Shown here: positions 1 to 64,000 of the stretch, one piece after another
Layout: each line of letters opens with the position of its first letter
How positions within the stretch are numbered: the stretch's first letter is position 1
DNA from: Paludibacter sp.
GTDB taxonomy: Bacteria; Bacteroidota; Bacteroidia; Bacteroidales; Paludibacteraceae
Assembly (NCBI GenBank): GCA_028692715.1
Contig: JAQUWU010000004.1
Location: forward strand, 1-64,000
DNA: 64,000 bases
Direction: 5' to 3'
Program-made: the position numbers and the translations under genes
The notes under the pieces: model-generated
Told to the model about the DNA's origin: nothing
The model's database searches: none
What the model saw: only the letters and a program-made list of their open reading frames with translations

Positions 1-1134
1 GGTGAGATGGCAGCTATACAACCTGTTAAAATTCAGTTGGATAATATCTCTTATGAAATACTAACTCAGTCCAATTTAGGGATTGATGTCAGTTTAATGG
101 ATAGTAAAATTAATTTAAGTCTTGATGTTTATGATAAGGTAACCAGTAACTTACTTCAAAAGGATGTAGATGTTCCGTCTTCTACCGGTTATTCAAAAGT
201 AGCTTATTACAATTCAGGAAAGATGGAAAACAAAGGTTGGGAATTTTCGACCGATGTAATTGCTGTAAATAATAAGAAATGGAAAGTATCATTCAATTTC
301 AATATTGCTCAAAACAAAAATCAGATATTGGAACTTCCCGAAAACAAACAAGATTTGAATTATACTTTCGGAAATAAAAACTATGCATATAAATTTACCG
401 AAGGGGAGCCTTTGGGATCGTTCTATGGGTATAAATATCTGGGAGTTTATCAGAATACTACTGAAACCTATGCTCAGGATGCTGCTGGAAATACTATTTT
501 TGATATAAATGATAATCCTGTGGTCACTAAAAACGGTTCGACAAAGGTATATGCTGGAGATGCAAAATATCAGGATGCTAATCATGACGGCGTTATTAAT
601 CAATATGATATTGTTTATATTGGTAACTCAAATCCATTAATTATTGGTGGTTTTGGTATCAATGTAAGTTATAAAAATATTGGTTTAGTGGCAACTTTCC
701 ATGGTCGTGCCGGTCAGAAAGTTATTAATGCAGTTCGTATGAATAACGAATATATGTACGGAAACGATAATCAGAGTACAGCCGTGTTGCGTCGCTGGAG
801 ACATGAAGGTGACGATACAGAAATCCCTCGTGCATTGTACGGTCTCGGGTATAACGATTTAGGTTCTGATCGTTTTTTGGAAGATGCTTCATTCTTGAGA
901 TTAAAGACATTAACATTAAAATATGATTTACCTAAGGATTGGTCAAATAAAATGCATATCAGAAGATTACAAGTTTATATTACCGGATATGATTTATTGA
1001 CTTTAACAGGCTATCAGGGACAAGATCCTGAAATAGGGTTGAGTTATGTTAGTAAACTATATCCAATGTATATCGATAATGCAGCAACCCCAAAACCACA
1101 ACGCGTTGCTTTGGGGCTAAATCTTAATCTTTAA
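1..1134 (+). CDS. SusC/RagA-family TonB-linked outer membrane protein, C-terminal part
   Basis: This is the last 377 codons of a SusC-type outer-membrane transporter. The frame is open at the window edge (GGT GAG before the first ATG), so the true start lies outside and the plug domain is not visible. What is seen is barrel sequence with alternating aromatic strands, the GSFYGYKYLGVYQ segment and a DANHDGVINQYD calcium-loop-like stretch followed by GNSNP, all typical of the distal part of SusC proteins, which end in an aromatic/leucine-rich strand. It is 12 nt upstream of a SusD gene, its expected partner in binding and importing oligosaccharides. The substrate cannot be told from this part. 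Confidence 0.93.
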   Translation, partial: GEMAAIQPVKIQLDNISYEILTQSNLGIDVSLMDSKINLSLDVYDKVTSNLLQKDVDVPSSTGYSKVAYYNSGKMENKGWEFSTDVIAVNNKKWKVSFNFNIAQNKNQILELPENKQDLNYTFGNKNYAYKFTEGEPLGSFYGYKYLGVYQNTTETYAQDAAGNTIFDINDNPVVTKNGSTKVYAGDAKYQDANHDGVINQYDIVYIGNSNPLIIGGFGINVSYKNIGLVATFHGRAGQKVINAVRMNNEYMYGNDNQSTAVLRRWRHEGDDTEIPRALYGLGYNDLGSDRFLEDASFLRLKTLTLKYDLPKDWSNKMHIRRLQVYITGYDLLTLTGYQGQDPEIGLSYVSKLYPMYIDNAATPKPQRVALGLNLNL

Positions 1135-1146
1135 AAAGTTAACCGT

Positions 1147-2625
1147 ATGAAAGTAAATAAATATATAATATACGTTATAATGTTGGCATTAGGATTAAGC
1201 TCTTGTCAGGATTATCTGACAGTATTGCCTGAAAATAACCAAAGCACAACTCAGTATTGGAAAACAAAAGAAGATGTGGAAGCTGTATTAGGTTCGGGTT
1301 ATGTAAAATTAAGAGTTGCACAAGAAGATTTATTTTTGTGGGGTGAAGCCCGTGGAAATGGTATCTATTTCGGTTTGAACGGAACTGACGATCAGAAAGA
1401 TGCACAGAAATTACGTCAGTTTGATATTCTTGCAACAAATAATCTTGCTCAATGGGCTAAATTATATGCAGTAATTAACATGTCAAATTCTGTTATTAAG
1501 TATACTCCGGGTATAGTTGATGCTTCTTTTAATGAAAATGTAAAAAAGTCCTTCCTTTCTGAAGCCTATTTTCAAAGAGCTCTGGCATATTTTTATTTGG
1601 TTCGTCTTTGGAAAGATGTTCCATGGGTTAAAGAACCGTATATAGACGATTCTGCACCCTACGATATTGCACAAACATCCGGCGATGTAATATTGCAAGG
1701 CTGTATTGACGATTTACAAAATTCGTTGGAGGCTGCGAAATCGCGTTTCCCTGAAACGGATGTAGAAAATCCTATTAATACAAAAGGCAGAGCTACAAAA
1801 TGGTCAATTTATGCATTGATAGCCGATATGAATTTATGGTTAGGTAATTATGACGCTTGCGTAAGTGCTTGTGAATCTGTTGTTAACTCGGGTCAGGTAG
1901 GATTAATCAGTGGTCAAAACTGGTTTGCAAATTTTTTTCCGGGAAATAGCAACGAAAGCATTTTTGAGATTCAATACAGTTATGGACTAAACCAGACGAA
2001 TTCATTTATAAGTTGGTATGTTAATGGATACTATTATATTTCGCCTTATCAACAGTTGGTATTTGAACAAAATCCTACTGATATAAGAGGTTTAAAGGCA
2101 TCTTATAGTGTTACCGGATCTATTTGGAAATATATTGGAATTAATTCTACAAGCACTACAACGCGTAGTTCTAGTATCCAAAATGATCAAAATTTCATTA
2201 TCTATCGCTTAGCCGATGTGTATTTAATGGAAGCTGAAGCAAAAATTATGAAAGGCGATTCTGTTAGCATGAGCGAGGGACTTGATTTAATAAATGAAAT
2301 TCGAAATCGAGCTGGTATTAGTCCTTCTGCAGGTAGTTCGCAGAAACTGGATCTTGTAAAAATATTACTGGAAGAACGTCAACGTGAATTTTTTGCCGAA
2401 GGAAAAAACTGGTTTGATTTGTTGAGAATTGGAAGAAGAGAGGATGCGGGATTTAAAGAATTTTTTATTGATCAGGTTTCACAGGTATCTTCTGCCAGTA
2501 CATTGTCAATGATTAAAGCAATTTTACAAGACCCAAATTCTTGGTATCTCCCCATCTCTTCAGACGAATTGATAACGAATAAACTACTGGTTCAAAATCC
2601 ATATTACGCAAATTTGGGTAATTAA
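1147..2625 (+). CDS. SusD/RagB-family nutrient-binding outer membrane lipoprotein
   Basis: A surface lipoprotein that lids the SusC channel and binds glycan. The signal peptide ends in a lipobox (LGLSSC) with Cys20 as the lipidation site. The body has the SusD layout: an N-terminal TPR-like helical part (AYFQRALAYFYLVRLWKDVPWV), a central glycine/aromatic region, and the conserved C-terminal IYRLADVYLMEAEA and ERQREFFAEGKNWFDLLRIGR motifs. Its 492 residues are normal for the family. It lies between the partial susC and two fasciclin lipoproteins with short spacers, so all are probably co-transcribed. Confidence 0.96.
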   Translation: MKVNKYIIYVIMLALGLSSCQDYLTVLPENNQSTTQYWKTKEDVEAVLGSGYVKLRVAQEDLFLWGEARGNGIYFGLNGTDDQKDAQKLRQFDILATNNLAQWAKLYAVINMSNSVIKYTPGIVDASFNENVKKSFLSEAYFQRALAYFYLVRLWKDVPWVKEPYIDDSAPYDIAQTSGDVILQGCIDDLQNSLEAAKSRFPETDVENPINTKGRATKWSIYALIADMNLWLGNYDACVSACESVVNSGQVGLISGQNWFANFFPGNSNESIFEIQYSYGLNQTNSFISWYVNGYYYISPYQQLVFEQNPTDIRGLKASYSVTGSIWKYIGINSTSTTTRSSSIQNDQNFIIYRLADVYLMEAEAKIMKGDSVSMSEGLDLINEIRNRAGISPSAGSSQKLDLVKILLEERQREFFAEGKNWFDLLRIGRREDAGFKEFFIDQVSQVSSASTLSMIKAILQDPNSWYLPISSDELITNKLLVQNPYYANLGN

Positions 2626-2642
2626 TTGAAAGGATAGAAATT

Positions 2643-4223
2643 ATGAAGAAAATTATAGTAATACTTGCAATCGTGACCGGCATATTGTATTCATGTGTCG
2701 ATCCATATGCTACAGATTCAACGCTAATTAAAGATTTAAATACCTTGCCGGCTGCCTCTTATTTGGAAAATGCCGACTCACTAAATGTTTCAATGTGGGT
2801 TGATTTACTGAAATATACAGATTTATACAACACAATGAATCTGGCTGCAGATTATACCTGTTTTGTTCCGGGAAATACTGCAATGCTAACTTATTTGGCA
2901 GAAAAGGGTGTTTCGAAAGTAACTGATTTAAATATAGAGGATGCAAAAATATTAGTTAAATATCATACCATCAAAGGTGCTCTTTATAGTTCTGTAAGCT
3001 TCGAAGAAGGGGTAATACCTGATACTACAGCAACAGGTGATTATTTATCAACTACTTTTCTTGAAAATGGAGGGGCTGTTCAACTTAATCTGGAAGCTTC
3101 AATTACGAAAACGATACATACTACGAATGCGTATATTCATATATTAAATGCTGTTTTAACTCCCGTTACCGAAACATTATGGGAGAAAATACAGTCAGGT
3201 AAATTTTCCATATTTAGTCAGGCTATTGAAGCTATTGGTTATAAAGAAAGGTTAAATACTATTTCCGAAATAATTAATAACAGACAATATAAATATCATT
3301 ATACTTTATTTGCTGTTCCCGATAGTGTGTACCGTGCAAATGGAATTAATGACTTTGCTATCCTTGTTGATAGTTTAAAGGCTGCTCCTGATTACACATT
3401 AGCAACTAATAAGCTGAATTTATATGTAACCTATCATTTGCTGAACCAACAAATTTCGTATGCTTCGCTTGCCTATTTTACACAGGACGATTCAAAACGT
3501 TCAAAGAATTATAATACAATGGCAACCAGTCAGTTGATAAATATTAGTGAAGTGAATAAAGTGCTGTACATAAATTATAATACTGTTTCCAATCAGGGTA
3601 TTACGCTGCTGGAATTGAACAGAAACTGTAAAAATGGTGTAGTACATGTTATTGATGGAATGATGCCGGTTCAATCGCCCAAACCTACTACTGTAAAATG
3701 GGAATTAACTGATTATTCAGTGTTGGCTTCTACATTACCAAAATACAGAACAGCAGGATTAACCAGCCAATATACTTATCAGTTGGAATCGGAAGTAGCG
3801 ACCTGTTACCATTGGTTATCTGTACCCGAATCGAAACCGGGTTTGTATTATGTAATTGCAAATAAAAACGATGCAGTTCCTTATAAAGCGCTGAATTACG
3901 ATTATTTACGGCTTAATTTAGGAACATATGGTTGGGTTGAAATGACTTCGCCTGTGATAGTTGCCGGAACGTATAAGTTGACACTTGAACATTACAATCC
4001 ATTAGCAACTGAACTTCAAGGCAAATTGTGGTTTATTATTGATGGCGTTTATTTTGGCTCTCAGGTAGCTACCAGAGGTGCTTCAAACAAAACAAATCAA
4101 TTCCTGAAAACTGCTATCGGAACAGGTTCTATAACTTTTACAACTACAACCGTTCATACGGTGAGAATTCTAGCTGCTGACGATTATACATCCGATCTTG
4201 ATTGTTTAACATTTACACCCTGA
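2643..4223 (+). CDS. Fasciclin (FAS1)-domain lipoprotein
   Basis: A 526-residue predicted lipoprotein (lipobox around Cys18, GILYSC) with two FAS1-like repeats, roughly residues 45-170 and 190-340. Both show the FAS1 signatures: an early leucine-rich helix, 'FVPGNTAM' or 'FAVPDSVY' (the usual T/AxFAPTNxAF box), and a later 'ILNAVLTPV' or 'VHVIDGMMPV' strand. The last 180 residues form a separate beta-rich domain I do not recognise; it could be a carbohydrate-binding module. It starts 17 nt after susD. In Bacteroidota glycan loci such proteins occupy the place of surface glycan-binding lipoproteins, but that role is inferred from position. Confidence 0.85.
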   Translation: MKKIIVILAIVTGILYSCVDPYATDSTLIKDLNTLPAASYLENADSLNVSMWVDLLKYTDLYNTMNLAADYTCFVPGNTAMLTYLAEKGVSKVTDLNIEDAKILVKYHTIKGALYSSVSFEEGVIPDTTATGDYLSTTFLENGGAVQLNLEASITKTIHTTNAYIHILNAVLTPVTETLWEKIQSGKFSIFSQAIEAIGYKERLNTISEIINNRQYKYHYTLFAVPDSVYRANGINDFAILVDSLKAAPDYTLATNKLNLYVTYHLLNQQISYASLAYFTQDDSKRSKNYNTMATSQLINISEVNKVLYINYNTVSNQGITLLELNRNCKNGVVHVIDGMMPVQSPKPTTVKWELTDYSVLASTLPKYRTAGLTSQYTYQLESEVATCYHWLSVPESKPGLYYVIANKNDAVPYKALNYDYLRLNLGTYGWVEMTSPVIVAGTYKLTLEHYNPLATELQGKLWFIIDGVYFGSQVATRGASNKTNQFLKTAIGTGSITFTTTTVHTVRILAADDYTSDLDCLTFTP

Positions 4224-4244
4224 TAATTCATAACATTTATATTT

Positions 4245-5846
4245 ATGAGAAAGATATATTTTATAATAGCGAGTTTAGTCATTCTGTTTGCTTCGTGTAA
4301 CGACAAATGGGCAGAATATTATTTTGGTTCTTCTTCCATGGAAGAATTACCAGATATGACTATAGTGGAGTATTTGGAAGCTCATCCTGAATATTCTGAA
4401 TTTTATTCTATGTTGAAATCAACCGGCTTAGATAAAGAATTGACAAAGGATCAGCAAATTACCGTTTGGACTGTAAACAATGATGCTATGGCAACTTCAG
4501 GGATTGAACCAACTGATACTTTGCGGATGGAATATCATTTAAATCATTTGCCTTTTATTCGCAGTGATTTGAAAAATGGTTTACGTATTCGTTCTTTTAA
4601 TGGAATTTATTTCCAGATAAGTCAGAAAAATGAGAAGTTATATGCTAATGCATCAGAAATTACAAAATCTGTTCGATTAAAGAATGGTGTGATTCATGAA
4701 TTAGCTTCGCTTATGTTATCCAGAGTGAATATCTATGATTATTTGAAGAACCTTGATGATGATTATTCGATTATTCGAGATTCAATATTTAAATATAATG
4801 TAGTATTGTTTGATAAAACCAACTCAACTCCACTGGGTGTGGATAAAGAAGGAAACACTGTATACGACTCCATTTTTTACATCCATAATCCATTGTTCGA
4901 ATCTGCAGAATTCAATTCTGAATTTAAACAATTTACAGTTTTGCTTCCTAGCAATCAGGTGATTCACGATTGCTACGATGTTTTGGCATCTACCTATCAA
5001 AAAATGGGAAAAACAGTCGAAAGAGTAGATTCTGCCCTCACATTGCAATGGTTGGAAGAAGCCATGTTCTACGACGGTGAAATTACTGATTTCAGTGCAA
5101 CAGATATAAATTCTTCATTCGGAAGAGTGTGGAGAACCACTATTCAGCAGATAGATACAGATAATCCTATCAATATGAGTAATGGTATATTGTATAAAAT
5201 AAAGAAAGTGAAAATACCAAATAATGTAATTATTAGCAGGATTAAATCGTTGGTTCATTATTGGCAATATCAGGAACATATTTATCCGGATAGTTTGGAT
5301 CTATATACTTTTAAAGGATTGTTTAAAGCTCCATCAGTTTATACAAGTGATGCAACACCAAAACCAGATATCTTGCCAAATTACATTGTGCTTACCGTAA
5401 CCGGTGATCCCGATTCAAATGATGAATTGTCTGTCGAATTTCCGCCACTCGAAAGATATATAAGTAGCGAAGATGGACAATATCATGTTCGTGTTATGAA
5501 TGTTCCTGTAGGGGAATATAATTTATACATGGGATTTTGGAGTACCAGTCACCCCTATGTAAATATATATTTCAATGGGGTAAAAATTGGAGGTGAGATT
5601 CAACCAAGTCTTTCAACTCCTTGGAATTATGACCGTGTTACTGAAACTGAAGTAGAACGTGATCCAATTAATGGAACAAAAAAATGGGATGGACTTGGAG
5701 GTTTAGTTGGTGTTGTAAATATTGATGGAGAAGGCATGGCATCATTCAAAATAAAAGTTGAGTTCTCGAAAGTAATGGCTACCGGTTCGAAAAAAAGTAT
5801 GGCTATTTACCATTGGGCTTTAAAACCAACAGCAAATAATTATTAA
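4245..5846 (+). CDS. Second FAS1-domain lipoprotein, DUF5108-like C-terminus
   Basis: A 533-residue predicted lipoprotein with lipobox Cys18 (LFASC). A FAS1 domain at about residues 35-155 carries 'ITVWTVNNDAM' in place of the FAPTN box and ends with 'NGVIHELASLML'. A second, weaker FAS1-like unit follows ('FTVLLPSNQVI', 'SNGILYKI'). The C-terminal 190 residues are beta-rich with many aromatics, as in FAS1/DUF5108 proteins of this phylum. It begins 21 nt after the first FAS1 gene. The two proteins share a layout but little obvious identity, so they look like divergent paralogues. A surface-exposed glycan-binding role is inferred. Confidence 0.8.
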   Translation: MRKIYFIIASLVILFASCNDKWAEYYFGSSSMEELPDMTIVEYLEAHPEYSEFYSMLKSTGLDKELTKDQQITVWTVNNDAMATSGIEPTDTLRMEYHLNHLPFIRSDLKNGLRIRSFNGIYFQISQKNEKLYANASEITKSVRLKNGVIHELASLMLSRVNIYDYLKNLDDDYSIIRDSIFKYNVVLFDKTNSTPLGVDKEGNTVYDSIFYIHNPLFESAEFNSEFKQFTVLLPSNQVIHDCYDVLASTYQKMGKTVERVDSALTLQWLEEAMFYDGEITDFSATDINSSFGRVWRTTIQQIDTDNPINMSNGILYKIKKVKIPNNVIISRIKSLVHYWQYQEHIYPDSLDLYTFKGLFKAPSVYTSDATPKPDILPNYIVLTVTGDPDSNDELSVEFPPLERYISSEDGQYHVRVMNVPVGEYNLYMGFWSTSHPYVNIYFNGVKIGGEIQPSLSTPWNYDRVTETEVERDPINGTKKWDGLGGLVGVVNIDGEGMASFKIKVEFSKVMATGSKKSMAIYHWALKPTANNY

Positions 5847-5943
5847 TGCAAAATAAATAATGTATGAAACAAGTCCTCGATAATCGGGATAATTCTGTTT
5901 GACGCAGATTCGTTTCATGTGACACTAAAAAAAATTATTTACA

Positions 5944-8900
5944 ATGAATAAATTAAAAATATCAACACTAAGTATTGCATTAGTATTTGGTTTTTTATCA
6001 GCATTTGCACAAACTGGTCAGCTGAAAATAGAAGGTACTGTGATAGAACCATATTACAATCATCCTATAGAAGGTGCTGTTGTTAATATTACGGGCTTGA
6101 AATCGTCTGTAAAAACCGATAAGGAAGGTAAATTTTCAACTTACGTTTCATCTGACAAAGGAGAAATAAGTGTTTTTTATCCGGGATATTATAAATGTAT
6201 TCAGCCCATTGCCAGACAAAGTAATAATCGAATCATCCTGATTCCAGAAGAAAAAGTTGGTTACTCTGAATATATGTTATTGCCTTTTAAAGGCGAAATG
6301 AATATTCGTGAAAAGCAAACAAATCTATTTTCTATACAGAAAAGTGATATCCCTGAAAGTCAGAATAGTCTGGAAAAAGTCTTGAGCAAAATCCCGGGTA
6401 TTCAGTTAATTGATAAAAGTGGAATGCCGGGTGAAGGAAGTTATTTTAGTTTAAGAACTACAAATTCTTTTACCGCCAATACTTCACCTTTAATTGTAAT
6501 AAATGGTATCGTTTATATGCCCGATATGAATGAATCAGGTATAATAGGTGGTTTTTCAAAAGGAATTTTAAATTCAATTAATCCGCGTGATATCCAGAAT
6601 ATTACGGTCTTGAAAGGATCCGATGCAACCATGTATGGTTCACTAGGTTCTAACGGTGTAATTATGATTGAGACTGATAAAGCTGTTGATTTAGATACAA
6701 AAGTTGAATTCAATACGCAAATGGGATTTAATGTAAATCAATCAAAATTGCCGGTAATGGGTGTAAACGATTACAAAAGTTATATCGGAAATGTTGCACT
6801 CACAAAATATGATGACATGGCAAATGTGTTGACCTCATTTCCGTTTTTGGTCGACGATGCATCCTATTATTATAAATATCTCTATAATAACAACACCGAT
6901 TGGCAAAGTCTAATCTATTCTCCCGGCTTTACTACCGATAATGTGTTGAAAATTAAAGGTGGTGATGCAATTGCAAAATACGATGTTTCAATTGGTTTTA
7001 AAAATGATGAAGGACAAATATTAGGAACAGATTATTCTAAGTATTATGTCAGACTCAATTCGGATGTAAATCTAAGTCGTAAATTATCCTTTAATTCTTC
7101 GATTTTAATGTCGTATATGGATTATACGGTACAGGAACAAGGTATGCTCGAAGGTACCAATCCAATGTTGGCAGCAATGAAAAAAGGACCGATATTCTCC
7201 CCATTTCAAAAGGATGCAGATAATAATTTACTGCCTGATTTTTCGCCGATACGTGATGCTGATGGAAATTTGATTGAAAACAATCTGGTAAGCAATCCAC
7301 TATCAATTGTAAAAACGATGTACGGAAATCAACATGACTATGATGTTCAGGTAAATGCCGGATTAAATTATAAAATGAATGATAATTTCAGTATCAATGG
7401 TATTATGGGATTGTATTTGAATTACAGTCGTCAGAATATGTTTGTACCCGGAGTTACCGAACAAAGTATTATGCCATTATTTAATAATTTGGCCAATAAT
7501 ACTGTCCGTTCTGCCCAATTAATAACTTATAACAGCTATTTTAATCTGAATGCAAATTATAATAAAATTTTTAATGAAATTCATGCCATCAAAGCTTCGG
7601 TAGGTGCTCAGGTTGCCATGAATACTTCGGAGTATGATGCCGGAACCGGTTATAATACAGCTAATGATTTTTATAAAACACTGGGATATGTAACTACTTC
7701 GAGTCGAAACTATTTTGGTTACAACAATGTATGGAACTGGATGAATTATAACGCAAATGCGCAATATGTTTATAATCATCAATTTGCATTTGGAGCAAAT
7801 CTAGCATTGGATGCGTCGTCTTCAACAGGACAAGATGCAGCTATATTTCAGGTTTATCCCGCAGTTAATGTAACATGGATGATTAAAAACTCATTGTTAT
7901 ACGATGTCGAAATTATTAATAAGCTGAATGTAAGAGCAGAATATGCGACTTCAGGGAACAGCCGTTTTTCATCGAATCTAAGTAAGTATTATTATATTAA
8001 TAAAGTTTATCGCGAAATTTCAGGATTAACTCTTGCCGGAATACCAAACACAAAAATTACTCCTGAGTTAAGCCAAACATTTAATCTCGGTTTTGACCTA
8101 TCGTTATGGAATAATAAACTGGATCTTACAGCTGATATTTACAGTACATTAAATAGTGAATTAATAATGCCGGTATCTGTATCTGCGGCTTATGGAACTG
8201 ATTATCTCTATAAGAATGCAGCTTCAGCCCGAAATACAGGTTTCGAAATAGGAGCTCAATTTGCAGCCATCCAAACGAAAGACTTTAAATGGTATGTTGG
8301 TGCAACTATCTCATCTAACAAAAGTAGTGTTGTATCATTAGGAAGTCAGGATAATTTAATTTACGAAATGGGCGACGGTTCGGCAGTAATTTCCGAGATT
8401 GGTAAACCGTTATATAGTTTCTACGGATACGAAACAGATCCAACACAAACAGTATTTGCAACGCAACAAGATGCGACAGATGCTGCACTGAAAAATGCTG
8501 CCGGATTGTTTTTTTCAGCTGGAGATATTCATTATGTTGATCAGAATGATGATCATATAATTGATGACAGAGATCGTGTAAATCTTGGAAGTGCCTACCC
8601 GAAATTGTTTGGAAGTATTTATACCACACTGCAATATAAAGCTTTTGAACTTTCAGCAAATTTTGGATTTAGTTCTAGTAATATGATGTACAATGCCGTT
8701 CGCAGAAATATGGAGTCGATGACTGATTTTACGAATCAATTGGTTTCTGTAAACAACCGTTGGATGAGTGAAGGACAAATTACGAATATGCCCCGTGCTA
8801 GTTTTGATGACCCGATGGGAAATGCCGCTTTTTCAAATAGATGGATCGAAGATGCATCTTATCTTAAATTAAAAGAATTATCATTGAGCTATAATTTTAA

Positions 8901-9075
8901 ATTCCTTGGTGGTACTACAGTTTATTTGTCTGCCGAAAATCTGTTTACTATTACTAATTATCTGGGACTTGACCCGGAAACAATGTATTCGTATGACGCA
9001 TCACTTCGTGGCTTCGATTATGCGAAAATTCCTTTGGCTCGTACGTTTAGAATAGGGTTTAACTTCAAATTATAA
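5944..9075 (+). CDS. SusC/RagA-family TonB-linked outer membrane transporter
   Basis: A complete 1043-residue SusC-type transporter. The signal peptide ends at SAFAQ. Next come a carboxypeptidase-regulatory-like beta domain (about 27-95, 'IEGTVIEPYYNHPIEGAVVNI'), a TonB plug (about 130-240; 'VLSKIPGIQL', 'PLIVINGIVY', 'ITVLKGSDATMYGS', 'GSNGVIMIET') and a long barrel with 'FYGYETDP' and 'GDIHYVDQNDDHIIDDRDR' near the end. It lies 97 nt after the second FAS1 gene, and a small inverted repeat (5873-5890) sits in that gap. With the SusD gene 10 nt downstream it forms the second uptake pair of the locus. Confidence 0.95.
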   Translation: MNKLKISTLSIALVFGFLSAFAQTGQLKIEGTVIEPYYNHPIEGAVVNITGLKSSVKTDKEGKFSTYVSSDKGEISVFYPGYYKCIQPIARQSNNRIILIPEEKVGYSEYMLLPFKGEMNIREKQTNLFSIQKSDIPESQNSLEKVLSKIPGIQLIDKSGMPGEGSYFSLRTTNSFTANTSPLIVINGIVYMPDMNESGIIGGFSKGILNSINPRDIQNITVLKGSDATMYGSLGSNGVIMIETDKAVDLDTKVEFNTQMGFNVNQSKLPVMGVNDYKSYIGNVALTKYDDMANVLTSFPFLVDDASYYYKYLYNNNTDWQSLIYSPGFTTDNVLKIKGGDAIAKYDVSIGFKNDEGQILGTDYSKYYVRLNSDVNLSRKLSFNSSILMSYMDYTVQEQGMLEGTNPMLAAMKKGPIFSPFQKDADNNLLPDFSPIRDADGNLIENNLVSNPLSIVKTMYGNQHDYDVQVNAGLNYKMNDNFSINGIMGLYLNYSRQNMFVPGVTEQSIMPLFNNLANNTVRSAQLITYNSYFNLNANYNKIFNEIHAIKASVGAQVAMNTSEYDAGTGYNTANDFYKTLGYVTTSSRNYFGYNNVWNWMNYNANAQYVYNHQFAFGANLALDASSSTGQDAAIFQVYPAVNVTWMIKNSLLYDVEIINKLNVRAEYATSGNSRFSSNLSKYYYINKVYREISGLTLAGIPNTKITPELSQTFNLGFDLSLWNNKLDLTADIYSTLNSELIMPVSVSAAYGTDYLYKNAASARNTGFEIGAQFAAIQTKDFKWYVGATISSNKSSVVSLGSQDNLIYEMGDGSAVISEIGKPLYSFYGYETDPTQTVFATQQDATDAALKNAAGLFFSAGDIHYVDQNDDHIIDDRDRVNLGSAYPKLFGSIYTTLQYKAFELSANFGFSSSNMMYNAVRRNMESMTDFTNQLVSVNNRWMSEGQITNMPRASFDDPMGNAAFSNRWIEDASYLKLKELSLSYNFKFLGGTTVYLSAENLFTITNYLGLDPETMYSYDASLRGFDYAKIPLARTFRIGFNFKL

Positions 9076-9085
9076 TATACTGAAT

Positions 9086-10792
9086 ATGAAACGAATACTA
9101 TATATAACAGCATTTATAGGGCTTACCTTGACATTCACAGCATGTGAAGACTTTTTTAATCCTGATACCTCGGAGATATTACTCGAAAAAAATTATGTTG
9201 GTGATTACACCGAATTGTATTCAGGTTATATGGGAATTGCTGCTGCCGTACAAACAGTAGCCGATCAGGCATCATTTCTCGAAGGATTACGTGGAGATTT
9301 ATTAGAACCAACACCCAATGCACCCCGCGAAATTTGGGATGTGTATAATCATGGGGATCTTGCTGGAAATCCGTTTGCAAGTCCAAAAGGGTATTATAAT
9401 GTTATTATTAATGTGAATGATTATCTTGCCCATGTAAATGAATACAGAAGTAAAGATTCAACATCAATATCTGAATCAACCTATAAAGGTTTAGTGGGAG
9501 GTGCTTTGCGTTTCAAATCGTGGGCGTATTTACAATTGGCAAAAATTTACGGCGAAGCCGTTTATTTCGATGATCCGATTACTGCTTATGGAGAAATATC
9601 TAAATATCCAACCCTTAAATTTGACGATATTATTTCTAAATGTATCGATTTGATTGAAGTGGGTGCCAACGGTATTGATGGGAAAGGAGATGTTGTCTGG
9701 TCTATAGAACTTTTTCCCGGTCAGGCACAATCACCTACATCCCTTTCGTGGGATCGTATTTGTCCACCAAAAGAATGTTTGTTAGCCGAATTATATCTTT
9801 ACCAAAATGAATTTCAGAAAGTAAAGGATAATTGTATTGCTTTAATTAAACGCGGTGGTGAAAATGAAGCCTCGTATCAGTTGAATTTGAGCGAATACAA
9901 TGGTGAATGGAAGAACTTTGGATATGCATTTACCCGAAAGGAACATATTACGGTTGAGTTTTACGATTATTCTTTGCATCAAACAAATCGATTTGTCGAT
10001 TATTACTCAAATACATATCCAAACAGTTATTATCTTCGACCTACAACTGTTGCTATGAATAGATTTAATAATCAAACAATTGCTGGTATTCCGGGAGATA
10101 AATATCGTGGTTTAAATGTTTCATTTAAATTGGATAATGGCAATTGGGTATTCTATAAATTTTTACAGGGAAACCTTACTTCTGATAAAATTTATACGAA
10201 TGATGTAATTATTAGTTTGTATCGTGCAGGTGAAATACATTTGTTTTTAGTAGAAGCGTTGGTTGGATTAGGTCGTTTTCAAGAAGCATTGGCGTTTTTA
10301 AACGATGGTGTTGGATCGTTCTACAATTCATTAACGGGTCAGTTTAATCCACCTTTCACCGATTATCCTTCGTGTTTGTACAGAACATCTTCTACCAGCG
10401 AAATGGCAAATCGTGGTATAAGAGGTCGGGTAGGAGTAGATCCGGTAGGTACTTACGCTACAACATCAGCAACTGCTTTAGATACATTAATCAATATCCG
10501 TCGATTGGATTCTTTGATTATAGAAGAAAATTGTTTGGAATTTGCCGGCGAAGGAAAAGCACTTTATGCAATGAACCGTATGGCGCGTCGTTGGTCAGCA
10601 AATAGTAACAATGCGTGGGCTTCTAAATGGATAAATGCTTCGGGTGGTGCTGCTACAACCTTATGGGGAACTAAAATGCAGGATGATTGGGCTGATAAAA
10701 TTGGCGCTAAATATACAAATGGAACAAGTATTTCCGGAAATTTAAAGTCTAATCTTGATAATTGGTTTATTCAGTTTAAGTTGACTGAATAA
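9086..10792 (+). CDS. SusD/RagB-family nutrient-binding outer membrane lipoprotein
   Basis: Partner of the preceding SusC. The lipobox is at Cys20 (LTFTAC). It has the SusD helical framework ('GALRFKSWAYLQLAKIYGEA', 'ECLLAELYLYQNEFQKVKDN', 'ISLYRAGEIHLFLVEALVGL') and a late 'EENCLEFAGEGKALYAMNRM' segment matching the family's C-terminal EERxxEFxxEGxRxxDLxR box. Its 568 residues are at the long end for SusD, and the family signature is more diverged than in the first SusD of the locus. A strong hairpin terminator follows at 10811-10849. Confidence 0.93.
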   Translation: MKRILYITAFIGLTLTFTACEDFFNPDTSEILLEKNYVGDYTELYSGYMGIAAAVQTVADQASFLEGLRGDLLEPTPNAPREIWDVYNHGDLAGNPFASPKGYYNVIINVNDYLAHVNEYRSKDSTSISESTYKGLVGGALRFKSWAYLQLAKIYGEAVYFDDPITAYGEISKYPTLKFDDIISKCIDLIEVGANGIDGKGDVVWSIELFPGQAQSPTSLSWDRICPPKECLLAELYLYQNEFQKVKDNCIALIKRGGENEASYQLNLSEYNGEWKNFGYAFTRKEHITVEFYDYSLHQTNRFVDYYSNTYPNSYYLRPTTVAMNRFNNQTIAGIPGDKYRGLNVSFKLDNGNWVFYKFLQGNLTSDKIYTNDVIISLYRAGEIHLFLVEALVGLGRFQEALAFLNDGVGSFYNSLTGQFNPPFTDYPSCLYRTSSTSEMANRGIRGRVGVDPVGTYATTSATALDTLINIRRLDSLIIEENCLEFAGEGKALYAMNRMARRWSANSNNAWASKWINASGGAATTLWGTKMQDDWADKIGAKYTNGTSISGNLKSNLDNWFIQFKLTE

Positions 10793-10810
10793 TTTTATTA
10801 AAACTTAACA

Positions 10811-10849
10811 AAAGGTTCAGCGGTATTTTCGAAATATTTCTGAACCTTT
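10811..10849 (+). terminator. Intrinsic terminator after the second susCD pair
   Basis: A perfect 10-bp inverted repeat, AAAGGTTCAG (10811-10820) and CTGAACCTTT (10840-10849), followed by G and a run of six T. It lies 18 nt after the susD stop codon and separates the uptake genes from the downstream glycosidase-like gene. Confidence 0.85.
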
Positions 10850-10918
10850 GTTTTTTAAGTATTTGAATATTTTTATTCCGTTTAAATTAATCTTATGTTT
10901 TTAACATAATAGTTCATT

Positions 10919-13900
10919 ATGAATCAATCCACAAAAATATTATTTACCATTTCTTGTTTATTTATACTATTATTATCAACTGTAGCTCAGGAAGTTGAAG
11001 TAGGAAAAAAAGTGTACGATCCGGAATTGAACCAAATGGTGGAGAAAAATGTCATTTCTACAGAAAGAATATTACGATATACGCCTGATGGTGAAGATTT
11101 TGTGATTGTGAATGGTGATAAAAAATTCAACAGGGCTTTATATGGAACAAATACCGGCTTCAGAGTTGAAACCGGAGATGTACCCGAATTTGCATTATAC
11201 CTGCCTCACATGGGAGGAAATTTGTCATTTTACATTAAACGAAACAAGAAAGGAATTAACCTGAATGATGCAGACCGAATTGAATGTAGGTATCGTGCAG
11301 GGTCAAGAATATATGAAATCACTGACTTATTGCTGGGAAAAGGAAGTATCAAAATTACAGCCTTAGCAATGAGTACTTCCGAAGGAATAATTCTTAAAGT
11401 GGAAACAAAGAACATTCCCTTTAATACTGAATTAAGCTGGCGATTTGGCGGTTGTGCTGACAAACGTTTTAGTCGAGAAGGCGATTTGGGTGTAGATCCG
11501 GCAGATTGTTTTTATCTAAAACCTGAATACTGTAAAGGCAATGAATTCGCCATCAAAAAAAATAATTTTGAAGTTATTTTCGGAGCAAAAAAAGATAAAA
11601 AACTAATCGGTTCATTTCCTGAGAAAAGTAAATTGGAAATGGAGAATTCATTCCCTTTTTTAAAGGGGAAAATGAAAATATGCGGAACTAAAACATATTA
11701 TTTTGCAATAAAAGTTCCTAATAATGAAAATGATATAAAATATTCTGAATTGTCATCCATTTTTCAACTATCAGAAATTGACAGGAAAAAGATTGCTTCA
11801 CAAATAAAAATTATTACGCCTGATGCTTATTTTAATACTTTAGGAAGTACACTCTCAACGGCTGCTGATGGCATTTGGAGTGGTGAAACATGGCTTCATG
11901 GAGCAGTGGGTTGGAGAATGCCTTTAAGCGGTTGGCGGGCTGCTTATACCGGTGATGTATTGGGTTGGCACGATAGAGCACGTAAACATTTTGATGCATA
12001 TGCAGTCTCTCAGGTTACAAATATAGAACCTGTAAGACCACATCCAACTCAGGACTCTGCTTTGCATTTAGCACGAGCCGAGAAAAGCTGGGGAACGCAA
12101 ATGTACAGCAACGGCTATATCTGTCGTAATCCGAACAGAAATGATCAGATGCATCATTACGATATGAATTTATGTTATATCGATGAATTGTTATGGCATC
12201 TCAACTGGACGGGCGATTTGGAGTATGCTAAACGGATTTGGCCGGTGATTGAAAGTAGTCTGGCTTGGGAAAAACGAAACTATGATCCTGATAACGATGG
12301 ACTTTACGATGCTTATTGTTGTATCTGGGCAAGCGATGCACTTTATTACAGTAGTGGAGCAGTAACGCATTCAAGCGCTTACAATTACAGAGCTAACAAA
12401 GTGGCAGCCGAAATTGCCTCGAAAATTGGAATAGATCCTCAACCTTATACCGATGAAGCAAGTAAAATTTACAATGCAATAAATGACCGTCTGTGGTTAA
12501 AAAATAAAGGACATTGGGCTGAATATCAGGATTATCTTGGCGAAAAGAAATTACACGAAAGTGCTGCTGTCTGGACGATTTATCATGCTATCGATTCAGA
12601 AGTGCAAGATGCTTTTCAGGGATATCAGGCAACCCGTTATCTCGATACAAACATACCGCATATTCCCGTTATTGCAAAAGGGTTGATCGACGAAGGTTAC
12701 CAGACAATATCTACTTCGGATTGGATGCCTTATTCTTGGTCGATTAATAATGTAGCATTTGCCGAAGTAATGAATACGGCATTGGCTTACTGGGAAGCGG
12801 GTAGGAGCGAAGCGGGTTTCAAATTGCTCAAAAGTTCCATTTTGGATGGAATGTATATTGGTTCGAGCCCCGGAAATGTAGGTCAGATAAGTTATTACGA
12901 TGCTGCTCGTGGTGAATGTTACCGTGATTTTGGCGATCCGATAGGTGTACTGTCAAGAACATTGGTTCAGGGACTTTATGGAATCACGCCTGATGCTATG
13001 AATGATAAAATGGTAATAAAGCCCGGCTTTCCTCAAAAATGGGAGTATGCATCATTAGAAACACCTGACATTCAATTTTATTTTAAAAGAAAAAATAATA
13101 CTGACAGCTATAAAATAAAACAACATTTTTCTGGAAAATTAAATATTGAATTGCAACTACGTGCTTCTAAACAGGGCATTAAATCGGTTAAACTGAACGG
13201 ACAAAATATTTCATGGGAACTGATTCAACCTTCCATAGAATTCCCAATATTAAGTTTGGAAATTCCCTATTTAGAAGATGCAAATATTGAGATAAATTGG
13301 GACGGGCAAAATTTGGAAAATAAGTTAGACATTCAGCAAGTTATACCAAATTCTGATTGGCATTTTAAAACAATGGCGAAAATTTCAGGCATTTTCGACC
13401 CGCAAAAAGTTCTTGAACAAATTGATACTACTTCCCATTCTATAAATGCTAAAATTACTTCTAAAATCAATGGTTTTAATACATTTTTTGTCGAATTAAA
13501 TCAGGGTGAAATGACTTGGTGGCAACCTGTAAATCTTCAAGTTACAGGAAATGAGGACGACATTCCAAGTTGTACAATCCCTTCAACTGGAGGAATACCA
13601 GAGATGATCAATATTGACAGTTTATTGAATGATTCGGTTACGAATATTTTTAATAATAGATATTTTTCGCCTCGTTCGCCATTTACCACTTTACAGATTC
13701 CGACGCAGGGAATTGGAGAATGGTGTCATCCACTTACAACTGCTTCGATTGATGATAGTGGATTAAGAAAAATAGCTGCTGAGAATAATAATACTTTAAA
13801 TACCGGGTTTGATATTTTTAGAACATCTTCAAAAGGGAGAAATATTGCCTTTACATCTCGTTGGGATAATTTCCCAAGAAAAATTGAAATTCCCTTGAGC

Positions 13901-14311
13901 GGAAAAGCCCGGAAAGCTTCGTTTATGTTAGCCGGAACAACTAACCATATGCAAACCCATTTTGTAAATGGTTTAATCACTGTTGAGTATACTGATGATA
14001 CAAATGATACATTAAAACTTATAAATCCCGAAAACTGGTGTCCCATTGAACAAGATTATTACGAAGATGGATTGGCCTTTAAGATAAATGCAGAGCGTCC
14101 TTATCGGGTGCATCTTAAGTCTGGTTTGCTAAGTAATAATTTGGAAGAAGAATTGAATATCGAGGGAGTATATGGAAGGAAAATTGATGGTGGAGCTGCT
14201 GAACTGCTGGACATGAAACTGGATAAAAACAAGACCTTGCGTAAAATAAGTATTGAAACATCAGCTAACGATGTGATTATCGGTTTAATGTCGCTTACAT
14301 TGGAAAGATAG
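10919..14311 (+). CDS. DUF4450-type six-hairpin glycosidase-like protein
   Basis: A large secreted or periplasmic protein (1130 residues, signal peptide to about 'STVAQ'). Residues about 280-720 resemble the (alpha/alpha)6 toroid of six-hairpin glycosidases: 'GETWLHGAVGWRMPLSGWR', 'WGTQMYSNGYICR', 'YDPDNDGLYDAYCCIWASD', 'SAYNYRANKVAAEIA' and 'DWMPYSWSINNVAFAEVMN'. The N-terminal ~270 residues form a beta-sandwich of the kind that precedes such toroids, and about 350 beta-rich residues follow. I recognise this as the DUF4450 type. Hydrolase activity and substrate are inferred from fold resemblance and from its place beside two susCD pairs. It has its own leader after a terminator, so it may be a separate transcript. 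Confidence 0.75.
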   Translation: MNQSTKILFTISCLFILLLSTVAQEVEVGKKVYDPELNQMVEKNVISTERILRYTPDGEDFVIVNGDKKFNRALYGTNTGFRVETGDVPEFALYLPHMGGNLSFYIKRNKKGINLNDADRIECRYRAGSRIYEITDLLLGKGSIKITALAMSTSEGIILKVETKNIPFNTELSWRFGGCADKRFSREGDLGVDPADCFYLKPEYCKGNEFAIKKNNFEVIFGAKKDKKLIGSFPEKSKLEMENSFPFLKGKMKICGTKTYYFAIKVPNNENDIKYSELSSIFQLSEIDRKKIASQIKIITPDAYFNTLGSTLSTAADGIWSGETWLHGAVGWRMPLSGWRAAYTGDVLGWHDRARKHFDAYAVSQVTNIEPVRPHPTQDSALHLARAEKSWGTQMYSNGYICRNPNRNDQMHHYDMNLCYIDELLWHLNWTGDLEYAKRIWPVIESSLAWEKRNYDPDNDGLYDAYCCIWASDALYYSSGAVTHSSAYNYRANKVAAEIASKIGIDPQPYTDEASKIYNAINDRLWLKNKGHWAEYQDYLGEKKLHESAAVWTIYHAIDSEVQDAFQGYQATRYLDTNIPHIPVIAKGLIDEGYQTISTSDWMPYSWSINNVAFAEVMNTALAYWEAGRSEAGFKLLKSSILDGMYIGSSPGNVGQISYYDAARGECYRDFGDPIGVLSRTLVQGLYGITPDAMNDKMVIKPGFPQKWEYASLETPDIQFYFKRKNNTDSYKIKQHFSGKLNIELQLRASKQGIKSVKLNGQNISWELIQPSIEFPILSLEIPYLEDANIEINWDGQNLENKLDIQQVIPNSDWHFKTMAKISGIFDPQKVLEQIDTTSHSINAKITSKINGFNTFFVELNQGEMTWWQPVNLQVTGNEDDIPSCTIPSTGGIPEMINIDSLLNDSVTNIFNNRYFSPRSPFTTLQIPTQGIGEWCHPLTTASIDDSGLRKIAAENNNTLNTGFDIFRTSSKGRNIAFTSRWDNFPRKIEIPLSGKARKASFMLAGTTNHMQTHFVNGLITVEYTDDTNDTLKLINPENWCPIEQDYYEDGLAFKINAERPYRVHLKSGLLSNNLEEELNIEGVYGRKIDGGAAELLDMKLDKNKTLRKISIETSANDVIIGLMSLTLER

Positions 14312-14413
14312 AAATAAGAGATATTTTATATGTAATGAGAGATTAAATTGCTTCATTTTTTTACCAATAATAATCTTTTGAAATTTAAGAATTCTTCATC
14401 CTATAAATTTATT

Positions 14414-14421
14414 TACCTTTG
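14414..14421 (+). promoter_or_regulatory. Bacteroidota -7 box (TACCTTTG) before the lutA-like gene
   Basis: TACCTTTG matches the TAnnTTTG consensus of the primary sigma factor in this phylum and lies 32 nt before the ATG at 14453. No TTG at the usual 17-24 nt distance is present upstream, so only half the promoter is convincing. Confidence 0.45.
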
Positions 14422-14452
14422 CATTTTACCTTTTACATTCTTCATTTAATTT

Positions 14453-15175
14453 ATGGATATTCAACTTTTTATTCCCTGCTATATCGACCAATTATACCCG
14501 CAAACTGCTTTTAATACCATAAAAGTATTGGAAAAAGCAGGTTGTAAGGTTCATTATAATTCAAATCAAACTTGTTGTGGTCAACCGGCTTTCAATAGTG
14601 GTTATTGGAGCGAAGCAGGAAGTCTTGCCGAAAAGTTCTTGACTGATTTTAGTCCTGAAATGCCTGTTGTATCTCCTTCCGGCTCATGTACGGGTTTTGT
14701 AATCCATCATTATCATAAAATTTTAAAAGATAAACCCGATTTATTAGAAAAACATTTACTACTTAAAAATAAGGTGTTTGAATTGTCCGATTTTTTGGTA
14801 AATGTATTAAAAGTTGAAAATTTAGGTTCGAAATTTCCTCATAAAGTGACTTTTCATGATTCCTGTGCTGCGTTGCGCGAATATGGATTGACAGACGAAG
14901 CCCGTAGATTGCTTGTCAATGTTGAAGGACTTGAACTGATTGAAATGGAAGAAAGTGATACCTGTTGTGGTTTTGGAGGAACTTTTGCGGTAAAAAATAC
15001 TGCTATTTCAACTGCTATGGCGGAGAATAAAGTTCGAAATGCCATAGCTACAGGTGCCAAATATATTGTCAGTACTGAAGCATCATGCCTTATGAATATT
15101 AACGGTTATTGTGCTAAACACAAGCTAGATATAAAGGGAATTCATTTAGCAGATATTTTGGCAAGTGGATTATAG
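14453..15175 (+). CDS. lutA: (Fe-S)-binding LutA/YkgE-family protein
   Basis: A 240-residue protein with two cysteine-rich CCG domains. The first has Cys9 and Cys41-Cys42-Gly43 ('TCCGQPAF'); the second has 'HDSCA' and 'DTCCGFGGTF'. This is the LutA/YkgE layout, an iron-sulfur component of L-lactate oxidation that normally works with LutB and LutC. Neither partner is here: the next gene is convergent and unrelated. It may serve partners encoded elsewhere or have another heterodisulfide-reductase-like role. Family assignment is firm; the lactate role is inferred. Confidence 0.85.
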   Translation: MDIQLFIPCYIDQLYPQTAFNTIKVLEKAGCKVHYNSNQTCCGQPAFNSGYWSEAGSLAEKFLTDFSPEMPVVSPSGSCTGFVIHHYHKILKDKPDLLEKHLLLKNKVFELSDFLVNVLKVENLGSKFPHKVTFHDSCAALREYGLTDEARRLLVNVEGLELIEMEESDTCCGFGGTFAVKNTAISTAMAENKVRNAIATGAKYIVSTEASCLMNINGYCAKHKLDIKGIHLADILASGL

Positions 15176-15201
15176 CAAATGAAAATTAATATGAATACTA
15201 T

Positions 15202-15233
15202 AAAAGCCTGATTTATTTTTGAATCAGGCTTTT
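15202..15233. terminator. Bidirectional terminator between convergent genes
   Basis: AAAAGCCTGATT (15202-15213) pairs perfectly with AATCAGGCTTTT (15222-15233) around an 8-nt loop, with A/T tracts on both sides. It lies between the stops of the lutA-like gene (+) and the stress-protein gene (-), so it can end both transcripts. Confidence 0.85.
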
Positions 15234-15252
15234 AATTAAATTTTAAACTTTT

Positions 15253-16356
15253 TTACACGTGCGAAACCAATAAAGGTATATCAGTCTGTAATACCATTTT
15301 ATAAGCAAGTCCGGGATTAAACAATCGTGCAAATATATTTCTCTTGCGTGTGTTAAATGCAAACACATTTATTTGATGTTTTACTAAATAATCATTTAGT
15401 ATTTCAGGAGAATTCGATTTATTAATGATTTCGTAATTCGTGTTAACTTTTGGATAATGATTAGAGAAATAGGCTTTTATGCCGGATAACATCACTTCGT
15501 CCCATGGTTCATTTTTTTCAGAAGCATGAATAAAATAAATTTCAAGTTTCTCGGATGACAAAAGGGAAATTACTCTATCAATAGCAATTAAATCTTTTTG
15601 GTCGAAATTAGTAAGAAAAGCCACACGTTTTATATCATCAGTTGATTCTAAAGTCATTAGTTCGGGAACTGCAAATACTGGCGAAACACAGGCTTCCATG
15701 ACTTCTGCAGTAACACTACCAATTAATCCGTTCGACAAATTTTTACCATGTGTTCCCATAACCACCAAAATAGGATTGTTTTTCTTGCAATATTCAAGAA
15801 TTTGATCTTCAGGAACGCCTTCTTTTAATTCAAAACTGAAAGGGATATTCGGTAATTCTCCTTTATCAATACGTGCCTGAATAAGATTGGTCATGTTTTC
15901 AACATCTGCATTTGCCAAACTAATTATTCTGCGTAAAAGTTCACTATCACTTATACTGTAGGTACTCAATTCGTTGTTCGACGAAATGGTAAAAGCCGGA
16001 CTAAAATAAACATACAGAAAAACTACTTCGGCACTCAATATATTGGCAAAATGAAAACCGAAATCAGTTACTTTTTTTATTTGTGCCGCAAAGTCAATGG
16101 GAATCAATACTTCGGGTGTTTCAGTATTTCCGTTGGCTGGTTCTGTTTCCCAGGCACTTTCCATTTCTTCAACAATTTTTAGTGCCTGCGGTAAATCACT
16201 TTCTTTAATACGAACTCTTACTCCTACAGCTAATTCCGGATGTTCGAGATTCAGATTGTGAATCACTGTTTCAATTCCGTTTTCATCTAAAACGGTTTTT
16301 ATCATCTGCGCCCTTTGGTAGGTGCGTATGGCAAGGGTTACTAATTTGTCTTCCAT
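15253..16356 (-). CDS. DUF2007-like plus tandem universal stress protein (USP-USP)
   Basis: 367 residues in three parts. Residues 1-70 ('LVTLAIRTYQRAQMIKTVL' through 'RVRIKESDLPQALKIVEEME') look like the DUF2007 putative signal-transducing domain. Two UspA-type domains follow at about 83-225 and 230-367. The first has a nucleotide-binding-like 'VMGTHGKNLSNGLIGSVTAEV' with the GxxG..S/T pattern. The second lacks a clear glycine loop and is probably degenerate. It is monocistronic, since both neighbours point away or converge. It is expected to be cytoplasmic and to sense nucleotide or stress. The N-terminal fusion is unusual. Confidence 0.85.
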   Translation of the reverse strand: MEDKLVTLAIRTYQRAQMIKTVLDENGIETVIHNLNLEHPELAVGVRVRIKESDLPQALKIVEEMESAWETEPANGNTETPEVLIPIDFAAQIKKVTDFGFHFANILSAEVVFLYVYFSPAFTISSNNELSTYSISDSELLRRIISLANADVENMTNLIQARIDKGELPNIPFSFELKEGVPEDQILEYCKKNNPILVVMGTHGKNLSNGLIGSVTAEVMEACVSPVFAVPELMTLESTDDIKRVAFLTNFDQKDLIAIDRVISLLSSEKLEIYFIHASEKNEPWDEVMLSGIKAYFSNHYPKVNTNYEIINKSNSPEILNDYLVKHQINVFAFNTRKRNIFARLFNPGLAYKMVLQTDIPLLVSHV

Positions 16357-16503
16357 AAGGCATTATTTTTTATGGGTTTATATTTCTAAACTAAAAGAAA
16401 TTATCTGAATTCATTGGGCTTTTGACGAGGTAAAGATAATGATATTAACGCATTTGGACCTTCTTTTTTTTAGAAAATTTTAAATGAAACGGAAAAAATA
16501 CCC

Positions 16504-16511
16504 TATATTTG
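16504..16511 (+). promoter_or_regulatory. Possible -7 box (TATATTTG)
   Basis: TATATTTG fits TAnnTTTG and lies 120 nt before the ATG at 16631 in the 274-nt divergent gap. No clear TTG partner is present, so support is weak. Nothing else stands out in this AT-rich gap. Confidence 0.3.
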
Positions 16512-16630
16512 TGTACTTATTAAAATTCGATTCATCCTACTCTTAATCTTATAAATAATAATGTTAGAGTACTGTCTTGAATTATATTGATTAGATATTT
16601 TCAAAATTAATTATACTCTATAGAAATTAG

Positions 16631-17014
16631 ATGAAAGCAATTGTTGTAAAGAGACTTACTATTGGAACACTTATAGCCGTACTTGTGTTCTCTGTTTGGG
16701 TATTTTTCAAATTTTATTTTGTATTTGGCGAAGGCGTAAAGGCCGGTGAGTTAAACTACATTGTGTATAAAGGCTATGTTTTTAAAACCTACGAAGGTAA
16801 AATGATTCAATCTGGAATACGTTCGCAAACAGCCGGCACAATTCAATCGTACGAATTTCCTTTTTCGGTAGTGGATAAAGACGTAGCCGATTCGTTAATG
16901 CGTTGCAGTGGAAAATCGGTAGAATTACACTACAAAGAATATATGGGTGTTTTACCTTGGCGCGGAGTGAATAAATTTGTGGTGGATAAAATTGTCTCAG
17001 TAAAGGAAAAATAA
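16631..17014 (+). CDS. Small membrane-anchored conserved protein, function unknown
   Basis: 127 residues with one N-terminal transmembrane segment (about 9-32, 'LTIGTLIAVLVFSVWVFFKF') and a soluble extracytoplasmic beta-rich domain ('GELNYIVYKGYVFKTYEGKM', 'SIQSYEFPFSV'-like strands, 'VELHYKEYMGVLPWRGV'). I recognise it only as a small conserved Bacteroidales protein upstream of gldE. Some relatives carry a dehydrogenase label that nothing in this sequence supports. Its position before gldE-gldD hints at an envelope role. Confidence 0.7.
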   Translation: MKAIVVKRLTIGTLIAVLVFSVWVFFKFYFVFGEGVKAGELNYIVYKGYVFKTYEGKMIQSGIRSQTAGTIQSYEFPFSVVDKDVADSLMRCSGKSVELHYKEYMGVLPWRGVNKFVVDKIVSVKEK

Positions 17015-17092
17015 CTCAACTGTAAGTTCAATTTCGAATCGTCCATTTTATAATTGTAAATCGTTTAATTCTCTTTACTAAAGAAAAATAAC

Positions 17093-17100
17093 TACTTTTG
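17093..17100 (+). promoter_or_regulatory. -7 box (TACTTTTG) before gldE
   Basis: TACTTTTG matches TAnnTTTG and lies 52 nt before the TTG start of gldE. No ideal -33 TTG is present. It supports a fresh transcription start for gldE-gldD and so also the chosen TTG start. Confidence 0.45.
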
Positions 17101-17152
17101 CAATTAGATTTTATATTATTAATTTGTAAATTTAGTTTTAAAACCCAACTCA

Positions 17153-18490
17153 TTGGAAACCGACGTTTTACATTCATTTTTTGGAGGAATTACTGTTTAT
17201 CCAATATCTATTTCAGTTATTACTTCGTTTGTAATAAGCTTTTTACTTATAGGTGTTTCTGCCCTGATTTCAGCTTCCGAAGTTGCTTTTTTTTCGCTTG
17301 ACCCTCAAATAATGAATGAGCTGGAAGAAAGTGAAGAAAAAAAGGACAAGAGCATTCTTAAAATATTAAAAACTCCTCAACGTTTATTGGCCACCATACT
17401 GATTACTAATAATTTTGTAAATGTGGCCATCATACTTTTATTGACTTTTGTAACTACAAATATTGTTGATTTTACAAATGCTCCATTGTTTGGATTTATA
17501 TTTCAAACCATAATTATTACTTTCATTTTATTGCTTTTTGGCGAAATTATACCAAAGGTTTATGCTACTCAGTTTTCAAAAAAAATTGCTGCATGGACGG
17601 TAGGTTTGTTGTCGGTTCTGGAGAAAGTATTCGGACCGTTTGTAAGTTTACTTGTAAACTCCACATCAATTGTAAACAACAGATTATCAAAGCATAATCG
17701 AGCGAATATTTCAATGGACGAATTGTCCCATGCTTTGGAACTTACTTCAAACAGTATGGATGAAGACACCGAGATTTTGGAAGGTATTATCAAATTTGGA
17801 AACATTCAGGTGGTGGAAATAATGACATCTCGTGTTGATATGGTAGATATGAATCTTAAGTCGAACTATAAACAATTGCTGGACACTATTATAAAATCGG
17901 GATATTCGCGTATTCCGGTTTATTCTGGAACGAGAGACAATATAAAAGGAATATTATACAGCAAAGATTTACTGCCACATCTCGATAAACCGGCTAACTT
18001 CCGTTGGCAAAGTTTGGTTCGTCATGCTTATTTTGTGCCTGAGACCAAAAAAATAGATGATTTGCTGAATGAATTTCAGGAAAGTAAGGTTCATTTGGCA
18101 TTGGTGGTGGATGAATACGGAGGTACTTTGGGACTTGTAACTCTCGAAGATATTATGGAGGAAATTGTTGGTGATATTTCTGATGAATACGATGTGGAAG
18201 AAACCTTATTTACCAAAATTGATAATCATACTTTTATTTTCGAAGCTAAAATTTTATTAAATGACTTTTTCAAAATATCAGAAATTGAAGAAGAAGATTT
18301 TGTAAAGGTAACAGAAGAGGTTGAAACGCTGGCCGGTTTAATTTTAGAACTTAAAGGGGATATACCTGCTAAAAATGAGCAGATTGATTACGGTAGATAT
18401 GTTTTTGAAATTGTGGCGGTGGATAATCGTCGGATAAAGAAAGTGAAATTGCATATCAAAGATGACCCTAATGTATTGGAAGATAATTAA
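17153..18490 (+). CDS. gldE: GldE, CNNM/CorC-type transmembrane CBS protein (gliding/T9SS-associated)
   Basis: 445 residues: a DUF21/CNNM membrane domain with three to four helices (about 15-190; 'LIGVSALISASEVAFFSLDP', 'TILITNNFVNVAIILLLTFV'), a CBS pair (about 215-340; 'EIMTSRVDMV', 'SGYSRIPVYSGTRDNIKGIL', 'LVVDEYGGTLGLVTLEDIMEEIVGDISDE') and a CorC_HlyC domain at the C-terminus. The start is TTG; the next in-frame ATG would remove the first membrane helices. GldE works with GldD in assembling or stabilising the gliding/type IX secretion machinery, and the two genes abut here. These genes also occur in non-gliding Bacteroidales. Confidence 0.92.
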   Translation: METDVLHSFFGGITVYPISISVITSFVISFLLIGVSALISASEVAFFSLDPQIMNELEESEEKKDKSILKILKTPQRLLATILITNNFVNVAIILLLTFVTTNIVDFTNAPLFGFIFQTIIITFILLLFGEIIPKVYATQFSKKIAAWTVGLLSVLEKVFGPFVSLLVNSTSIVNNRLSKHNRANISMDELSHALELTSNSMDEDTEILEGIIKFGNIQVVEIMTSRVDMVDMNLKSNYKQLLDTIIKSGYSRIPVYSGTRDNIKGILYSKDLLPHLDKPANFRWQSLVRHAYFVPETKKIDDLLNEFQESKVHLALVVDEYGGTLGLVTLEDIMEEIVGDISDEYDVEETLFTKIDNHTFIFEAKILLNDFFKISEIEEEDFVKVTEEVETLAGLILELKGDIPAKNEQIDYGRYVFEIVAVDNRRIKKVKLHIKDDPNVLEDN

Positions 18491-18493
18491 TTG

Positions 18494-19078
18494 ATGAAAG
18501 TGAATCAAATTAAAAATATACTAATAGTTCTTATTATAGCAGGCCTTTTATGGTCATGTGGTCAAACGGCAGTTCCACGTCCATATGGATATTTCAGAGT
18601 GGATTTACCAACGCATAGCTACAAGACAATTGATACATTAAATTTGCCATATCAATTTGATTTAGCTGATAATGCACTTCTGATAAACCGGAAGGCAGAA
18701 GGTGAAAAATATTGGGTAGATATTTATTATCCATCGTTAAATGCCAGTATTTATTGTAGTTATAAGCCGGTTAAAGGGAATTTGGTTGAATTGTCGGAGG
18801 ATACACGAAAAATTGTATATAAGCACAGCATTATGGCCGATGGGATTAATGAGAAAGTGTATGATCATCCGCAAAATGATGTTTATGGAATTTTGTACGA
18901 ATTAAAAGGAAATACGGCTTCTTCGCTCCAATTTGTGTTGACTGATAGCACAACCAATTTCTTCAGAGGTGCCTTGTATTTTAATAATGTGCCGAATAAA
19001 GATTCCATTGCACCAATGGCTGAATATATTCGTGAAGATGTCATTCGGTTGATGGAAAGTTTTAAATGGAAAAAATAA
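18494..19078 (+). CDS. gldD: GldD, gliding-motility-type lipoprotein
   Basis: A 194-residue lipoprotein whose lipobox (LLWSC) puts Cys22 at the mature end. It shows GldD hallmarks: 'PRPYGYFRVDLP' just after the cysteine, 'YWVDIYYPSLNASIYCSY', 'HSIMADGINEKVY' and the closing 'FRGALYFNNVPNKDSIAP' segment. ATG at 18494, 3 nt after the gldE stop, is preferred to a TTG one codon earlier. The gldE-gldD pair followed by a phosphopantetheinyl transferase is a recurrent order in the phylum. Confidence 0.93.
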   Translation: MKVNQIKNILIVLIIAGLLWSCGQTAVPRPYGYFRVDLPTHSYKTIDTLNLPYQFDLADNALLINRKAEGEKYWVDIYYPSLNASIYCSYKPVKGNLVELSEDTRKIVYKHSIMADGINEKVYDHPQNDVYGILYELKGNTASSLQFVLTDSTTNFFRGALYFNNVPNKDSIAPMAEYIREDVIRLMESFKWKK

Positions 19079-19090
19079 AAATGGAGATTC

Positions 19091-19723
19091 ATGATCGATG
19101 AAAATATTATTTACAATATTTCGGAAAAAGGAGCTAAATTATTAGTTTATGAGTTGACTGAAACAGTAGATATTTTGCTTGATAATATGAATTTATCCGA
19201 TGATGAGAAAGAACATTTTGAAAAAATAGCTTCAGAAAAAAGAAGACTGGAGTATTTAGGAATCCGAATGTGTTTTCAAAAATTACTGGGGAGAAAGGTT
19301 GAAATCAAAAACGAGGATGAAGGGAAACCATATTTGATAGATAATTCGTTTGAAATAAGTATTTCACACAGCAAAAAATGGTTGGCAGTAATAGCTCATC
19401 CAATGCAAAAAGTTGGAATTGATATTGAAGGTAGAACCGACAAAATAAATAAGATATATAAACGTTTTTTGAGCGATACTGAGCAAAAAGAATTATCAAA
19501 CGGTGAGAATCAATCCCAACTGGAACTTGCATGGTCGGCAAAAGAAGCTTTGTATAAAATTATTGGAAATAGTGCCGTTGATTTTTCGAATCATTTAAGA
19601 ATTTTTCCTTTTGAAACAAAAACGGAAGGGAGAATATCGGCAGAGCATTTAGAAACCGGAACAAAATATAAACTTTCATATATTCAGACTGATAAGTTTA
19701 GTCTGGTATATTGTATTTCTTGA
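19091..19723 (+). CDS. 4'-phosphopantetheinyl transferase (Sfp/AcpT superfamily)
   Basis: 210 residues with the superfamily motifs: 'FEISISHSKKWLAVIAHP' (the xxSxSHS box), 'VGIDIEGRTDKI' (magnesium-binding GxDxE) and 'LAWSAKEALYKIIG' (WxxKEA). It transfers phosphopantetheine from CoA to a carrier-protein serine. Whether it acts on fatty-acid ACP or on a secondary-metabolite carrier is not visible, and no carrier-protein gene is nearby. It starts 12 nt after gldD and is probably in the same transcript. Confidence 0.92.
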   Translation: MIDENIIYNISEKGAKLLVYELTETVDILLDNMNLSDDEKEHFEKIASEKRRLEYLGIRMCFQKLLGRKVEIKNEDEGKPYLIDNSFEISISHSKKWLAVIAHPMQKVGIDIEGRTDKINKIYKRFLSDTEQKELSNGENQSQLELAWSAKEALYKIIGNSAVDFSNHLRIFPFETKTEGRISAEHLETGTKYKLSYIQTDKFSLVYCIS

Positions 19724-19737
19724 AACAGCTAAACAGA

Positions 19738-20487
19738 ATGAAAAATATTTATAAAAAAATACTATTAAAAAGAGAGCTTAATCAGAAAATGCTGGCAGTA
19801 TTACTCGATCCCGATCAATGCCGCGGAAGTTTGCTCTCAAGTACCATAGCAACATTAAAGTCGTCAGTTCCGGATTTTGTTTTTGTTGGTGGAAGTTTTA
19901 CATTAACACCTATCGATTCTCTTATTGAACTTTTGAAGGAAGAGACGGACGCAGAAATTATTTTATTTCCGGGTAATGCAAACCAGTTCAGTGTAAAAGC
20001 CGATGCATTGCTTTATCTATCTCTTTTGTCGGGTAGAAATGCTGAATTTTTAATCGGACAGCATTTAAATTCAGCACTAGCCATTAAAATGTCGGATGTT
20101 GAGGTATTACCGACAGGATATTTATTAATTGATGGAGGAAAAACAAGTTCTGTTGAATACATTAGTAATACTCGCCCTATTCCACGCAACAAAAAGGAAA
20201 TTGCATTATCTACAGCTGTTGTTGCCGAATTAATGGGAATGAAAATGGTTTATCTCGAAGCTGGTAGTGGCGCAACATATTCTGTCCCCACTGAATTGAT
20301 TTCTTACGTAAGAAAAGGTTTGTCGCTTCCGCTTATTGTAGGTGGGGGGATTAAGTCAACCAAGGAACTGAAAAATATTTTTGACGCTGGAGCTGATTTA
20401 GCTGTGGTGGGAAATATTTTTGAACAAGACCCGAAATTAATCGATGATTTTGTACAGTGTACCCGTTCGTATGGAGTGGAAGATTAA
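19738..20487 (+). CDS. Geranylgeranylglyceryl phosphate synthase family protein (GGGPS/PcrB)
   Basis: A 249-residue TIM-barrel prenyltransferase joining glycerol-1-phosphate to a polyprenyl diphosphate. Signatures are 'LAVLLDPDQ' at the N-terminus, 'VFVGGSFTL', 'ILFPGNANQFS', 'YLEAGSGA' and the phosphate-binding 'LIVGGGIKSTKEL' and 'ADLAVVGNIFE'. ATG at 19738 is chosen over an upstream in-frame TTG that overlaps the preceding gene. In Bacteroidota this family makes archaeal-type ether-lipid precursors in vitro, but its physiological role is unclear. It ends 6 nt before a convergent MFS gene. Confidence 0.9.
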   Translation: MKNIYKKILLKRELNQKMLAVLLDPDQCRGSLLSSTIATLKSSVPDFVFVGGSFTLTPIDSLIELLKEETDAEIILFPGNANQFSVKADALLYLSLLSGRNAEFLIGQHLNSALAIKMSDVEVLPTGYLLIDGGKTSSVEYISNTRPIPRNKKEIALSTAVVAELMGMKMVYLEAGSGATYSVPTELISYVRKGLSLPLIVGGGIKSTKELKNIFDAGADLAVVGNIFEQDPKLIDDFVQCTRSYGVED

Positions 20488-20493
20488 AGTGGA

Positions 20494-21696
20494 TTATCTC
20501 AATTTATATTTGTCAAAATGAGGTCCGGCAACTTTAATAAAATACAGTAACGAAAGTACAGCTGCCGAGGCACCTACAAAATAAGATGTTTTTAGTCCAC
20601 CAAATCTATCAGCAAGGACACCACCACCTACTAATCCTATTCCTACACCAATATCCCAACTAGTCATATACGTTGAACTAGCCGTTGCCCTTCTATTGTT
20701 GGGTGCTAAATTAACGAAAAGCGCATTGTAAGCAGGGAAAAGCATACCATATCCTACGCCTAAAAAGAAGGATATCGTATAAAATAAAATAAAAATAGCT
20801 GTTGTGTTTTCAACAATTTTTATTCCTGACAAGGCAAAATAGCTTATGGCAGCAAGGAATGTTCCAATTGAAATTACAAGTCTCATTTTGCCTTTATCAA
20901 CCATTTTTCCACTAAATATTCTAGACATGGCTAATCCTATGGCCATAAATGTAAAGAAAGCACCTATACTACTGGTAATGCCTATTTCTTTTCCATACAA
21001 TGCAATATAGGTAATCACCATTCCGTAAGGAATCCCCATAAGCATTAAACATATTCCGGCAAAAAATCCTTTGAAAAGAAAAAACCTATCAAATGCTAAA
21101 GGCTGATGCTTATTTTCACCAGAATGATTTTCTACTTTAATGGAAGAGGCAAAAATAAAACCAATTATTCCTGTGCCTATGGCAGTATAAAAAACGACAT
21201 CGAAATTGTAAATATCATGTAAATATAATCCCATCATCGGTCCAATCGACATGGCCATAGTATTAGCAATTCCAAAATAGCCTAATCCTTCACCCCTTCG
21301 GGAAGCCGGCATAATGTCAACAATCACACTATTACCGGCAGTAGTAACAAACCCAAATGAAAATCCGTGCAGTATACGTACAAATAAAAACATACCAATT
21401 GCATTGGCAAGTGGGTAGCCTACAAATGTAATAACAAATAGAAAAAATGCTCCCAGATATAATGGTTTACGGTAAAGTAAATCTAATACAAATCCAGCCA
21501 AAGGTCTAATTAGTAGGGCTGCTAGTGTATAACTCGACAGAATTAAACCAACATTTGTTTTCGATGCATCGTATTTTTCAATAAGATATATTGGAAAAAC
21601 CGGAACAAGTGAATAGAAAGCAAAAAACAATAAAAAGTTGCCTATACAGGCATTTATAAAACTGGCTGTCCAGAGTTTATCTTGATTTGTTGACAA
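20494..21696 (-). CDS. MFS transporter
   Basis: 400 residues with twelve predicted membrane helices and the MFS loop signature after helix 2 ('RPLAGFVLDLLYRKPLYLG', with the RK basic cluster) and a second one in the C-terminal half ('FSGKMVDKGKMRLV'). The start appears to be TTG at 21696: an in-frame stop lies just upstream and no ATG occurs before helix 1. The substrate is unknown; the closest look is to drug/metabolite exporters of the sugar-efflux kind. It is 27 nt downstream of the DUF2148 gene and probably co-transcribed. Confidence 0.88.
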   Translation of the reverse strand: MSTNQDKLWTASFINACIGNFLLFFAFYSLVPVFPIYLIEKYDASKTNVGLILSSYTLAALLIRPLAGFVLDLLYRKPLYLGAFFLFVITFVGYPLANAIGMFLFVRILHGFSFGFVTTAGNSVIVDIMPASRRGEGLGYFGIANTMAMSIGPMMGLYLHDIYNFDVVFYTAIGTGIIGFIFASSIKVENHSGENKHQPLAFDRFFLFKGFFAGICLMLMGIPYGMVITYIALYGKEIGITSSIGAFFTFMAIGLAMSRIFSGKMVDKGKMRLVISIGTFLAAISYFALSGIKIVENTTAIFILFYTISFFLGVGYGMLFPAYNALFVNLAPNNRRATASSTYMTSWDIGVGIGLVGGGVLADRFGGLKTSYFVGASAAVLSLLYFIKVAGPHFDKYKLR

Positions 21697-21723
21697 ATGA
21701 GTGTTTAGTTAACTGGTGATTGG

Positions 21724-22272
21724 TTATTTAGTTGGTGGCGTTTTTGAAATACGGTCAAAAAATGGATTTTTTGAACTTGAGCTAATAGGAATCCCGTAAA
21801 TATTACTGCAACCCGGCATCAGGTTTAATTCTTGAGCAACACGTCCTACCGAAAACATTACTCTACTATCTACCCGATGATCCATAGCTACTGAGCATGC
21901 TGAACCAATGGCAATACCCACATCAACGGAATTTAATGAGCAAGGAACAGCTGGAAATTGTAATTTTTCTACGCAAGTAGGAAATCCGCAATATCCACAA
22001 TTTAGGTTATGAATTTGTTGTTTGGTTCCAATAAGTATTATGGCTTCGGCATGAAGTATATTTTCTGCATCGCGGGTAATAAATTTCAACCCTGTTTCTT
22101 CGCTGTATTTAAGCATTGCTTCGGACAATTCTTTTATCGTTTCAGCAGTTATCATTACTACTTCAATGATGTCAGTTCCTTTGCTTTTTGGTGCAGTGCG
22201 TGCAGCCGTCATCATTTCGTTGGCAACTTGCAATAAGCGTTCTGTACGTGTATCTCTTTCGTTTGTTATCAT
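21724..22272 (-). CDS. DUF2148 ferredoxin-like domain protein
   Basis: 182 residues. An N-terminal helical 'MMTAARTAPKSKG' segment, nitroreductase-like in flavour, precedes a cysteine motif 'NCGYCGFPTC' and then 'AVPCSLNSVDVGIAIGSACSVA', matching DUF2148. The cysteines suggest an iron-sulfur or metal site. The ATG at 22272 is preceded by a GC-rich palindrome starting only 2 nt upstream, so translation initiation could depend on RNA structure. Function unknown. Confidence 0.85.
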   Translation of the reverse strand: MITNERDTRTERLLQVANEMMTAARTAPKSKGTDIIEVVMITAETIKELSEAMLKYSEETGLKFITRDAENILHAEAIILIGTKQQIHNLNCGYCGFPTCVEKLQFPAVPCSLNSVDVGIAIGSACSVAMDHRVDSRVMFSVGRVAQELNLMPGCSNIYGIPISSSSKNPFFDRISKTPPTK

Positions 22273-22274
22273 AA

Positions 22275-22300
22275 AATCCCTAACCCCTAAAGGGGAATTA
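22275..22300 (-). repeat. GC-rich junction palindrome (family A), start-proximal
   Basis: CCCCTAAAGGGG core plus a second CCCTAA arm. In the sense of the DUF2148 gene it is a G-rich TTTAGGGGTTAGGG ending a few nt before the ATG. The sense-upstream flank carries AATACTAAC, also seen beside the copies before nuoCD and kdgA. Confidence 0.8.
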
Positions 22301-22531
22301 AGTTAGTATTAATTGTAATAAATTATTATATAAAAAAATCAGAAACAATACTATTCCAGTACTCTTTTATATCTAAGTTTTCAAATCTGTGTATTTTTTG
22401 ACACAATATACATATATCAAAAAAAAATCAGTTGTTTAAAGTGCTTTAAAAGTTTCCAAATATAAGTTCTGATTTGCGTTAATTTGCACCATTTGTGTAA
22501 TTTGCGTTCTGTCTCTTTGGTTCTGATTTAT

Positions 22532-23329
22532 CTAGGGGTTATATTCTTTGACTTTTTCTAAAATTAATTTCTCAATATGCTTGTTGGAAGCTATAATTTC
22601 TCTGCCAAACAGAAAATTATTACCGCCATTGCAATCAGTTACAATTCCTCCGGCTTCCTTTACAATTAAAGCTCCGGCAGCCACATCCCAAGGTTTTAGG
22701 TCATATTCCCAAAAAGCATCAAAGCGTCCACAGGCAACATAAGCCAAATCGGCAGCAGCCGAGCCTAAACGACGAACACCACGTGCATTTTTCATAGTCC
22801 ACTCCAGAAATTTCATAAAACTGTCCATTTTATTGAAATTATTGTAGGGAAATCCCGTGGCTAATAGGGAATCTTGAATATCTCCTTTTTTAGAAACATA
22901 AATGGATTCACCATTCATAAATGCTCCACCATCTTTCCAGGCATAGAAACATTCATCATGGCCCACTTCGTAAACAACTCCCAAAACGAGTTCATCGTTA
23001 TCTAATAAGCCTATACTTACGCTATATATCGGTAATCCCTGAATATAATTGGTGGTTCCATCCAACGGATCGATAACCCAGTTGTAACGATCTCCTTTTG
23101 TTGAATTTGTACCTTCTTCGGCAATAAAACCAGATTCGGGTAATAAAACCTGAAGTGCTTTGATGATTTGCTCTTCCGATGTCTTGTCGACATAACTTAC
23201 AAGATCATGTAGTCCCTTAGTTTCAATTTTACTGTCATCGAAACTTTTTCGTTCTACTGCCATATAATGTCCAGCTTTTCGGGCTATTTCACAGGTGGCA
23301 AGACATAATTCTTTATATTTTGATGTCAT
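22532..23329 (-). CDS. suhB: Inositol-1-monophosphatase family protein (SuhB type)
   Basis: A 265-residue magnesium-dependent phosphatase. Metal-site motifs are 'IAEEGTNS', 'WVIDPLDGTTNYIQGLP' (DPxDGTxN) and 'KPWDVAAGALIVKEAGG' (WDxAAG). It hydrolyses inositol phosphates or related sugar phosphates; SuhB-type members also assist transcription antitermination. The last codons read AAC CCC TAG, so the stop lies inside a fragment of the junction repeat. It is separated from the next gene on the same strand by 259 nt of AT-rich sequence with nothing else recognisable. Confidence 0.93.
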   Translation of the reverse strand: MTSKYKELCLATCEIARKAGHYMAVERKSFDDSKIETKGLHDLVSYVDKTSEEQIIKALQVLLPESGFIAEEGTNSTKGDRYNWVIDPLDGTTNYIQGLPIYSVSIGLLDNDELVLGVVYEVGHDECFYAWKDGGAFMNGESIYVSKKGDIQDSLLATGFPYNNFNKMDSFMKFLEWTMKNARGVRRLGSAAADLAYVACGRFDAFWEYDLKPWDVAAGALIVKEAGGIVTDCNGGNNFLFGREIIASNKHIEKLILEKVKEYNP

Positions 23330-23461
23330 AATTCCTAATCTTTAATGAGTTTGCAAAGTTAGAGTTTTCGTTTTCAACAAACAAATGAAAAATAAGAAAT
23401 ATCTCTATTTGTTTTTTTTTGAATTATATTTGTGTTTCATAATCTCTTTAAACGTACTATA

Positions 23462-23941
23462 ATGGATATAGTTCTTTATATAATTTCAGGCATTTTACTT
23501 TTGGTTGGTTTTATTGGCTGTCTACTTCCCGTTTTGCCTGGAACGCCTATCAGTTATTTAGGTATAATAATATTGCATCTTAGTTCCAAGATCGAGCTTT
23601 CAATGAATTTCCTGATTTTCTGGGCCGTAATTGTAGTTGCAGTACAAGTGTTGGATTATTTTATTCCCATTTGGGGAGCCAAAAAATTTGGTGGGAGCAA
23701 AGCCGGAATATTTGGCAGCACTTTGGGGTTGATTATCGGTTTGTTTTTTGGGCCGGTTGGAATTATACTTGGACCAATTGTAGGAGCGTTTATTGGTGAA
23801 TTGCTTGCCGGAAAAAATCATCAGATCGCTATTCGTGCAGCTTTTGGTTCGTTCATTGGATTTATTTTTGGAACTATTTCAAAACTTGTTGTGGCAGGAT
23901 TTTTAATTTATTATTATGTTGAAGCATTGATTGCGTTATAA
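23462..23941 (+). CDS. DUF456 membrane protein
   Basis: 159 residues with about five hydrophobic segments and glycine-rich repeats ('FIGCLLPVLPGTPISYLGI', 'KKFGGSKAGIFGSTLGLIIGLFFGPVGIILGPIVGAFIGELL'-type pattern), as in DUF456. ATG at 23462 is preferred to a GTG ten codons upstream because that GTG overlaps a TATATTTG -7-like box (23425-23432). Function unknown; inner-membrane location is predicted. Confidence 0.85.
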   Translation: MDIVLYIISGILLLVGFIGCLLPVLPGTPISYLGIIILHLSSKIELSMNFLIFWAVIVVAVQVLDYFIPIWGAKKFGGSKAGIFGSTLGLIIGLFFGPVGIILGPIVGAFIGELLAGKNHQIAIRAAFGSFIGFIFGTISKLVVAGFLIYYYVEALIAL

Positions 23942-24521
23942 AATAATAAATATGAGTACTTTTTAGTCATGACAAAAATTATTATACTTTATCACATGCT
24001 GTTTAACAATCATTTGCAACAGGGGCTTCCGCCCCTTAGACCCTGACTTACTTTTTGTCTTGAAACAAAAAGTAAGCAAAAAGTTCAAGACTACGCCCGC
24101 TTCGCTCGAAAAACTTGCGCTCAGTTGGCTGAAACCGTCCAAACTCGCTCCTTCGTCGCTCAAACAGGACAGTTTCTTGCGCCAACTTCACTTGTTTTTC
24201 GGCTCACCGGACGAGGTCAATCCAGCGCTAGTGCTATTAATGTACGTTTAATCAGGTAATTATAATTTTTGTCATGTACTAAAAAGAAATGCACTAACTT
24301 ATATAATGTCTAAAGTATGTTAGTAAAAAGACTAAGTTCACATAGTAAAAGTATCTGACGATACTTTTTTTTAATGTGTCTGAAATTATCCCGAAAATCG
24401 GAAAAATACTATGTGATCAATATTTTACAATTTAAACTATTGTGAACTATGTGGTGAAAAATACATCAATAATTGTTTTAAATTACTTAACTTTGAAATT
24501 CATACTAAATTTCGGGTAATA
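23942..24521. other. 580-nt gene-free stretch
   Basis: It holds the inverted-repeat-bounded element described separately (23959-24286), then AT-rich sequence with a TAACTTTG -7 box (24488-24495) 26 nt before the AraC-type gene. A 64-codon open frame at 24060-24251 lies wholly inside the repeat element and is not believed to be a gene. Confidence 0.7.
23959..24286. mobile_element. Possible MITE-like non-autonomous element
   Basis: CTTTTTAGTcatgacaaa... at 23959-23982 is repeated in inverted orientation at 24262-24286 (24 bp, identical apart from a single extra base). The 328-bp interior is more GC-rich than its surroundings and holds two perfect hairpins: AGGGGC/GCCCCT (24021-24036) and a 12-bp stem CTTACTTTTTGT/ACAAAAAGTAAG (24047-24076). 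No transposase reading frame is present and I found no convincing target duplication. The interior resembles a dispersed intergenic repeat I associate with Bacteroidota genomes; that is memory, not a search. Confidence 0.55.
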
Positions 24522-25655
24522 ATGGATTTACTGGTTACTTTTCGATTAATCTATCTGGTTGGCTCTGCTTTTGCATTATTCTTCTGCTTTTTAATATTTT
24601 CCAAAAAAAACAAAACGATTGCCGATAAAATTTTAGGATGGTGGTTGGTGATTTTATTCGGACAATTAATTATCCCCACACTTTATCTGACGAACTTAAA
24701 CCTATATTATAATTTTGCCGGCATTGAAATCATATTTTATGTTTTTCATCCCCTGTTTTTGAATTTATATGTAAAAGCAACTATAGGGCAGCTTAAAAAA
24801 TGGAAAGGAATTGGTTGGCATATAGCGGCTATTGTTTTTTATGAGCTTTTTGGCTTGTCATTTTTCCTGATTCCAGCTTCTGAAAGATTGCTGCTTATTG
24901 AAGGAAAAGAACTGCTTCCTCTTTATTTTATCCCTTTTGTCATTTTTATTGCGGGCTATTTTGCCTACTTAATTTTTTCCACTTTTAAATTGTTGAAAAA
25001 TTACAAAGACAATGTACTTCAGGTATATTCCTATCGCGAAAATGTGGATTTGCTTTGGTTGCGGCGGTTATTAGGACTTTTTGCCACCATCTGTTTACTT
25101 ATATTTCCTTTAGGTTTGTTTTCGTATTACGGACTTCATTCCATGGCTTTTACCGATTATTACTTCTTTGTAACCTTGGTCATTTTTATTTTCTTTTTAG
25201 GATTTTGGGGTTATCAACAAGGCGAAGTTTTTAATATAAGTGGAAGAACTTACGTCGACAATGAAGAGAATAGTGATGAACCACCAGTGGAAAATCATAT
25301 TGTTGAGAAGCACTATAAAGCTGAGGCGGTTCAGTTGAAGGATTTAATGAAAGATGAAAAATTATATCTGAATCCTACGCTTTCCATTCATGATTTGGCC
25401 GATAGTATGAAAATGCCTGCACATCAGTTGTCTAAGGTGATTAATAAGGAGTTTCACTGTAACTTTTTTGAATTTGTAAATAAATACCGTATTGAGGAAT
25501 TTAAACAACGTGCATATTCTTCCGATTATAAAAATATGACCATTCTCGCCATTGCGCTTGACTGTGGTTTTAACTCCAAATCTGCCTTCAACCGCATCTT
25601 TAAAGACATGATCGGTTTGACTCCCGGCGACTATATTAAGCATCACAAACATTAA
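24522..25655 (+). CDS. Membrane-anchored AraC-family transcriptional regulator
   Basis: 377 residues: about seven hydrophobic helices in the first 235 residues, a short linker, then an AraC-type double helix-turn-helix at about 280-375 ('PTLSIHDLADSMKMPAHQLSKVINKEF', 'MTILAIALDCGFNSKSAFNRIFKDMIGLTPGDYI'). DNA binding is well supported. The membrane half probably senses an envelope or lipid signal. It lies 139 nt upstream of the LolA/ABC/barrel genes on the same strand and is the obvious candidate regulator for them, though no operator could be defined. Confidence 0.9.
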   Translation: MDLLVTFRLIYLVGSAFALFFCFLIFSKKNKTIADKILGWWLVILFGQLIIPTLYLTNLNLYYNFAGIEIIFYVFHPLFLNLYVKATIGQLKKWKGIGWHIAAIVFYELFGLSFFLIPASERLLLIEGKELLPLYFIPFVIFIAGYFAYLIFSTFKLLKNYKDNVLQVYSYRENVDLLWLRRLLGLFATICLLIFPLGLFSYYGLHSMAFTDYYFFVTLVIFIFFLGFWGYQQGEVFNISGRTYVDNEENSDEPPVENHIVEKHYKAEAVQLKDLMKDEKLYLNPTLSIHDLADSMKMPAHQLSKVINKEFHCNFFEFVNKYRIEEFKQRAYSSDYKNMTILAIALDCGFNSKSAFNRIFKDMIGLTPGDYIKHHKH

Positions 25656-25662
25656 ATCCCGA

Positions 25663-25745
25663 GTCCTGATAAATCGGGACTAGTCTTAATTTGCAGTAAT
25701 TTAGCTTGTTACTAACAAATAAGTCCTGATTTAGAAAATCGGGAC
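25663..25745. repeat. Two short GTCC...GGAC palindromes
   Basis: GTCCTGATaaATCGGGAC (25663-25680) and GTCCTGATTT...AAATCGGGAC (25723-25745) are two imperfect hairpins of the same kind, in the gap between the regulator and the LolA-like gene. A related sequence occurs at 5873-5890 upstream of the second susC. They may act as terminator, processing or binding sites; the sequence does not decide. Confidence 0.5.
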
Positions 25746-25794
25746 GACTGGCATTGCAATTTTATGTTTCTTTGTAACAATAAAATTTACAAGT

Positions 25795-26562
25795 ATGCAA
25801 TCAAATTTAGTATCAAAAAGAATTCTATTTATTTGTCTGGTTATCCTTTCAGTTTCGGACAGTTTCGGACAGGGACTGACGGCGAAAGAAATCATCAAAA
25901 AAGCGGACGAAAAAGGTCGTGGTGTAACCAATTTTTCGCAAATGACCATGACCATTGTCCGACCCGGCTGGTCGAGAAGTGTTTCGCTGAAATCATGGTC
26001 GAAAGGAACGGATTATTCCCTGATTTACATTACTGCTCCGGCTAAGGAAAAAGGACAGGTTTTCCTGAAACGAAAAGCGGACATGTGGAACTGGATTCCA
26101 TCCATCGAACGAATTATCAAAGTTCCGCCATCAATGATGATGCAATCCTGGATGGGTTCTGATTTTACGAATGACGATTTGGTAAAGGAATCGTCTATCG
26201 TAGTGGATTATACACAAAAATTGTTGGGAAAAGAGACGGACAGAGGGCAGGAATGTTACAAAATAGAACTTATTCCTTTACCCGATGCAGCAGTTACGTG
26301 GGGAAAAGTCATTACATGGATTACCGTTAAAGGGTTTAATCAATGGAAAGTGGAATATTTCGATGAAGATATGGAAATCATCAGTGTAATGACTGCCTCC
26401 AATATTAAACGAATGGGTGACCGCGAAATTCCTACCCATTTAGAGATGATTCCAATGAATAAAAAAGGTCAGAAAACGATTCTTGAAACTAAAAAAACAG
26501 AGTTTAATAAACCAATTTTGGATGATTTTTTCTCGCAACAAAATATGAAACGAATTAAGTAA
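25795..26562 (+). CDS. LolA-like outer membrane lipoprotein-sorting family protein
   Basis: 255 residues with a cleavable signal peptide (to about 'SDSFGQ', no lipobox) and the LolA/LppX-like fold pattern of this family: 'FSQMTMTIVRPGWSRSVSLKSWSKG', 'YSLIYITAPAKEKGQVFLKR', 'MWNWIPSIERIIKVPPSMMMQSWMGSDFTNDDLV'. Such half-barrels carry a lipid or lipoprotein acyl chain in a hydrophobic pocket. It is the first gene of a five-gene run with two permeases, an ATPase and an outer-membrane barrel, and so would be the periplasmic carrier between the inner-membrane pump and the outer membrane. Confidence 0.88.
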   Translation: MQSNLVSKRILFICLVILSVSDSFGQGLTAKEIIKKADEKGRGVTNFSQMTMTIVRPGWSRSVSLKSWSKGTDYSLIYITAPAKEKGQVFLKRKADMWNWIPSIERIIKVPPSMMMQSWMGSDFTNDDLVKESSIVVDYTQKLLGKETDRGQECYKIELIPLPDAAVTWGKVITWITVKGFNQWKVEYFDEDMEIISVMTASNIKRMGDREIPTHLEMIPMNKKGQKTILETKKTEFNKPILDDFFSQQNMKRIK

Positions 26563-26570
26563 GCTATATT

Positions 26571-27791
26571 ATGAAACTATACATTCAACTGGCATGGCGG
26601 AATATCTGGCGCAATAAACGGCGAACCATTATAACCGGAGCGTCTATCTTTTTCGGTGTGGTGTTTTCTACAGTTATGACTTCTATGCAGGAAGGCTCGT
26701 ATGCCCAATACATTAAAACCATTGTAAATTCTTATTCCGGACATTTGCAGGTTCATAAAGCCGGATATACCGACGACAAAGTGATTAATAATTCCCTGGA
26801 ATATACTCCTGAAATTCAGACAGAAATTCAGAAAATCGATAAAATCACCACCATTGCTCCCAGACTGGAATCGTATGCGTTGGCATCCAGTTCCGATTTG
26901 ACAAAAGGAGTTATGGTGTTGGGAATTTCGCCCTCTTTAGAAGATAAAATTACTTCTTTGTCAAAGAAAATGACGAGTGGAAAATACTTAACAAATGGCG
27001 ATGATGGAGTAATTATTGGAAGTAGTCTGGCCAAATATATGCAACTGGAAACGGGCGACACGCTGGTTTTATTGGGACAAGGTTATCACGGGATAAGCGC
27101 TGCCGGAAAATTTATAGTAAAAGGAATTATCAAACAACCTTCGCCCGAACTTGACCGTACGGTTGTTTATATGGATGTAAATCAATGTCAGAACTTTCTT
27201 TCCGCTGAAAATCTGGTGAGTTCAATTGTGATTATGGCCGATAACAATGACGATGTTGATCAGATAAAAAAACAATTGACCTCTGTTCTTGGTAAAGGTT
27301 TTGAAATAAAAGACTGGAAAGAAATAAACAGAATTCTGCTTACACAAATAGAAAGTGACCGTGCTTCAGGCGTAATAATTAAAGGAATTCTTTACCTGAT
27401 AATTGCTTTTGGAATTTTCAGTACAGCCATGATGATGACGCTGGAACGCAAAAAAGAGTTCGGAGTGTTGATAGCGGTGGGGATGAAGAAATTCAAACTC
27501 AGTTTTATGCTCCTTGCCGAAACAATTCTGATTGGATTCTTGGGTTGTTTAACCGGAATTATGGCTAGTTTGCCGATAGTTTGGTATTATCTGTACAATC
27601 CGATTCGTTTCGAAGGTCAGGCAGCAGAAACAATGACACAAATGGGATTCGAGCCGGTGATGTCATTTTCCATAGAACCATCTATATTTTACACACAAGC
27701 TATTGTTATACTTATTATAAGCCTGCTTATCGGATTGTATCCCATTGCTCATATTCGTAAATTGAAAATAAGTAAAGCTTTACGTAGTTAA
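26571..27791 (+). CDS. FtsX/LolC-E-type ABC transporter permease
   Basis: 406 residues with the MacB/LolCE layout: helix 1 near 20-45 preceded by 'LAWRNIWRNKRRTIITGASIF', a periplasmic domain of about 220 residues, then three C-terminal helices with FtsX signatures ('FGIFSTAMMMTLERKKEFGVLIAVGMKK', 'LIGLYPIAHIRKLKISKALRS'). It starts 8 nt after the LolA-like gene. With its paralogue downstream it would form the membrane dimer of a mechanotransmission-type ABC system that extracts or pushes a substrate from the inner-membrane outer leaflet. Confidence 0.93.
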   Translation: MKLYIQLAWRNIWRNKRRTIITGASIFFGVVFSTVMTSMQEGSYAQYIKTIVNSYSGHLQVHKAGYTDDKVINNSLEYTPEIQTEIQKIDKITTIAPRLESYALASSSDLTKGVMVLGISPSLEDKITSLSKKMTSGKYLTNGDDGVIIGSSLAKYMQLETGDTLVLLGQGYHGISAAGKFIVKGIIKQPSPELDRTVVYMDVNQCQNFLSAENLVSSIVIMADNNDDVDQIKKQLTSVLGKGFEIKDWKEINRILLTQIESDRASGVIIKGILYLIIAFGIFSTAMMMTLERKKEFGVLIAVGMKKFKLSFMLLAETILIGFLGCLTGIMASLPIVWYYLYNPIRFEGQAAETMTQMGFEPVMSFSIEPSIFYTQAIVILIISLLIGLYPIAHIRKLKISKALRS

Positions 27792-27811
27792 TTTAAATAA
27801 ACAGAAAAATT

Positions 27812-29029
27812 ATGATACCTACTTTTGCATGGCGTAATCTTTGGCGTAACAAACTCAGAAGTGCCTTAATAATAGCAGCTTTTACCATTGGAATTTTCGC
27901 AGGAGTTTTTCTTATTGCCTTTATGAGTGGAATGATTAACAGTCGGGTTAATGCAGTAATCGGGACGGAGATGTCGCATATTCAACTGCATAAAAAAGGA
28001 TTTTTAGAGAATAATCAATTCTCAATTCGGTTCGATGTAAGTGATACAATGCTAGGTAAAATTGCTGCAACTCCCCATGTAGTAGCGGTTTCTAAACGTA
28101 TTATTGTGAATTCGATGATTGCTTCTGCCGAAACAGGTATGGGCGTGAAAATCTCAGGAATTGATCCAACAATGGAGAGTAAAGTGACGAACATTCATTC
28201 GAATATTATTGAAGGAAAGTATTTAGATGAAAAAGGTCGAAATCCGGTGTTGATTAGTGAAAGTCTGGCTAAAAAACTTAATGTAAGTCTGAAGAATAAA
28301 ATCGTTATCACTTTACAGGATGTTAATAAAACCATTACTGGAGGAGCATTTCGTATTGTTGGAATTTACCGTACTGAAAATCTGATGTTTGACGATGGGA
28401 ATATTTTTGTCAGAAATGAAGATCTTGCCCGATTGACCGGAATATCAGTAAATGAAGCACATGAAGTGGCGGTTTTGTTGGATAAAAATGATAATACAGA
28501 AGCGGTCACTCAATTATTATCAAATGAGTTTCCAAAACTGGACGTAAAAAACTGGTTGCAATTGAGTCCCGATGCAGGTGCATTAGTAGGAATGATGAAT
28601 CAATACACCTATATTTTTACAGTCATCATTTTACTGGCTTTGTGTTTTGGAATTGTTAACACCATGCTTATGGTGATTATGGAACGAATTCATGAGTTGG
28701 GAATGTTGATGGCAATAGGAATGAAACGGATAAAAGTTTTCGGAATGATTTTACTTGAAACCGTTTTTCTCTCTTTAACGGGTGGAATGTTGGGTATTTT
28801 ACTGGGCTGGTTAGTAACAAATCATTATGAGAAAACCGGAATCGACTTGTATTTCTGGAAAGAAGCATTTGGGCAAATGGGTTTTTCTTCCATGATTTAT
28901 CCTTCCATTGACAATAATGTAATTTTCTATACAGCTGTTATGGTGATAATTGCAGGCGTTTTATCTGCAATTTATCCTGCATACAAAGCCATAAAACTGA
29001 AACCTGTAGAAGCTATCAGAACAATTTAA
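27812..29029 (+). CDS. FtsX/LolC-E-type ABC transporter permease (second subunit)
   Basis: 405 residues, a paralogue of the preceding permease: 'FAWRNLWRNKLRSALIIAAF' before helix 1, a large periplasmic domain, and 'CFGIVNTMLMVIMERIHELGMLMAIGMKR' and 'AIYPAYKAIKLKPVEAIRTI' at the C-terminus. The two share the four-helix plan but differ enough in the periplasmic part to act as an asymmetric LolC/LolE-like pair. It is 20 nt from its neighbours on both sides. Confidence 0.93.
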   Translation: MIPTFAWRNLWRNKLRSALIIAAFTIGIFAGVFLIAFMSGMINSRVNAVIGTEMSHIQLHKKGFLENNQFSIRFDVSDTMLGKIAATPHVVAVSKRIIVNSMIASAETGMGVKISGIDPTMESKVTNIHSNIIEGKYLDEKGRNPVLISESLAKKLNVSLKNKIVITLQDVNKTITGGAFRIVGIYRTENLMFDDGNIFVRNEDLARLTGISVNEAHEVAVLLDKNDNTEAVTQLLSNEFPKLDVKNWLQLSPDAGALVGMMNQYTYIFTVIILLALCFGIVNTMLMVIMERIHELGMLMAIGMKRIKVFGMILLETVFLSLTGGMLGILLGWLVTNHYEKTGIDLYFWKEAFGQMGFSSMIYPSIDNNVIFYTAVMVIIAGVLSAIYPAYKAIKLKPVEAIRTI

Positions 29030-29049
29030 AAAATTAAAAACATAAAGAT

Positions 29050-29733
29050 ATGAGCGTCATTGAAATTAAAGATTTGTATAAAACTTACAACGAGAATTCA
29101 TTGCCCGTAAATGCTGTGAATGGAATTGATCTTAGCATTGAAGAAGGTGAATTTACAGCCATAGTAGGACCTTCAGGTTCAGGAAAAACCACTTTGTTGA
29201 ATATTCTTGGTGGATTAGATGACCCTACAAAGGGTGATATAATGATTGATAATGTGCGTATTAATACACTTTCAGAAAGTCAGAAAACCGATTTTAGAAT
29301 GAAAAATATTGGTTTCGTTTTTCAGGCTTATAATCTTATTCCGGTTTTTACCGCCCGCGAAAATGTGGAATTTATCATGCATTTGCAAGGTCAACCAAAA
29401 TCAGAAAGAACGACACGTGCTAAAGAATTGTTAAAAGCAGTTGGGTTAGAAGACAGAGTGGAAAGTCGTCCTTCAAATCTTTCTGGAGGTCAACAACAAC
29501 GTGTAGCTGTGGCTCGTGCATTAGCTTCGCGACCAAAGTTTATTCTTGCCGATGAACCTACTGCCAATCTGGATTCCAAATCGACAGAAAATCTGCTCGA
29601 TATTATGGAAAAACTGAATGAAGATGAGAATATTACCTTTATTTTTTCAACCCACGATCAACGTGTTGTAAATAAAGCAAAAAGAATAATTACCATTGAA
29701 GATGGAAAAGTGGTTTCGGATGTTAAGAAATAA
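29050..29733 (+). CDS. ABC transporter ATP-binding protein (LolD/MacB type)
   Basis: A 227-residue ATPase with all motifs: Walker A 'GPSGSGKTTLL' (about 38-48), Q-loop 'FVFQAYNLIPVFTARENVE', signature 'LSGGQQQRVAVARAL', Walker B 'FILADEPTANLD' and the H-loop 'FIFSTHD'. The sequence matches the LolD/MacB/FtsE subfamily, fitting the FtsX-type permeases upstream. Its 3' end overlaps the start of the barrel gene, suggesting coupled translation. Confidence 0.95.
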   Translation: MSVIEIKDLYKTYNENSLPVNAVNGIDLSIEEGEFTAIVGPSGSGKTTLLNILGGLDDPTKGDIMIDNVRINTLSESQKTDFRMKNIGFVFQAYNLIPVFTARENVEFIMHLQGQPKSERTTRAKELLKAVGLEDRVESRPSNLSGGQQQRVAVARALASRPKFILADEPTANLDSKSTENLLDIMEKLNEDENITFIFSTHDQRVVNKAKRIITIEDGKVVSDVKK

Positions 29734-30886
29734 AATTAAATGGTTTATATTCTTGTTGTTGATGCTAACACAAGCAATCAAGGCACAGGAATCAACTTCT
29801 TCACAATGGTCGATAAATGGTTATCTGACTAATATGCAAACGTTTATGTTTCAGGATATAAGCAAAGATTGGATGTCAGATAATTTGTTACATAACCGAT
29901 TGAATGTCAAGTGGAACAGTAAGTCAGATATTCTCGGAATTACCTTCGAATTGCGTAACCGTTTGTTGAGTGGAGAATCCATCAAATATATTCCAGATTA
30001 TATTAAAAATACTACTGATGATAAAGGTTGGTTGAACTTATCGGCAAATTTGGCTACCGGAAATTCATATGTTCTGAATTCGAAAATAGATCGTGCTTAT
30101 TTTGATCTTAATCTGGACAAATTTCAAATTCGAGTTGGTCGACAACGGATTAACTGGGGACAATGTATGGTTTGGAATCCAAATGATTTGTTTAATACTT
30201 ATTCGTTTTTCGATTTCGATTATATAGAAAAGCCGGGGAGCGATGCCGTTCGTCTTCAATATTATACCGGTACTACTTCCTCGCTGGAACTGGCAGTAAA
30301 AGCTGATTATCTGAATAGGATTACTGCCGCCGGATTGTATCGTTTTGCTGTTGGAAGTTACGATTTACAATTTTTGGGTGGTTTATTGAACGAAGAAGAT
30401 GTTGTAGTAGGAGCGGGGTGGAGCGGAAATTTAGGTAATGCTTCATTTACCGGAGAATGTTCTTATTTTCACCCAAAAAATCATTTTTCAGACAGTACGG
30501 GAGTTGTGGCAGCTTCTTTAGGCAGCGGTTATACTTTTTCAAATTCGCTGACTTTACAAGCTGAAGTATTGTATAATCCTCAGAAAAACATAACTTTCAA
30601 TCTTTCCGATTATTACAATTTGGATTTATCTGCTAAAAATCTTTCGTTCAGCGATTTGTCTGTTTTGCTTCAGGGAAGTTATCCAATTACTCCACTTTTC
30701 AATGTTTCTTTGGCTGGCATGTATTTCCCGGATATCAAAAGTTATTTTGTAGGACCAACTTTCATTTATTCACTGTCCCAAAATTTGGATTTTTCGTTTC
30801 TAATGCAATCATTTTCAGGGAAATTTTCATCTACAGTAAATCAGAATTATAACTTTGCTTTCCTGAAAATGAAATGGAGTTTTTAG
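29720..30886 (+). CDS. Predicted outer membrane beta-barrel protein of the LolA/ABC operon
   Basis: 388 residues. I place the start at ATG 29720, which gives a clean signal peptide (LRNKIKWFIFLLLMLTQAIKAQ-like) and overlaps the ATPase gene by 14 nt; in-frame ATG 29702 and TTG 29696 are alternatives. The mature part is amphipathic beta strand throughout, with 'IDRAYFDLNLDKFQIRVGRQRINWGQCMVWNPNDLFNTYSFF' in the first third, the GRQxxxWG pattern of DUF1302-like porins, and a terminal aromatic strand ending in F. It would be the outer-membrane terminus of the export route. No closer family is claimed. Confidence 0.8.
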   Translation: MLRNKIKWFIFLLLMLTQAIKAQESTSSQWSINGYLTNMQTFMFQDISKDWMSDNLLHNRLNVKWNSKSDILGITFELRNRLLSGESIKYIPDYIKNTTDDKGWLNLSANLATGNSYVLNSKIDRAYFDLNLDKFQIRVGRQRINWGQCMVWNPNDLFNTYSFFDFDYIEKPGSDAVRLQYYTGTTSSLELAVKADYLNRITAAGLYRFAVGSYDLQFLGGLLNEEDVVVGAGWSGNLGNASFTGECSYFHPKNHFSDSTGVVAASLGSGYTFSNSLTLQAEVLYNPQKNITFNLSDYYNLDLSAKNLSFSDLSVLLQGSYPITPLFNVSLAGMYFPDIKSYFVGPTFIYSLSQNLDFSFLMQSFSGKFSSTVNQNYNFAFLKMKWSF

Positions 30887-31219
30887 GAAAAAATATAATC
30901 AGAAGAAAAAATCAGCACAATTTTCTTTATTCTGTACCCTTTGTTTTCTGTTGGGTTATTTTCAATATTTTTTTCATAAATAAAACAAAAATTGCTAAAG
31001 CTGTTTTACTTCCTTCGCCCAATAGACCGGTGCGGAAATGCACGCTTCGATGGTCTCCACCAACCCATGCACCAAAGAGATGCAATTTTTGAAGTTCATG
31101 CTTCCGAAGATATTGACAATCTGGCAGCCTTGGTTGTTTAATGACTTTTTTACCCGCTGAAAAACAAGTACCTTTGTGACTTGATTCTCACTACATAGAT
31201 TCTATAAAAAACTTTACAA
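30887..31219. other. 333-nt gap holding a gene relic
   Basis: Apart from the penicillin-binding-protein relic listed separately, it shows only AT-rich sequence. I see no terminator directly after the barrel gene and no full promoter for the helicase gene. Confidence 0.6.
30927..31090 (-). pseudogene. Relic of a PBP1A C-terminal transpeptidase segment
   Basis: Read on the minus strand, 31073 to 30960 encodes 'GAWVGGDHRSVHF' and 'RTGLLGEGSKTALAIF', then 'LFMKKILK'. It matches the C-terminal part of the intact penicillin-binding protein encoded at 32838-35246 at 31 of 38 residues. The resemblance stops abruptly at both ends and the frame closes with TAA at 30927-30929. No other part of the gene is present, and the relic has no start. 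It lies in the same orientation as the intact gene, with the helicase gene between them. Confidence 0.85.
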
Positions 31220-32611
31220 ATGACTTTTTCAGACTTAGGAATTAACGACAATATCATTCAGGCACTTGAGGGAAATAAAATTTCTAAACCCACTGATATT
31301 CAACTTCAGGCCATACCTCACATACTAAAACACAACACAGATTTAGTGGCTGTGGCACAAACAGGAACGGGTAAAACTGCCGCTTTTTGCTTGCCCATTC
31401 TTCAAACGATTGATCCAAATCTTCCAAAAATTCAAGCTTTGGTACTCGTACCTACTCGTGAATTAGGCCAGCAGGTGGCGCGCGAATTTTTCCTTTTTTC
31501 GAAATATTTGTCGCGTGTGTTTGCAGAGGCTGTTTATGGTGGTGCACCTATCGAAGACCAGATTCAGAAACTCAAACGTGCCACGCATGTGGTGGTGGCA
31601 ACTCCCGGACGTTTATTAGATTTACTCGACCGTGATGCGTTGAGCCTTGCCGATTTGAAATATTTGGTATTGGATGAAGCCGACGAGATGATGAATATGG
31701 GTTTTAAAACAGAAATTGACAACATTCTGAAATTTTGTAAAAAAGACATTACAAAAATGCTTTTTACAGCTACTATGCCAACTGACGTAAAACAAATAAT
31801 ACGTGACAATTTACGATCTGATTTTGTTGAAATACGTATCAATGCTGAAGAATTTGTAAATCAGAAAATTGAGCATCAATACCTGATTTATAAACAAGGA
31901 CAGAAACTGGAATACCTGAAAGCTTTCTTGTTGGAACGAAAAGATCAGCGTGGCATTGCATTTTGCCGGACAAAAATTGCTGCCAAACGTTTGGCAAAAC
32001 AGCTGGCTGGTTTCGAAGTAACAGCCGATGCCTTGCACGGAAACCTGAACCAGGAGATGCGCGACAAAGTGATGCGCGGATTTAAAAAAGACAGAATTAA
32101 TTTACTTGTTGCTACCGATATTGCTGCTAGGGGAATTGATGTAAAAGACCTTGATTACATAGTTCATTACCATTTACCCGAAAAATCGGAACACTACACA
32201 CACCGCAGTGGACGTACTGCTCGTGCAGGAAAATCAGGAGTGTCAGTTTGTTTCGTGAAAACAGAGGAAATGGAGGACATCAAAACATTGGAATCGGATT
32301 TGAAAATTCAATTTTCTGAGTTAAATATCCAACTAATACCAGAAAAACCAAGTGCTTCGGTTAGCATTTATACCAATATCGGATTTGCACAAGGTTTTAC
32401 GAAAGGCAATTTACGTGAATTTTTGGTGGAAGAGGCTGGTCTGAATATGGATGACATCCAGAATATCGTGGTGGAAGACAATCGCTCGTCCTTTGATGTC
32501 CCACAAAAATACGAACAACAAATCTATATTAATTTGAAAGGATTTAAACTCTCTCACCGGAATTTAAAATTCAGTTTGGATGCTGAAAAAAGCAAGCGAA
32601 ATATATTTTAA
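31220..32611 (+). CDS. DEAD-box ATP-dependent RNA helicase with DbpA-type RNA-binding tail
   Basis: 463 residues with the full helicase core: Q motif 'KPTDIQLQAIPHIL', Walker A 'AQTGTGKTAAF', 'PTRELGQQV', 'TPGRLLDLL', 'VLDEADEM', 'LFTATMP', 'DIAARGIDVKDLDYIVHY' and 'HRSGRTARAGKSG'. Residues about 385-455 form a DbpA/CsdA-like RRM ('VSIYTNIGFAQGFTKGNLREF'). It remodels RNA in ribosome assembly or decay. Monocistronic: the next gene is convergent. Confidence 0.94.
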   Translation: MTFSDLGINDNIIQALEGNKISKPTDIQLQAIPHILKHNTDLVAVAQTGTGKTAAFCLPILQTIDPNLPKIQALVLVPTRELGQQVAREFFLFSKYLSRVFAEAVYGGAPIEDQIQKLKRATHVVVATPGRLLDLLDRDALSLADLKYLVLDEADEMMNMGFKTEIDNILKFCKKDITKMLFTATMPTDVKQIIRDNLRSDFVEIRINAEEFVNQKIEHQYLIYKQGQKLEYLKAFLLERKDQRGIAFCRTKIAAKRLAKQLAGFEVTADALHGNLNQEMRDKVMRGFKKDRINLLVATDIAARGIDVKDLDYIVHYHLPEKSEHYTHRSGRTARAGKSGVSVCFVKTEEMEDIKTLESDLKIQFSELNIQLIPEKPSASVSIYTNIGFAQGFTKGNLREFLVEEAGLNMDDIQNIVVEDNRSSFDVPQKYEQQIYINLKGFKLSHRNLKFSLDAEKSKRNIF

Positions 32612-32762
32612 TGATTCAATTCAATTAATAAATAACGTGACTACTCAGCACTTCAAGAAGTACTTCATTTGACGTTTTAAGGGAAATTACAGAGTAGAAA
32701 AATGTAATTTTCACAGAAAAACAACCAAATAAAGCGCCTAAATGATGATTGTCGCTCCAGAA

Positions 32763-32816
32763 CTCCCCCTTTAGGTGTTTACCTCCTGACGTAGGAGGGA
32801 GGGGTTGGGGGGCTGA
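32763..32816. repeat. GC-rich junction repeat near the PBP1A stop
   Basis: A compound element with CCCCCTTTAGG, then a CCTCC...GGAGG hairpin and GGGGTTGGGG, in the 226-nt gap between convergent helicase and PBP1A genes. It begins about 21 nt beyond the PBP1A stop and is related to the repeats in the nuo operon. Confidence 0.65.
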
Positions 32817-32837
32817 GTAGTTAATAAATAACTCTTT

Positions 32838-35246
32838 TTATTCTACAACATTCATTTTGTTTTCAGTTGGTGCAACTTCAATACTTTCCTCTAAATCAAT
32901 AGATGAGGAGTCAACAGACGTAGTATCAGGTTTAATATAAGTATGACAGCCATACGGTCTGGAAATAGGTTCTTTAGGTTTTGCCGGGAATTTTCCACGA
33001 TATTGTTTCAGATTTTCGTCTTTCAATACTTTTTCCATAAACAATCCGAATATCGGTAGAGCGGTTTTACTCCCTTCACCTAGTTGTCCTGTCCGGAAAT
33101 GGACACTGCGTTGTTCTCCACCGACCCAGGCACCACCAACCAGATTTTTGGTTACACCCACAAACCATGCATCCGAATGATTGGACGACGTTCCGGTTTT
33201 ACCTCCAAAATCTGTATTATAACGGAATAAATCCCATTCCCACAAAGCCTGAGTGGTAGCTCCGGGTTCGGTCATTCCACCTTTTAATAATTCGGTCACC
33301 AACCAAGCATCTTCGTAAGGTATCACCCTTTTCTGTGTTGTATTTGGTTGATAAATAATTTTTCCATCCTTATCTTCGATACGGGTAACCAAAATCGGTT
33401 CGTGTTGAACACCTTCATTTACTATTGTTCCAAATGAGTTGACCAGTTCCAGTAATGATACATCTGAAGAACCTAAACAGATTGATGGTTGATTTTCCAG
33501 TTTCGTTTTTATTCCCAATAAATAAGCATATTTGATTATTTCATTTATGCCTACTTTTTCAGCCAATTGTACGGCAACAGTGTTTACCGACCTGCCGAAT
33601 GCATGTTTCAATGTCATGGTTGTACCTGTGAAAACACCGTTTGCATTATGTGGGCTCCAGCTTTTTTTCTCACCTTTTTCCACATAATCCCATGTAACAC
33701 GTTTGTCGGTCATCATATCACAAGGCGACATACCACTCATTATAGCTGCTGTGTACACAAAAAGTTTAAATGTTGATCCTGGCTGACGTTTGGCTTGTGC
33801 CACTTTATCGTATTGCCAGAATTTGAAATTGATATCACCTACCCATGCTTTTACATTTCCTGTTTCAGGTTCCATTGCCACAAAACTAGTGTGCAGAAAA
33901 TGGTTCATATATCGGATAGAATCCATAGTACTCAGTGTAGTATCTTTTTCAATTAAATCATAATCAAAAACCTTTGTTCTATGAGGCAAATTCATATATT
34001 TGTCAATGGAATCAACATTATTATTAAATCGGTTGCTCAAGGTTGAATAATATTTTGTTCGTTTTGCAATATCTTCCACAAAGTTGACAATGTCTTTATG
34101 ATTTTCATCTTGCCAGGGGTTTTGTCCCCGCCAGTGATCAAAAAACTTACGTTGAAGTGACCGCATTTGTTTATTCACAGCTTCTTCGGCATATTTTTGC
34201 ATGCGCGAATCGATAGTCACATAAATTTTCAATCCATCTGAATAAATGTCATAACCATTTTGCTCTTCCCAATCTTTCAGGTATTTATCCAAATATGCAC
34301 GGAAATGCAAAGCGTCACCATCGTACGACTGTTCCATACTGTAATTTAATTTGATAGGAATTTCTTTCAACGAATCACATTCGTGCTGCGTAATTATATT
34401 GTGAACAACCAGATTTTCAAGAACAATATCTCTCCGTTCTTTTGAGCGTTTAGGGTGGGAAATAGGGCTATAAGTAGTTGTAGCTTTGAGCAAACCAACT
34501 AATGTGGCCGATTGTTCGTAATTTAATTTTGCAGGAGTAGTTTTGAAGAATGTCTTTGAAGCTGTATAAATTCCGAATGAATTACTTCCAAAATCAACCG
34601 TATTCAGGTACATGGTTAGAATATCCTGTTTAGTATAGAAAATTTCAATTTCAATAGCTATAGTCCATTCTTTTGTTTTGCTGATAATGAGTTTTAAACC
34701 GGGAATATATCCAAATAAACCTGTAGAATACTGGTTCCTGGTTTTATACATGTTTTTTACCAATTGTTGAGTGATGGTACTTGCACCACGACTTTTACCT
34801 TTGGTCATATCTTTTAAAGCGGCAAAAACAGCCTGAAAATCGATGCCAAAATGTTTGTAAAACCGTTCGTCTTCAGTGGAAATAAGTGTTTCAATAAGTT
34901 TAGGCGAGATTTCTTCGAATGTAACAGGCGTACGGTTTTCATGGAAATATTTTCCCAACACTTTACCGTCCGAAGTATAAATTACGGATGCAACACTTTG
35001 ATTTGGATTGCTGATACTACTTAATCCGGGAGATTTTCCGAATAACCATAAAAAATTTATATCAACTAAAAAAAGATAAAGAATAAATAAAACGAATGTC
35101 GTAACAAAGGCATTGGCAATTTTACGATACCATACCAATCCTTTAAATCGGGTAAGTCGAGCTTTGCGCCAGTTGATGAACTTTTTTAAATAGCGTTTAA
35201 TAAAATCAATAATAAAATGATAGAGACTTACTAATTTATTCCACAT
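32838..35246 (-). CDS. Class A penicillin-binding protein (PBP1A type)
   Basis: An 802-residue bifunctional peptidoglycan synthase anchored by one N-terminal helix (about 48-70). The GT51 glycosyltransferase domain (about 90-290) carries 'STEDERFYKHFG' and 'GASTITQQLVKNMY'. The transpeptidase domain (about 430-740) has the SxxK nucleophile box in 'QPGSTFKLF', 'GRSVNTVAV' (SxN) and 'GGKTGTSSNHSDAWF' (KTG). It polymerises and cross-links glycan strands in the periplasm. A TAACTTTG -7-like box lies 23-30 nt upstream of the ATG (35269-35276). A partial relic of a second copy lies 1.7 kb away. Confidence 0.96.
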   Translation of the reverse strand: MWNKLVSLYHFIIDFIKRYLKKFINWRKARLTRFKGLVWYRKIANAFVTTFVLFILYLFLVDINFLWLFGKSPGLSSISNPNQSVASVIYTSDGKVLGKYFHENRTPVTFEEISPKLIETLISTEDERFYKHFGIDFQAVFAALKDMTKGKSRGASTITQQLVKNMYKTRNQYSTGLFGYIPGLKLIISKTKEWTIAIEIEIFYTKQDILTMYLNTVDFGSNSFGIYTASKTFFKTTPAKLNYEQSATLVGLLKATTTYSPISHPKRSKERRDIVLENLVVHNIITQHECDSLKEIPIKLNYSMEQSYDGDALHFRAYLDKYLKDWEEQNGYDIYSDGLKIYVTIDSRMQKYAEEAVNKQMRSLQRKFFDHWRGQNPWQDENHKDIVNFVEDIAKRTKYYSTLSNRFNNNVDSIDKYMNLPHRTKVFDYDLIEKDTTLSTMDSIRYMNHFLHTSFVAMEPETGNVKAWVGDINFKFWQYDKVAQAKRQPGSTFKLFVYTAAIMSGMSPCDMMTDKRVTWDYVEKGEKKSWSPHNANGVFTGTTMTLKHAFGRSVNTVAVQLAEKVGINEIIKYAYLLGIKTKLENQPSICLGSSDVSLLELVNSFGTIVNEGVQHEPILVTRIEDKDGKIIYQPNTTQKRVIPYEDAWLVTELLKGGMTEPGATTQALWEWDLFRYNTDFGGKTGTSSNHSDAWFVGVTKNLVGGAWVGGEQRSVHFRTGQLGEGSKTALPIFGLFMEKVLKDENLKQYRGKFPAKPKEPISRPYGCHTYIKPDTTSVDSSSIDLEESIEVAPTENKMNVVE

Positions 35247-35439
35247 ATTTGTACTTTGAATTTTGCTGCAAAGTTACTGCAAAAGATTGAATATTACTCG
35301 TATTCTATTAAATGCTATAGCTTTTTCAACACGAACTTGTAAAATTGTTTCTTGAGAACAGCGGTTTTGTCTTAAAAGTTAATTCTGAAATTTTATTGAG
35401 ACAGAAATTTGATGTTTTAACCTGTAATATTAATTGAAA

Positions 35440-35469
35440 ACCCGCTTCAAGCTAAAACTTACAGCGGGT
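35440..35469 (-). terminator. Terminator at the end of the nuo operon
   Basis: ACCCGCT (35440-35446) pairs with AGCGGGT (35463-35469). In nuo sense the stem is followed by TTTTC, and on the other strand by a T-run, so it could work in both directions. It lies 50 nt after the nuoN stop. The rest of the 273-nt gap is plain AT-rich sequence. Confidence 0.65.
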
Positions 35470-35519
35470 CTTGTTTTTTTTATAAGTTCCATTTACCAAC
35501 AGATAGTAGGGATTAGAAG

Positions 35520-36941
35520 TTACATTCCAAAACTAAATGAAGCAATCTGAGTATAGAATGTACTTACTAATCCAATAATTAAAATACCTGCAGTACAAAT
35601 AACTAAACTTAGTTTTACCGGGAAGTCACTACTAATCTGTTCAATCGGTTGTTCGTTTTTATTGAGGAACATCGCTTTGATAACTAATAAGTAATAATAC
35701 AATGAAATGATCGTATTTAGTAAAGCAATAAATACTAAGACATAATATCCTTCGGCAGCAGCAGCTGAAAATATAAAGAATTTACTGAAGAATCCGGCAA
35801 ATGGAGGAATCCCGGCCAACGAGAATAATGCTAACATCATGACGAAACTCAACTTTGGATTTGTTTGATATAATCCATTGTAATCATACATTTCTACTTT
35901 TCCTGAACGGTTTTCGATGACAGATATTACTCCGAATGCAGCTAAATTCGAGAACATATAGACTAAAACGTAATATACCAGCGAAGCCATTCCTAAAGCA
36001 CTTCCACTTATAATTGCAAGTAAAATGTAACCTGCCTGTGAAATAGATGAAAAGGCAAGAAAACGTTTCAGATTTTGCTGACGGATGGCAAAAATATTTG
36101 CGACAGTAATACTTACAATAGCTAGTCCGTATAAAATTGGTTGCCATGATGTTGCCAGATTCCCAAATACTTTAATTAATAAAGTGAACAAAACAAATAC
36201 TGCTGAACCCTTTGAAATAACTGAAAGATAAGAAGTTATATTTGTTTGGGCACCTTCGTAAACGTCCGGAGTCCATAAGTGGAAAGGTACAAGCGATATT
36301 TTGAAAAACAAACCAACAACAAAAAAGACGAACGCCATTATTTGGAGGGGAGTGCCTGTGATTAAAGTGGCTAAATCCGAGAAATATAGTGTTCCGGTTG
36401 ATCCGTAAATCAAGGACATTCCGAACAAGGATATACTTGATGCAAAAACAGCTGAAAGAATATATTTTGCACCAGCTTCAGCCGATTTATGTTTGTATTT
36501 TTCAAATGCAACCAATGTAGCCATTGGAATAGAAGCCATTTCGAGTCCAATAAAGAACATTAAAAAGTTACCGGAAGATATCATGAAGTACATACCTAAT
36601 AGGGTGGAAAGAGTCAGAAAATAAAACTCACCACGCTTAATGCGGTTGTCATCTTCATTCAGAAATTTATGAGCTTGAAGAAATACTATCAATGTTCCGA
36701 CATTCAGTATCCCTTTTATAATACTGTGCATTGGGAAGTAATGATACATTCCACCAGCAACTTCGAAAGTGTCCACCGGAATAATATTCAGGGCTGTATG
36801 TACTGCGAATAGAATCAATGAGATAGGTTGAAAATATTTCAACAACTTTTCTCCCGCAAATATGTCATAAATCAATAGAAAAATCATCACTGCCAATAGA
36901 GAAAATTCTTCACGCATTTGTAAAAATCCAATGTAATCCAT
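35520..36941 (-). CDS. nuoN: NADH-quinone oxidoreductase subunit N
   Basis: A 473-residue Mrp-type antiporter-like membrane subunit of complex I with about 14 helices. Signatures are '[25 protein letters not shown]' (conserved Glu of helix 5), '[20 protein letters not shown]' (proton-path Lys/His region) and '[20 protein letters not shown]'. It is the last gene of the nuo operon, followed by a terminator. It pumps protons with NuoL and NuoM. Confidence 0.96.
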
Positions 36942-37026
36942 TCTATTTTTTTTTTAGCCCAAAACCCACGAAGGAGGCTTTTATTAATATGTTTTTAATA
37001 TCAAATATAAATATTTTGTTTTATCA

Positions 37027-37058
37027 CTCCCTCTCCTTTGGAGAGGGTTGGGGTGAGG
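37027..37058 (-). repeat. Junction repeat family B after nuoM
   Basis: CTCTCC TTT GGAGAG hairpin with a GGGTTGGGGTGAGG arm. In nuo sense it starts 2 nt after the nuoM stop codon with CCTCACCCCAACCC. Confidence 0.8.
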
Positions 37059-37060
37059 TA

Positions 37061-38542
37061 TTATTTTACCAACTGACTAATTACCGGTAATACACTCTCG
37101 TGAATCATACCCGAAATCCAGAATGGAGCCGAACCTATAATAAAGATGGCAATTATCAAGGTAATAACTGATATTCTTTCGTACCAAGTAGCATCAGTCA
37201 AATGTTCGTGATGAGCATCCTGAATAGAACCAAACAAAATTTTCCCCACAACACGAAGAATATAAACCGCTGTGATAACAATCGATGTGGTGGCAACAAT
37301 TGTCAGAACACGGTGAAATGTATCGGTATGTTCAAATGATCCAATAAAAATAGTCATTTCAGCAACGAAACCACTTAAACTTGGTAAGCCCAATGAAGCC
37401 AAACCGGCAATTACATAACTAACACCAAGAAAAGGTATTACTTTCATTAAACCGCCCATTTCTGTAATTAAACGGGTATGAGTACGTCCGTAAATCATAC
37501 CAATTAAAGCAAAGAAAAGTGCAGTCATTAAACCGTGCGAAAGCATTTGTAGCACTGCACCGGTCATGGCTGTTTCATTCAACATTAAAATGGCGAATAA
37601 TACCAATCCGCAGTGACTAACTGAAGAATATGCATTGATATATTTTAAATCGGTTTGACGAATAGCTGCAAATGCTCCGTAAACAACACTTATTCCTGTA
37701 AGAATCAGGAAGAACCAAGCCATTTCTTGCGCTGCTTCAGGCATTAAATAAATTGCCACACGAAAAGCCCCGTAACCTCCGAGTTTCATCAATACACCGG
37801 CGTGCAACATCGAAACCGCTGTAGGAGCAGAGGCATGACCATCAGGCGACCATGTATGGAAAGGAAACAATGCGCCTAAAACTCCAAATCCCATAAAAGT
37901 AAGCGGGAAAAAGTATTTTTGCAAATCATACGGAATATGTAATTTGGAAATTTCCAGAATATTCATACTCGTAGCACCTGAACCGTAATAAATTCCAAGA
38001 ATCCCAACCAATAACAACGCAGAACCACCCATCAACATTAAAGTTAGTTTCATCGCACCGTATTCTTTACGACCACTCCCCCAAACACCAATAAGCAAAT
38101 ACATTGGGATTAAAGCGATTTCGTAGTACATAAACATCGTGAACAAATCGGTGGAAATAAAGAATCCATAAACTCCGATAGATAATAAACTATACCACAA
38201 GAAAAATTCTTTTGGTAGCGGATCAATTTTCCACGAAGCAAATACACCTGTGAATACAATGATTGAAGTTAACAATAACATCGCTACCGAAATACCATCT
38301 ATTCCTACTGAATAATGAATATTAAATGGAGCATACCAAACTGTATCGGCTGTAAAAACCATTTCGGCAATATTGCCGGCAGCTCGTTCAGTCATATATA
38401 AGTAGGTAATTGTTCCTGATAGAATCATTAATAAAGTTGCACCAGTAGCCATAACAAACTGTATTTGTTTCCGTGTTTTCGAAACAAATAAGCCCATCAT
38501 CATTATAACCGGAATAAGTACGAATAAAGATAAAAAGTTCAT
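37061..38542 (-). CDS. nuoM: NADH-quinone oxidoreductase subunit M
   Basis: A 493-residue complex I antiporter-like subunit with about 14 helices. Diagnostic segments are 'FTMFMYYEIALIPMYLLIGVWGSGRKEYGAMK' (essential Glu), 'FPFHTWSPDGHASAPTAVSMLHAGVLMKLGGYG' and 'ASLGLPSLSGFVAEMTIF'. It is separated from nuoL upstream by a foreign-looking acyltransferase gene and followed by a repeat 2 nt after its stop. Confidence 0.96.
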   Translation of the reverse strand: MNFLSLFVLIPVIMMMGLFVSKTRKQIQFVMATGATLLMILSGTITYLYMTERAAGNIAEMVFTADTVWYAPFNIHYSVGIDGISVAMLLLTSIIVFTGVFASWKIDPLPKEFFLWYSLLSIGVYGFFISTDLFTMFMYYEIALIPMYLLIGVWGSGRKEYGAMKLTLMLMGGSALLLVGILGIYYGSGATSMNILEISKLHIPYDLQKYFFPLTFMGFGVLGALFPFHTWSPDGHASAPTAVSMLHAGVLMKLGGYGAFRVAIYLMPEAAQEMAWFFLILTGISVVYGAFAAIRQTDLKYINAYSSVSHCGLVLFAILMLNETAMTGAVLQMLSHGLMTALFFALIGMIYGRTHTRLITEMGGLMKVIPFLGVSYVIAGLASLGLPSLSGFVAEMTIFIGSFEHTDTFHRVLTIVATTSIVITAVYILRVVGKILFGSIQDAHHEHLTDATWYERISVITLIIAIFIIGSAPFWISGMIHESVLPVISQLVK

Positions 38543-38628
38543 ATAATTATATTAAAAATGAAAACGCAAATTTTAATTGCATTTCTTGTCTATTAAATAT
38601 TCAATTCAAAACTATTAATAATTTGTTA

Positions 38629-39696
38629 TTATCTACTTCCAGTTATTACATTATAAAACTTTGGCACACTTTGCTTTAAAAAACCTCCCAGTGAAATTCC
38701 AAGCAATATTGTAATAAATGGTACTGCCATGTAAATAATTAAAGAAGAAAACTCACTTTTCCCCAAAAAAATAAAAAGACCTCTTCTTATTATACTAAAT
38801 ATTGGTACATGAAAAACGAAAATGAAAAACGAAAACGAACTATATTTATAAAACTTACTATTTGTAAGATCTTTGTCTTTAAAAAAGAAATCATACAAAC
38901 TCCAAATTGATAAAACACCAAACAATATACTTGATATTTGTAAAATGTTCATTATCAGAACGTCCTGATATTCATTAAAAAGCAATATTGTTTTAATTAA
39001 AACTAATGCAAACCATAGAAATGAGTAGAGCCGATAATACCTTGAAAAATCAATTAAGAGTAAATTTGTTTTATTTATACTAAGTATTGCACCCAAAGAA
39101 AAAAACAGTATTGATCGATTCTCGAAAATAACATAATCAAAATTAAAAACCCATGTAATAAATAAAATTATTATAAAATAAAAACCTGTAAGTCTTATTA
39201 ACCAATATATTATCGGTGATAAAACTACAAGTAAAATTAAATCTCTTAGAAACCACAATTGAAATGGTATTGGATTAAGAAATAGTTTAGTTAACAATTC
39301 GTTAAATGAATAATCTATTATTAATTTGCTGCCAAAAACAGATTGAAATCCAGGGATTAATTGTAAAACAAAAAATAATAATACAACTCCGGTTGACCAG
39401 AACAAATAAGGTATTGTTAATGATTTAAATCTTTTCTTGAATTTTGTGATGAACTCTTTTTTCGTTCCTTTAAAATTAAAATAAAACAGATAACCAGAAA
39501 TTAAGAAAAAAAGCGGTACTGCTGTAAGTGATATTCCGTAACTAATAAAGTCCTGAAAAAAGGAACTATAACCATTCTCCAATACGGCGTTTCCTGCCAT
39601 TGATACATCTCCAATATTATGAGAATGTATAAACACAACCATAATTATTAATATAAACGAAATGACTTTTAATTTCACACTTAAGTATTTGTTCAT
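38629..39696 (-). CDS. Acyltransferase family 3 membrane protein inserted in the nuo operon
   Basis: 355 residues with about ten hydrophobic helices and the acyltransferase-3 (OafA/WecH-like) pattern: 'SFILIIMVVFIHSHN' in helix 1, 'FFLISGYLFYFNFKGTKKEF', 'TIPYLFWSTGVVLLFF' and 'LWFLRDLILLVVLSPIIYWL'. Such enzymes acylate surface polysaccharides, peptidoglycan or lipids. Base composition is visibly more AT-rich than the flanking nuo genes, and complex I has no subunit of this kind. It looks like an acquired gene between nuoL and nuoM, in the same direction and therefore perhaps expressed from the nuo promoter. The substrate is unknown. Confidence 0.85.
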   Translation of the reverse strand: MNKYLSVKLKVISFILIIMVVFIHSHNIGDVSMAGNAVLENGYSSFFQDFISYGISLTAVPLFFLISGYLFYFNFKGTKKEFITKFKKRFKSLTIPYLFWSTGVVLLFFVLQLIPGFQSVFGSKLIIDYSFNELLTKLFLNPIPFQLWFLRDLILLVVLSPIIYWLIRLTGFYFIIILFITWVFNFDYVIFENRSILFFSLGAILSINKTNLLLIDFSRYYRLYSFLWFALVLIKTILLFNEYQDVLIMNILQISSILFGVLSIWSLYDFFFKDKDLTNSKFYKYSSFSFFIFVFHVPIFSIIRRGLFIFLGKSEFSSLIIYMAVPFITILLGISLGGFLKQSVPKFYNVITGSR

Positions 39697-39778
39697 AACT
39701 GTATTGCAGTACTCTGAAAATATTTTCTAATTTTGATTGGTATTTAACTGTTTCAATGTTGTTTTTAGTATATATCTT

Positions 39779-39802
39779 CGAAAGTCCCTTTAGGGGCTTT
39801 CG
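39779..39802 (-). repeat. Junction palindrome (family A) after nuoL
   Basis: A near-perfect hairpin, CGAAAGTCCCT TT AGGGGCTTTCG, whose end lies 9 nt beyond the nuoL stop codon. It separates nuoL from the inserted acyltransferase gene. Confidence 0.7.
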
Positions 39803-39811
39803 GATGCTGTC

Positions 39812-41716
39812 TTATATAAATATCACCAAAGCTGCAATTACCAGCGTCCCCAATAAAAATACATAAGCATATTGTTGCACCTGACCGGATTGGAAACCCT
39901 TTGTCTTGCGTGAAATTAATTGAGTTGTATTTGCAAAACCATCCATGGTTGCATCAATCACATGACGATCAAACCATGCCACCGGACGTGATATATTGTT
40001 GAAAATGATTTTTTTAGTAATAAATAAATATACTTCATCAATATAAAAACGATGAGTTGCAGCTTTGTGTAAACCTGAAAAAGTAGTCGCCAGTTTATTC
40101 AGTATATTACTTTCTTTTTTATATAAAATAGTTGCAAGTGTAATGGAAACTACAGCTACTAAAATACTAATAATTGCTGTTTTCATATCAATTTCACTAT
40201 GAAGTGATATTCCATCGCTTGTTACAAACTCGCTAAAATGAGAAGCCCATCCGATAAAAACGGTTACTGTAGCAAGAAAAACCAAGGGAAATGCCATCGC
40301 AAATTTTGATTCATGAGGTGTGTGAGCCTGTTTGTGCTCCTTTCCCCAAAAAATGCTGTAATATAAACGGAACATATAAAATGCCGTTAATCCTGCAGTA
40401 AAACTCATCATAGCTCCAAAATACGGATTGAAATTAAATGTGGCTGTAAGAATCTCGTCCTTGCTGAAAAATCCGGAAAAAGGTGGAATGCCTGAAATAG
40501 CCAGACAAGCGATTAGAAAGGTCCAGTTGGTGATTGGCATATGTTTACGAAGTCCGCCCATATTTCCCATCTCGTTGCTATGTACTGCATGAATAATTGA
40601 ACCGGCACCCAAAAATAACAACCCTTTAAACATGGAGTGAGTAAACAAGTGGAACATTCCGGCCATATAACCTAAACCTTCTTCGCCGCCCATACGTGAA
40701 ACGCCCAAGGCCACCATCATAAATCCAATTTGTGAAATGGTAGAAAATGCCAGAACACGTTTAATATCAGTTTGCACACAGGCAATTACAGCTGCAAATA
40801 AAGACGTAAATGCTCCTACATAAGCAATCCCATGCAATACATCTGGAGCGTATAAATCATAAACGGGGAACAATCGTGCTACCAGATAAACTCCTGCAAC
40901 AACCATTGTGGCAGCATGAATCAAAGCTGAAACAGGTGTGGGACCTTCCATGGCATCCGGTAACCAAATATGTAGTGGAAACATAGCCGATTTACCTGCG
41001 CCACCAATAAAAATTAATCCCATTGTCCAGCTCATTAACGAAATTCCCATAAACGAAACGCCTGTTGTACTTGCAAATACACTTGCTTCACCAGAAGTAA
41101 GAATGCCAAAATCAAATGTTTTTGTATAAAAAGAAAGGAATAAAATTCCTACTAGAAAGCCTAAATCGGCAAAACGAGTTACAATAAATGCTTTTTTTGC
41201 TGCTGCAACCGCCGAAGGTTTTGTATAGTAAAATCCTATTAATAAATAGGACGAAACGCCCACTAACTCCCAAAAAATATACATTTGGAAAATATTTGTT
41301 GCTACAACTAACCCTAACATTGAAAAACTAAATAATGAAAGGAATGAGTAATATCGTTCAAATCCTTTTTCACCTTTCATATAACCAAGACTGTAAATAT
41401 GGACCATCAAGGAAATGGTAGTAATTACCACCAACATCATTACTGATATAGGATCAAGTAAAATTCCCAAATCAATATGCAGGTTTTCAGTAAATCGCAT
41501 CCATTGAAAGTGAAAAGGAATAATTTTCTGATATACACCATTTAGTTTGGCTGATGAAAAATATTCCCATGCAGTAGTGTATGAAAGTGCTGTAATAATT
41601 CCTAAAACAGTAGTTCCGATGGTTCCCGCAACTTTTGGCTTCCACTTGGAATCTATCAACCCCAACAAAATAAAGCTAAGTAGTGGAAGTAATAAAATTA
41701 ATAATGTATATTGCAT
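39812..41716 (-). CDS. nuoL: NADH-quinone oxidoreductase subunit L
   Basis: A 634-residue, largest antiporter-like subunit of complex I. Markers are 'FQMYIFWELVGVSSYLLIGFYYTKP' (essential Glu), 'GAGKSAMFPLHIWLPDAMEGPTPVSALIHAATMVVAGVYL', 'MGNMGGLRKHMPIT' and 'SGIPPFSGFFSKDEIL', and a long C-terminal part that would form the lateral helix HL. About 16 helices are predicted. Confidence 0.97.
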   Translation of the reverse strand: MQYTLLILLLPLLSFILLGLIDSKWKPKVAGTIGTTVLGIITALSYTTAWEYFSSAKLNGVYQKIIPFHFQWMRFTENLHIDLGILLDPISVMMLVVITTISLMVHIYSLGYMKGEKGFERYYSFLSLFSFSMLGLVVATNIFQMYIFWELVGVSSYLLIGFYYTKPSAVAAAKKAFIVTRFADLGFLVGILFLSFYTKTFDFGILTSGEASVFASTTGVSFMGISLMSWTMGLIFIGGAGKSAMFPLHIWLPDAMEGPTPVSALIHAATMVVAGVYLVARLFPVYDLYAPDVLHGIAYVGAFTSLFAAVIACVQTDIKRVLAFSTISQIGFMMVALGVSRMGGEEGLGYMAGMFHLFTHSMFKGLLFLGAGSIIHAVHSNEMGNMGGLRKHMPITNWTFLIACLAISGIPPFSGFFSKDEILTATFNFNPYFGAMMSFTAGLTAFYMFRLYYSIFWGKEHKQAHTPHESKFAMAFPLVFLATVTVFIGWASHFSEFVTSDGISLHSEIDMKTAIISILVAVVSITLATILYKKESNILNKLATTFSGLHKAATHRFYIDEVYLFITKKIIFNNISRPVAWFDRHVIDATMDGFANTTQLISRKTKGFQSGQVQQYAYVFLLGTLVIAALVIFI

Positions 41717-41800
41717 TATCTCGAAGTTAATAATTTACAATTAATAATTAAAATTCTTTTCCTGCAAAATGCAGCTAATTAATGAGCAACTCCCCAATTA

Positions 41801-41833
41801 ACCTCTCCTCAAGGAGAAGGGCAGGGGTGAGGT
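41801..41833 (-). repeat. Junction repeat family B after nuoK
   Basis: CCTCTCC TCA AGGAGAAGG with a GGGGTGAGG arm. In nuo sense it begins directly after the nuoK stop: TAA then ACCTCACCCC. Confidence 0.75.
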
Positions 41834-42172
41834 TTACTCTTTCATTTCATCAATACTCCCAACTTCAACGCTGGTAAGATTTCTGTAAATATTTATAATG
41901 ATTGCAATGGCAACAGCAGTCTCACAGGCTGAAATGGCAATGGCAAAAAGGGTGAAAAAGAAACCCTCAAAATGTTCGGGATATAAATACCGATTGAAAA
42001 TAGCGAAGTTCATTTCTGCAGCATTTAGCATTAGTTCAATCGATATTAAAATCATTAATAAACTTTTGCGCGAAAGGAAACCGTAAATTCCTGCAAAGAA
42101 CATAATTAAGCTAATACCTAAATATGCTTCAATTGGTACTTGTCCGCTAAAAATGTTATTTAAAATGTCCAT
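41834..42172 (-). CDS. nuoK: NADH-quinone oxidoreductase subunit K
   Basis: 112 residues, three membrane helices, with the conserved Glu pair in 'LLMILISIELMLNAAEMNFAIF' and 'TLFAIAISACETAVAIAIIINIYR'. These glutamates belong to the proton path of complex I. Length is normal for NuoK. Confidence 0.96.
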   Translation of the reverse strand: MDILNNIFSGQVPIEAYLGISLIMFFAGIYGFLSRKSLLMILISIELMLNAAEMNFAIFNRYLYPEHFEGFFFTLFAIAISACETAVAIAIIINIYRNLTSVEVGSIDEMKE

Positions 42173-42187
42173 ATGAATAATTTATAA

Positions 42188-42212
42188 GTCCCCTTTATGG
42201 GATTTAGGGGTT
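42188..42212 (-). repeat. Junction palindrome (family A) between nuoJ and nuoK
   Basis: GTCCCC TTTAT GGGATTTAGGGG. In nuo sense the C-rich arm starts 4 nt after the nuoJ stop (TAA AAAACCCC). Confidence 0.7.
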
Positions 42213-42214
42213 TT

Positions 42215-42718
42215 TTATCGTTTTCTTGCAATCATAATAGCACCAACAATACAGGTCAGCAATAAAACACTGATTGTTTCAAAAGGCAATAGATATTGAT
42301 ATTTTTCAGTCCCCATCATGGTATGACCCAAAAATTGAGGTGTAATTTCGTTTAAAGTAACTAATTGAGATACTTTGTTTACATTGTGATATATGATATG
42401 AGCACAAAATGCAAATCCTACAGCAGCAGTAATTCCAGCAACATAACGTCTGATTCGCAATTCTGATCTAACTCTTTCTCCCGGTTTATTTGTAAGCAAA
42501 ATGGCGAAAATAAACAAGACCATAATACCACCGGCATAAACAGCTATCTGAACGGCAAATAAATATGTGTAACCTAACAATAAATATAATCCGGCTGTAC
42601 CAAGTAATACAAATAATAGATAGGTTGCTGAACGGATAATTCGTTTAGACGAAACCGCCATGATGGAAAAAATGGCTATTATTGCCGCTAAAATGTAAAA
42701 TATAATCTGTTGTGCCAT
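42215..42718 (-). CDS. nuoJ: NADH-quinone oxidoreductase subunit J
   Basis: 167 residues with five membrane helices: 'IIFYILAAIIAIFSIMAVSSKRIIRSATYLLFVLLGTAGLYLLLG' region, 'VQIAVYAGGIMVLFIFAILLTNK' (conserved QxxVYxGGIMVLF motif) and a final 'FETISVLLLTCIVGAIMIARKR'. I start at ATG 42718, although a TTG five codons earlier is in frame inside a run of AATGTGCT repeats. Confidence 0.95.
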   Translation of the reverse strand: MAQQIIFYILAAIIAIFSIMAVSSKRIIRSATYLLFVLLGTAGLYLLLGYTYLFAVQIAVYAGGIMVLFIFAILLTNKPGERVRSELRIRRYVAGITAAVGFAFCAHIIYHNVNKVSQLVTLNEITPQFLGHTMMGTEKYQYLLPFETISVLLLTCIVGAIMIARKR

Positions 42719-42723
42719 AAGAT

Positions 42724-42752
42724 GATGTGCCAATGTGCTAATGTGCTAATGT
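42724..42752. repeat. Short tandem repeat between nuoI and nuoJ
   Basis: ATGTGCCA ATGTGCTA ATGTGCTA ATGTGATA: four imperfect 8-bp units in the 50-nt gap upstream of the nuoJ ATG. It may be slippage-prone. Confidence 0.7.
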
Positions 42753-42768
42753 GATAATTTGTAAGACC

Positions 42769-43281
42769 TTAGTCTTTAAGTCCCCCTTCGGGGGATTTAG
42801 GGGGTTCTTCTTTCTTTTTTTCTCTCAGTTTCGATCCTTCGTGATTTAATTGTTGTTTCAATTTTTCACGGTTAAAAACGGCATTTTCGTATGTGTTTTC
42901 AAATTTTATAGCATTTGAAGGACAGGTCAATACACACAGATTGCAAAAAGTACACATGCCTAAATCCCATTGATAGGTATCCAATATTTTTTTCTTTTTA
43001 CCATCTTCGGTTTCTATTATTTTTGAATTTACTTTGATAGTACCGTTAGGACAATTCATCTGACAGATTCCACAAGCGGTACAGGCATGTTCATTGTTTT
43101 CGTCGTGGGGCATTGTTAATTCGCTTCTCCAGCGTTCCGAGATTACCAATGTGTCACGGTTTTCAGGATATTGTTGCGTCACTTTCTTCGTCCATAACTC
43201 TTTCCATGTTACGGACATACCCAAAAGCAACGATTTGATGCCGGTAAATAAACCTGAAAAATATTCTGATATTGAACTCAT
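42769..43281 (-). CDS. nuoI: NADH-quinone oxidoreductase subunit I
   Basis: A 170-residue peripheral subunit with two [4Fe-4S] ferredoxin motifs, 'CTACGICQMNCP' and 'CTFCNLCVLTCP', which pass electrons to NuoB. ATG 43281 is used; a TTG two codons upstream is less likely. The last twelve codons read EPPKSPEGGLKD and are encoded exactly by a family A junction repeat (CCCCCTAAATCCCCC GAAGGGGG), so the tail is probably repeat-derived and not functional in the usual sense. Confidence 0.95.
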   Translation of the reverse strand: MSSISEYFSGLFTGIKSLLLGMSVTWKELWTKKVTQQYPENRDTLVISERWRSELTMPHDENNEHACTACGICQMNCPNGTIKVNSKIIETEDGKKKKILDTYQWDLGMCTFCNLCVLTCPSNAIKFENTYENAVFNREKLKQQLNHEGSKLREKKKEEPPKSPEGGLKD

Positions 43282-43350
43282 ATTCAATTAATAATTAATA
43301 ATTCATAATTTTCTTTTGCAATTTACTGCCTAAATTGATTTAATTGCTCG

Positions 43351-43382
43351 CTCCATCTCCTTTGGAGAGGGTTGGGGAGAGG
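43351..43382 (-). repeat. Junction repeat family B after nuoH
   Basis: CATCTCC TTT GGAGAGGG with a TTGGGGAGAGG arm. In nuo sense it starts directly after the nuoH stop: TAG then ACCTCTCCCC. An AT-rich AATTAATAATTAATAATTC stretch follows towards nuoI (about 43284-43306). Confidence 0.8.
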
Positions 43383-43383
43383 T

Positions 43384-44505
43384 CTAAAATAAACCAGGAA
43401 ACAAATCAGTTAATGTCAATCCAGTCAACACCAAAATTACCATCACCAGTATATTTACTAAATTTATTGGTAGTAGATATTTCCATTCCAAATTTAGTAG
43501 TTGATCAATACGTAAACGAGGGAATGACCACCGAACCCATAAACTTAAGAAAATCAAAACAGTCGTTTTTCCAAAAAACCAGATATATGTTGGAATATAT
43601 GCCATAATTTGATTAAAACCATCCCAACCATGAACCTGTATTGGTAAATATCCACCTAAAAACACTGCAGTAGCTATTGACGCAATAATAAACATATTAA
43701 GATATTCAGCAAGATAATAGAATCCAAATTGCAGACCTGAATATTCAGTGTGATAACCGGCAGTTAATTCCGATTCCGCTTCGGGTAAGTCGAATGGTCC
43801 ACGATTCGTTTCAGCATGTCCAGAAATTAGATAAATGACAAATGCTACCATCGAAGAAATATGACCGTTGAAAATGTTCCAGCAATATCGTTGTCCTTCA
43901 ATCATATTAGAAAACTGCATTGTGCCGGCTAAAACTACGATAGTCATTAATGCAAAACCAGCAGAAAGTTCGTAACTTACAAACTGAGCTCCACTTCGCA
44001 TAGCACCAATCATCGAATATTTATTGTTACTCGACCAACCGGCCAGCAAAACACCAATAATTCCAAGTGAAGAAACAGACATTACGTATAAAACTCCTAT
44101 ATTAAAGTCGATAGCGTGTAGCCCTTTTCCAAATGCTATAGCACCGAAAGTCAACATGGAAGCTGAAATCATAAAGAACGGAGCGGCAAAAAACAAAAAG
44201 CGGTCGGAACGATTGATTTTGATAATTTCTTTTAATAAAATTTTTATCATATCGGCCACACTCTGTAAAAGTCCCCATTTTCCAACGCGATTAGGTCCGT
44301 AACGAGCTTGAAAGAAAGCGGTAATTTTACGTTCCACATAAATAAGGACTAACGCAATAACTGCATATGCAGCTAGTAATGCAAAAACAACCAATACAAA
44401 TTCAATAAATAAAACCCAAAAGTTAGATAAGTTGCTTCTTAGCAATTCGTCTAACCAATTTGTCAAGTTCGAAATTTCTAATGGTTGTGAATAATTTAAT
44501 ATCAT
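43384..44505 (-). CDS. nuoH: NADH-quinone oxidoreductase subunit H
   Basis: A 373-residue membrane subunit that forms the quinone chamber with NuoB and NuoD. Signatures are '[40 protein letters not shown]' (ERK..R.GPN region), '[11 protein letters not shown]', '[23 protein letters not shown]' and '[19 protein letters not shown]'. ATG 44505 is used in preference to an upstream TTG inside the preceding repeat. About eight to nine helices are predicted. Confidence 0.96.
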
Positions 44506-44517
44506 AAAAAGTATAAT

Positions 44518-44606
44518 TACCCCCAACCCCTAAAGGGGAGTTGAGATGTTCGTAATGTTTATATTATAAACCCAATTTTTTCTTCCCCTTTAGGGGTTAG
44601 GGGTCA
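44518..44606 (-). repeat. Inverted pair of family A palindromes between nuoCD and nuoH
   Basis: Two copies, at 44519-44545 and 44583-44606, in opposite orientation. In nuo sense the gap opens with TGACCCCTAACCCC right after the nuoCD stop and closes with CCCCTTTAGGGGTTGGGGG before the nuoH ATG, so the two ends of the gap could pair into one long hairpin. Confidence 0.8.
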
Positions 44607-46235
44607 TCATCTGTCAATATCCGGAATTACATAATCCATTGAACCACCAATACCAATAAAGTCGGAAATTTTTTCGCCGGCACAAATTAAAGGCATTGCC
44701 GATACCAATGCCATTGAAGGCGAACGGAATTTCAAACGATAAGGCGTTTTTTCGCCTCTGCTGTCAATAAAAATACCGAATTCGCCTTTTGCCGCTTCTA
44801 CGCGTTGATAGTATTCTCCTTCTGGTAATCTGATAATGGCTTTTGTTTTAGTACAAATGTCACCTTCAGGAATATTATCAATTAATTGTTCTATAATATG
44901 TAATGATTCTTCTATTTCGTCTAAACGATTCAAATAACGAGCATATGAATCACCTTCAGTGCGGATTATTTCTTTAAAATCTACTTTGTCGTATAAGGAG
45001 TATGGATGATGTTTACGAATATCACACGACCAACCCGAAGCACGTCCGGCAGGTCCTGTAACGGCATAGGTAATGGCTTCTTCTTTTGTCATATTGCCAA
45101 TGCCAATCATACGTCCCAATGCGATCACATTATGAGAGAAAAAGCGGTCATATTCTTTCAGCTTTTCACGCATGTAAGGGATAAATGCTTTTACATCTTT
45201 CTGAAAATCAGTATAAATATCAAACATAACACCACCAATCACATTTTGATTGATAATCAAACGTCCACCGCATGTTTTATCAAAAATATCCAGAATTACT
45301 TCCCGCTCACGCATTCCATAAATAAAAGCAGTAATAGCACCCAAATCGTTTGTCATTGCTGCCCATGCGAGCAAATGCGAATCGATACGGGTTAATTCGT
45401 CCATAATGGTACGTATATATTGAGCACGATCGGGGATTTCAATTTGAGCAGCATTTTCTACGCATAAACACAATCCATGACGATTGATGTTTGCCGAAAG
45501 ATAATCAAGTCGATCGGTAAAATGCAGAATTTGAGGGTAAGTGAGACTTTCGCTCAATTTTTCGATGCCCCGATGAATGTATCCGCTATGAACATCAATC
45601 TTTTTTACAATTTCGCCATCCAGTGCAGTGCGAAAATGCATAACACCGTGGGTTGAAGGGTGCTGAGGTCCAATATTTATAATATAATCGTCTTCCTCAA
45701 AAATATTGACCGTTTTTTCAACTAGTTTGCCATCAACTTCCATGATACAAGGAGCTGTATCAACTATTTCCTTACTTTCCAGTGATACCGGATTTAATTC
45801 AGGATTTGCATCATAATCTTTTCGCAATGGAAAACCAACCCAGTCGGAATTAAGGAAAAATCTGCGCATATCAGGATTGTTGATAAAACGAATCCCTAAC
45901 ATTCCATAAACTTCACGTTCGTTAAACTGAGCTGTTTCGTATAAATCAGTAATCGAATATAAAAGTGGATTTTCCCGGTCGGAAGTACCTGTTTTTATAA
46001 CAATTTCTTTTGAAAGATCTTGAGATGACGAGAGTAAATAAATGACGCCCAATTTTTCTCCCCAATCCATTCCAATAAGCTTTACCAAAAAATCAAATGG
46101 TAACTCAGCATTTTGAAATAAAGTTTTTACCAACAAGTGAAGACTGTTTGGTTCAACTGTTACGGTAAGTTTTTGCTTTTCTTCTATCACTGCATCTTTT
46201 ACAGTAGAAAGTATCAGCGTTTTAATTTTTTCCAT
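44607..46235 (-). CDS. nuoCD: Fused NADH-quinone oxidoreductase subunits C and D
   Basis: 542 residues. The NuoC part spans about 1-155 ('TDLYETAQFNEREVYGMLGI', 'WVGFPLRKDY') and the NuoD part about 180-542 ('INIGPQHPSTHGVMHF', 'SGYIHRGIEKLSESLTYPQ', 'HLLAWAAMTNDLGA', 'GPAGRASGWSCDIRKHHPY', and a 'KFRSPSMALVSAMP...SMDYVIPDIDR' end), with the quinone-site His and Tyr in their expected contexts. The fusion is known in several bacterial lineages. It lies between nuoB and nuoH as in the canonical order. Confidence 0.95.
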   Translation of the reverse strand: MEKIKTLILSTVKDAVIEEKQKLTVTVEPNSLHLLVKTLFQNAELPFDFLVKLIGMDWGEKLGVIYLLSSSQDLSKEIVIKTGTSDRENPLLYSITDLYETAQFNEREVYGMLGIRFINNPDMRRFFLNSDWVGFPLRKDYDANPELNPVSLESKEIVDTAPCIMEVDGKLVEKTVNIFEEDDYIINIGPQHPSTHGVMHFRTALDGEIVKKIDVHSGYIHRGIEKLSESLTYPQILHFTDRLDYLSANINRHGLCLCVENAAQIEIPDRAQYIRTIMDELTRIDSHLLAWAAMTNDLGAITAFIYGMREREVILDIFDKTCGGRLIINQNVIGGVMFDIYTDFQKDVKAFIPYMREKLKEYDRFFSHNVIALGRMIGIGNMTKEEAITYAVTGPAGRASGWSCDIRKHHPYSLYDKVDFKEIIRTEGDSYARYLNRLDEIEESLHIIEQLIDNIPEGDICTKTKAIIRLPEGEYYQRVEAAKGEFGIFIDSRGEKTPYRLKFRSPSMALVSAMPLICAGEKISDFIGIGGSMDYVIPDIDR

Positions 46236-46409
46236 AAGATTATCCCTACCCCTAAAGGGAGATTGGATTAGTATTTTAATAACCCCTGACCCTTAAAGGG
46301 GTACAGAATTACATTATATTATTGGTCTAAGTAATTAAATATTTTGGTACGAACTCTTTAATTCCCCTCTTTTCTCCCTCTCCTCGGGGAGAGGGTTGGG
46401 GTGAGGTGT
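46236..46409 (-). repeat. Cluster of three junction repeats between nuoB and nuoCD
   Basis: Family B sits at about 46374-46408 (CTCTCCTCGGGGAGAGGG plus GGGGTGAGG, starting 2-3 nt after the nuoB stop), and two start-oriented family A copies at 46281-46303 and 46246-46268 lie before the nuoCD ATG. As at the nuoCD-nuoH junction, the C-rich arm is next to the stop and the G-rich arms are next to the start. Confidence 0.75.
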
Positions 46410-46973
46410 TCACCGTTGTTTATTTCCCAAAAATTTTTCAACTTTAATTTTACGTTGCAATTGCATTAAGCCGTAAAATAACGATTCCGGACGAGGAGGA
46501 CAGCCCGGAACGTAAACATCAACTGGAATTATTTGATCTACACCTTTAATTACATGATATGAATTGACAAATGGACCACCTGAAATAGCACAAGCACCCA
46601 TTGCTAATACATATTTCGGTTCTGCCATTTGATCGTAAACACGCTTTATAAGTGGTGCCATTTTGTGAACCATTGTTCCGGCTACAATCATTAAATCGGC
46701 CTGACGTGGACTGTTGCGTGTTACTTCCATCCCAAAACGGGCAATATCGTGATGAGCTGCAGCAGCGGACATAAATTCAATACCACAACAACTAGTTGCA
46801 AAAATCAAAGGCCACACTGAGTTTGAACGACCCCAATTGATTAATTCATCAATTTTACTCAATACAACATTTACTCCACCCGCTTCCAGTTCTTTAATAT
46901 AATTTTCAAGATATTCGTTGTCGTTGAAATCTTCTGTTGGAATATCTTTTATGTGTACATTTTTTAACTCCAT
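46410..46973 (-). CDS. nuoB: NADH-quinone oxidoreductase subunit B
   Basis: A 187-residue subunit carrying the terminal cluster N2. The ligands are visible in '[11 protein letters not shown]', '[10 protein letters not shown]' and '[19 protein letters not shown]'. Two ATGs are possible. I choose 46973 because AAAAGGAG lies 7 nt before it and because it overlaps the nuoA stop by 10 nt, typical of coupled genes; 46994 would add seven residues. Confidence 0.95.
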
Positions 46974-47317
46974 TTCAAAACTCCTTTTTTCCATGCATAG
47001 GCAAGACCTAAACCAAGGATTATTATAAAAAATATGATGCTATACAATCCAGTATAGCCTAAATCCCGAACAACTGTGGACCAAGGAAACAAGAAAATGG
47101 TTTCAACATCAAACATCAAATACAAAATGGCATATAAATAATAACCTACTTTGAATTGCATCCATGAAGTTCCGTGAGTTGGAATTCCACACTCGTATGG
47201 TTCTCCCTTTTGAAGATTGAAAGATTTTGGAGCCAACCAAATGGCAATGCCCAAGCCAGCAACCACCAATACAATTCCGGCAATGAATACGTCCAGAAAG
47301 AGTGATAAATTGTTCAT
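46964..47317 (-). CDS. nuoA: NADH-quinone oxidoreductase subunit A
   Basis: 117 residues with three membrane helices. Markers are '[42 protein letters not shown]' (the conserved ECG and DVExxFLFPW motifs). ATG 47317 places helix 1 at the N-terminus; an ATG 26 codons upstream is in frame but would add a poorly conserved extension. It is the first gene of the operon. Confidence 0.95.
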
Positions 47318-47953
47318 AAAAATGAATATAAAAAATTGTATAAAAAACGTTGCAAAGGAACTATTTTTTTTCTTATTAATGGAACGTTTTAACACTTAAA
47401 TTCCGTAAACGTAAATATTGAAAATTACTACTTTTAGTGAATTTATTTTGTTGATATATAGTAGTATAAATTTTGTTCTGATTCAATATATATACATAAA
47501 TTAGTATTATTATATATTTTTAGTTTTGTGAATTATCGTTTTATGCTTAAAATCCTCCCTTTTTAAAAATTTATATACTTACAAAAAAAAAATCGGAATT
47601 AACTAACTGTATAAATATGCGTTTTTAACTATGGTTTATTTCTAAAATGTTTATTGGACACTAATAATAAAAGATATAAAAACTGGGGATTTTGTTTACA
47701 ATAGTTCGATTTAAAATATCAAATTTCACCTACCTATTCGGTAAGCAGATGCGAAGAAAACTGTAAAGTTTTCACTACCGATAAATCGGCATGTTTTATT
47801 TGTGTCCAATATTTTAAAACGTAGATATTTGGTAGGTTCTACTCTCTTCCTGAATGGACTCATGAATTATTCTTAAAGTAAACAAATTAAAATATCTATC
47901 GATATTCATTTTTACATAGTTTCATGATCTTTTAAGCTCGAAGGAAAGAAAAA
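47318..47953. other. 636-nt gene-free region upstream of nuoA
   Basis: Very AT-rich. Near nuoA, on the minus strand, TTCCTTTG (about 47350-47358) is one base off the TAnnTTTG -7 consensus and could be the nuo promoter, but no -33 partner is clear. At 47729-47836 several short helices nest inside a CCTACC/GGTAGG pair, a possible structured RNA (see findings). No coding frame here is credible. Confidence 0.5.
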
Positions 47954-48847
47954 TTAAAGGATTTCTTTATAGGGTTCAGTATGAATGTTTGTAATGGTTT
48001 TTTCTCCAAATCTATTTCGGAGTTTTTGTTCGAGTTCGGTTGCAATATCATGCGAAAGAACAAACTCAATATTTTTATTTAATTTTATATGAATATCTAT
48101 TGCGTAGATATTACCGATTTTTCTTGTCTTCAGGTTGTGGTAAGCCAAAATTTCCTTGTTCGATTCAACTATTTTGATAATTTCATTTTCGGTTTCAATG
48201 GGTAATGATTTTTCCAATAGTTCGTTAAAAGTAGGGATTCCCAATTCAATAGCTACCTTAATAATGAAAATGCTGACAACGATTCCGGCAATTGGATCTA
48301 AAATTCTCCAATGTTCTCCTAAAAACATTGCCCCAGAAATACCTAAGGCCGTTCCAATAGATGAAAATGCATCCGACCGATGATGCCAACCATTGGCGAT
48401 TACAGCCTGACTGTTTATCTTTTCGCCCACCCTTTTTGTGTACCAAAACAAACCTTCTTTTATTACAATTGATATCAGTGCGGCAATTAATGCAATGAAG
48501 GTAGGTTGTTCAATAATCTCCCCTTTTAGTACATCAATAACCTTATTTCCACCGTTCCATAATATGCCCAACCCCACAATTAATAATGCAAAACTGATAA
48601 GAAAAGTGGCAAAGGTTTCGTATTTACCGTGACCGTACTGATGATCCTTATCTCTTTCTTTGCCTGATACACCAATGAATATAATCACAATCACATCCGT
48701 GACAAAATCAGATAATGAGTGTACACCATCAGCTATCATTGCTGTACTCTTGCCCATAACTCCGGCAAATAATTTAAATGTAGTCAAAAGCAAATTAAAG
48801 AAAAACCCAATCCAGGTTACTTTCCGGGCTGTATTAATTCTATCCAT
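47954..48847 (-). CDS. Cation diffusion facilitator family transporter (FieF/MamM-like)
   Basis: 297 residues, six helices and a C-terminal cytoplasmic domain. The zinc site HxxxD occurs in helix 2 ('ADGVHSLSDFVTD', His43/Asp47) and in helix 5 ('WHHRSDAFSSIG'). The C-terminal domain ends with 'ITNIHTEPYKEI', the usual metal-binding HxEP region. It exports zinc or a similar divalent metal by proton exchange. A TATTTTTG box lies 32 nt before the ATG (48879-48886, minus strand). The neighbour is a different CDF subfamily. Confidence 0.93.
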   Translation of the reverse strand: MDRINTARKVTWIGFFFNLLLTTFKLFAGVMGKSTAMIADGVHSLSDFVTDVIVIIFIGVSGKERDKDHQYGHGKYETFATFLISFALLIVGLGILWNGGNKVIDVLKGEIIEQPTFIALIAALISIVIKEGLFWYTKRVGEKINSQAVIANGWHHRSDAFSSIGTALGISGAMFLGEHWRILDPIAGIVVSIFIIKVAIELGIPTFNELLEKSLPIETENEIIKIVESNKEILAYHNLKTRKIGNIYAIDIHIKLNKNIEFVLSHDIATELEQKLRNRFGEKTITNIHTEPYKEIL

Positions 48848-48975
48848 GTGTTCAATTTTTAGACTAATTGTTTTGGTACAAAAATAATGACTATAAACTT
48901 GATAATGTTTAATTTGAGGATCTATTTATTTCAGATTCATTAATTTAAAAGGATTCTGAATAAAATGTTAGGATA

Positions 48976-49875
48976 TTAACAACATTTTTTAAGGGAACAA
49001 TCTTCGTCGCTGGTTTCAAATTCGATTGTAGCATGTTGTATCCCTTTTTCAAGAAGTGACCGACGAATGTTGTTTTTTATTTTGGCAATATCTTCAAGTG
49101 AGTTGTTGTTGTTATTATTGTTCAAAACGATATGCACAGTTAGGATATTATATTCACCATCTATCGACCAAATATGCAAATCATGTATGCCGGCAATGTC
49201 ATTATTTTTTTTCAAAAAATCAGAAATTTCTGTGATATTAAGTTCATCCGGAATCCCCTGGAGAATAATGTGAAGCGTTTGACGAACATTTTTATAAACA
49301 TTAACCAACACAAATATTGATATTCCAACTGACATAAGTGGGTCAAGTACAGGTATATCAAAGAAATACATAAGAATAGAACCAATCAAAATGGCAGCCC
49401 AACCTAACACATCTTCGAGTAAGTGTAGGGATACAACTTTTTCATTTAAACTTTTCCCTTTTTTTAGGCGGAAAACAGCAGCACCATTTACTAGAACTCC
49501 AATGATTGCTAAAAAAAACATTCCTTCGGCTGATGTTTTCTCGGGATGAAAAATACGTGGAATAGCTTCAGAGAGTACAAAAACACTTCCAACTACCAAT
49601 ACAATGGAATTTATAATTGCTCCGAGTAATGAAAAGCGTTTGTATCCATATGAATAGGTTTTGCTACTTCCTCGCTTGGCTACTTTCTGAAAATACCATG
49701 CAAGACCTAGCGATAAACTATCTCCCAAATCATGTACTGCATCGGATAATATTGCAATACTGTTCGTGAAAAATCCACCAACAATTTCCAGAATAGTAAA
49801 GCCTAAATTCAGAAAAAAAGCAACTTTTATATTCTTTACATCCGAATGGTCGTGGTGATGATGATCGTGAGCCAT
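48976..49875 (-). CDS. Cation diffusion facilitator (CzcD/ZitB-like zinc exporter)
   Basis: 299 residues. The N-terminal MAHDHHHHDHSD is a histidine-rich metal-catching tail. Transport sites are 'LSDAVHDLGDSLSLG' (HxxxD) and 'SLHLLEDVLGWAAIL' (HxxxD). A second His/Asn-rich run, 'NNNNNNSLEDI', interrupts the C-terminal domain, and the protein ends in 'DEDCSLKKCC', a likely extra metal site. It belongs to the CzcD/ZitB branch, distinct from the adjacent CDF. Inner membrane, zinc or cadmium efflux expected. Confidence 0.93.
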   Translation of the reverse strand: MAHDHHHHDHSDVKNIKVAFFLNLGFTILEIVGGFFTNSIAILSDAVHDLGDSLSLGLAWYFQKVAKRGSSKTYSYGYKRFSLLGAIINSIVLVVGSVFVLSEAIPRIFHPEKTSAEGMFFLAIIGVLVNGAAVFRLKKGKSLNEKVVSLHLLEDVLGWAAILIGSILMYFFDIPVLDPLMSVGISIFVLVNVYKNVRQTLHIILQGIPDELNITEISDFLKKNNDIAGIHDLHIWSIDGEYNILTVHIVLNNNNNNNSLEDIAKIKNNIRRSLLEKGIQHATIEFETSDEDCSLKKCC

Positions 49876-49978
49876 GTTTTGTTTTATTTATCAAACAATT
49901 TATAAAATAAACTGTTCTTAGAATTTATATTTTTAAGTTTAAAATCGAATTTTACTTTTCAAAAATAGTATACCAAGT

Positions 49979-51760
49979 TTATTTAAACCACTCTTTCATC
50001 TCAATGTCATATCCAACTCCCTGCATAAAGTTGTAAGTGGCAAGATTGAGCCCTTTTCCATAGTAATCAAGGTCAATTTCGTATTTTGTGGAAAAAGGAA
50101 TTTCGTTATTGGCAAAACTTCCTAAAGGAACTTCAATATGTTTTGCTCCATAAATCTCTGGTTGAATGCCCGACGGACTATGAATAGTCATAGCGTAACG
50201 ATGCCAAAAGGCAGATTGAATCCACCCTTTTTCGAAGAAATTACGTACCACTTCCAGTGAATCAATTGTTTCTTTTGCAGTTTCTGTAGGAAATCCATAC
50301 ATTAAATAGGCGTGAGTCATAATGCCTGCATCTGTGAAATTTTTCATGCTTTCGCCGGCTGTTTCTATAGTAATGCCCTTGTTTATCAATTTCAAAATGC
50401 GTGGAGAAGCCACTTCCATACCTCCTGAAATTGCAATACAGCCGGATTTTGCCATTAAATAACAAAGTTCAGGTGTATATGACTTTTCGAATCGCACATT
50501 CGTCCAATAACTTACAACAAGTTTGCGTTTCAGAATTTCTTCGGAAAGTTTACGGAGTAAAGCGGGTGGTGCAGCTTCGTCTGTAAAATGAAAACCGGAT
50601 TGTCCCGTTTGTTTCATGATTGTTTCCATACGGTCAACAATTTCTACGACCGAAGCCGCTTCGTAATGTCCAATATAATCCAGCGAACCATCGCAAAATG
50701 CACATTTTCCCCAATAACAACCATGTGCCAGCATCATCTTATTCCAACGACCATTGCTCCAAAGTGCATGCATTGGATTTGGAAATTCTATTAAATTCAG
50801 AAAATTATTTTGCAATAGTCCATCATAATCAGGAGTTCCTGTTTGAGAAAAGGGTATATTTTCTTTACTGTCGAAATTTACTCTGACTATTTCATTGGCA
50901 TCATTACGATACAAAGTTCTGATTAGTTCTCCGTTGGTTAATAATCGTAATAACGGCAACTCTCCATCGTCAAATGTCAGATAATCAATGTACTTGAAAA
51001 TAGTTGGATCGGTTATTTGACGTAACTCAGTATTGACATAACCTCCACCAAAAATTATTTTTATTTCAGGAAATTCTTTTTTCAAAAATTGTGAGCACCG
51101 TAATGCACTGTATAAATTTCCAGGGAATGGAACAGTAAAGGCCACAAATTCAGGTTGGTATTTTTTAATTCTATCACTGAAAATGTCGAGCATTAATCTA
51201 TCAACCAATGATAAAGGCTTTTGAAGTTCTTTTTCAAGTGGTTCAAATTCAGGCAGTCGTATGCATAGCGATTCCGCATAACGGATTAATTCAAAATGAG
51301 GATCGATATTATTCTGTATAAAATCGCACAAATCTTTTAAGTATAAAGTACATAAATGCGTAGCTCGGTCCTGATTACCAATAGTTCCAAAAGCCCATTC
51401 CAAATCATCTTCAGAAGGTGCACGTTTACTTTGCGGCCAGAAGTCCAATTGGCAGAAACGTTGTGCTAATGTGTAATCTTTACCCCCGAGGAATTTTATT
51501 ACAGATTCGATATTATTGATATAAAAATCTGATTGTTGGAGAAAATTTCTTTGCTGTTTTGAAAGTTTTGGCAAGGAAGAAACAAGTTGAAAAATTTCTT
51601 CCAGTTTACTTTTTGTAAAGAGAGCATTTATTAACTCGATACTTAAATCCATTTGACTAGCTGCAATCTCGTTTTTTCGTAAAAATCCCATCAAATGTGC
51701 TGTTGCTGGGTAGGAAGTGTTAAGTTGAGTAAGTGGCGGAGTAACCAGAAGTATTTTCAT
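49979..51760 (-). CDS. B12-binding-domain radical SAM protein
   Basis: 593 residues. The N-terminal half contains a cobalamin-binding-like Rossmann part ('EFVAFTVPFPGNLYSALRCSQFL', 'EIKIIFGGGYVNTE', 'IFKYIDYLTFDDGELPLLRLL'). The radical SAM core follows at about residues 340-530 with the cluster motif 'CYWGKCAFC', which is spaced CX4CX2C instead of the usual CX3CX2C, then 'GFHFTDEAAPP', 'SGGMEVASPRIL' and 'AYLMYGFPTET'. The reaction is unknown; methylation or radical rearrangement are common in this superfamily. It is monocistronic and divergent from the DUF554 gene. Confidence 0.88.
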   Translation of the reverse strand: MKILLVTPPLTQLNTSYPATAHLMGFLRKNEIAASQMDLSIELINALFTKSKLEEIFQLVSSLPKLSKQQRNFLQQSDFYINNIESVIKFLGGKDYTLAQRFCQLDFWPQSKRAPSEDDLEWAFGTIGNQDRATHLCTLYLKDLCDFIQNNIDPHFELIRYAESLCIRLPEFEPLEKELQKPLSLVDRLMLDIFSDRIKKYQPEFVAFTVPFPGNLYSALRCSQFLKKEFPEIKIIFGGGYVNTELRQITDPTIFKYIDYLTFDDGELPLLRLLTNGELIRTLYRNDANEIVRVNFDSKENIPFSQTGTPDYDGLLQNNFLNLIEFPNPMHALWSNGRWNKMMLAHGCYWGKCAFCDGSLDYIGHYEAASVVEIVDRMETIMKQTGQSGFHFTDEAAPPALLRKLSEEILKRKLVVSYWTNVRFEKSYTPELCYLMAKSGCIAISGGMEVASPRILKLINKGITIETAGESMKNFTDAGIMTHAYLMYGFPTETAKETIDSLEVVRNFFEKGWIQSAFWHRYAMTIHSPSGIQPEIYGAKHIEVPLGSFANNEIPFSTKYEIDLDYYGKGLNLATYNFMQGVGYDIEMKEWFK

Positions 51761-51798
51761 TCAGAATTTATTTTTGACAAATTTACGAAAATAATTTT

Positions 51799-51834
51799 TT
51801 TGTAGCATCCGAACTACTAATTTTATTAATTTTG
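51799..51834 (+). promoter_or_regulatory. Promoter for the DUF554 gene
   Basis: TTTG at 51799-51802, 24 nt spacer, then TAATTTTG at 51827-51834, matching the Bacteroidota -33/-7 pattern; the ATG is 39 nt downstream. The spacing is slightly long. Confidence 0.5.
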
Positions 51835-51873
51835 TGACAATATTAAAAAGGAGTAAAGAATTTATAATAAAAT

Positions 51874-52551
51874 ATGATTGGAACAATAGTAAATGCAGGT
51901 GCTGTAATTGCCGGAGGTATTGCCGGAATGCTGTTCAATAAAAGCATGCCCGAACGATTTAAAACCATTTATTTTCAGGCTATAGGGCTATTTACCATTG
52001 CAATTGGAATAAGTATGGTTTGGAATATGCAACATATTCTGATAGTAGTCAGTAGTTTGGCTGTTGGATCTCTTCTGGGTGAATGGTGGAATTTAGAAAA
52101 AGGTGTTGAAAGGCTGAGTGAGTATTTGAAAAATAAACTCAGAATTGGTAGCGAAAAATTTTCTGAAGGTCTGATTACAGCATTTTTGTTATATTGTGTA
52201 GGTTCCATGACAATACTTGGTGCTATTCAGGAAGGCACAGGTGGATCATCCGATTTATTGCTGACTAAATCTTTAATGGATGGATTCTCGTCAGTTATTT
52301 TAGCATCCGCATTTGGTGTTGGCGTTATTGTATCGGCCATTCCATTGTTTGTTTTTCAAGGAGGCTTAACATTGTTAGCTATGTATGCCGGTTCTTTTTT
52401 TACGCCCGAAATTATTCTGGGTATAACAAATATTGGAGGGATTTTATTGATCGGTTTAGCAATTAATATATTGGAAATTAAAAAGTTGAGAATATTAAAT
52501 ATGTTACCTTCCCTTGTAATTGTGGCTTTGTTGTTATGGTGGTTTGCCTGA
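51874..52551 (+). CDS. DUF554 membrane protein
   Basis: 225 residues with six to seven helices and the DUF554 N-terminus 'MIGTIVNAGAVIAGGIAGMLF', then 'AIGLFTIAIGISMVW', 'LLYCVGSMTILGAIQEGTGGSSDLLLTKSLMDGFSSVILASAFGVGV' and 'GGILLIGLAINILEIKKLR'. YdfK-like proteins of this family are putative transporters with no settled substrate. It ends 2 nt from a convergent gene. Confidence 0.9.
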   Translation: MIGTIVNAGAVIAGGIAGMLFNKSMPERFKTIYFQAIGLFTIAIGISMVWNMQHILIVVSSLAVGSLLGEWWNLEKGVERLSEYLKNKLRIGSEKFSEGLITAFLLYCVGSMTILGAIQEGTGGSSDLLLTKSLMDGFSSVILASAFGVGVIVSAIPLFVFQGGLTLLAMYAGSFFTPEIILGITNIGGILLIGLAINILEIKKLRILNMLPSLVIVALLLWWFA

Positions 52552-52553
52552 TT

Positions 52554-53000
52554 TTAAAAAGGGTATGAAGGAATTTCAGAAAAAAATTCATAATTTGAAT
52601 TTTCAGTATTAACTCTACAGCAATAATGTTCCAAACCATTACTTATCATAAAATAATCCACTTTTAATTTGGTATTATACACAGCTACCTGATCGAAAGT
52701 CTGCTGAGTTATTGGAACATTCGGAGCTTTAAATTCAATTATCATTACGGGCTGTGCAAGTTCATTGTACAAAATTGCATCACATCTTTTTTTCATCCCG
52801 TTCATTATTAGTTGTTTCTCTATGGCAAGATAAGCTGCCGGATATTTTTTTTCCTCCACAAGGAAACGTATAAAATGCTGCCTTACCCATTCTTCGGGAG
52901 TTAGCGAAACATAACGTTTTCGCTGCGCATCGAAAATGAAGAGTTTTTCATTCTCTTTTTTTATCCGAAAATTATAGGGTGGAAGGTTGAGTTGCAACAT
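52554..53000 (-). CDS. HsdR N-terminal-like PD-(D/E)XK protein
   Basis: 148 residues resembling only the N-terminal nuclease-like domain of type I restriction subunit R: 'EEWVRQHFIRFLVEEKKYPAAYLAIEKQL', 'KRCDAILYNELAQPVMIIEFKAP' (D...ExK catalytic pattern) and 'DQVAVYNTKLKVDYFMISNG'. No helicase, HsdM or HsdS is nearby, so it is not an R-M system. Stand-alone proteins of this type next to holA are common in Bacteroidales, and I expect a housekeeping nucleic-acid role. It is divergent from AMP nucleosidase. Confidence 0.85.
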   Translation of the reverse strand: MLQLNLPPYNFRIKKENEKLFIFDAQRKRYVSLTPEEWVRQHFIRFLVEEKKYPAAYLAIEKQLIMNGMKKRCDAILYNELAQPVMIIEFKAPNVPITQQTFDQVAVYNTKLKVDYFMISNGLEHYCCRVNTENSNYEFFSEIPSYPF

Positions 53001-53015
53001 TTTTTAGTATTTTTG
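52987..53015 (+). promoter_or_regulatory. Promoter for AMP nucleosidase
   Basis: TTG (52987-52989), 18 nt, TATTTTTG (53008-53015): a good match to TTG-N17-23-TAnnTTTG. The -33 element overlaps the first codons of the divergent HsdR-N-like gene. Confidence 0.55.
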
Positions 53016-53089
53016 TTTTCAGTATTTTCTGAATGAAAGTCTCATTTGAAGATTGAGATGCGAAATTACAAAAAACATATTTAATTCTA

Positions 53090-53869
53090 ATGTGTATGAA
53101 AACAAAAAAGGAAATTGTAGAGAACTGGTTACCACGATATACTAAACGTCCGTTAGAAGATTTTACCGATCATATTTTGCTTACCAATTTCAATAATTAT
53201 ATTGACTTATTTGCCGAATGGTTCAATGTGCCTGTATTAGGTAAAGACGGCAATATGCCGAACGCTTCTGCAAATGGTATCACCATAATAAACTTCGGAA
53301 TGGGAAGTCCGAATGCTGCCATTATTATGGATATTCTTTCTGCCATTCATCCAAAGGCAGTTTTATTTTTGGGAAAATGTGGCGGATTGAAAGATAAAAA
53401 TAGTCTGGGAGATTATATTTTACCAAGTGCTGCCATTCGTGGCGAAGGTACTTCCAATGATTATTTTCCACCTGAAATTCCTGCATTACCTGCTTTTAGT
53501 TTACAACGTGCAGTTTCATCTAATATTCGTGATTTTGGAAAAGATTACTGGACAGGTACAGTTTATACAACAAACCGTAGAGTCTGGGAACATGACGAAA
53601 AGTTCAAAGATTATTTACGAATGTCCCGCGCCATTGCTATTGATATGGAAACTGCAACACTTTTTACAGCTGGCTTTTACAATAGCATACCCATCGGGGC
53701 ATTATTGCTTGTTTCTGATATGCCATTGCATGAAGATGGCTTAAAAACAACAGAAAGTGACAAAAAAGTAACTGCTAGTTTTGTTGAAGAACATATTAAA
53801 ATCGGGGTTAAATCACTTTCATCATTGATTAATAATAGTAAAACGGTTAAACATTTACGGTTCGAATAG
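53090..53869 (+). CDS. amn: AMP nucleosidase
   Basis: 259 residues of the nucleoside-phosphorylase superfamily, splitting AMP into adenine and ribose-5-phosphate. Markers are 'ITIINFGMGSPNAAIIMDILSAIHPKAVLFLGKCGGL' (phosphate loop and GxCG), 'GEGTSNDYFPPEIPALPAF' and the ribose/purine-site 'AIAIDMETATLFTAGF' and 'LLLVSDMPLHEDG'. It is the short Bacteroidota form lacking the N-terminal regulatory domain of the enterobacterial enzyme. ATG 53090 or 53096 (two codons on) may be the start. A repeat begins directly after the stop and bridges to holA. Confidence 0.93.
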   Translation: MCMKTKKEIVENWLPRYTKRPLEDFTDHILLTNFNNYIDLFAEWFNVPVLGKDGNMPNASANGITIINFGMGSPNAAIIMDILSAIHPKAVLFLGKCGGLKDKNSLGDYILPSAAIRGEGTSNDYFPPEIPALPAFSLQRAVSSNIRDFGKDYWTGTVYTTNRRVWEHDEKFKDYLRMSRAIAIDMETATLFTAGFYNSIPIGALLLVSDMPLHEDGLKTTESDKKVTASFVEEHIKIGVKSLSSLINNSKTVKHLRFE

Positions 53870-53893
53870 ACCCCTAAATCCCCTAAAGGGGAC
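53870..53893. repeat. Junction palindrome (family A) between amn and holA
   Basis: ACCCCTAAATCCCCTAAAGGGG follows the amn stop TAG with no spacer and ends 8 nt before the holA ATG, so one copy fills nearly the whole 32-nt gap. Confidence 0.8.
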
Positions 53894-53901
53894 TTTATAA
53901 T

Positions 53902-54921
53902 ATGGCAAAGCAGGAAGCAATTTCATACGTTCAGATTTTATCGGATTTAAAACAAAAAAAATACGCACCAGTGTATTTTTTAATGGGAGAAGAACCATAT
54001 TATATTGATGTAATTTCCGATTATATTCAAAATAATGTGTTGGACGATGGCGAGAAGGAGTTTGATCAAACAATAGTTTATGGAAAAGATGTTGATATTC
54101 AAACGGTAATAAATGCAGCTAAGCGTTATCCAATGATGGCAACACATCAGGTGTTGATTGTAAAGGAAGCACAATTAATAAAATCATGGGATGATATTAC
54201 TTTTTATCTTCAAAAACCATTGAAATCAACAATTCTTGTTTTTTGCTATAAATACGGTACGCCGGATAAGCGGAAAAAATGGGTGCTGGATATTAAAAAG
54301 GAAGGGGTAATTTTTGAATCCACAAAACTTCGTGATTATGAAATTGCTACTTGGATTACAAATTATTGTAAATCTAAAGATGTAGGTATCGAAGATAAGG
54401 CTGTAGCTATGCTTTCTGAATTTTTGGGTACTGACTTGAGCAAATTGGTGAATGAAGTTGAAAAGCTCATTATTACTAAGCCGGCAAGTTCCACCCGAAT
54501 AACACCTGAGCTGGTCGAAAAGAATATTGGTATCAGTAAAGATTTTAATGTTTTTGAATTACAAGCATCATTAGTTGCAAAAGATGTCTTAAAAGCTAAC
54601 CGAATTATTCGATATTTTGCCGATAATAAAAAAGCAAATCCAATGGTTTTGGTGCTTTCGCAATTATTTAAATTCTTCAGCGATTTAATGATTTATCATT
54701 ATTTATCCGATAAAAGTCCCGGCGCAGTTGCTTCCGAATTAAAAATCAATCCCTATTTTGTAAAAGATTATCAAAAAGCTTCTCAGGCATTCGGAGCTTG
54801 GAAAACGATGAATATTATTTCTTCTATTCGTGAAACTGACGCCCGATACAAAGGTATTGATAGCAATGGTGTTGATGAAGGTGAGCTGATGAAGGAGTTG
54901 ATATTTAGGATTTTACATTAA
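53902..54921 (+). CDS. holA: DNA polymerase III subunit delta
   Basis: 339 residues of the HolA family: the clamp-loader wrench that opens the beta clamp. Seen are 'KKYAPVYFLMGEEPYYIDVISDYI' at the N-terminus, a degenerate nucleotide domain ('DKRKKWVLDIKKEGVIFES'), 'LLGTDLSKLVNEVEKLI'-type helical lid and the C-terminal collar ('FFSDLMIYHYL', 'NPYFVKDYQKASQAFG', 'DARYKGIDSNGVDEGELMKELIFRI'). It is cytoplasmic and part of the replisome. It follows amn closely. Confidence 0.95.
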   Translation: MAKQEAISYVQILSDLKQKKYAPVYFLMGEEPYYIDVISDYIQNNVLDDGEKEFDQTIVYGKDVDIQTVINAAKRYPMMATHQVLIVKEAQLIKSWDDITFYLQKPLKSTILVFCYKYGTPDKRKKWVLDIKKEGVIFESTKLRDYEIATWITNYCKSKDVGIEDKAVAMLSEFLGTDLSKLVNEVEKLIITKPASSTRITPELVEKNIGISKDFNVFELQASLVAKDVLKANRIIRYFADNKKANPMVLVLSQLFKFFSDLMIYHYLSDKSPGAVASELKINPYFVKDYQKASQAFGAWKTMNIISSIRETDARYKGIDSNGVDEGELMKELIFRILH

Positions 54922-54984
54922 AATTTATAACCATTAAGAAATTAAATAGTTCATTCTCGAACTTTACTCACTTTTCTTTATAAA

Positions 54985-57123
54985 ATGACAAACGAAATAA
55001 TTCCACAAAAATTCATATCATTAATTTCCACTTCCCTTCAACTCTCCGAAAAACAAGTACGTAATGCTATTCAGCTTTTTGAAGAAGGCGCAACTATTCC
55101 ATTTATAAGTCGTTACCGTAAGGAAATGACCGAAGGAATGGATGAAGTTCAACTGGGTGATACAAAAGATCAATACGATAAACTCTGCGAATTAGCAAAA
55201 CGTAAACTGGCTATTCTGAAATCGATAGAAGAACAGGAGAAACTCACGGATGAACTAAAAGCCAGAATTGATAATTGCTGGAACATTACCGAACTGGAAG
55301 ATATTTACCTGCCCTACAAACCCAAACGTAGAACTAAAGCCGAAATTGCCCGTGAAAAGGGATTGGAACCATTGGCGAAAATCTTGATGTCTCAGCATTC
55401 AAATGATGTTAGTCGAATAGCTCAACCATTTGTAAATGATAAGGTTGAAAGTGTTGACGATGCCTTGGCCGGAGCAAGGGATATTATTGCAGAATGGATA
55501 AACGAAAGTGAAGCAGCCCGAAATTCAATTCGTTTGATTTTTGCACGGGAGGCCATTATTTCTTCAAAATTAATTAAAGGAAAAGAGGAAGAAGCTCAGA
55601 AGTACAGAGATTATTTTGATATGAGCGAGAAACTGGCAAAATGTTCATCTCACCGCTTATTAGCAATGCGTCGTGGAGAAACCGAAGGATTTTTACGGGT
55701 CAATATTTCGCCAGAAGATGATCATTGTCTCGAAAAGTTGGACCGGATTTTTGTGAAAGGAGAAACTGAATCATCGGAGCAAGTGGCCGATGCCGTGACT
55801 GATGCTTATAAACGATTGCTGAAACCGAGTATTGAAACTGAATTTGCAGCCGAAAGTAAGGCAAAAGCCGATACAGAAGCTATTCGGGTTTTTGCCGAGA
55901 ATCTTCGTCAGCTTTTACTGGCACCTCCATTGGGACAAAAAAGGGTGTTGGGTATCGATCCCGGTTTCCGGACAGGTTGTAAAGTGGTTTGTTTGGATGC
56001 TCAGGGGAATTTATTGCACAACGAAACCATTTATCCTCATCCGCCGGTAAATGAACAGGCACAAGCTATGCGCAAAGTGCAGAAAATGGTTGAAGCTTAT
56101 GATATTCAGGCTGTTGCTATAGGAAATGGAACAGCCGGTCGTGAAACGGAACAATTTATGCAAAATACGCGTTTCGACCGTGAAGTGAAACTTTTTGTGG
56201 TGAGTGAAAATGGTGCTTCTATTTATTCCGCATCAAAAATTGCCCGTGATGAATTTCCGGATTATGATGTAACGGTTCGTGGAGCAGTTTCGATCGGTCG
56301 AAGATTAATGGATCCATTGGCAGAGCTGGTGAAAATTGATCCAAAATCTATTGGAGTTGGTCAGTATCAACACGATGTGAATCAAACACAATTGAAAAAA
56401 TCCTTGGATCAGACCGTTGAAAATGCTGTCAATAGGGTAGGAGTGAACCTTAATACTGCCAGCAAACATTTGTTGACTTATATTTCAGGACTTGGCCCTC
56501 AATTAGCACAAAATATTGTTGATTTCAGAGCTGAAAATGGTGCATTCAAAAATAGAAAGAAATTGATGAAAGTTCCGAAAATGGGTGCAAAAACCTTTGA
56601 ACAATGTGCCGGATTTCTTCGTATCCCAGATGCTGAAAACTTATTGGATAATTCAGCTGTGCATCCTGAAAGTTATGGAATTGTAGAGCAAATGGCAAAA
56701 GATTTAAAAGTAGAGGTAAAGGAGTTAATTGAAAATAAAGAATTAAAGAAAACTCTTGATTTACAAAAATACATCACGTCAAAAGTAGGTTTGCCGACCT
56801 TAAATGATATTTTGCTTGAACTTGAGAAACCCGGAAGAGACCCGAGAAGTGGCATTAAGGTTTTTGAATTTGATGCAAATGTGAAAACAATTCTTGACTT
56901 GCGAACTGACATGGAATTGCCCGGAATAGTGACTAATATTACCAATTTTGGTGCATTTGTGGATATAGGTATCAAGGAAAACGGATTGATTCATATCTCT
57001 CAAATGGCTGACCGCTTTATCAGCAATCCAGCTGAGGTCGTATCTGTACATCAACATGTGAAAGTAAAAATCATGGAAGTGGATATTGCTCGTAAACGAG
57101 TGCAACTGAAACTTTTAAAGTAA
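54985..57123 (+). CDS. tex: Tex-family RNA-binding transcription accessory protein
   Basis: 712 residues with the complete Tex layout: N-terminal helical domain ('GATIPFISRYRKEMTEGMDEVQL'), YqgF/RNase H-like fold ('RVLGIDPGFRTGCKVVCLDAQGNLL', 'AVAIGNGTAGRETEQF'), 'SASKIARDEFPDYDVTVRGAVSIGRRLMDPLAELVKIDPKSIGVGQYQHDV', a helix-hairpin-helix pair, and a C-terminal S1 domain ('GIVTNITNFGAFVDIGIKENGLIHIS'). Cytoplasmic; links transcription and RNA handling. The 144-nt gap after it is plain AT-rich sequence. Confidence 0.96.
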   Translation: MTNEIIPQKFISLISTSLQLSEKQVRNAIQLFEEGATIPFISRYRKEMTEGMDEVQLGDTKDQYDKLCELAKRKLAILKSIEEQEKLTDELKARIDNCWNITELEDIYLPYKPKRRTKAEIAREKGLEPLAKILMSQHSNDVSRIAQPFVNDKVESVDDALAGARDIIAEWINESEAARNSIRLIFAREAIISSKLIKGKEEEAQKYRDYFDMSEKLAKCSSHRLLAMRRGETEGFLRVNISPEDDHCLEKLDRIFVKGETESSEQVADAVTDAYKRLLKPSIETEFAAESKAKADTEAIRVFAENLRQLLLAPPLGQKRVLGIDPGFRTGCKVVCLDAQGNLLHNETIYPHPPVNEQAQAMRKVQKMVEAYDIQAVAIGNGTAGRETEQFMQNTRFDREVKLFVVSENGASIYSASKIARDEFPDYDVTVRGAVSIGRRLMDPLAELVKIDPKSIGVGQYQHDVNQTQLKKSLDQTVENAVNRVGVNLNTASKHLLTYISGLGPQLAQNIVDFRAENGAFKNRKKLMKVPKMGAKTFEQCAGFLRIPDAENLLDNSAVHPESYGIVEQMAKDLKVEVKELIENKELKKTLDLQKYITSKVGLPTLNDILLELEKPGRDPRSGIKVFEFDANVKTILDLRTDMELPGIVTNITNFGAFVDIGIKENGLIHISQMADRFISNPAEVVSVHQHVKVKIMEVDIARKRVQLKLLK

Positions 57124-57267
57124 ACAGAAGACCCTTTTGAATGAATTCATTCTCTAAAAATAGGTTAAAAGGTTAAGCGTTTTATTCGTTTTTTTTAGTT
57201 TGGCACAAATAATGATTTACAGTAGGAAATTAATATTATTTGATGTTAAATTTAAAAATGTGATAAA

Positions 57268-57870
57268 ATGAAAACAACATTTAAATACCTGTTTATTGTC
57301 ATCTTATCAATTAGCTGTTTTTCTGAATCACAGGCACAATATTTTAAAAATAATCGTGATTATAAAGTGAGTCATGCAAAAAAAAGTTGGAATCTTGGTG
57401 CTGATTTGAATTTTGGACAAGATTTCTATTCCCGTGACTTTCATATTGGCTATGGTATTTCTGATAGATTTGATGGCAATAGGAAAGCATACTGGAAAAT
57501 TGGTGCAGATATAAACTGGACAAATTATGTACTTTTTGATAATTATGGCTTTTCCTATTTTGATAATAGCTCCACATATTCCACAACTTCTGTTTCTTTT
57601 CCATTTTATTTAGGTTACGATATAAGAAAAACAATGTTTACCGGTTTAAATCTTTATGCTGGTCCTGTTTATGATTTCATTCTATTTTCCAGACTAAACG
57701 GTCAATCCTATTATGATATAGATCAAGGTCAGTGGGGATTTACAGTTGGGACAAAATTAAAATTTCTGGCATTTTTTAGTGCAGGTGTTGCATTAAAATA
57801 TTATCCAAACTCTTTATTTAATGATGGAGGCTTGAACCGTACTTCTTTGAGTTTTTCAGTAGGGTTCTAA
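57268..57870 (+). CDS. Predicted outer membrane beta-barrel protein, unknown function
   Basis: 200 residues. A signal peptide to 'SESQAQ', then alternating hydrophobic/aromatic strands ('WNLGADLNFGQDFYSRDFHIGYGI', 'YWKIGADINWTNYVLFDNYGF', 'FPFYLGYDIRKTMFTGLNLYAGPVYDFILF', 'GFTVGTKLKFLAFFSAGVALKYYP') and a terminal aromatic F. This fits an 8- to 10-stranded OmpW/OmpX-like barrel (outer membrane protein beta-barrel family). Nothing indicates a substrate, and its neighbours are unrelated housekeeping genes. Confidence 0.8.
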   Translation: MKTTFKYLFIVILSISCFSESQAQYFKNNRDYKVSHAKKSWNLGADLNFGQDFYSRDFHIGYGISDRFDGNRKAYWKIGADINWTNYVLFDNYGFSYFDNSSTYSTTSVSFPFYLGYDIRKTMFTGLNLYAGPVYDFILFSRLNGQSYYDIDQGQWGFTVGTKLKFLAFFSAGVALKYYPNSLFNDGGLNRTSLSFSVGF

Positions 57871-57940
57871 TTAGAGTGTGTTTATTTTGACTTAAGCAGA
57901 CAAAATCAGTGTAAATAATTTTTGCAGTGATTTTGTTTTT

Positions 57941-57976
57941 TTTGTTTCAATAATCTTACGGAAAAGACTATCTTTG
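57941..57976 (+). promoter_or_regulatory. Promoter for the DUF4494-yggS pair
   Basis: TTTG (57941-57944), 24 nt, TATCTTTG (57969-57976). The -7 box is a perfect TAnnTTTG and lies 41 nt before the ATG at 58018. Confidence 0.6.
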
Positions 57977-58017
57977 TAGTAAATAAATAGTAACGATAAC
58001 CCCAAAAATAAACACGT

Positions 58018-58449
58018 ATGCACAATTGGTTCGAATGTAAAATAAAATACGAAAAAACAGCTGAAGAAGGAAAAATAGTAAAAGTGAATGAATCATATCT
58101 GGTAGATGCGATGACATTTTCTGAAGCAGAAGAAAGAATTAATAAAGAGATGGAACCATTTATAAGTGGTGAATTTTCAGTTGCAAACATTCGTAGAGCC
58201 CGCATAAACGAAATGTTTTTTAATGAAACAGGCGATAAATGGTATCGTTGTAAAGTGTTTTTTATTACGCTCGACGAAGAAAAAGGAATTGAGAAGCGTA
58301 TAGCAACCACGATGATGGTTCAGGCCAATGATTTGAAAGAAGCCTGGGATGGTTTACACGAAGGTATGAAAGGCTCTATGGCAGATTATACAGTAGCTGC
58401 TATTACTGAAACAACCATTATGGATGTTTATAAATACGAAGCTGAGTAA
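58018..58449 (+). CDS. DUF4494 protein
   Basis: A 143-residue cytoplasmic protein matching DUF4494: 'WFECKIKYEKTAEEGKIVKVNESYLVDAMTFSEAEERI', 'ANIRRARINEMFFNETGDKWYRCKVFFITLDE' and 'MVQANDLKEAWDGLHEGMKGSMADYTVAAITETTIMDVY'. No signal, membrane segment or catalytic motif is seen. Widely conserved in Bacteroidales but uncharacterised. It shares a promoter region with yggS 47 nt downstream. Confidence 0.88.
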   Translation: MHNWFECKIKYEKTAEEGKIVKVNESYLVDAMTFSEAEERINKEMEPFISGEFSVANIRRARINEMFFNETGDKWYRCKVFFITLDEEKGIEKRIATTMMVQANDLKEAWDGLHEGMKGSMADYTVAAITETTIMDVYKYEAE

Positions 58450-58496
58450 AAATACTTTTTTTTAATATTTTGTCAACTACATACTACCAACTAATA

Positions 58497-59165
58497 ATGT
58501 CTATCCAATCAAACATACAAAATATTCGTCAGTTCATTCCAGCGGATGTAAAATTGGTTTGTGTTTCTAAGTATCATCCCAATGAAGCTATAGAAGAAGC
58601 ATATTCCTGTGGTGAACGGGTTTTTGGTGAAAGTAAGGTACAGGAAATGTGTGGTAAATATGAAATGCTTCCAAAAGATATTGAGTGGCATTTTATAGGT
58701 CATTTACAAAGCAATAAAATTAAAAGCATAGTTCCCTTTGTTTCGCTCATTCATGGTGTGGATTCATTCAAACTTCTGACTGAAATTAATAAACACGCTG
58801 AAAAGGCCAATAGAAAAGTGAATTGTTTACTTCAGGTACATATAGCTCAGGAAGAAACAAAATTTGGTTTTTCGGAGCGAGAATTGATTGAAGTACTATC
58901 CGGAAATGAGTGGAAAAATTTGAAAAATGTTCAAATTTGTGGTTTAATGGGAATGGCAACATTTAGCAATAGCGAAAATCAGGTACGGGCTGAATTTAAG
59001 ACCCTCAAAAATTTATTTTCAAAACTTAAAGCTGATTTTTTTCCAACCGAAGACTCATTTAAAGAAATATCTATGGGCATGTCCGCCGATTTCAAATTGG
59101 CCATTGATGAAGGAAGTTCTATGGTCAGAATTGGCAGTTCGATATTCGGAAATAGGATATACTAA
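58497..59165 (+). CDS. yggS: YggS-family PLP-binding protein
   Basis: 222 residues of the alanine-racemase-fold PLP homeostasis family. The PLP lysine is in 'VKLVCVSKYHPNEAIEEAY'. Other motifs are 'GERVFGESKVQEM', 'DIEWHFIGHLQSNKIKSI', 'LLQVHIAQEETKFGF', 'CGLMGMATF', 'ISMGMSADFKLAIDEGSSMVRIGSSIFG'. It has no racemase activity in known members and buffers pyridoxal phosphate. ATG 58497 is preferred to an in-frame TTG at 58470. A strong terminator follows. Confidence 0.94.
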   Translation: MSIQSNIQNIRQFIPADVKLVCVSKYHPNEAIEEAYSCGERVFGESKVQEMCGKYEMLPKDIEWHFIGHLQSNKIKSIVPFVSLIHGVDSFKLLTEINKHAEKANRKVNCLLQVHIAQEETKFGFSERELIEVLSGNEWKNLKNVQICGLMGMATFSNSENQVRAEFKTLKNLFSKLKADFFPTEDSFKEISMGMSADFKLAIDEGSSMVRIGSSIFGNRIY

Positions 59166-59181
59166 ACAAACTTTATTATTG

Positions 59182-59216
59182 AAAAAGCCTCACAGAATTT
59201 CTGTGAGGCTTTTTTT
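59182..59216 (+). terminator. Intrinsic terminator after yggS
   Basis: AGCCTCACAG (59186-59195) pairs perfectly with CTGTGAGGCT (59201-59210), extended by an A-run and a T7 tail. It lies 17 nt after the yggS stop and before the convergent exuT-like gene. Confidence 0.92.
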
Positions 59217-59263
59217 GATTTATATAACTATCAAACTATTATAAATCGGAAATTCTCTTTAAT

Positions 59264-60727
59264 TTACTCTGTTACGATTGGTTTATAGGTAGGAACTAAT
59301 AATTTCATTACACCCCAACCAATAAGATAAGCTACCGCACAGAATGAAAATATAATAAAATAGCCGGCTTCTTCACCTTTGAATCCCATAAATACCATTT
59401 GAGTATTTCCTGCAAAATCAAATAAAACTCCAGAGCTTTTATTTATAATTACTGACCCAAGTCCACCTGCTAAACCACCAATCCCGGTTATAGTTGCAAT
59501 AGCTGTACGTGGGAACATATCGCCTACTGTTGAGAATATGTTTGCTGACCATGCTTGATGAGCTGCACCTGCTATACCAATAATAATTACCGGTAACCAA
59601 TAAGATATATGTCCCAAAGGTTGTGCAACAAGGGCTAATAGAGGAAAAAATGCAAAAATCAACATAGATTTCATACGACCTGCATACGGATTCATTCCTT
59701 TTTTGTTAACAAAATAACTAGGCAGCCAACCACCAATAATTGATAATAAAGTTATTGCATAAAGTACAAATAAAGCAATTTGACTTTGTGGGTCGGATGA
59801 TTTAAGACCATATACTGAACTTAAATAAGATGGTGTCCAGAATAAGTAGAACCACCATACACCATCGGTCATAAATTTACCAAAAGCAAAGGCCCATGTT
59901 TGTTTGTATTTTAACAACTGTACAAACTTAAGTTTCTTCTCATTTGCTGTATTTGCATTTGGGTTTAATGCTGTTTCGGCTTTTAAATCCTGCTGAATAT
60001 ATTCTAATTCAGCAGCATTTACTTTTGGATGCACTTCAGGTTTTTGATAAACAAACAACCAGAATCCCATCCAAATGAAACCAAAACCACCAATAATGAT
60101 AAATGACATTTCCCAACCATATCGTTCTGCAATAAGTGGAATAATTACCGGTGAAGCCAAAGCTCCTACAGTTGCTCCGGCATTAAAAATGCTGGTTGCA
60201 TAGGCTCGGTCTTTTTTAGGGAAATACTCTGCTGTAGTTTTAATGGCTGCCGGAAAGTTCCCAGCTTCACCTATTGCTAATACAAATCGAGCAAAGACGA
60301 ATATAACTACACTCACATTCATTACCCTACCAATATTATTGGTTAGCGCAATGGCCTCTTTCGCTCCTTCGAATCCTACAAACCATTCACCAGCAACAAT
60401 ACCAGAAGTAGCAATCCCTGCAAATGCATGAAGTATTGCACCAATTGACCAAATAAATATTGCTACAAGAAATCCTTTCTTAGTATCTAACCAATCTATA
60501 AATCGACCAGCAAATAACATTCCAATTGCATAAAACAAAGAGAATAATGAGGTGATGGTTCCATAATCGTCGTTAGTCCAATGAAACTCAGGTGCAATAA
60601 AGTCCTTCCAGGTTAACGAAAGAACTTGTCGATCGAGATAGTTGATAGTAGTAGCAAAAAACAACATTCCTACGATTGTCCATCGGTAGTTGGTCATTTT
60701 TTGTGTTACTTCGCTAATTTTGCTCAT
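59264..60727 (-). CDS. exuT: MFS hexuronate transporter (ExuT-like, ACS family)
   Basis: 487 residues with twelve helices of the anion:cation symporter family: 'TTINYLDRQVLSLTWKDFIAPEFHWT' in helix 1, 'LFSLFYAIGMLFAGRFIDWLDTKKGF' (MFS loop), 'FARFVLAIGEAGNFPAAIKTTAEYFPKKDRAYATSIFNAGATVGALASPVII'. The RF..GEAGNFPA and NYLDRQ motifs are shared with ExuT/GudP/DgoT carriers. Hexuronate is the likely substrate because it follows kdgK and KDPG aldolase by only 30 nt and lies downstream of uxaC. It is longer than E. coli ExuT. Confidence 0.85.
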   Translation of the reverse strand: MSKISEVTQKMTNYRWTIVGMLFFATTINYLDRQVLSLTWKDFIAPEFHWTNDDYGTITSLFSLFYAIGMLFAGRFIDWLDTKKGFLVAIFIWSIGAILHAFAGIATSGIVAGEWFVGFEGAKEAIALTNNIGRVMNVSVVIFVFARFVLAIGEAGNFPAAIKTTAEYFPKKDRAYATSIFNAGATVGALASPVIIPLIAERYGWEMSFIIIGGFGFIWMGFWLFVYQKPEVHPKVNAAELEYIQQDLKAETALNPNANTANEKKLKFVQLLKYKQTWAFAFGKFMTDGVWWFYLFWTPSYLSSVYGLKSSDPQSQIALFVLYAITLLSIIGGWLPSYFVNKKGMNPYAGRMKSMLIFAFFPLLALVAQPLGHISYWLPVIIIGIAGAAHQAWSANIFSTVGDMFPRTAIATITGIGGLAGGLGSVIINKSSGVLFDFAGNTQMVFMGFKGEEAGYFIIFSFCAVAYLIGWGVMKLLVPTYKPIVTE

Positions 60728-60757
60728 GTTTTTTAGATATTAGTTTATAAAGTTAAA

Positions 60758-61423
60758 TTATTTTTTTATTTTTTGTATGATGGCTAATGTATCACTACAT
60801 AGTCTTGTGATTTCCGCCCAATTGCCTGCTTTCATTACGTCGGCAGGAAAAAGGTTAGAACCCATACCGACACAAGTTGCTCCTGCATTAAACCATGTTT
60901 TTAGGTTTGCTTCTTCTGGTTTCACTCCACCGGTTATCATTAGGTTAGACCATGGCATTGGTGCTTTCAATCCTTTTACAAAACCGGCACCCAACACATC
61001 TCCCGGGAACACTTTGCAAATGTCGCAACCTGCTTCCTGTGCAAAACCAACTTCAGAAACCGATCCACACCCTGGTGCATAAGGAATTAATCGACGATTT
61101 GCTACTTTTGCAATGTCAGGATTGAATAAGGGACCAACAATAAAGTTAGCTCCCAATTGAATGTAAAGTGCAGTTGTGGGAGCGTCTACGATAGAACCGA
61201 CACCCATAATCATTTCGGGACATTCTTTGGCGGCATATTTTACCAATTCTCCAAAAACCTCATGGGCAAACTCGCCACGGTTTGTGAATTCAAATGCACG
61301 TACACCACCATCGTAACACGCTTTTACGACTTTTTTTGATACTTCAATATCACTATTGTAAAAAACCGGAACCATGCCGGTTTCTTTCATAGCTGTAATT
61401 ACTTGAACTTTGTTGAATTTCAT
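60758..61423 (-). CDS. kdgA: Bifunctional KDPG/KHG aldolase
   Basis: A 221-residue class I aldolase splitting 2-keto-3-deoxy-6-phosphogluconate into pyruvate and glyceraldehyde-3-phosphate. Seen are '[35 protein letters not shown]' (catalytic Glu), '[29 protein letters not shown]', '[12 protein letters not shown]', and the Schiff-base lysine in '[13 protein letters not shown]', with the phosphate loop '[11 protein letters not shown]'. Last step of hexuronate breakdown, after KdgK. Two start-proximal repeats precede the ATG. Confidence 0.93.
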
Positions 61424-61433
61424 TTTGTGTAAT

Positions 61434-61580
61434 ATTACCCCCGACCCCTAAAGGAGAGGAGGAAAAGTTAGTATTGTTTTACCCCTAACCCCTAAAGGGG
61501 AATAAGAGTTGTATGTATTGATTTTTACAAATAATTTATAAACGAAAGTAATTCAGTCCCCCTTTAGGGGTTAAGGGTTT
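61434..61580 (-). repeat. Three family A palindromes between kdgK and kdgA
   Basis: A stop-proximal copy at 61557-61577 starts 3 nt after the kdgK stop. Two start-oriented copies, 61480-61502 and 61437-61460, lead up to the kdgA ATG. The same opposed arrangement is seen at the nuoCD-nuoH and nuoB-nuoCD junctions. Confidence 0.8.
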
Positions 61581-62606
61581 TTATCTTTGAACTCGTCCGC
61601 TGGCATCACCTCCGGCCAATGCTTCAACTTCTTCAATGGATACTAAGTTGAAATCACCATTTACAGTGTGTTTCAAAGCTGATGCAGCAACTGCAAATTC
61701 CAATGCTTCTCCTTGGTTTGGTTTTGTTAATAAACCGTGGATAATACCACCAGAAAATGAATCGCCACCTCCAACTCGGTCGATAATCGGATCAATGTCA
61801 TAACGTTTTGAGGTGTAAAATTCATTTCCATCATAAATCATTGCTTTCCAACCATTGTGTGTTGCAGAGAATGATTCACGTAAGGTTGAAACAACATATT
61901 TGAAGTCAAACTCTTTAGCCATCTGAGTGAAAATACCTTTATAGCCTTCAGCATCGGTATGTCCTGCTTCAACATCAGAATCGGGTTTAAAACCTAAACA
62001 AAGCTCAGCATCTTCTTCGTTTCCAATACATACATCTACATATTGCATCAAGGGACGCATAATAGATTGTGCTTTTTCTTTTGTCCAAAGTTTCTTACGG
62101 AAGTTTAAGTCAACAGAAACTGTAACACCATTACGTTTAGCTGCTTGACAAGCAAGTTTAGTTAATTCGGCGGATTTGTCTGAAATGGCAGGTGTAATAC
62201 CTGACCAGTGAAACCAATCGGCTCCTTTCATGATGGCATCAAAATCGAAATCGGAAGCATCAGCCTCTGCAATTGCCGAATGGGCACGGTCATAAATTAC
62301 TTTACTTGGTCGCATTGATGCACCGGTTTCAAGGTAGTAAATACCTACTCTGTCACCTCCACGCGCAATAAAATCGGTATTAACACCAAATTTACGCAAT
62401 GCATTAACAGCCGATTGTCCAATCTCGTGAGTTGGCAGTTTTGATACAAAATAAGCTTCATGTCCATAGTTTGCACAGCTAACAGCAACATTTGCTTCTC
62501 CTCCACCATAAACAACATCAAATGCATCTGATTGAACAAAGCGCATGTTGCCGGGAGTCGATAAACGGAGCATAATTTCTCCTAAAGTTACAATCTTTTT
62601 ACTCAT
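61581..62606 (-). CDS. kdgK: 2-keto-3-deoxygluconate kinase (PfkB family)
   Basis: A 341-residue PfkB sugar kinase. N-terminal 'IVTLGEIMLRLSTPGNMRFVQSDAFDVVYGGGEANVAVSCANYGHEAYFVSKLP' has the substrate-binding GG pair; the C-terminal PfkB signature is 'IDRVGGGDSFSGGIIHGLL' with the catalytic Asp. 'TVSVDLNFRKKLW' is typical of KdgK. It phosphorylates KDG to KDPG for the aldolase encoded next. Its own promoter seems to lie at 62657-62691, so it can be transcribed apart from uxaC. Confidence 0.93.
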   Translation of the reverse strand: MSKKIVTLGEIMLRLSTPGNMRFVQSDAFDVVYGGGEANVAVSCANYGHEAYFVSKLPTHEIGQSAVNALRKFGVNTDFIARGGDRVGIYYLETGASMRPSKVIYDRAHSAIAEADASDFDFDAIMKGADWFHWSGITPAISDKSAELTKLACQAAKRNGVTVSVDLNFRKKLWTKEKAQSIMRPLMQYVDVCIGNEEDAELCLGFKPDSDVEAGHTDAEGYKGIFTQMAKEFDFKYVVSTLRESFSATHNGWKAMIYDGNEFYTSKRYDIDPIIDRVGGGDSFSGGIIHGLLTKPNQGEALEFAVAASALKHTVNGDFNLVSIEEVEALAGGDASGRVQR

Positions 62607-62656
62607 TACTAAATATTGAAATGTTTAATGTGAAATAATTTAATTAATTGGTTGAC

Positions 62657-62691
62657 CAAAAATACTGCTTTTTTTTGAATAAAGGGTCAAA
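62657..62691 (-). promoter_or_regulatory. Promoter for kdgK-kdgA-exuT
   Basis: On the minus strand TTTG (62688-62691), 23 nt, then TATTTTTG (62657-62664), 50 nt before the kdgK ATG. A second TATTTTTG at 62688-62695 overlaps the -33 element, so two starts are possible. Confidence 0.6.
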
Positions 62692-62748
62692 AATAGTTCA
62701 TATTTGGATGACTATAGTGTAAAAATTGATATTTAAAGTGAACTATTT
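62691..62748. promoter_or_regulatory. 10-bp inverted repeat, possible operator
   Basis: AAATAGTTCA (62691-62700) and TGAACTATTT (62739-62748) are perfect inverted copies 38 bp apart, directly upstream of and touching the kdgK -33 box. A repressor or activator of the uronate genes could bind here; no regulator gene is in view. Confidence 0.45.
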
Positions 62749-62933
62749 GTTCGTTATTTAATATCTTAGTATTAAAAAAGAATAAAGATAGAATTTTTAT
62801 AAATAATACCGATTGTAAAAACAATACAGCCCAATTTCGACTTTCCCTGCTACAACCAGAGCAAGTTCAGCTTATTGCTTAATTTGTTTGTTCCGATACT
62901 CGGAATCTCGAAATACTTGATAAACATCGGCAT

Positions 62934-62986
62934 TACCAACTGTAGACATTCAAAATGAATGGATCATTTTAAATGTACAGTTGGTA
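62934..62986 (-). terminator. Long hairpin after uxaC
   Basis: TACCAACTGTA (62934-62944) and TACAGTTGGTA (62976-62986) form a perfect 11-bp stem, with further inner pairing CATT/AATG and AAAT/ATTT. It ends 7 nt after the uxaC stop. There is no U-run in uxaC sense, so it may be a transcript-end stabiliser or processing hairpin instead of a classical terminator. Confidence 0.5.
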
Positions 62987-62993
62987 TAAACTA

Positions 62994-64000
62994 CTAAAAT
63001 TTGAAGAAATTTTTAGCATTGTTGTAACTAATATCTTCTACCATTTTTCCAATAAATTCTAATTCCTGATAAGGTAACAATCCATTTTCCACATCATTAG
63101 CTATCAAATTACAAAGGGTACGTCGGAAATATTCATGTCGTGGATAAGAAAGAAAACTACGTGAGTCCGTTAACATACCAACAAATCTGCTTAACAAACC
63201 AAGAACTGAAAGCGAATTCATTTGTTTTTCCATACCATCTTTTTGATCAAGGAACCACCAACCAGAACCAAATTGAATTTTACCGGCAACTGTACCATCC
63301 TGAAAATTACCAATCATAGTTGCAATCACTTCATTATCAGATGGGTTCAGGTTGTAAAGAATAGTTTTAGCTAGTTTATTATTTGTGTCGAGTCTGTTTA
63401 GAAATTTTGACATAGCTTTGGCAGTATTAAAAGTTCCAATAGAGTCGAAACCAGTATCTGCACCTAACTGGTTAAATAATCGAGTGTTATTGTTTCGAAT
63501 AGCACCGAAATGGAATTGTTGTGTCCAGCCTTTTTCCCAATCCATTTCAGCAAAAATAACCATCATTGCCGATTTGAATTTTAAAATTTCTGAATATGAC
63601 AATTCCTTTCCACCGTAAACTTTATTGAATATTGTTTTGATTTCCAATTCTGTATAATCTTCGGCATAAAATTCTTCAATTCCGTGATCCGAAAGTTTAC
63701 AGCCTTGTTCAGCGAAGAAATCCTGACGTTTTCTTAAGGCCAGAATCATATCGTCAAAAGTAGAGATTGTAATACCGGACACACTTGCAAGTTGTTCAAC
63801 ATAAGCACGGAAATTGGCTGAATCTTCCACCGTCATAGCTTTATCAGGACGCCACGTAGGTAACATTTTTATTTCAAAACCATCTTTTCGAGTTTTAATA
63901 TGGTGTTCCAATGAATCAACAGGGTCATCGGTTGTACAAACAACTTCTACCTTATAATGTCTCATTAAGTTTCTAGCTGTAAATTGTGGTGATTGTAATT
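62994..64000 (-). CDS. uxaC: Glucuronate isomerase, 5' end outside window
   Basis: About 335 C-terminal residues of an enzyme that is normally near 470. It isomerises glucuronate to fructuronate and galacturonate to tagaturonate. Seen are 'VEVVCTTDDPVDSLEHH', 'MLPTWRPDKAM', 'GWTQQFHFGAIRNNN', 'GSGWWFLDQKDGMEKQMNSLS' and 'GMLTDSRSFLSYPRHEYFRR', all UxaC hallmarks with metal and sugar ligands. The frame stays open upstream of the ATG at 63965 to the window edge ('QSPQFTARNLMRHY'), where UxaC proteins have comparable sequence, so that ATG is internal. It heads the uronate gene group seen here. Confidence 0.95.
   Translation of the reverse strand, partial: LQSPQFTARNLMRHYKVEVVCTTDDPVDSLEHHIKTRKDGFEIKMLPTWRPDKAMTVEDSANFRAYVEQLASVSGITISTFDDMILALRKRQDFFAEQGCKLSDHGIEEFYAEDYTELEIKTIFNKVYGGKELSYSEILKFKSAMMVIFAEMDWEKGWTQQFHFGAIRNNNTRLFNQLGADTGFDSIGTFNTAKAMSKFLNRLDTNNKLAKTILYNLNPSDNEVIATMIGNFQDGTVAGKIQFGSGWWFLDQKDGMEKQMNSLSVLGLLSRFVGMLTDSRSFLSYPRHEYFRRTLCNLIANDVENGLLPYQELEFIGKMVEDISYNNAKNFFKF

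Follow-up and report, generated by a model that had tools for sequence, protein, structure and literature searches.

A REPIN is defined as an inverted pair of REP sequences that is mobilized by a RAYT, according to the accessible part of PMC8049555. In E. coli, REPs within 15 nt of a stop codon are reported to stall terminating ribosomes (PMC12306157, partial text, citing Liang 2015), and the TIRs of TIRtrons are described in the available portion of PMC3733652 as TIRYT-associated and carrying a GGGGWSAS motif. The C-rich palindromes examined here, in a 64,000-nucleotide stretch of Paludibacter sp. DNA (the window), are mostly halves of small noncoding, mobile-looking units, with the mirror-image half placed before the next gene. 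The elements of the window are given below by coordinates and strand.

37026..37059, minus strand, B element, left half; foot 1 nt past the nuoM stop (37061-37063)
36956..36981, plus strand, degenerate inverted partner, A-like, 9 mismatches; foot 14 nt ahead of the nuoN start (36941)
41799..41833, minus strand, B-type element, 11 mismatches to the B3 seed; foot abuts the nuoK stop (41834-41836)
42186..42211, minus strand, A2 element; foot 3 nt past the nuoJ stop (42215-42217)
42778..42805, minus strand, A-type element within the nuoI 3′ end; supplies most of the C-terminal residues EPPKSPEGGLKD
43350..43383, minus strand, B element; foot abuts the nuoH stop (43384-43386)
44582..44604, minus strand, A1 element, left half; foot 2 nt past the nuoCD stop (44607-44609)
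44519..44543, plus strand, A4 inverted partner; foot 13 nt ahead of the nuoH start (44505)
46374..46407, minus strand, B element, left half; foot 2 nt past the nuoB stop (46410-46412)
46282..46304, plus strand, A1 element, inner copy; foot 46 nt ahead of the nuoCD start
46241..46265, plus strand, degenerate A-type inverted partner, 7 mismatches; foot 5 nt ahead of the nuoCD start (46235)
53870..53895, plus strand, A2 element; foot abuts the amn stop (53867-53869), and element plus 6 nt make up the entire spacer to the next gene
61556..61578, minus strand, A1 element, left half; foot 2 nt past the kdgK stop (61581-61583)
61481..61503, plus strand, A1 element, inner copy; foot 57 nt ahead of the start at 61423
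61437..61461, plus strand, A4 inverted partner; foot 13 nt ahead of the start at 61423
22276..22298, plus strand, A1 right half, alone; foot 3 nt ahead of the start at 22272
39781..39806, minus strand, degenerate A-like hairpin, 8 mismatches, a weak match; 5 nt past the nuoL stop (39812-39814)

The initial annotation had described nine gene ends with a stop-adjacent palindrome, and eight of them stood, with the foot 0 to 3 nt past the stop, but suhB did not. In gene sense, the stop-to-foot gap was 1, 0, 0, and 2 nt for the B elements after nuoM, nuoK, nuoH, and nuoB, and 2, 3, 0, and 2 nt for the A elements after nuoCD, nuoJ, amn, and kdgK, respectively, just as had been claimed. The suggestion that suhB, a member of the inositol monophosphatase family, ends inside an element fragment was not supported: its basis was the 9-mer AACCCCTAG, found once against 0.2 occurrences expected by chance, and inspection by eye found no hairpin behind it. 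Gene names used here are those of the best NCBIfam match, several of which score under the curated cutoff. Copies can overlap a gene end too, because an A element writes the C-terminal codons of NuoI, encoding most of the last 12.

As for the unit, 56 of 68 close neighbors (less than 250 bp apart, C1 included) in stretches of three genomes had their feet outward. The layout is foot and hairpin, a variable AT-rich middle, then hairpin and foot, with the C-rich feet outward and a foot-to-foot length of 76 to 166 bp (54 units); in compact pairs, the partner foot lies 1 to 22 nt ahead of the next start. Halves of one unit gave a mean duplex energy of −37.2 kcal/mol, versus −33.7 kcal/mol for re-dealt partners (21 units; 0 of 200 shuffles), with the left half misplaced in 3 of these 21 units because it overlaps the gene. 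Among nine unit pairs at least 85% identical, both 20-nt flanks were at most 45% identical in six, and at least one flank was common in three. Since the six pairs, 85% to 92% identical, sit in unrelated flanks, the foot-to-foot unit looks like a copied entity of REPIN or MITE kind. That copying to new places involved this whole unit is seen in a small number of similar copies, most of them from a single relative.

Compared with REPINs as presented in the accessible part of PMC8049555, the units share inverted palindromic ends, a variable middle, intergenic location, copy numbers of tens to hundreds, and single copies as apparent remnants. They differ in that no GT[AG]G was found at the palindrome foot, the feet being ACCCC (A) or ACCTC (B), and in that some genomes in which no Y1 gene was detected carry copies as well. 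The REPs known from E. coli and Pseudomonas likewise lie near ORF 3′ ends and sometimes provide the stop codon (PMC3733652 and PMC12306157, partial texts), whereas here the commonest gap is 0 to 4 nt rather than up to 15 to 20 nt, and starts are flanked almost as closely. On the other strand, the B foot, GGGGTGAG, fits by eye the TIRtron motif GGGGWSAS given in the available portion of PMC3733652, but the A foot does not, and, unlike TIRs, no copies directly flanked a Y1 gene where this was scanned, at 36 of 141 loci. MITEs are also short noncoding units with terminal inverted repeats that are copied whole; however, inspection of the flanks of six units by eye showed no evident target-site duplication, and the stretches sampled from three genomes yielded no parent transposon. 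A literature search with the sequence strings found no paper apparently about these repeats among the matches listed.

The candidate mobilizing enzymes were then considered. None of the 36 scanned loci, of 141 Y1 matches, had a Y1/RAYT gene directly bracketed by these palindromes; nine had a copy somewhere within the fetched flank, and one of the loci, L101, lay between two single weak matches, about 0.8 and 1.1 kb off on either side. Two genomes (G021 and G032) had no Y1 match, yet 82 and 58 A matches; these are pattern counts, in which overlapping matches to one copy count twice. The Y1/RAYT genes of the window's own genome were rejected as the mobilizer, as its seven Y1 genes stand, judged by eye, among other, mostly different palindromes. 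A cluster near a Y1 gene in G016 was also rejected as a bracketing arrangement once the cluster was read. No autonomous parent between outward feet emerged: the six outward pairs 400 to 4,000 bp apart in the stretches sampled from three genomes had no protein in common. An A-like copy lies about 0.2 kb upstream of one of the seven Y1 genes of the window's genome (L107), and we take this as coincidence.

The placement of copies relative to genes was then measured beyond the window. The window's genome yielded 93 copies in 858 kb sampled of 4.85 Mb, while the reversed-sequence control yielded 0. Densities are biased, because the G016 stretches were picked for their known copies and contigs already known to bear copies supplied most of the stretches from G000 and G002. 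The analysis covered 48 non-C1 copies inside called spacers, leaving out 19 further copies outside them. Twenty-six of the 48 faced a stop, and 15 of these 26 began −1 to +4 nt from it, whereas 1,000 rounds of re-placing each copy in its own spacer gave 1.7 on average and never more than 6; this null, like the others used here, treats copies as unrelated. No tail end lay equally near a stop. In a second member of the genus, 11 of 34 were stop-adjacent versus 1.0 expected under the same null. The initial annotation's assertion that the placement is not random is therefore borne out, and the refuting outcome that it had named, no excess within 5 nt of stops or no fixed orientation, did not arise in the sampled stretches of three genomes. 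The other 22 copies faced a start, and 17 of the 22 lay within 25 nt of it versus 7.1 expected; such start-facing partners are missing from the earlier description. Because genes were called with a simple purpose-built dicodon model, some spacers may hide missed genes, above all long ones in G016.

These data are probably best explained by a tolerated gap between stop and start: the units would survive only in the short harmless gap of an operon, and the neat stop position would need no dedicated gene-end signal. The palindromes would be the ends of small noncoding mobile units, each an inverted pair. Judging from the spacing, a unit that landed in an operon may survive only between the stop and the roughly 10 nt needed for the next start, so that it would begin a few nucleotides past the stop and end mostly 5 to 22 nt ahead of the next start. 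Confinement to such a site would also make the gene end face nearly always one orientation, and single halves and hybrid pairs may have arisen later, as units decayed, had one half replaced, or came to encode the final codons of a gene. The stop-adjacent position is thus probably due to only a small operon gap tolerating insertion, and on this view the element would not need to do anything at the stop codon. Such an account of palindromic repeats crowding gene 3′ ends, built on unit structure and narrow tolerated gaps, would be simple and testable, and where repeats of this kind apparently sit at stop codons in other bacteria, the same check can be made before a function is assumed.

The interpretation in the initial annotation is partly supported; of its three readings, survival of insertions at that point alone agrees best with the data. 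Eighteen of 29 codirectional pairs leave at most 28 nt of spacer outside the unit, close to the median nuo spacers of 18 to 42 nt in loci outside the closest group. The relative position of paired units between stop and start had a mean of 0.18 when no zone was protected (17 pairs; none of 5,000 simulations gave so low a value). Protecting 9 nt raised the mean to 0.40 (16 pairs, P = 0.12) and protecting 11 nt raised it to 0.48 (14 pairs, P = 0.41), so that placement is roughly at chance with about 10 nt protected. In this test, nuo units shorter than 60 bp were dropped, a pair with L = −42 was omitted, and other negative gaps were set to zero. Against the tolerated gap, the 21 nuo units (4 from the window and the rest from relatives; nonindependent) kept a stop bias with 9 nt protected (18 usable, P = 0.01); it was borderline at 11 nt (16 units, P = 0.055) and gone only at 13 nt (13 units, P = 0.83). 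Furthermore, paired units lie mostly in compact junctions and the C1 MITE of the same genome mostly in longer spacers; which spacers are occupied may therefore depend on more than tolerance. No empty site in a close strain was found among 80 related loci, the best being 77% identical.

Two further observations counter the tolerated gap and at the same time favor insertion being steered behind the stop by an enzyme or a local DNA or RNA state, with survival adding little, a reading that we consider unlikely overall. In 10 of 11 nuo cases, single halves lay 0 to 7 nt past the stop although 39 to 82 nt of spacer followed, and 3 of 10 convergent spacers (346, 362, and 118 nt), where no start needs protecting, had a copy 2, 2, and 5 nt from a stop. 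Steering also agrees with the excess over own-spacer re-placement in two genomes and with control repeats of the window's genome that stay away from stops: 0 of 11 C1 copies lay within 4 nt of a stop, and 1 of 14 palindromes of Y1 genes within 10 nt. However, in G016 two of three C1-seed hits were likewise near stops, although these are few and may be A-type copies. The earlier notion that the element targets gene ends thus gains from the single halves and the convergent spacers and loses from the paired units, whose position is about chance once the start zone is protected; starts, moreover, are flanked just as closely, and repeated replacement at one old site would give the same picture. A sequence-specific target was rejected, as the A/C2 copies (n = 141) had no motif upstream of the foot, where no position between −12 and −2 exceeded 0.15 bit. 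The B copies reached up to 0.55 bit, but these were only 12, too few to tell. A related and rather improbable version is a mobile family moved by a non-RAYT enzyme that is steered behind stops in compact operon junctions, e.g., via translation termination or exposed single strands.

Comparison of the nuo junctions of the window and its relatives found a palindrome at 43 of 152, and its type could differ between loci at a given junction, a turnover that agrees with the tolerated gap; this survey used a looser threshold, under which at least two hairpins (window nuoJ and L111 nuoI) were counted as pairs via both strands. At nuoH-nuoI, eight loci, the window included, carried B, A1, A3, or C2 types, 0 to 7 nt past the stop in seven of the eight, and at nuoB-nuoCD the right gap was 5 to 6 nt in five loci. 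This recurrence could reflect one old insertion per junction, rewritten by palindrome recombination between subfamilies, so that independent events would be few. We give this little credence: many relatives lack a palindrome at those very junctions, and the spacers cannot be aligned at this divergence.

The 109 of 152 orthologous nuo junctions without such a palindrome argue against a conserved 3′ signal, and the BIME-like processing or stability hairpin raised by the initial annotation received no comparative support. There is a small chance that the hairpin is kept for a role in mRNA behind the stop, where it might stall ending ribosomes or protect or process the 3′ end as BIMEs do. The stop-to-foot distance agrees with the E. 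coli rule, as stated in the partial text of PMC12306157; the four nuo B hairpins have energies of −8.0 to −15.4 kcal/mol with stems starting 12 to 14 nt past the stop, and both halves of a pair can also form a single long stem. Nevertheless, the element type differs between species, hybrid or broken pairs occur, and roughly half of the copies face starts. No Rfam family reached the gathering score in 35000-48000, and a known RNA family was rejected, since only two subthreshold hits were obtained there. Between 36900 and 46500, no element combined its hairpin with a coding-strand U tract behind it, as an intrinsic terminator would; 11 terminator-like sites were found in this interval, of which 3 overlap elements, all 3 on the strand opposite the nuo genes.

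Finally, NuoCD had a similar C terminus in the window and in every one of the 22 related loci, and those of NuoB, NuoJ, NuoK, and NuoM were alike in most loci, with or without an element, the NuoM rows of L119 and L121 being mis-hits to NuoL. Such retention of ancestral stops agrees with the tolerated gap. Element-supplied stop codons were rejected as the main cause, because the C termini look ancestral at most nuo ends. TAG stops were not in excess in G016 (3/16 versus 15%) or G002 (1/3); in G000 they were, at 7/20 versus 16% of genes.

In the window, a palindrome began 0-3 nt past the stop codons of nuoM, nuoK, nuoH, nuoB, nuoCD, nuoJ, amn, and kdgK, the nuo sequence being read directly. Thus, eight of the nine gene ends named in the initial annotation were retained; the ninth, suhB, was a 9-mer match with a chance expectation of 0.2 and was dropped. 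At nuoI, an A element supplied most of the last 12 residues of the protein, and similar C-termini occurred in two related nuo loci (L111 and L112):

42769-42807, minus strand: NuoI C-terminus EPPKSPEGGLKD, largely translated A element, from the C-terminus comparison with related loci

An acyltransferase-3 gene (PF01757; 38629-39696, minus strand) sat between nuoL and nuoM; the junction measured 3-219 nt in 16 related loci.

The repeats form a real, well-placed family whose kind is already known, being REPIN- or MITE-like. Searching the whole genome of the window (4.85 Mb, 122 contigs) with up to 2 mismatches found 130 A matches versus 2 for the reversed pattern, and 46 B matches versus 0. Counting this genome itself, the A pattern was present in 33 of 35 genus-sample genomes and the B pattern in 30 of 60 relatives' genomes; at one mismatch, A occurred in 9 of 148 phylum-wide genomes, the remaining eight belonging to the same class. 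The nearest named relatives were mostly Paludibacter and uncultured Bacteroidales MAGs, with NuoCD identity of up to 87%. Nine seed sequences were then used on stretches of the window's genome (G000, 858 kb) and of two further genomes, G002 (389 kb) and G016 (400 kb; assembly of one contig, 3,685,504 bases), yielding 93, 34, and 75 copies, respectively, and none in the reversed sequence of the same stretches. A MITE of G000, termed C1, served as a control:

22 left ends in the 858-kb G000 sample, e.g. C34:4307: C1 MITE, ends GTAACTACTCAG and CTGAGTAGTCAC

Its length was about 164 bp (163-191 bp for the 17 of 22 left ends with a located right end), and one of its ends carried an A-like palindrome.

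Genes were called with a simple dicodon model and named by best NCBIfam matches, and non-C1 copies within called spacers were counted, excluding those outside (19 in G000, 6 in G016, and 6 in G002). Stop-facing copies lay at -1 to +4 nt in 15/26 cases in G000 (null 1.7), 11/34 in G016 (null 1.0), and 2/9 in G002 (null 0.3; matched in 47 of 1000 null runs). Start-facing copies within 25 nt of the start numbered 17/22 (null 7.1), 13/30 (4.6), and 7/11 (1.5), and the C-rich foot was closer to the gene than the tail in 45/48, 51/64, and 18/20 copies, respectively. The outcome that the initial annotation named as refuting, no excess within 5 nt of stops or no fixed orientation, was not seen in the sampled stretches of the three genomes. 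No C1 copy lay 4 nt or less from a stop, either in G000 (0/11) or in G002 (0/3), but 2 of 3 seed matches in G016 did; among palindromes of Y1 transposase genes, a second control, 1/14 lay within 10 nt.

Close neighbouring copies were mostly inverted pairs with feet outward (56/68), forming units of 76-166 bp (n = 54) whose halves paired better with each other than with re-dealt halves. Nine unit pairs, mainly from G016, were at least 85% identical; because both flanks were at most 45% identical in six of them (at least one flank was common in three), the copied unit appears to span foot to foot.

One of the three readings offered by the initial annotation was that only insertions behind stops survive. 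Operon gaps were compact: 18 of 29 co-directional paired cases left no more than 28 nt beyond the unit's ends, and nuo spacers of more distant loci had medians of 18-42 nt. Units lay too near the stop for uniform placement unless 9-11 nt ahead of the start were protected, when uniform placement fitted (16 and 14 of 17 pairs usable). Among 21 nuo units drawn from the window and its relatives, the stop bias persisted with 9 nt protected (P = 0.01), was borderline with 11 nt (P = 0.055), and was gone with 13 nt. From this fit, we read that insertion is tolerated only from the stop to the initiation region. Two observations speak against tolerance as the complete explanation: 10 of 11 single halves lay 0-7 nt past the stop and had a further 39-82 nt of spacer behind them, and a stop-near copy was present in 3 of 10 convergent spacers. 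Unit structure and compact operon gaps probably explain most of the stop-codon placement, and some targeting to gene ends may also contribute.

Y1 genes, examined as candidate mobilisers of the units, were frequent in the genus (29/35 genomes). Of 141 matches, 36 loci were scanned, and in none did A or B copies directly flank the gene on both sides; two genomes rich in A copies had no Y1 match. By eye, the seven Y1 (IS200-like) transposase genes of the window's genome were mostly flanked by palindromes differing from gene to gene.

Eight nuo junctions were examined across the window's genome and 22 related loci; of the 152 junctions in all, 43 carried such a palindrome (2/760 shuffled spacers scored as one). 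Neighbouring loci had different sequence at these places, heptamer-like repeats in 24 cases. Left feet lay 0-7 nt past the stop in 33/35 and right feet 1-20 nt ahead of the start in 28/31, a few being single hairpins counted twice. The NuoCD C-terminus was alike across all 22 related loci, as were most other Nuo C-termini with or without an element behind, NuoI excepted. In the nuo region scan, the hairpins did not qualify as coding-strand intrinsic terminators. A precedent for a hairpin acting behind a stop is known from E. coli, where REPs no more than 15 nt from the stop are reported to stall ribosomes (PMC12306157, PMC5082802); similar stalling may occur at individual genes here.

Tandem repeats of about 7 nt filled many nuo spacers of related loci L108-L127 and L169 (e.g. 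L113 nuoB-nuoCD and L123 nuoJ-nuoK), starting near the stop, whose TAG can belong to the repeat. Lag-7 identity reached at least 0.75 in 24/152 junctions, palindrome-free ones counted, versus 0/760 shuffles, and spacers of the window's genome showed weak lag peaks at 7, 14, and 21.
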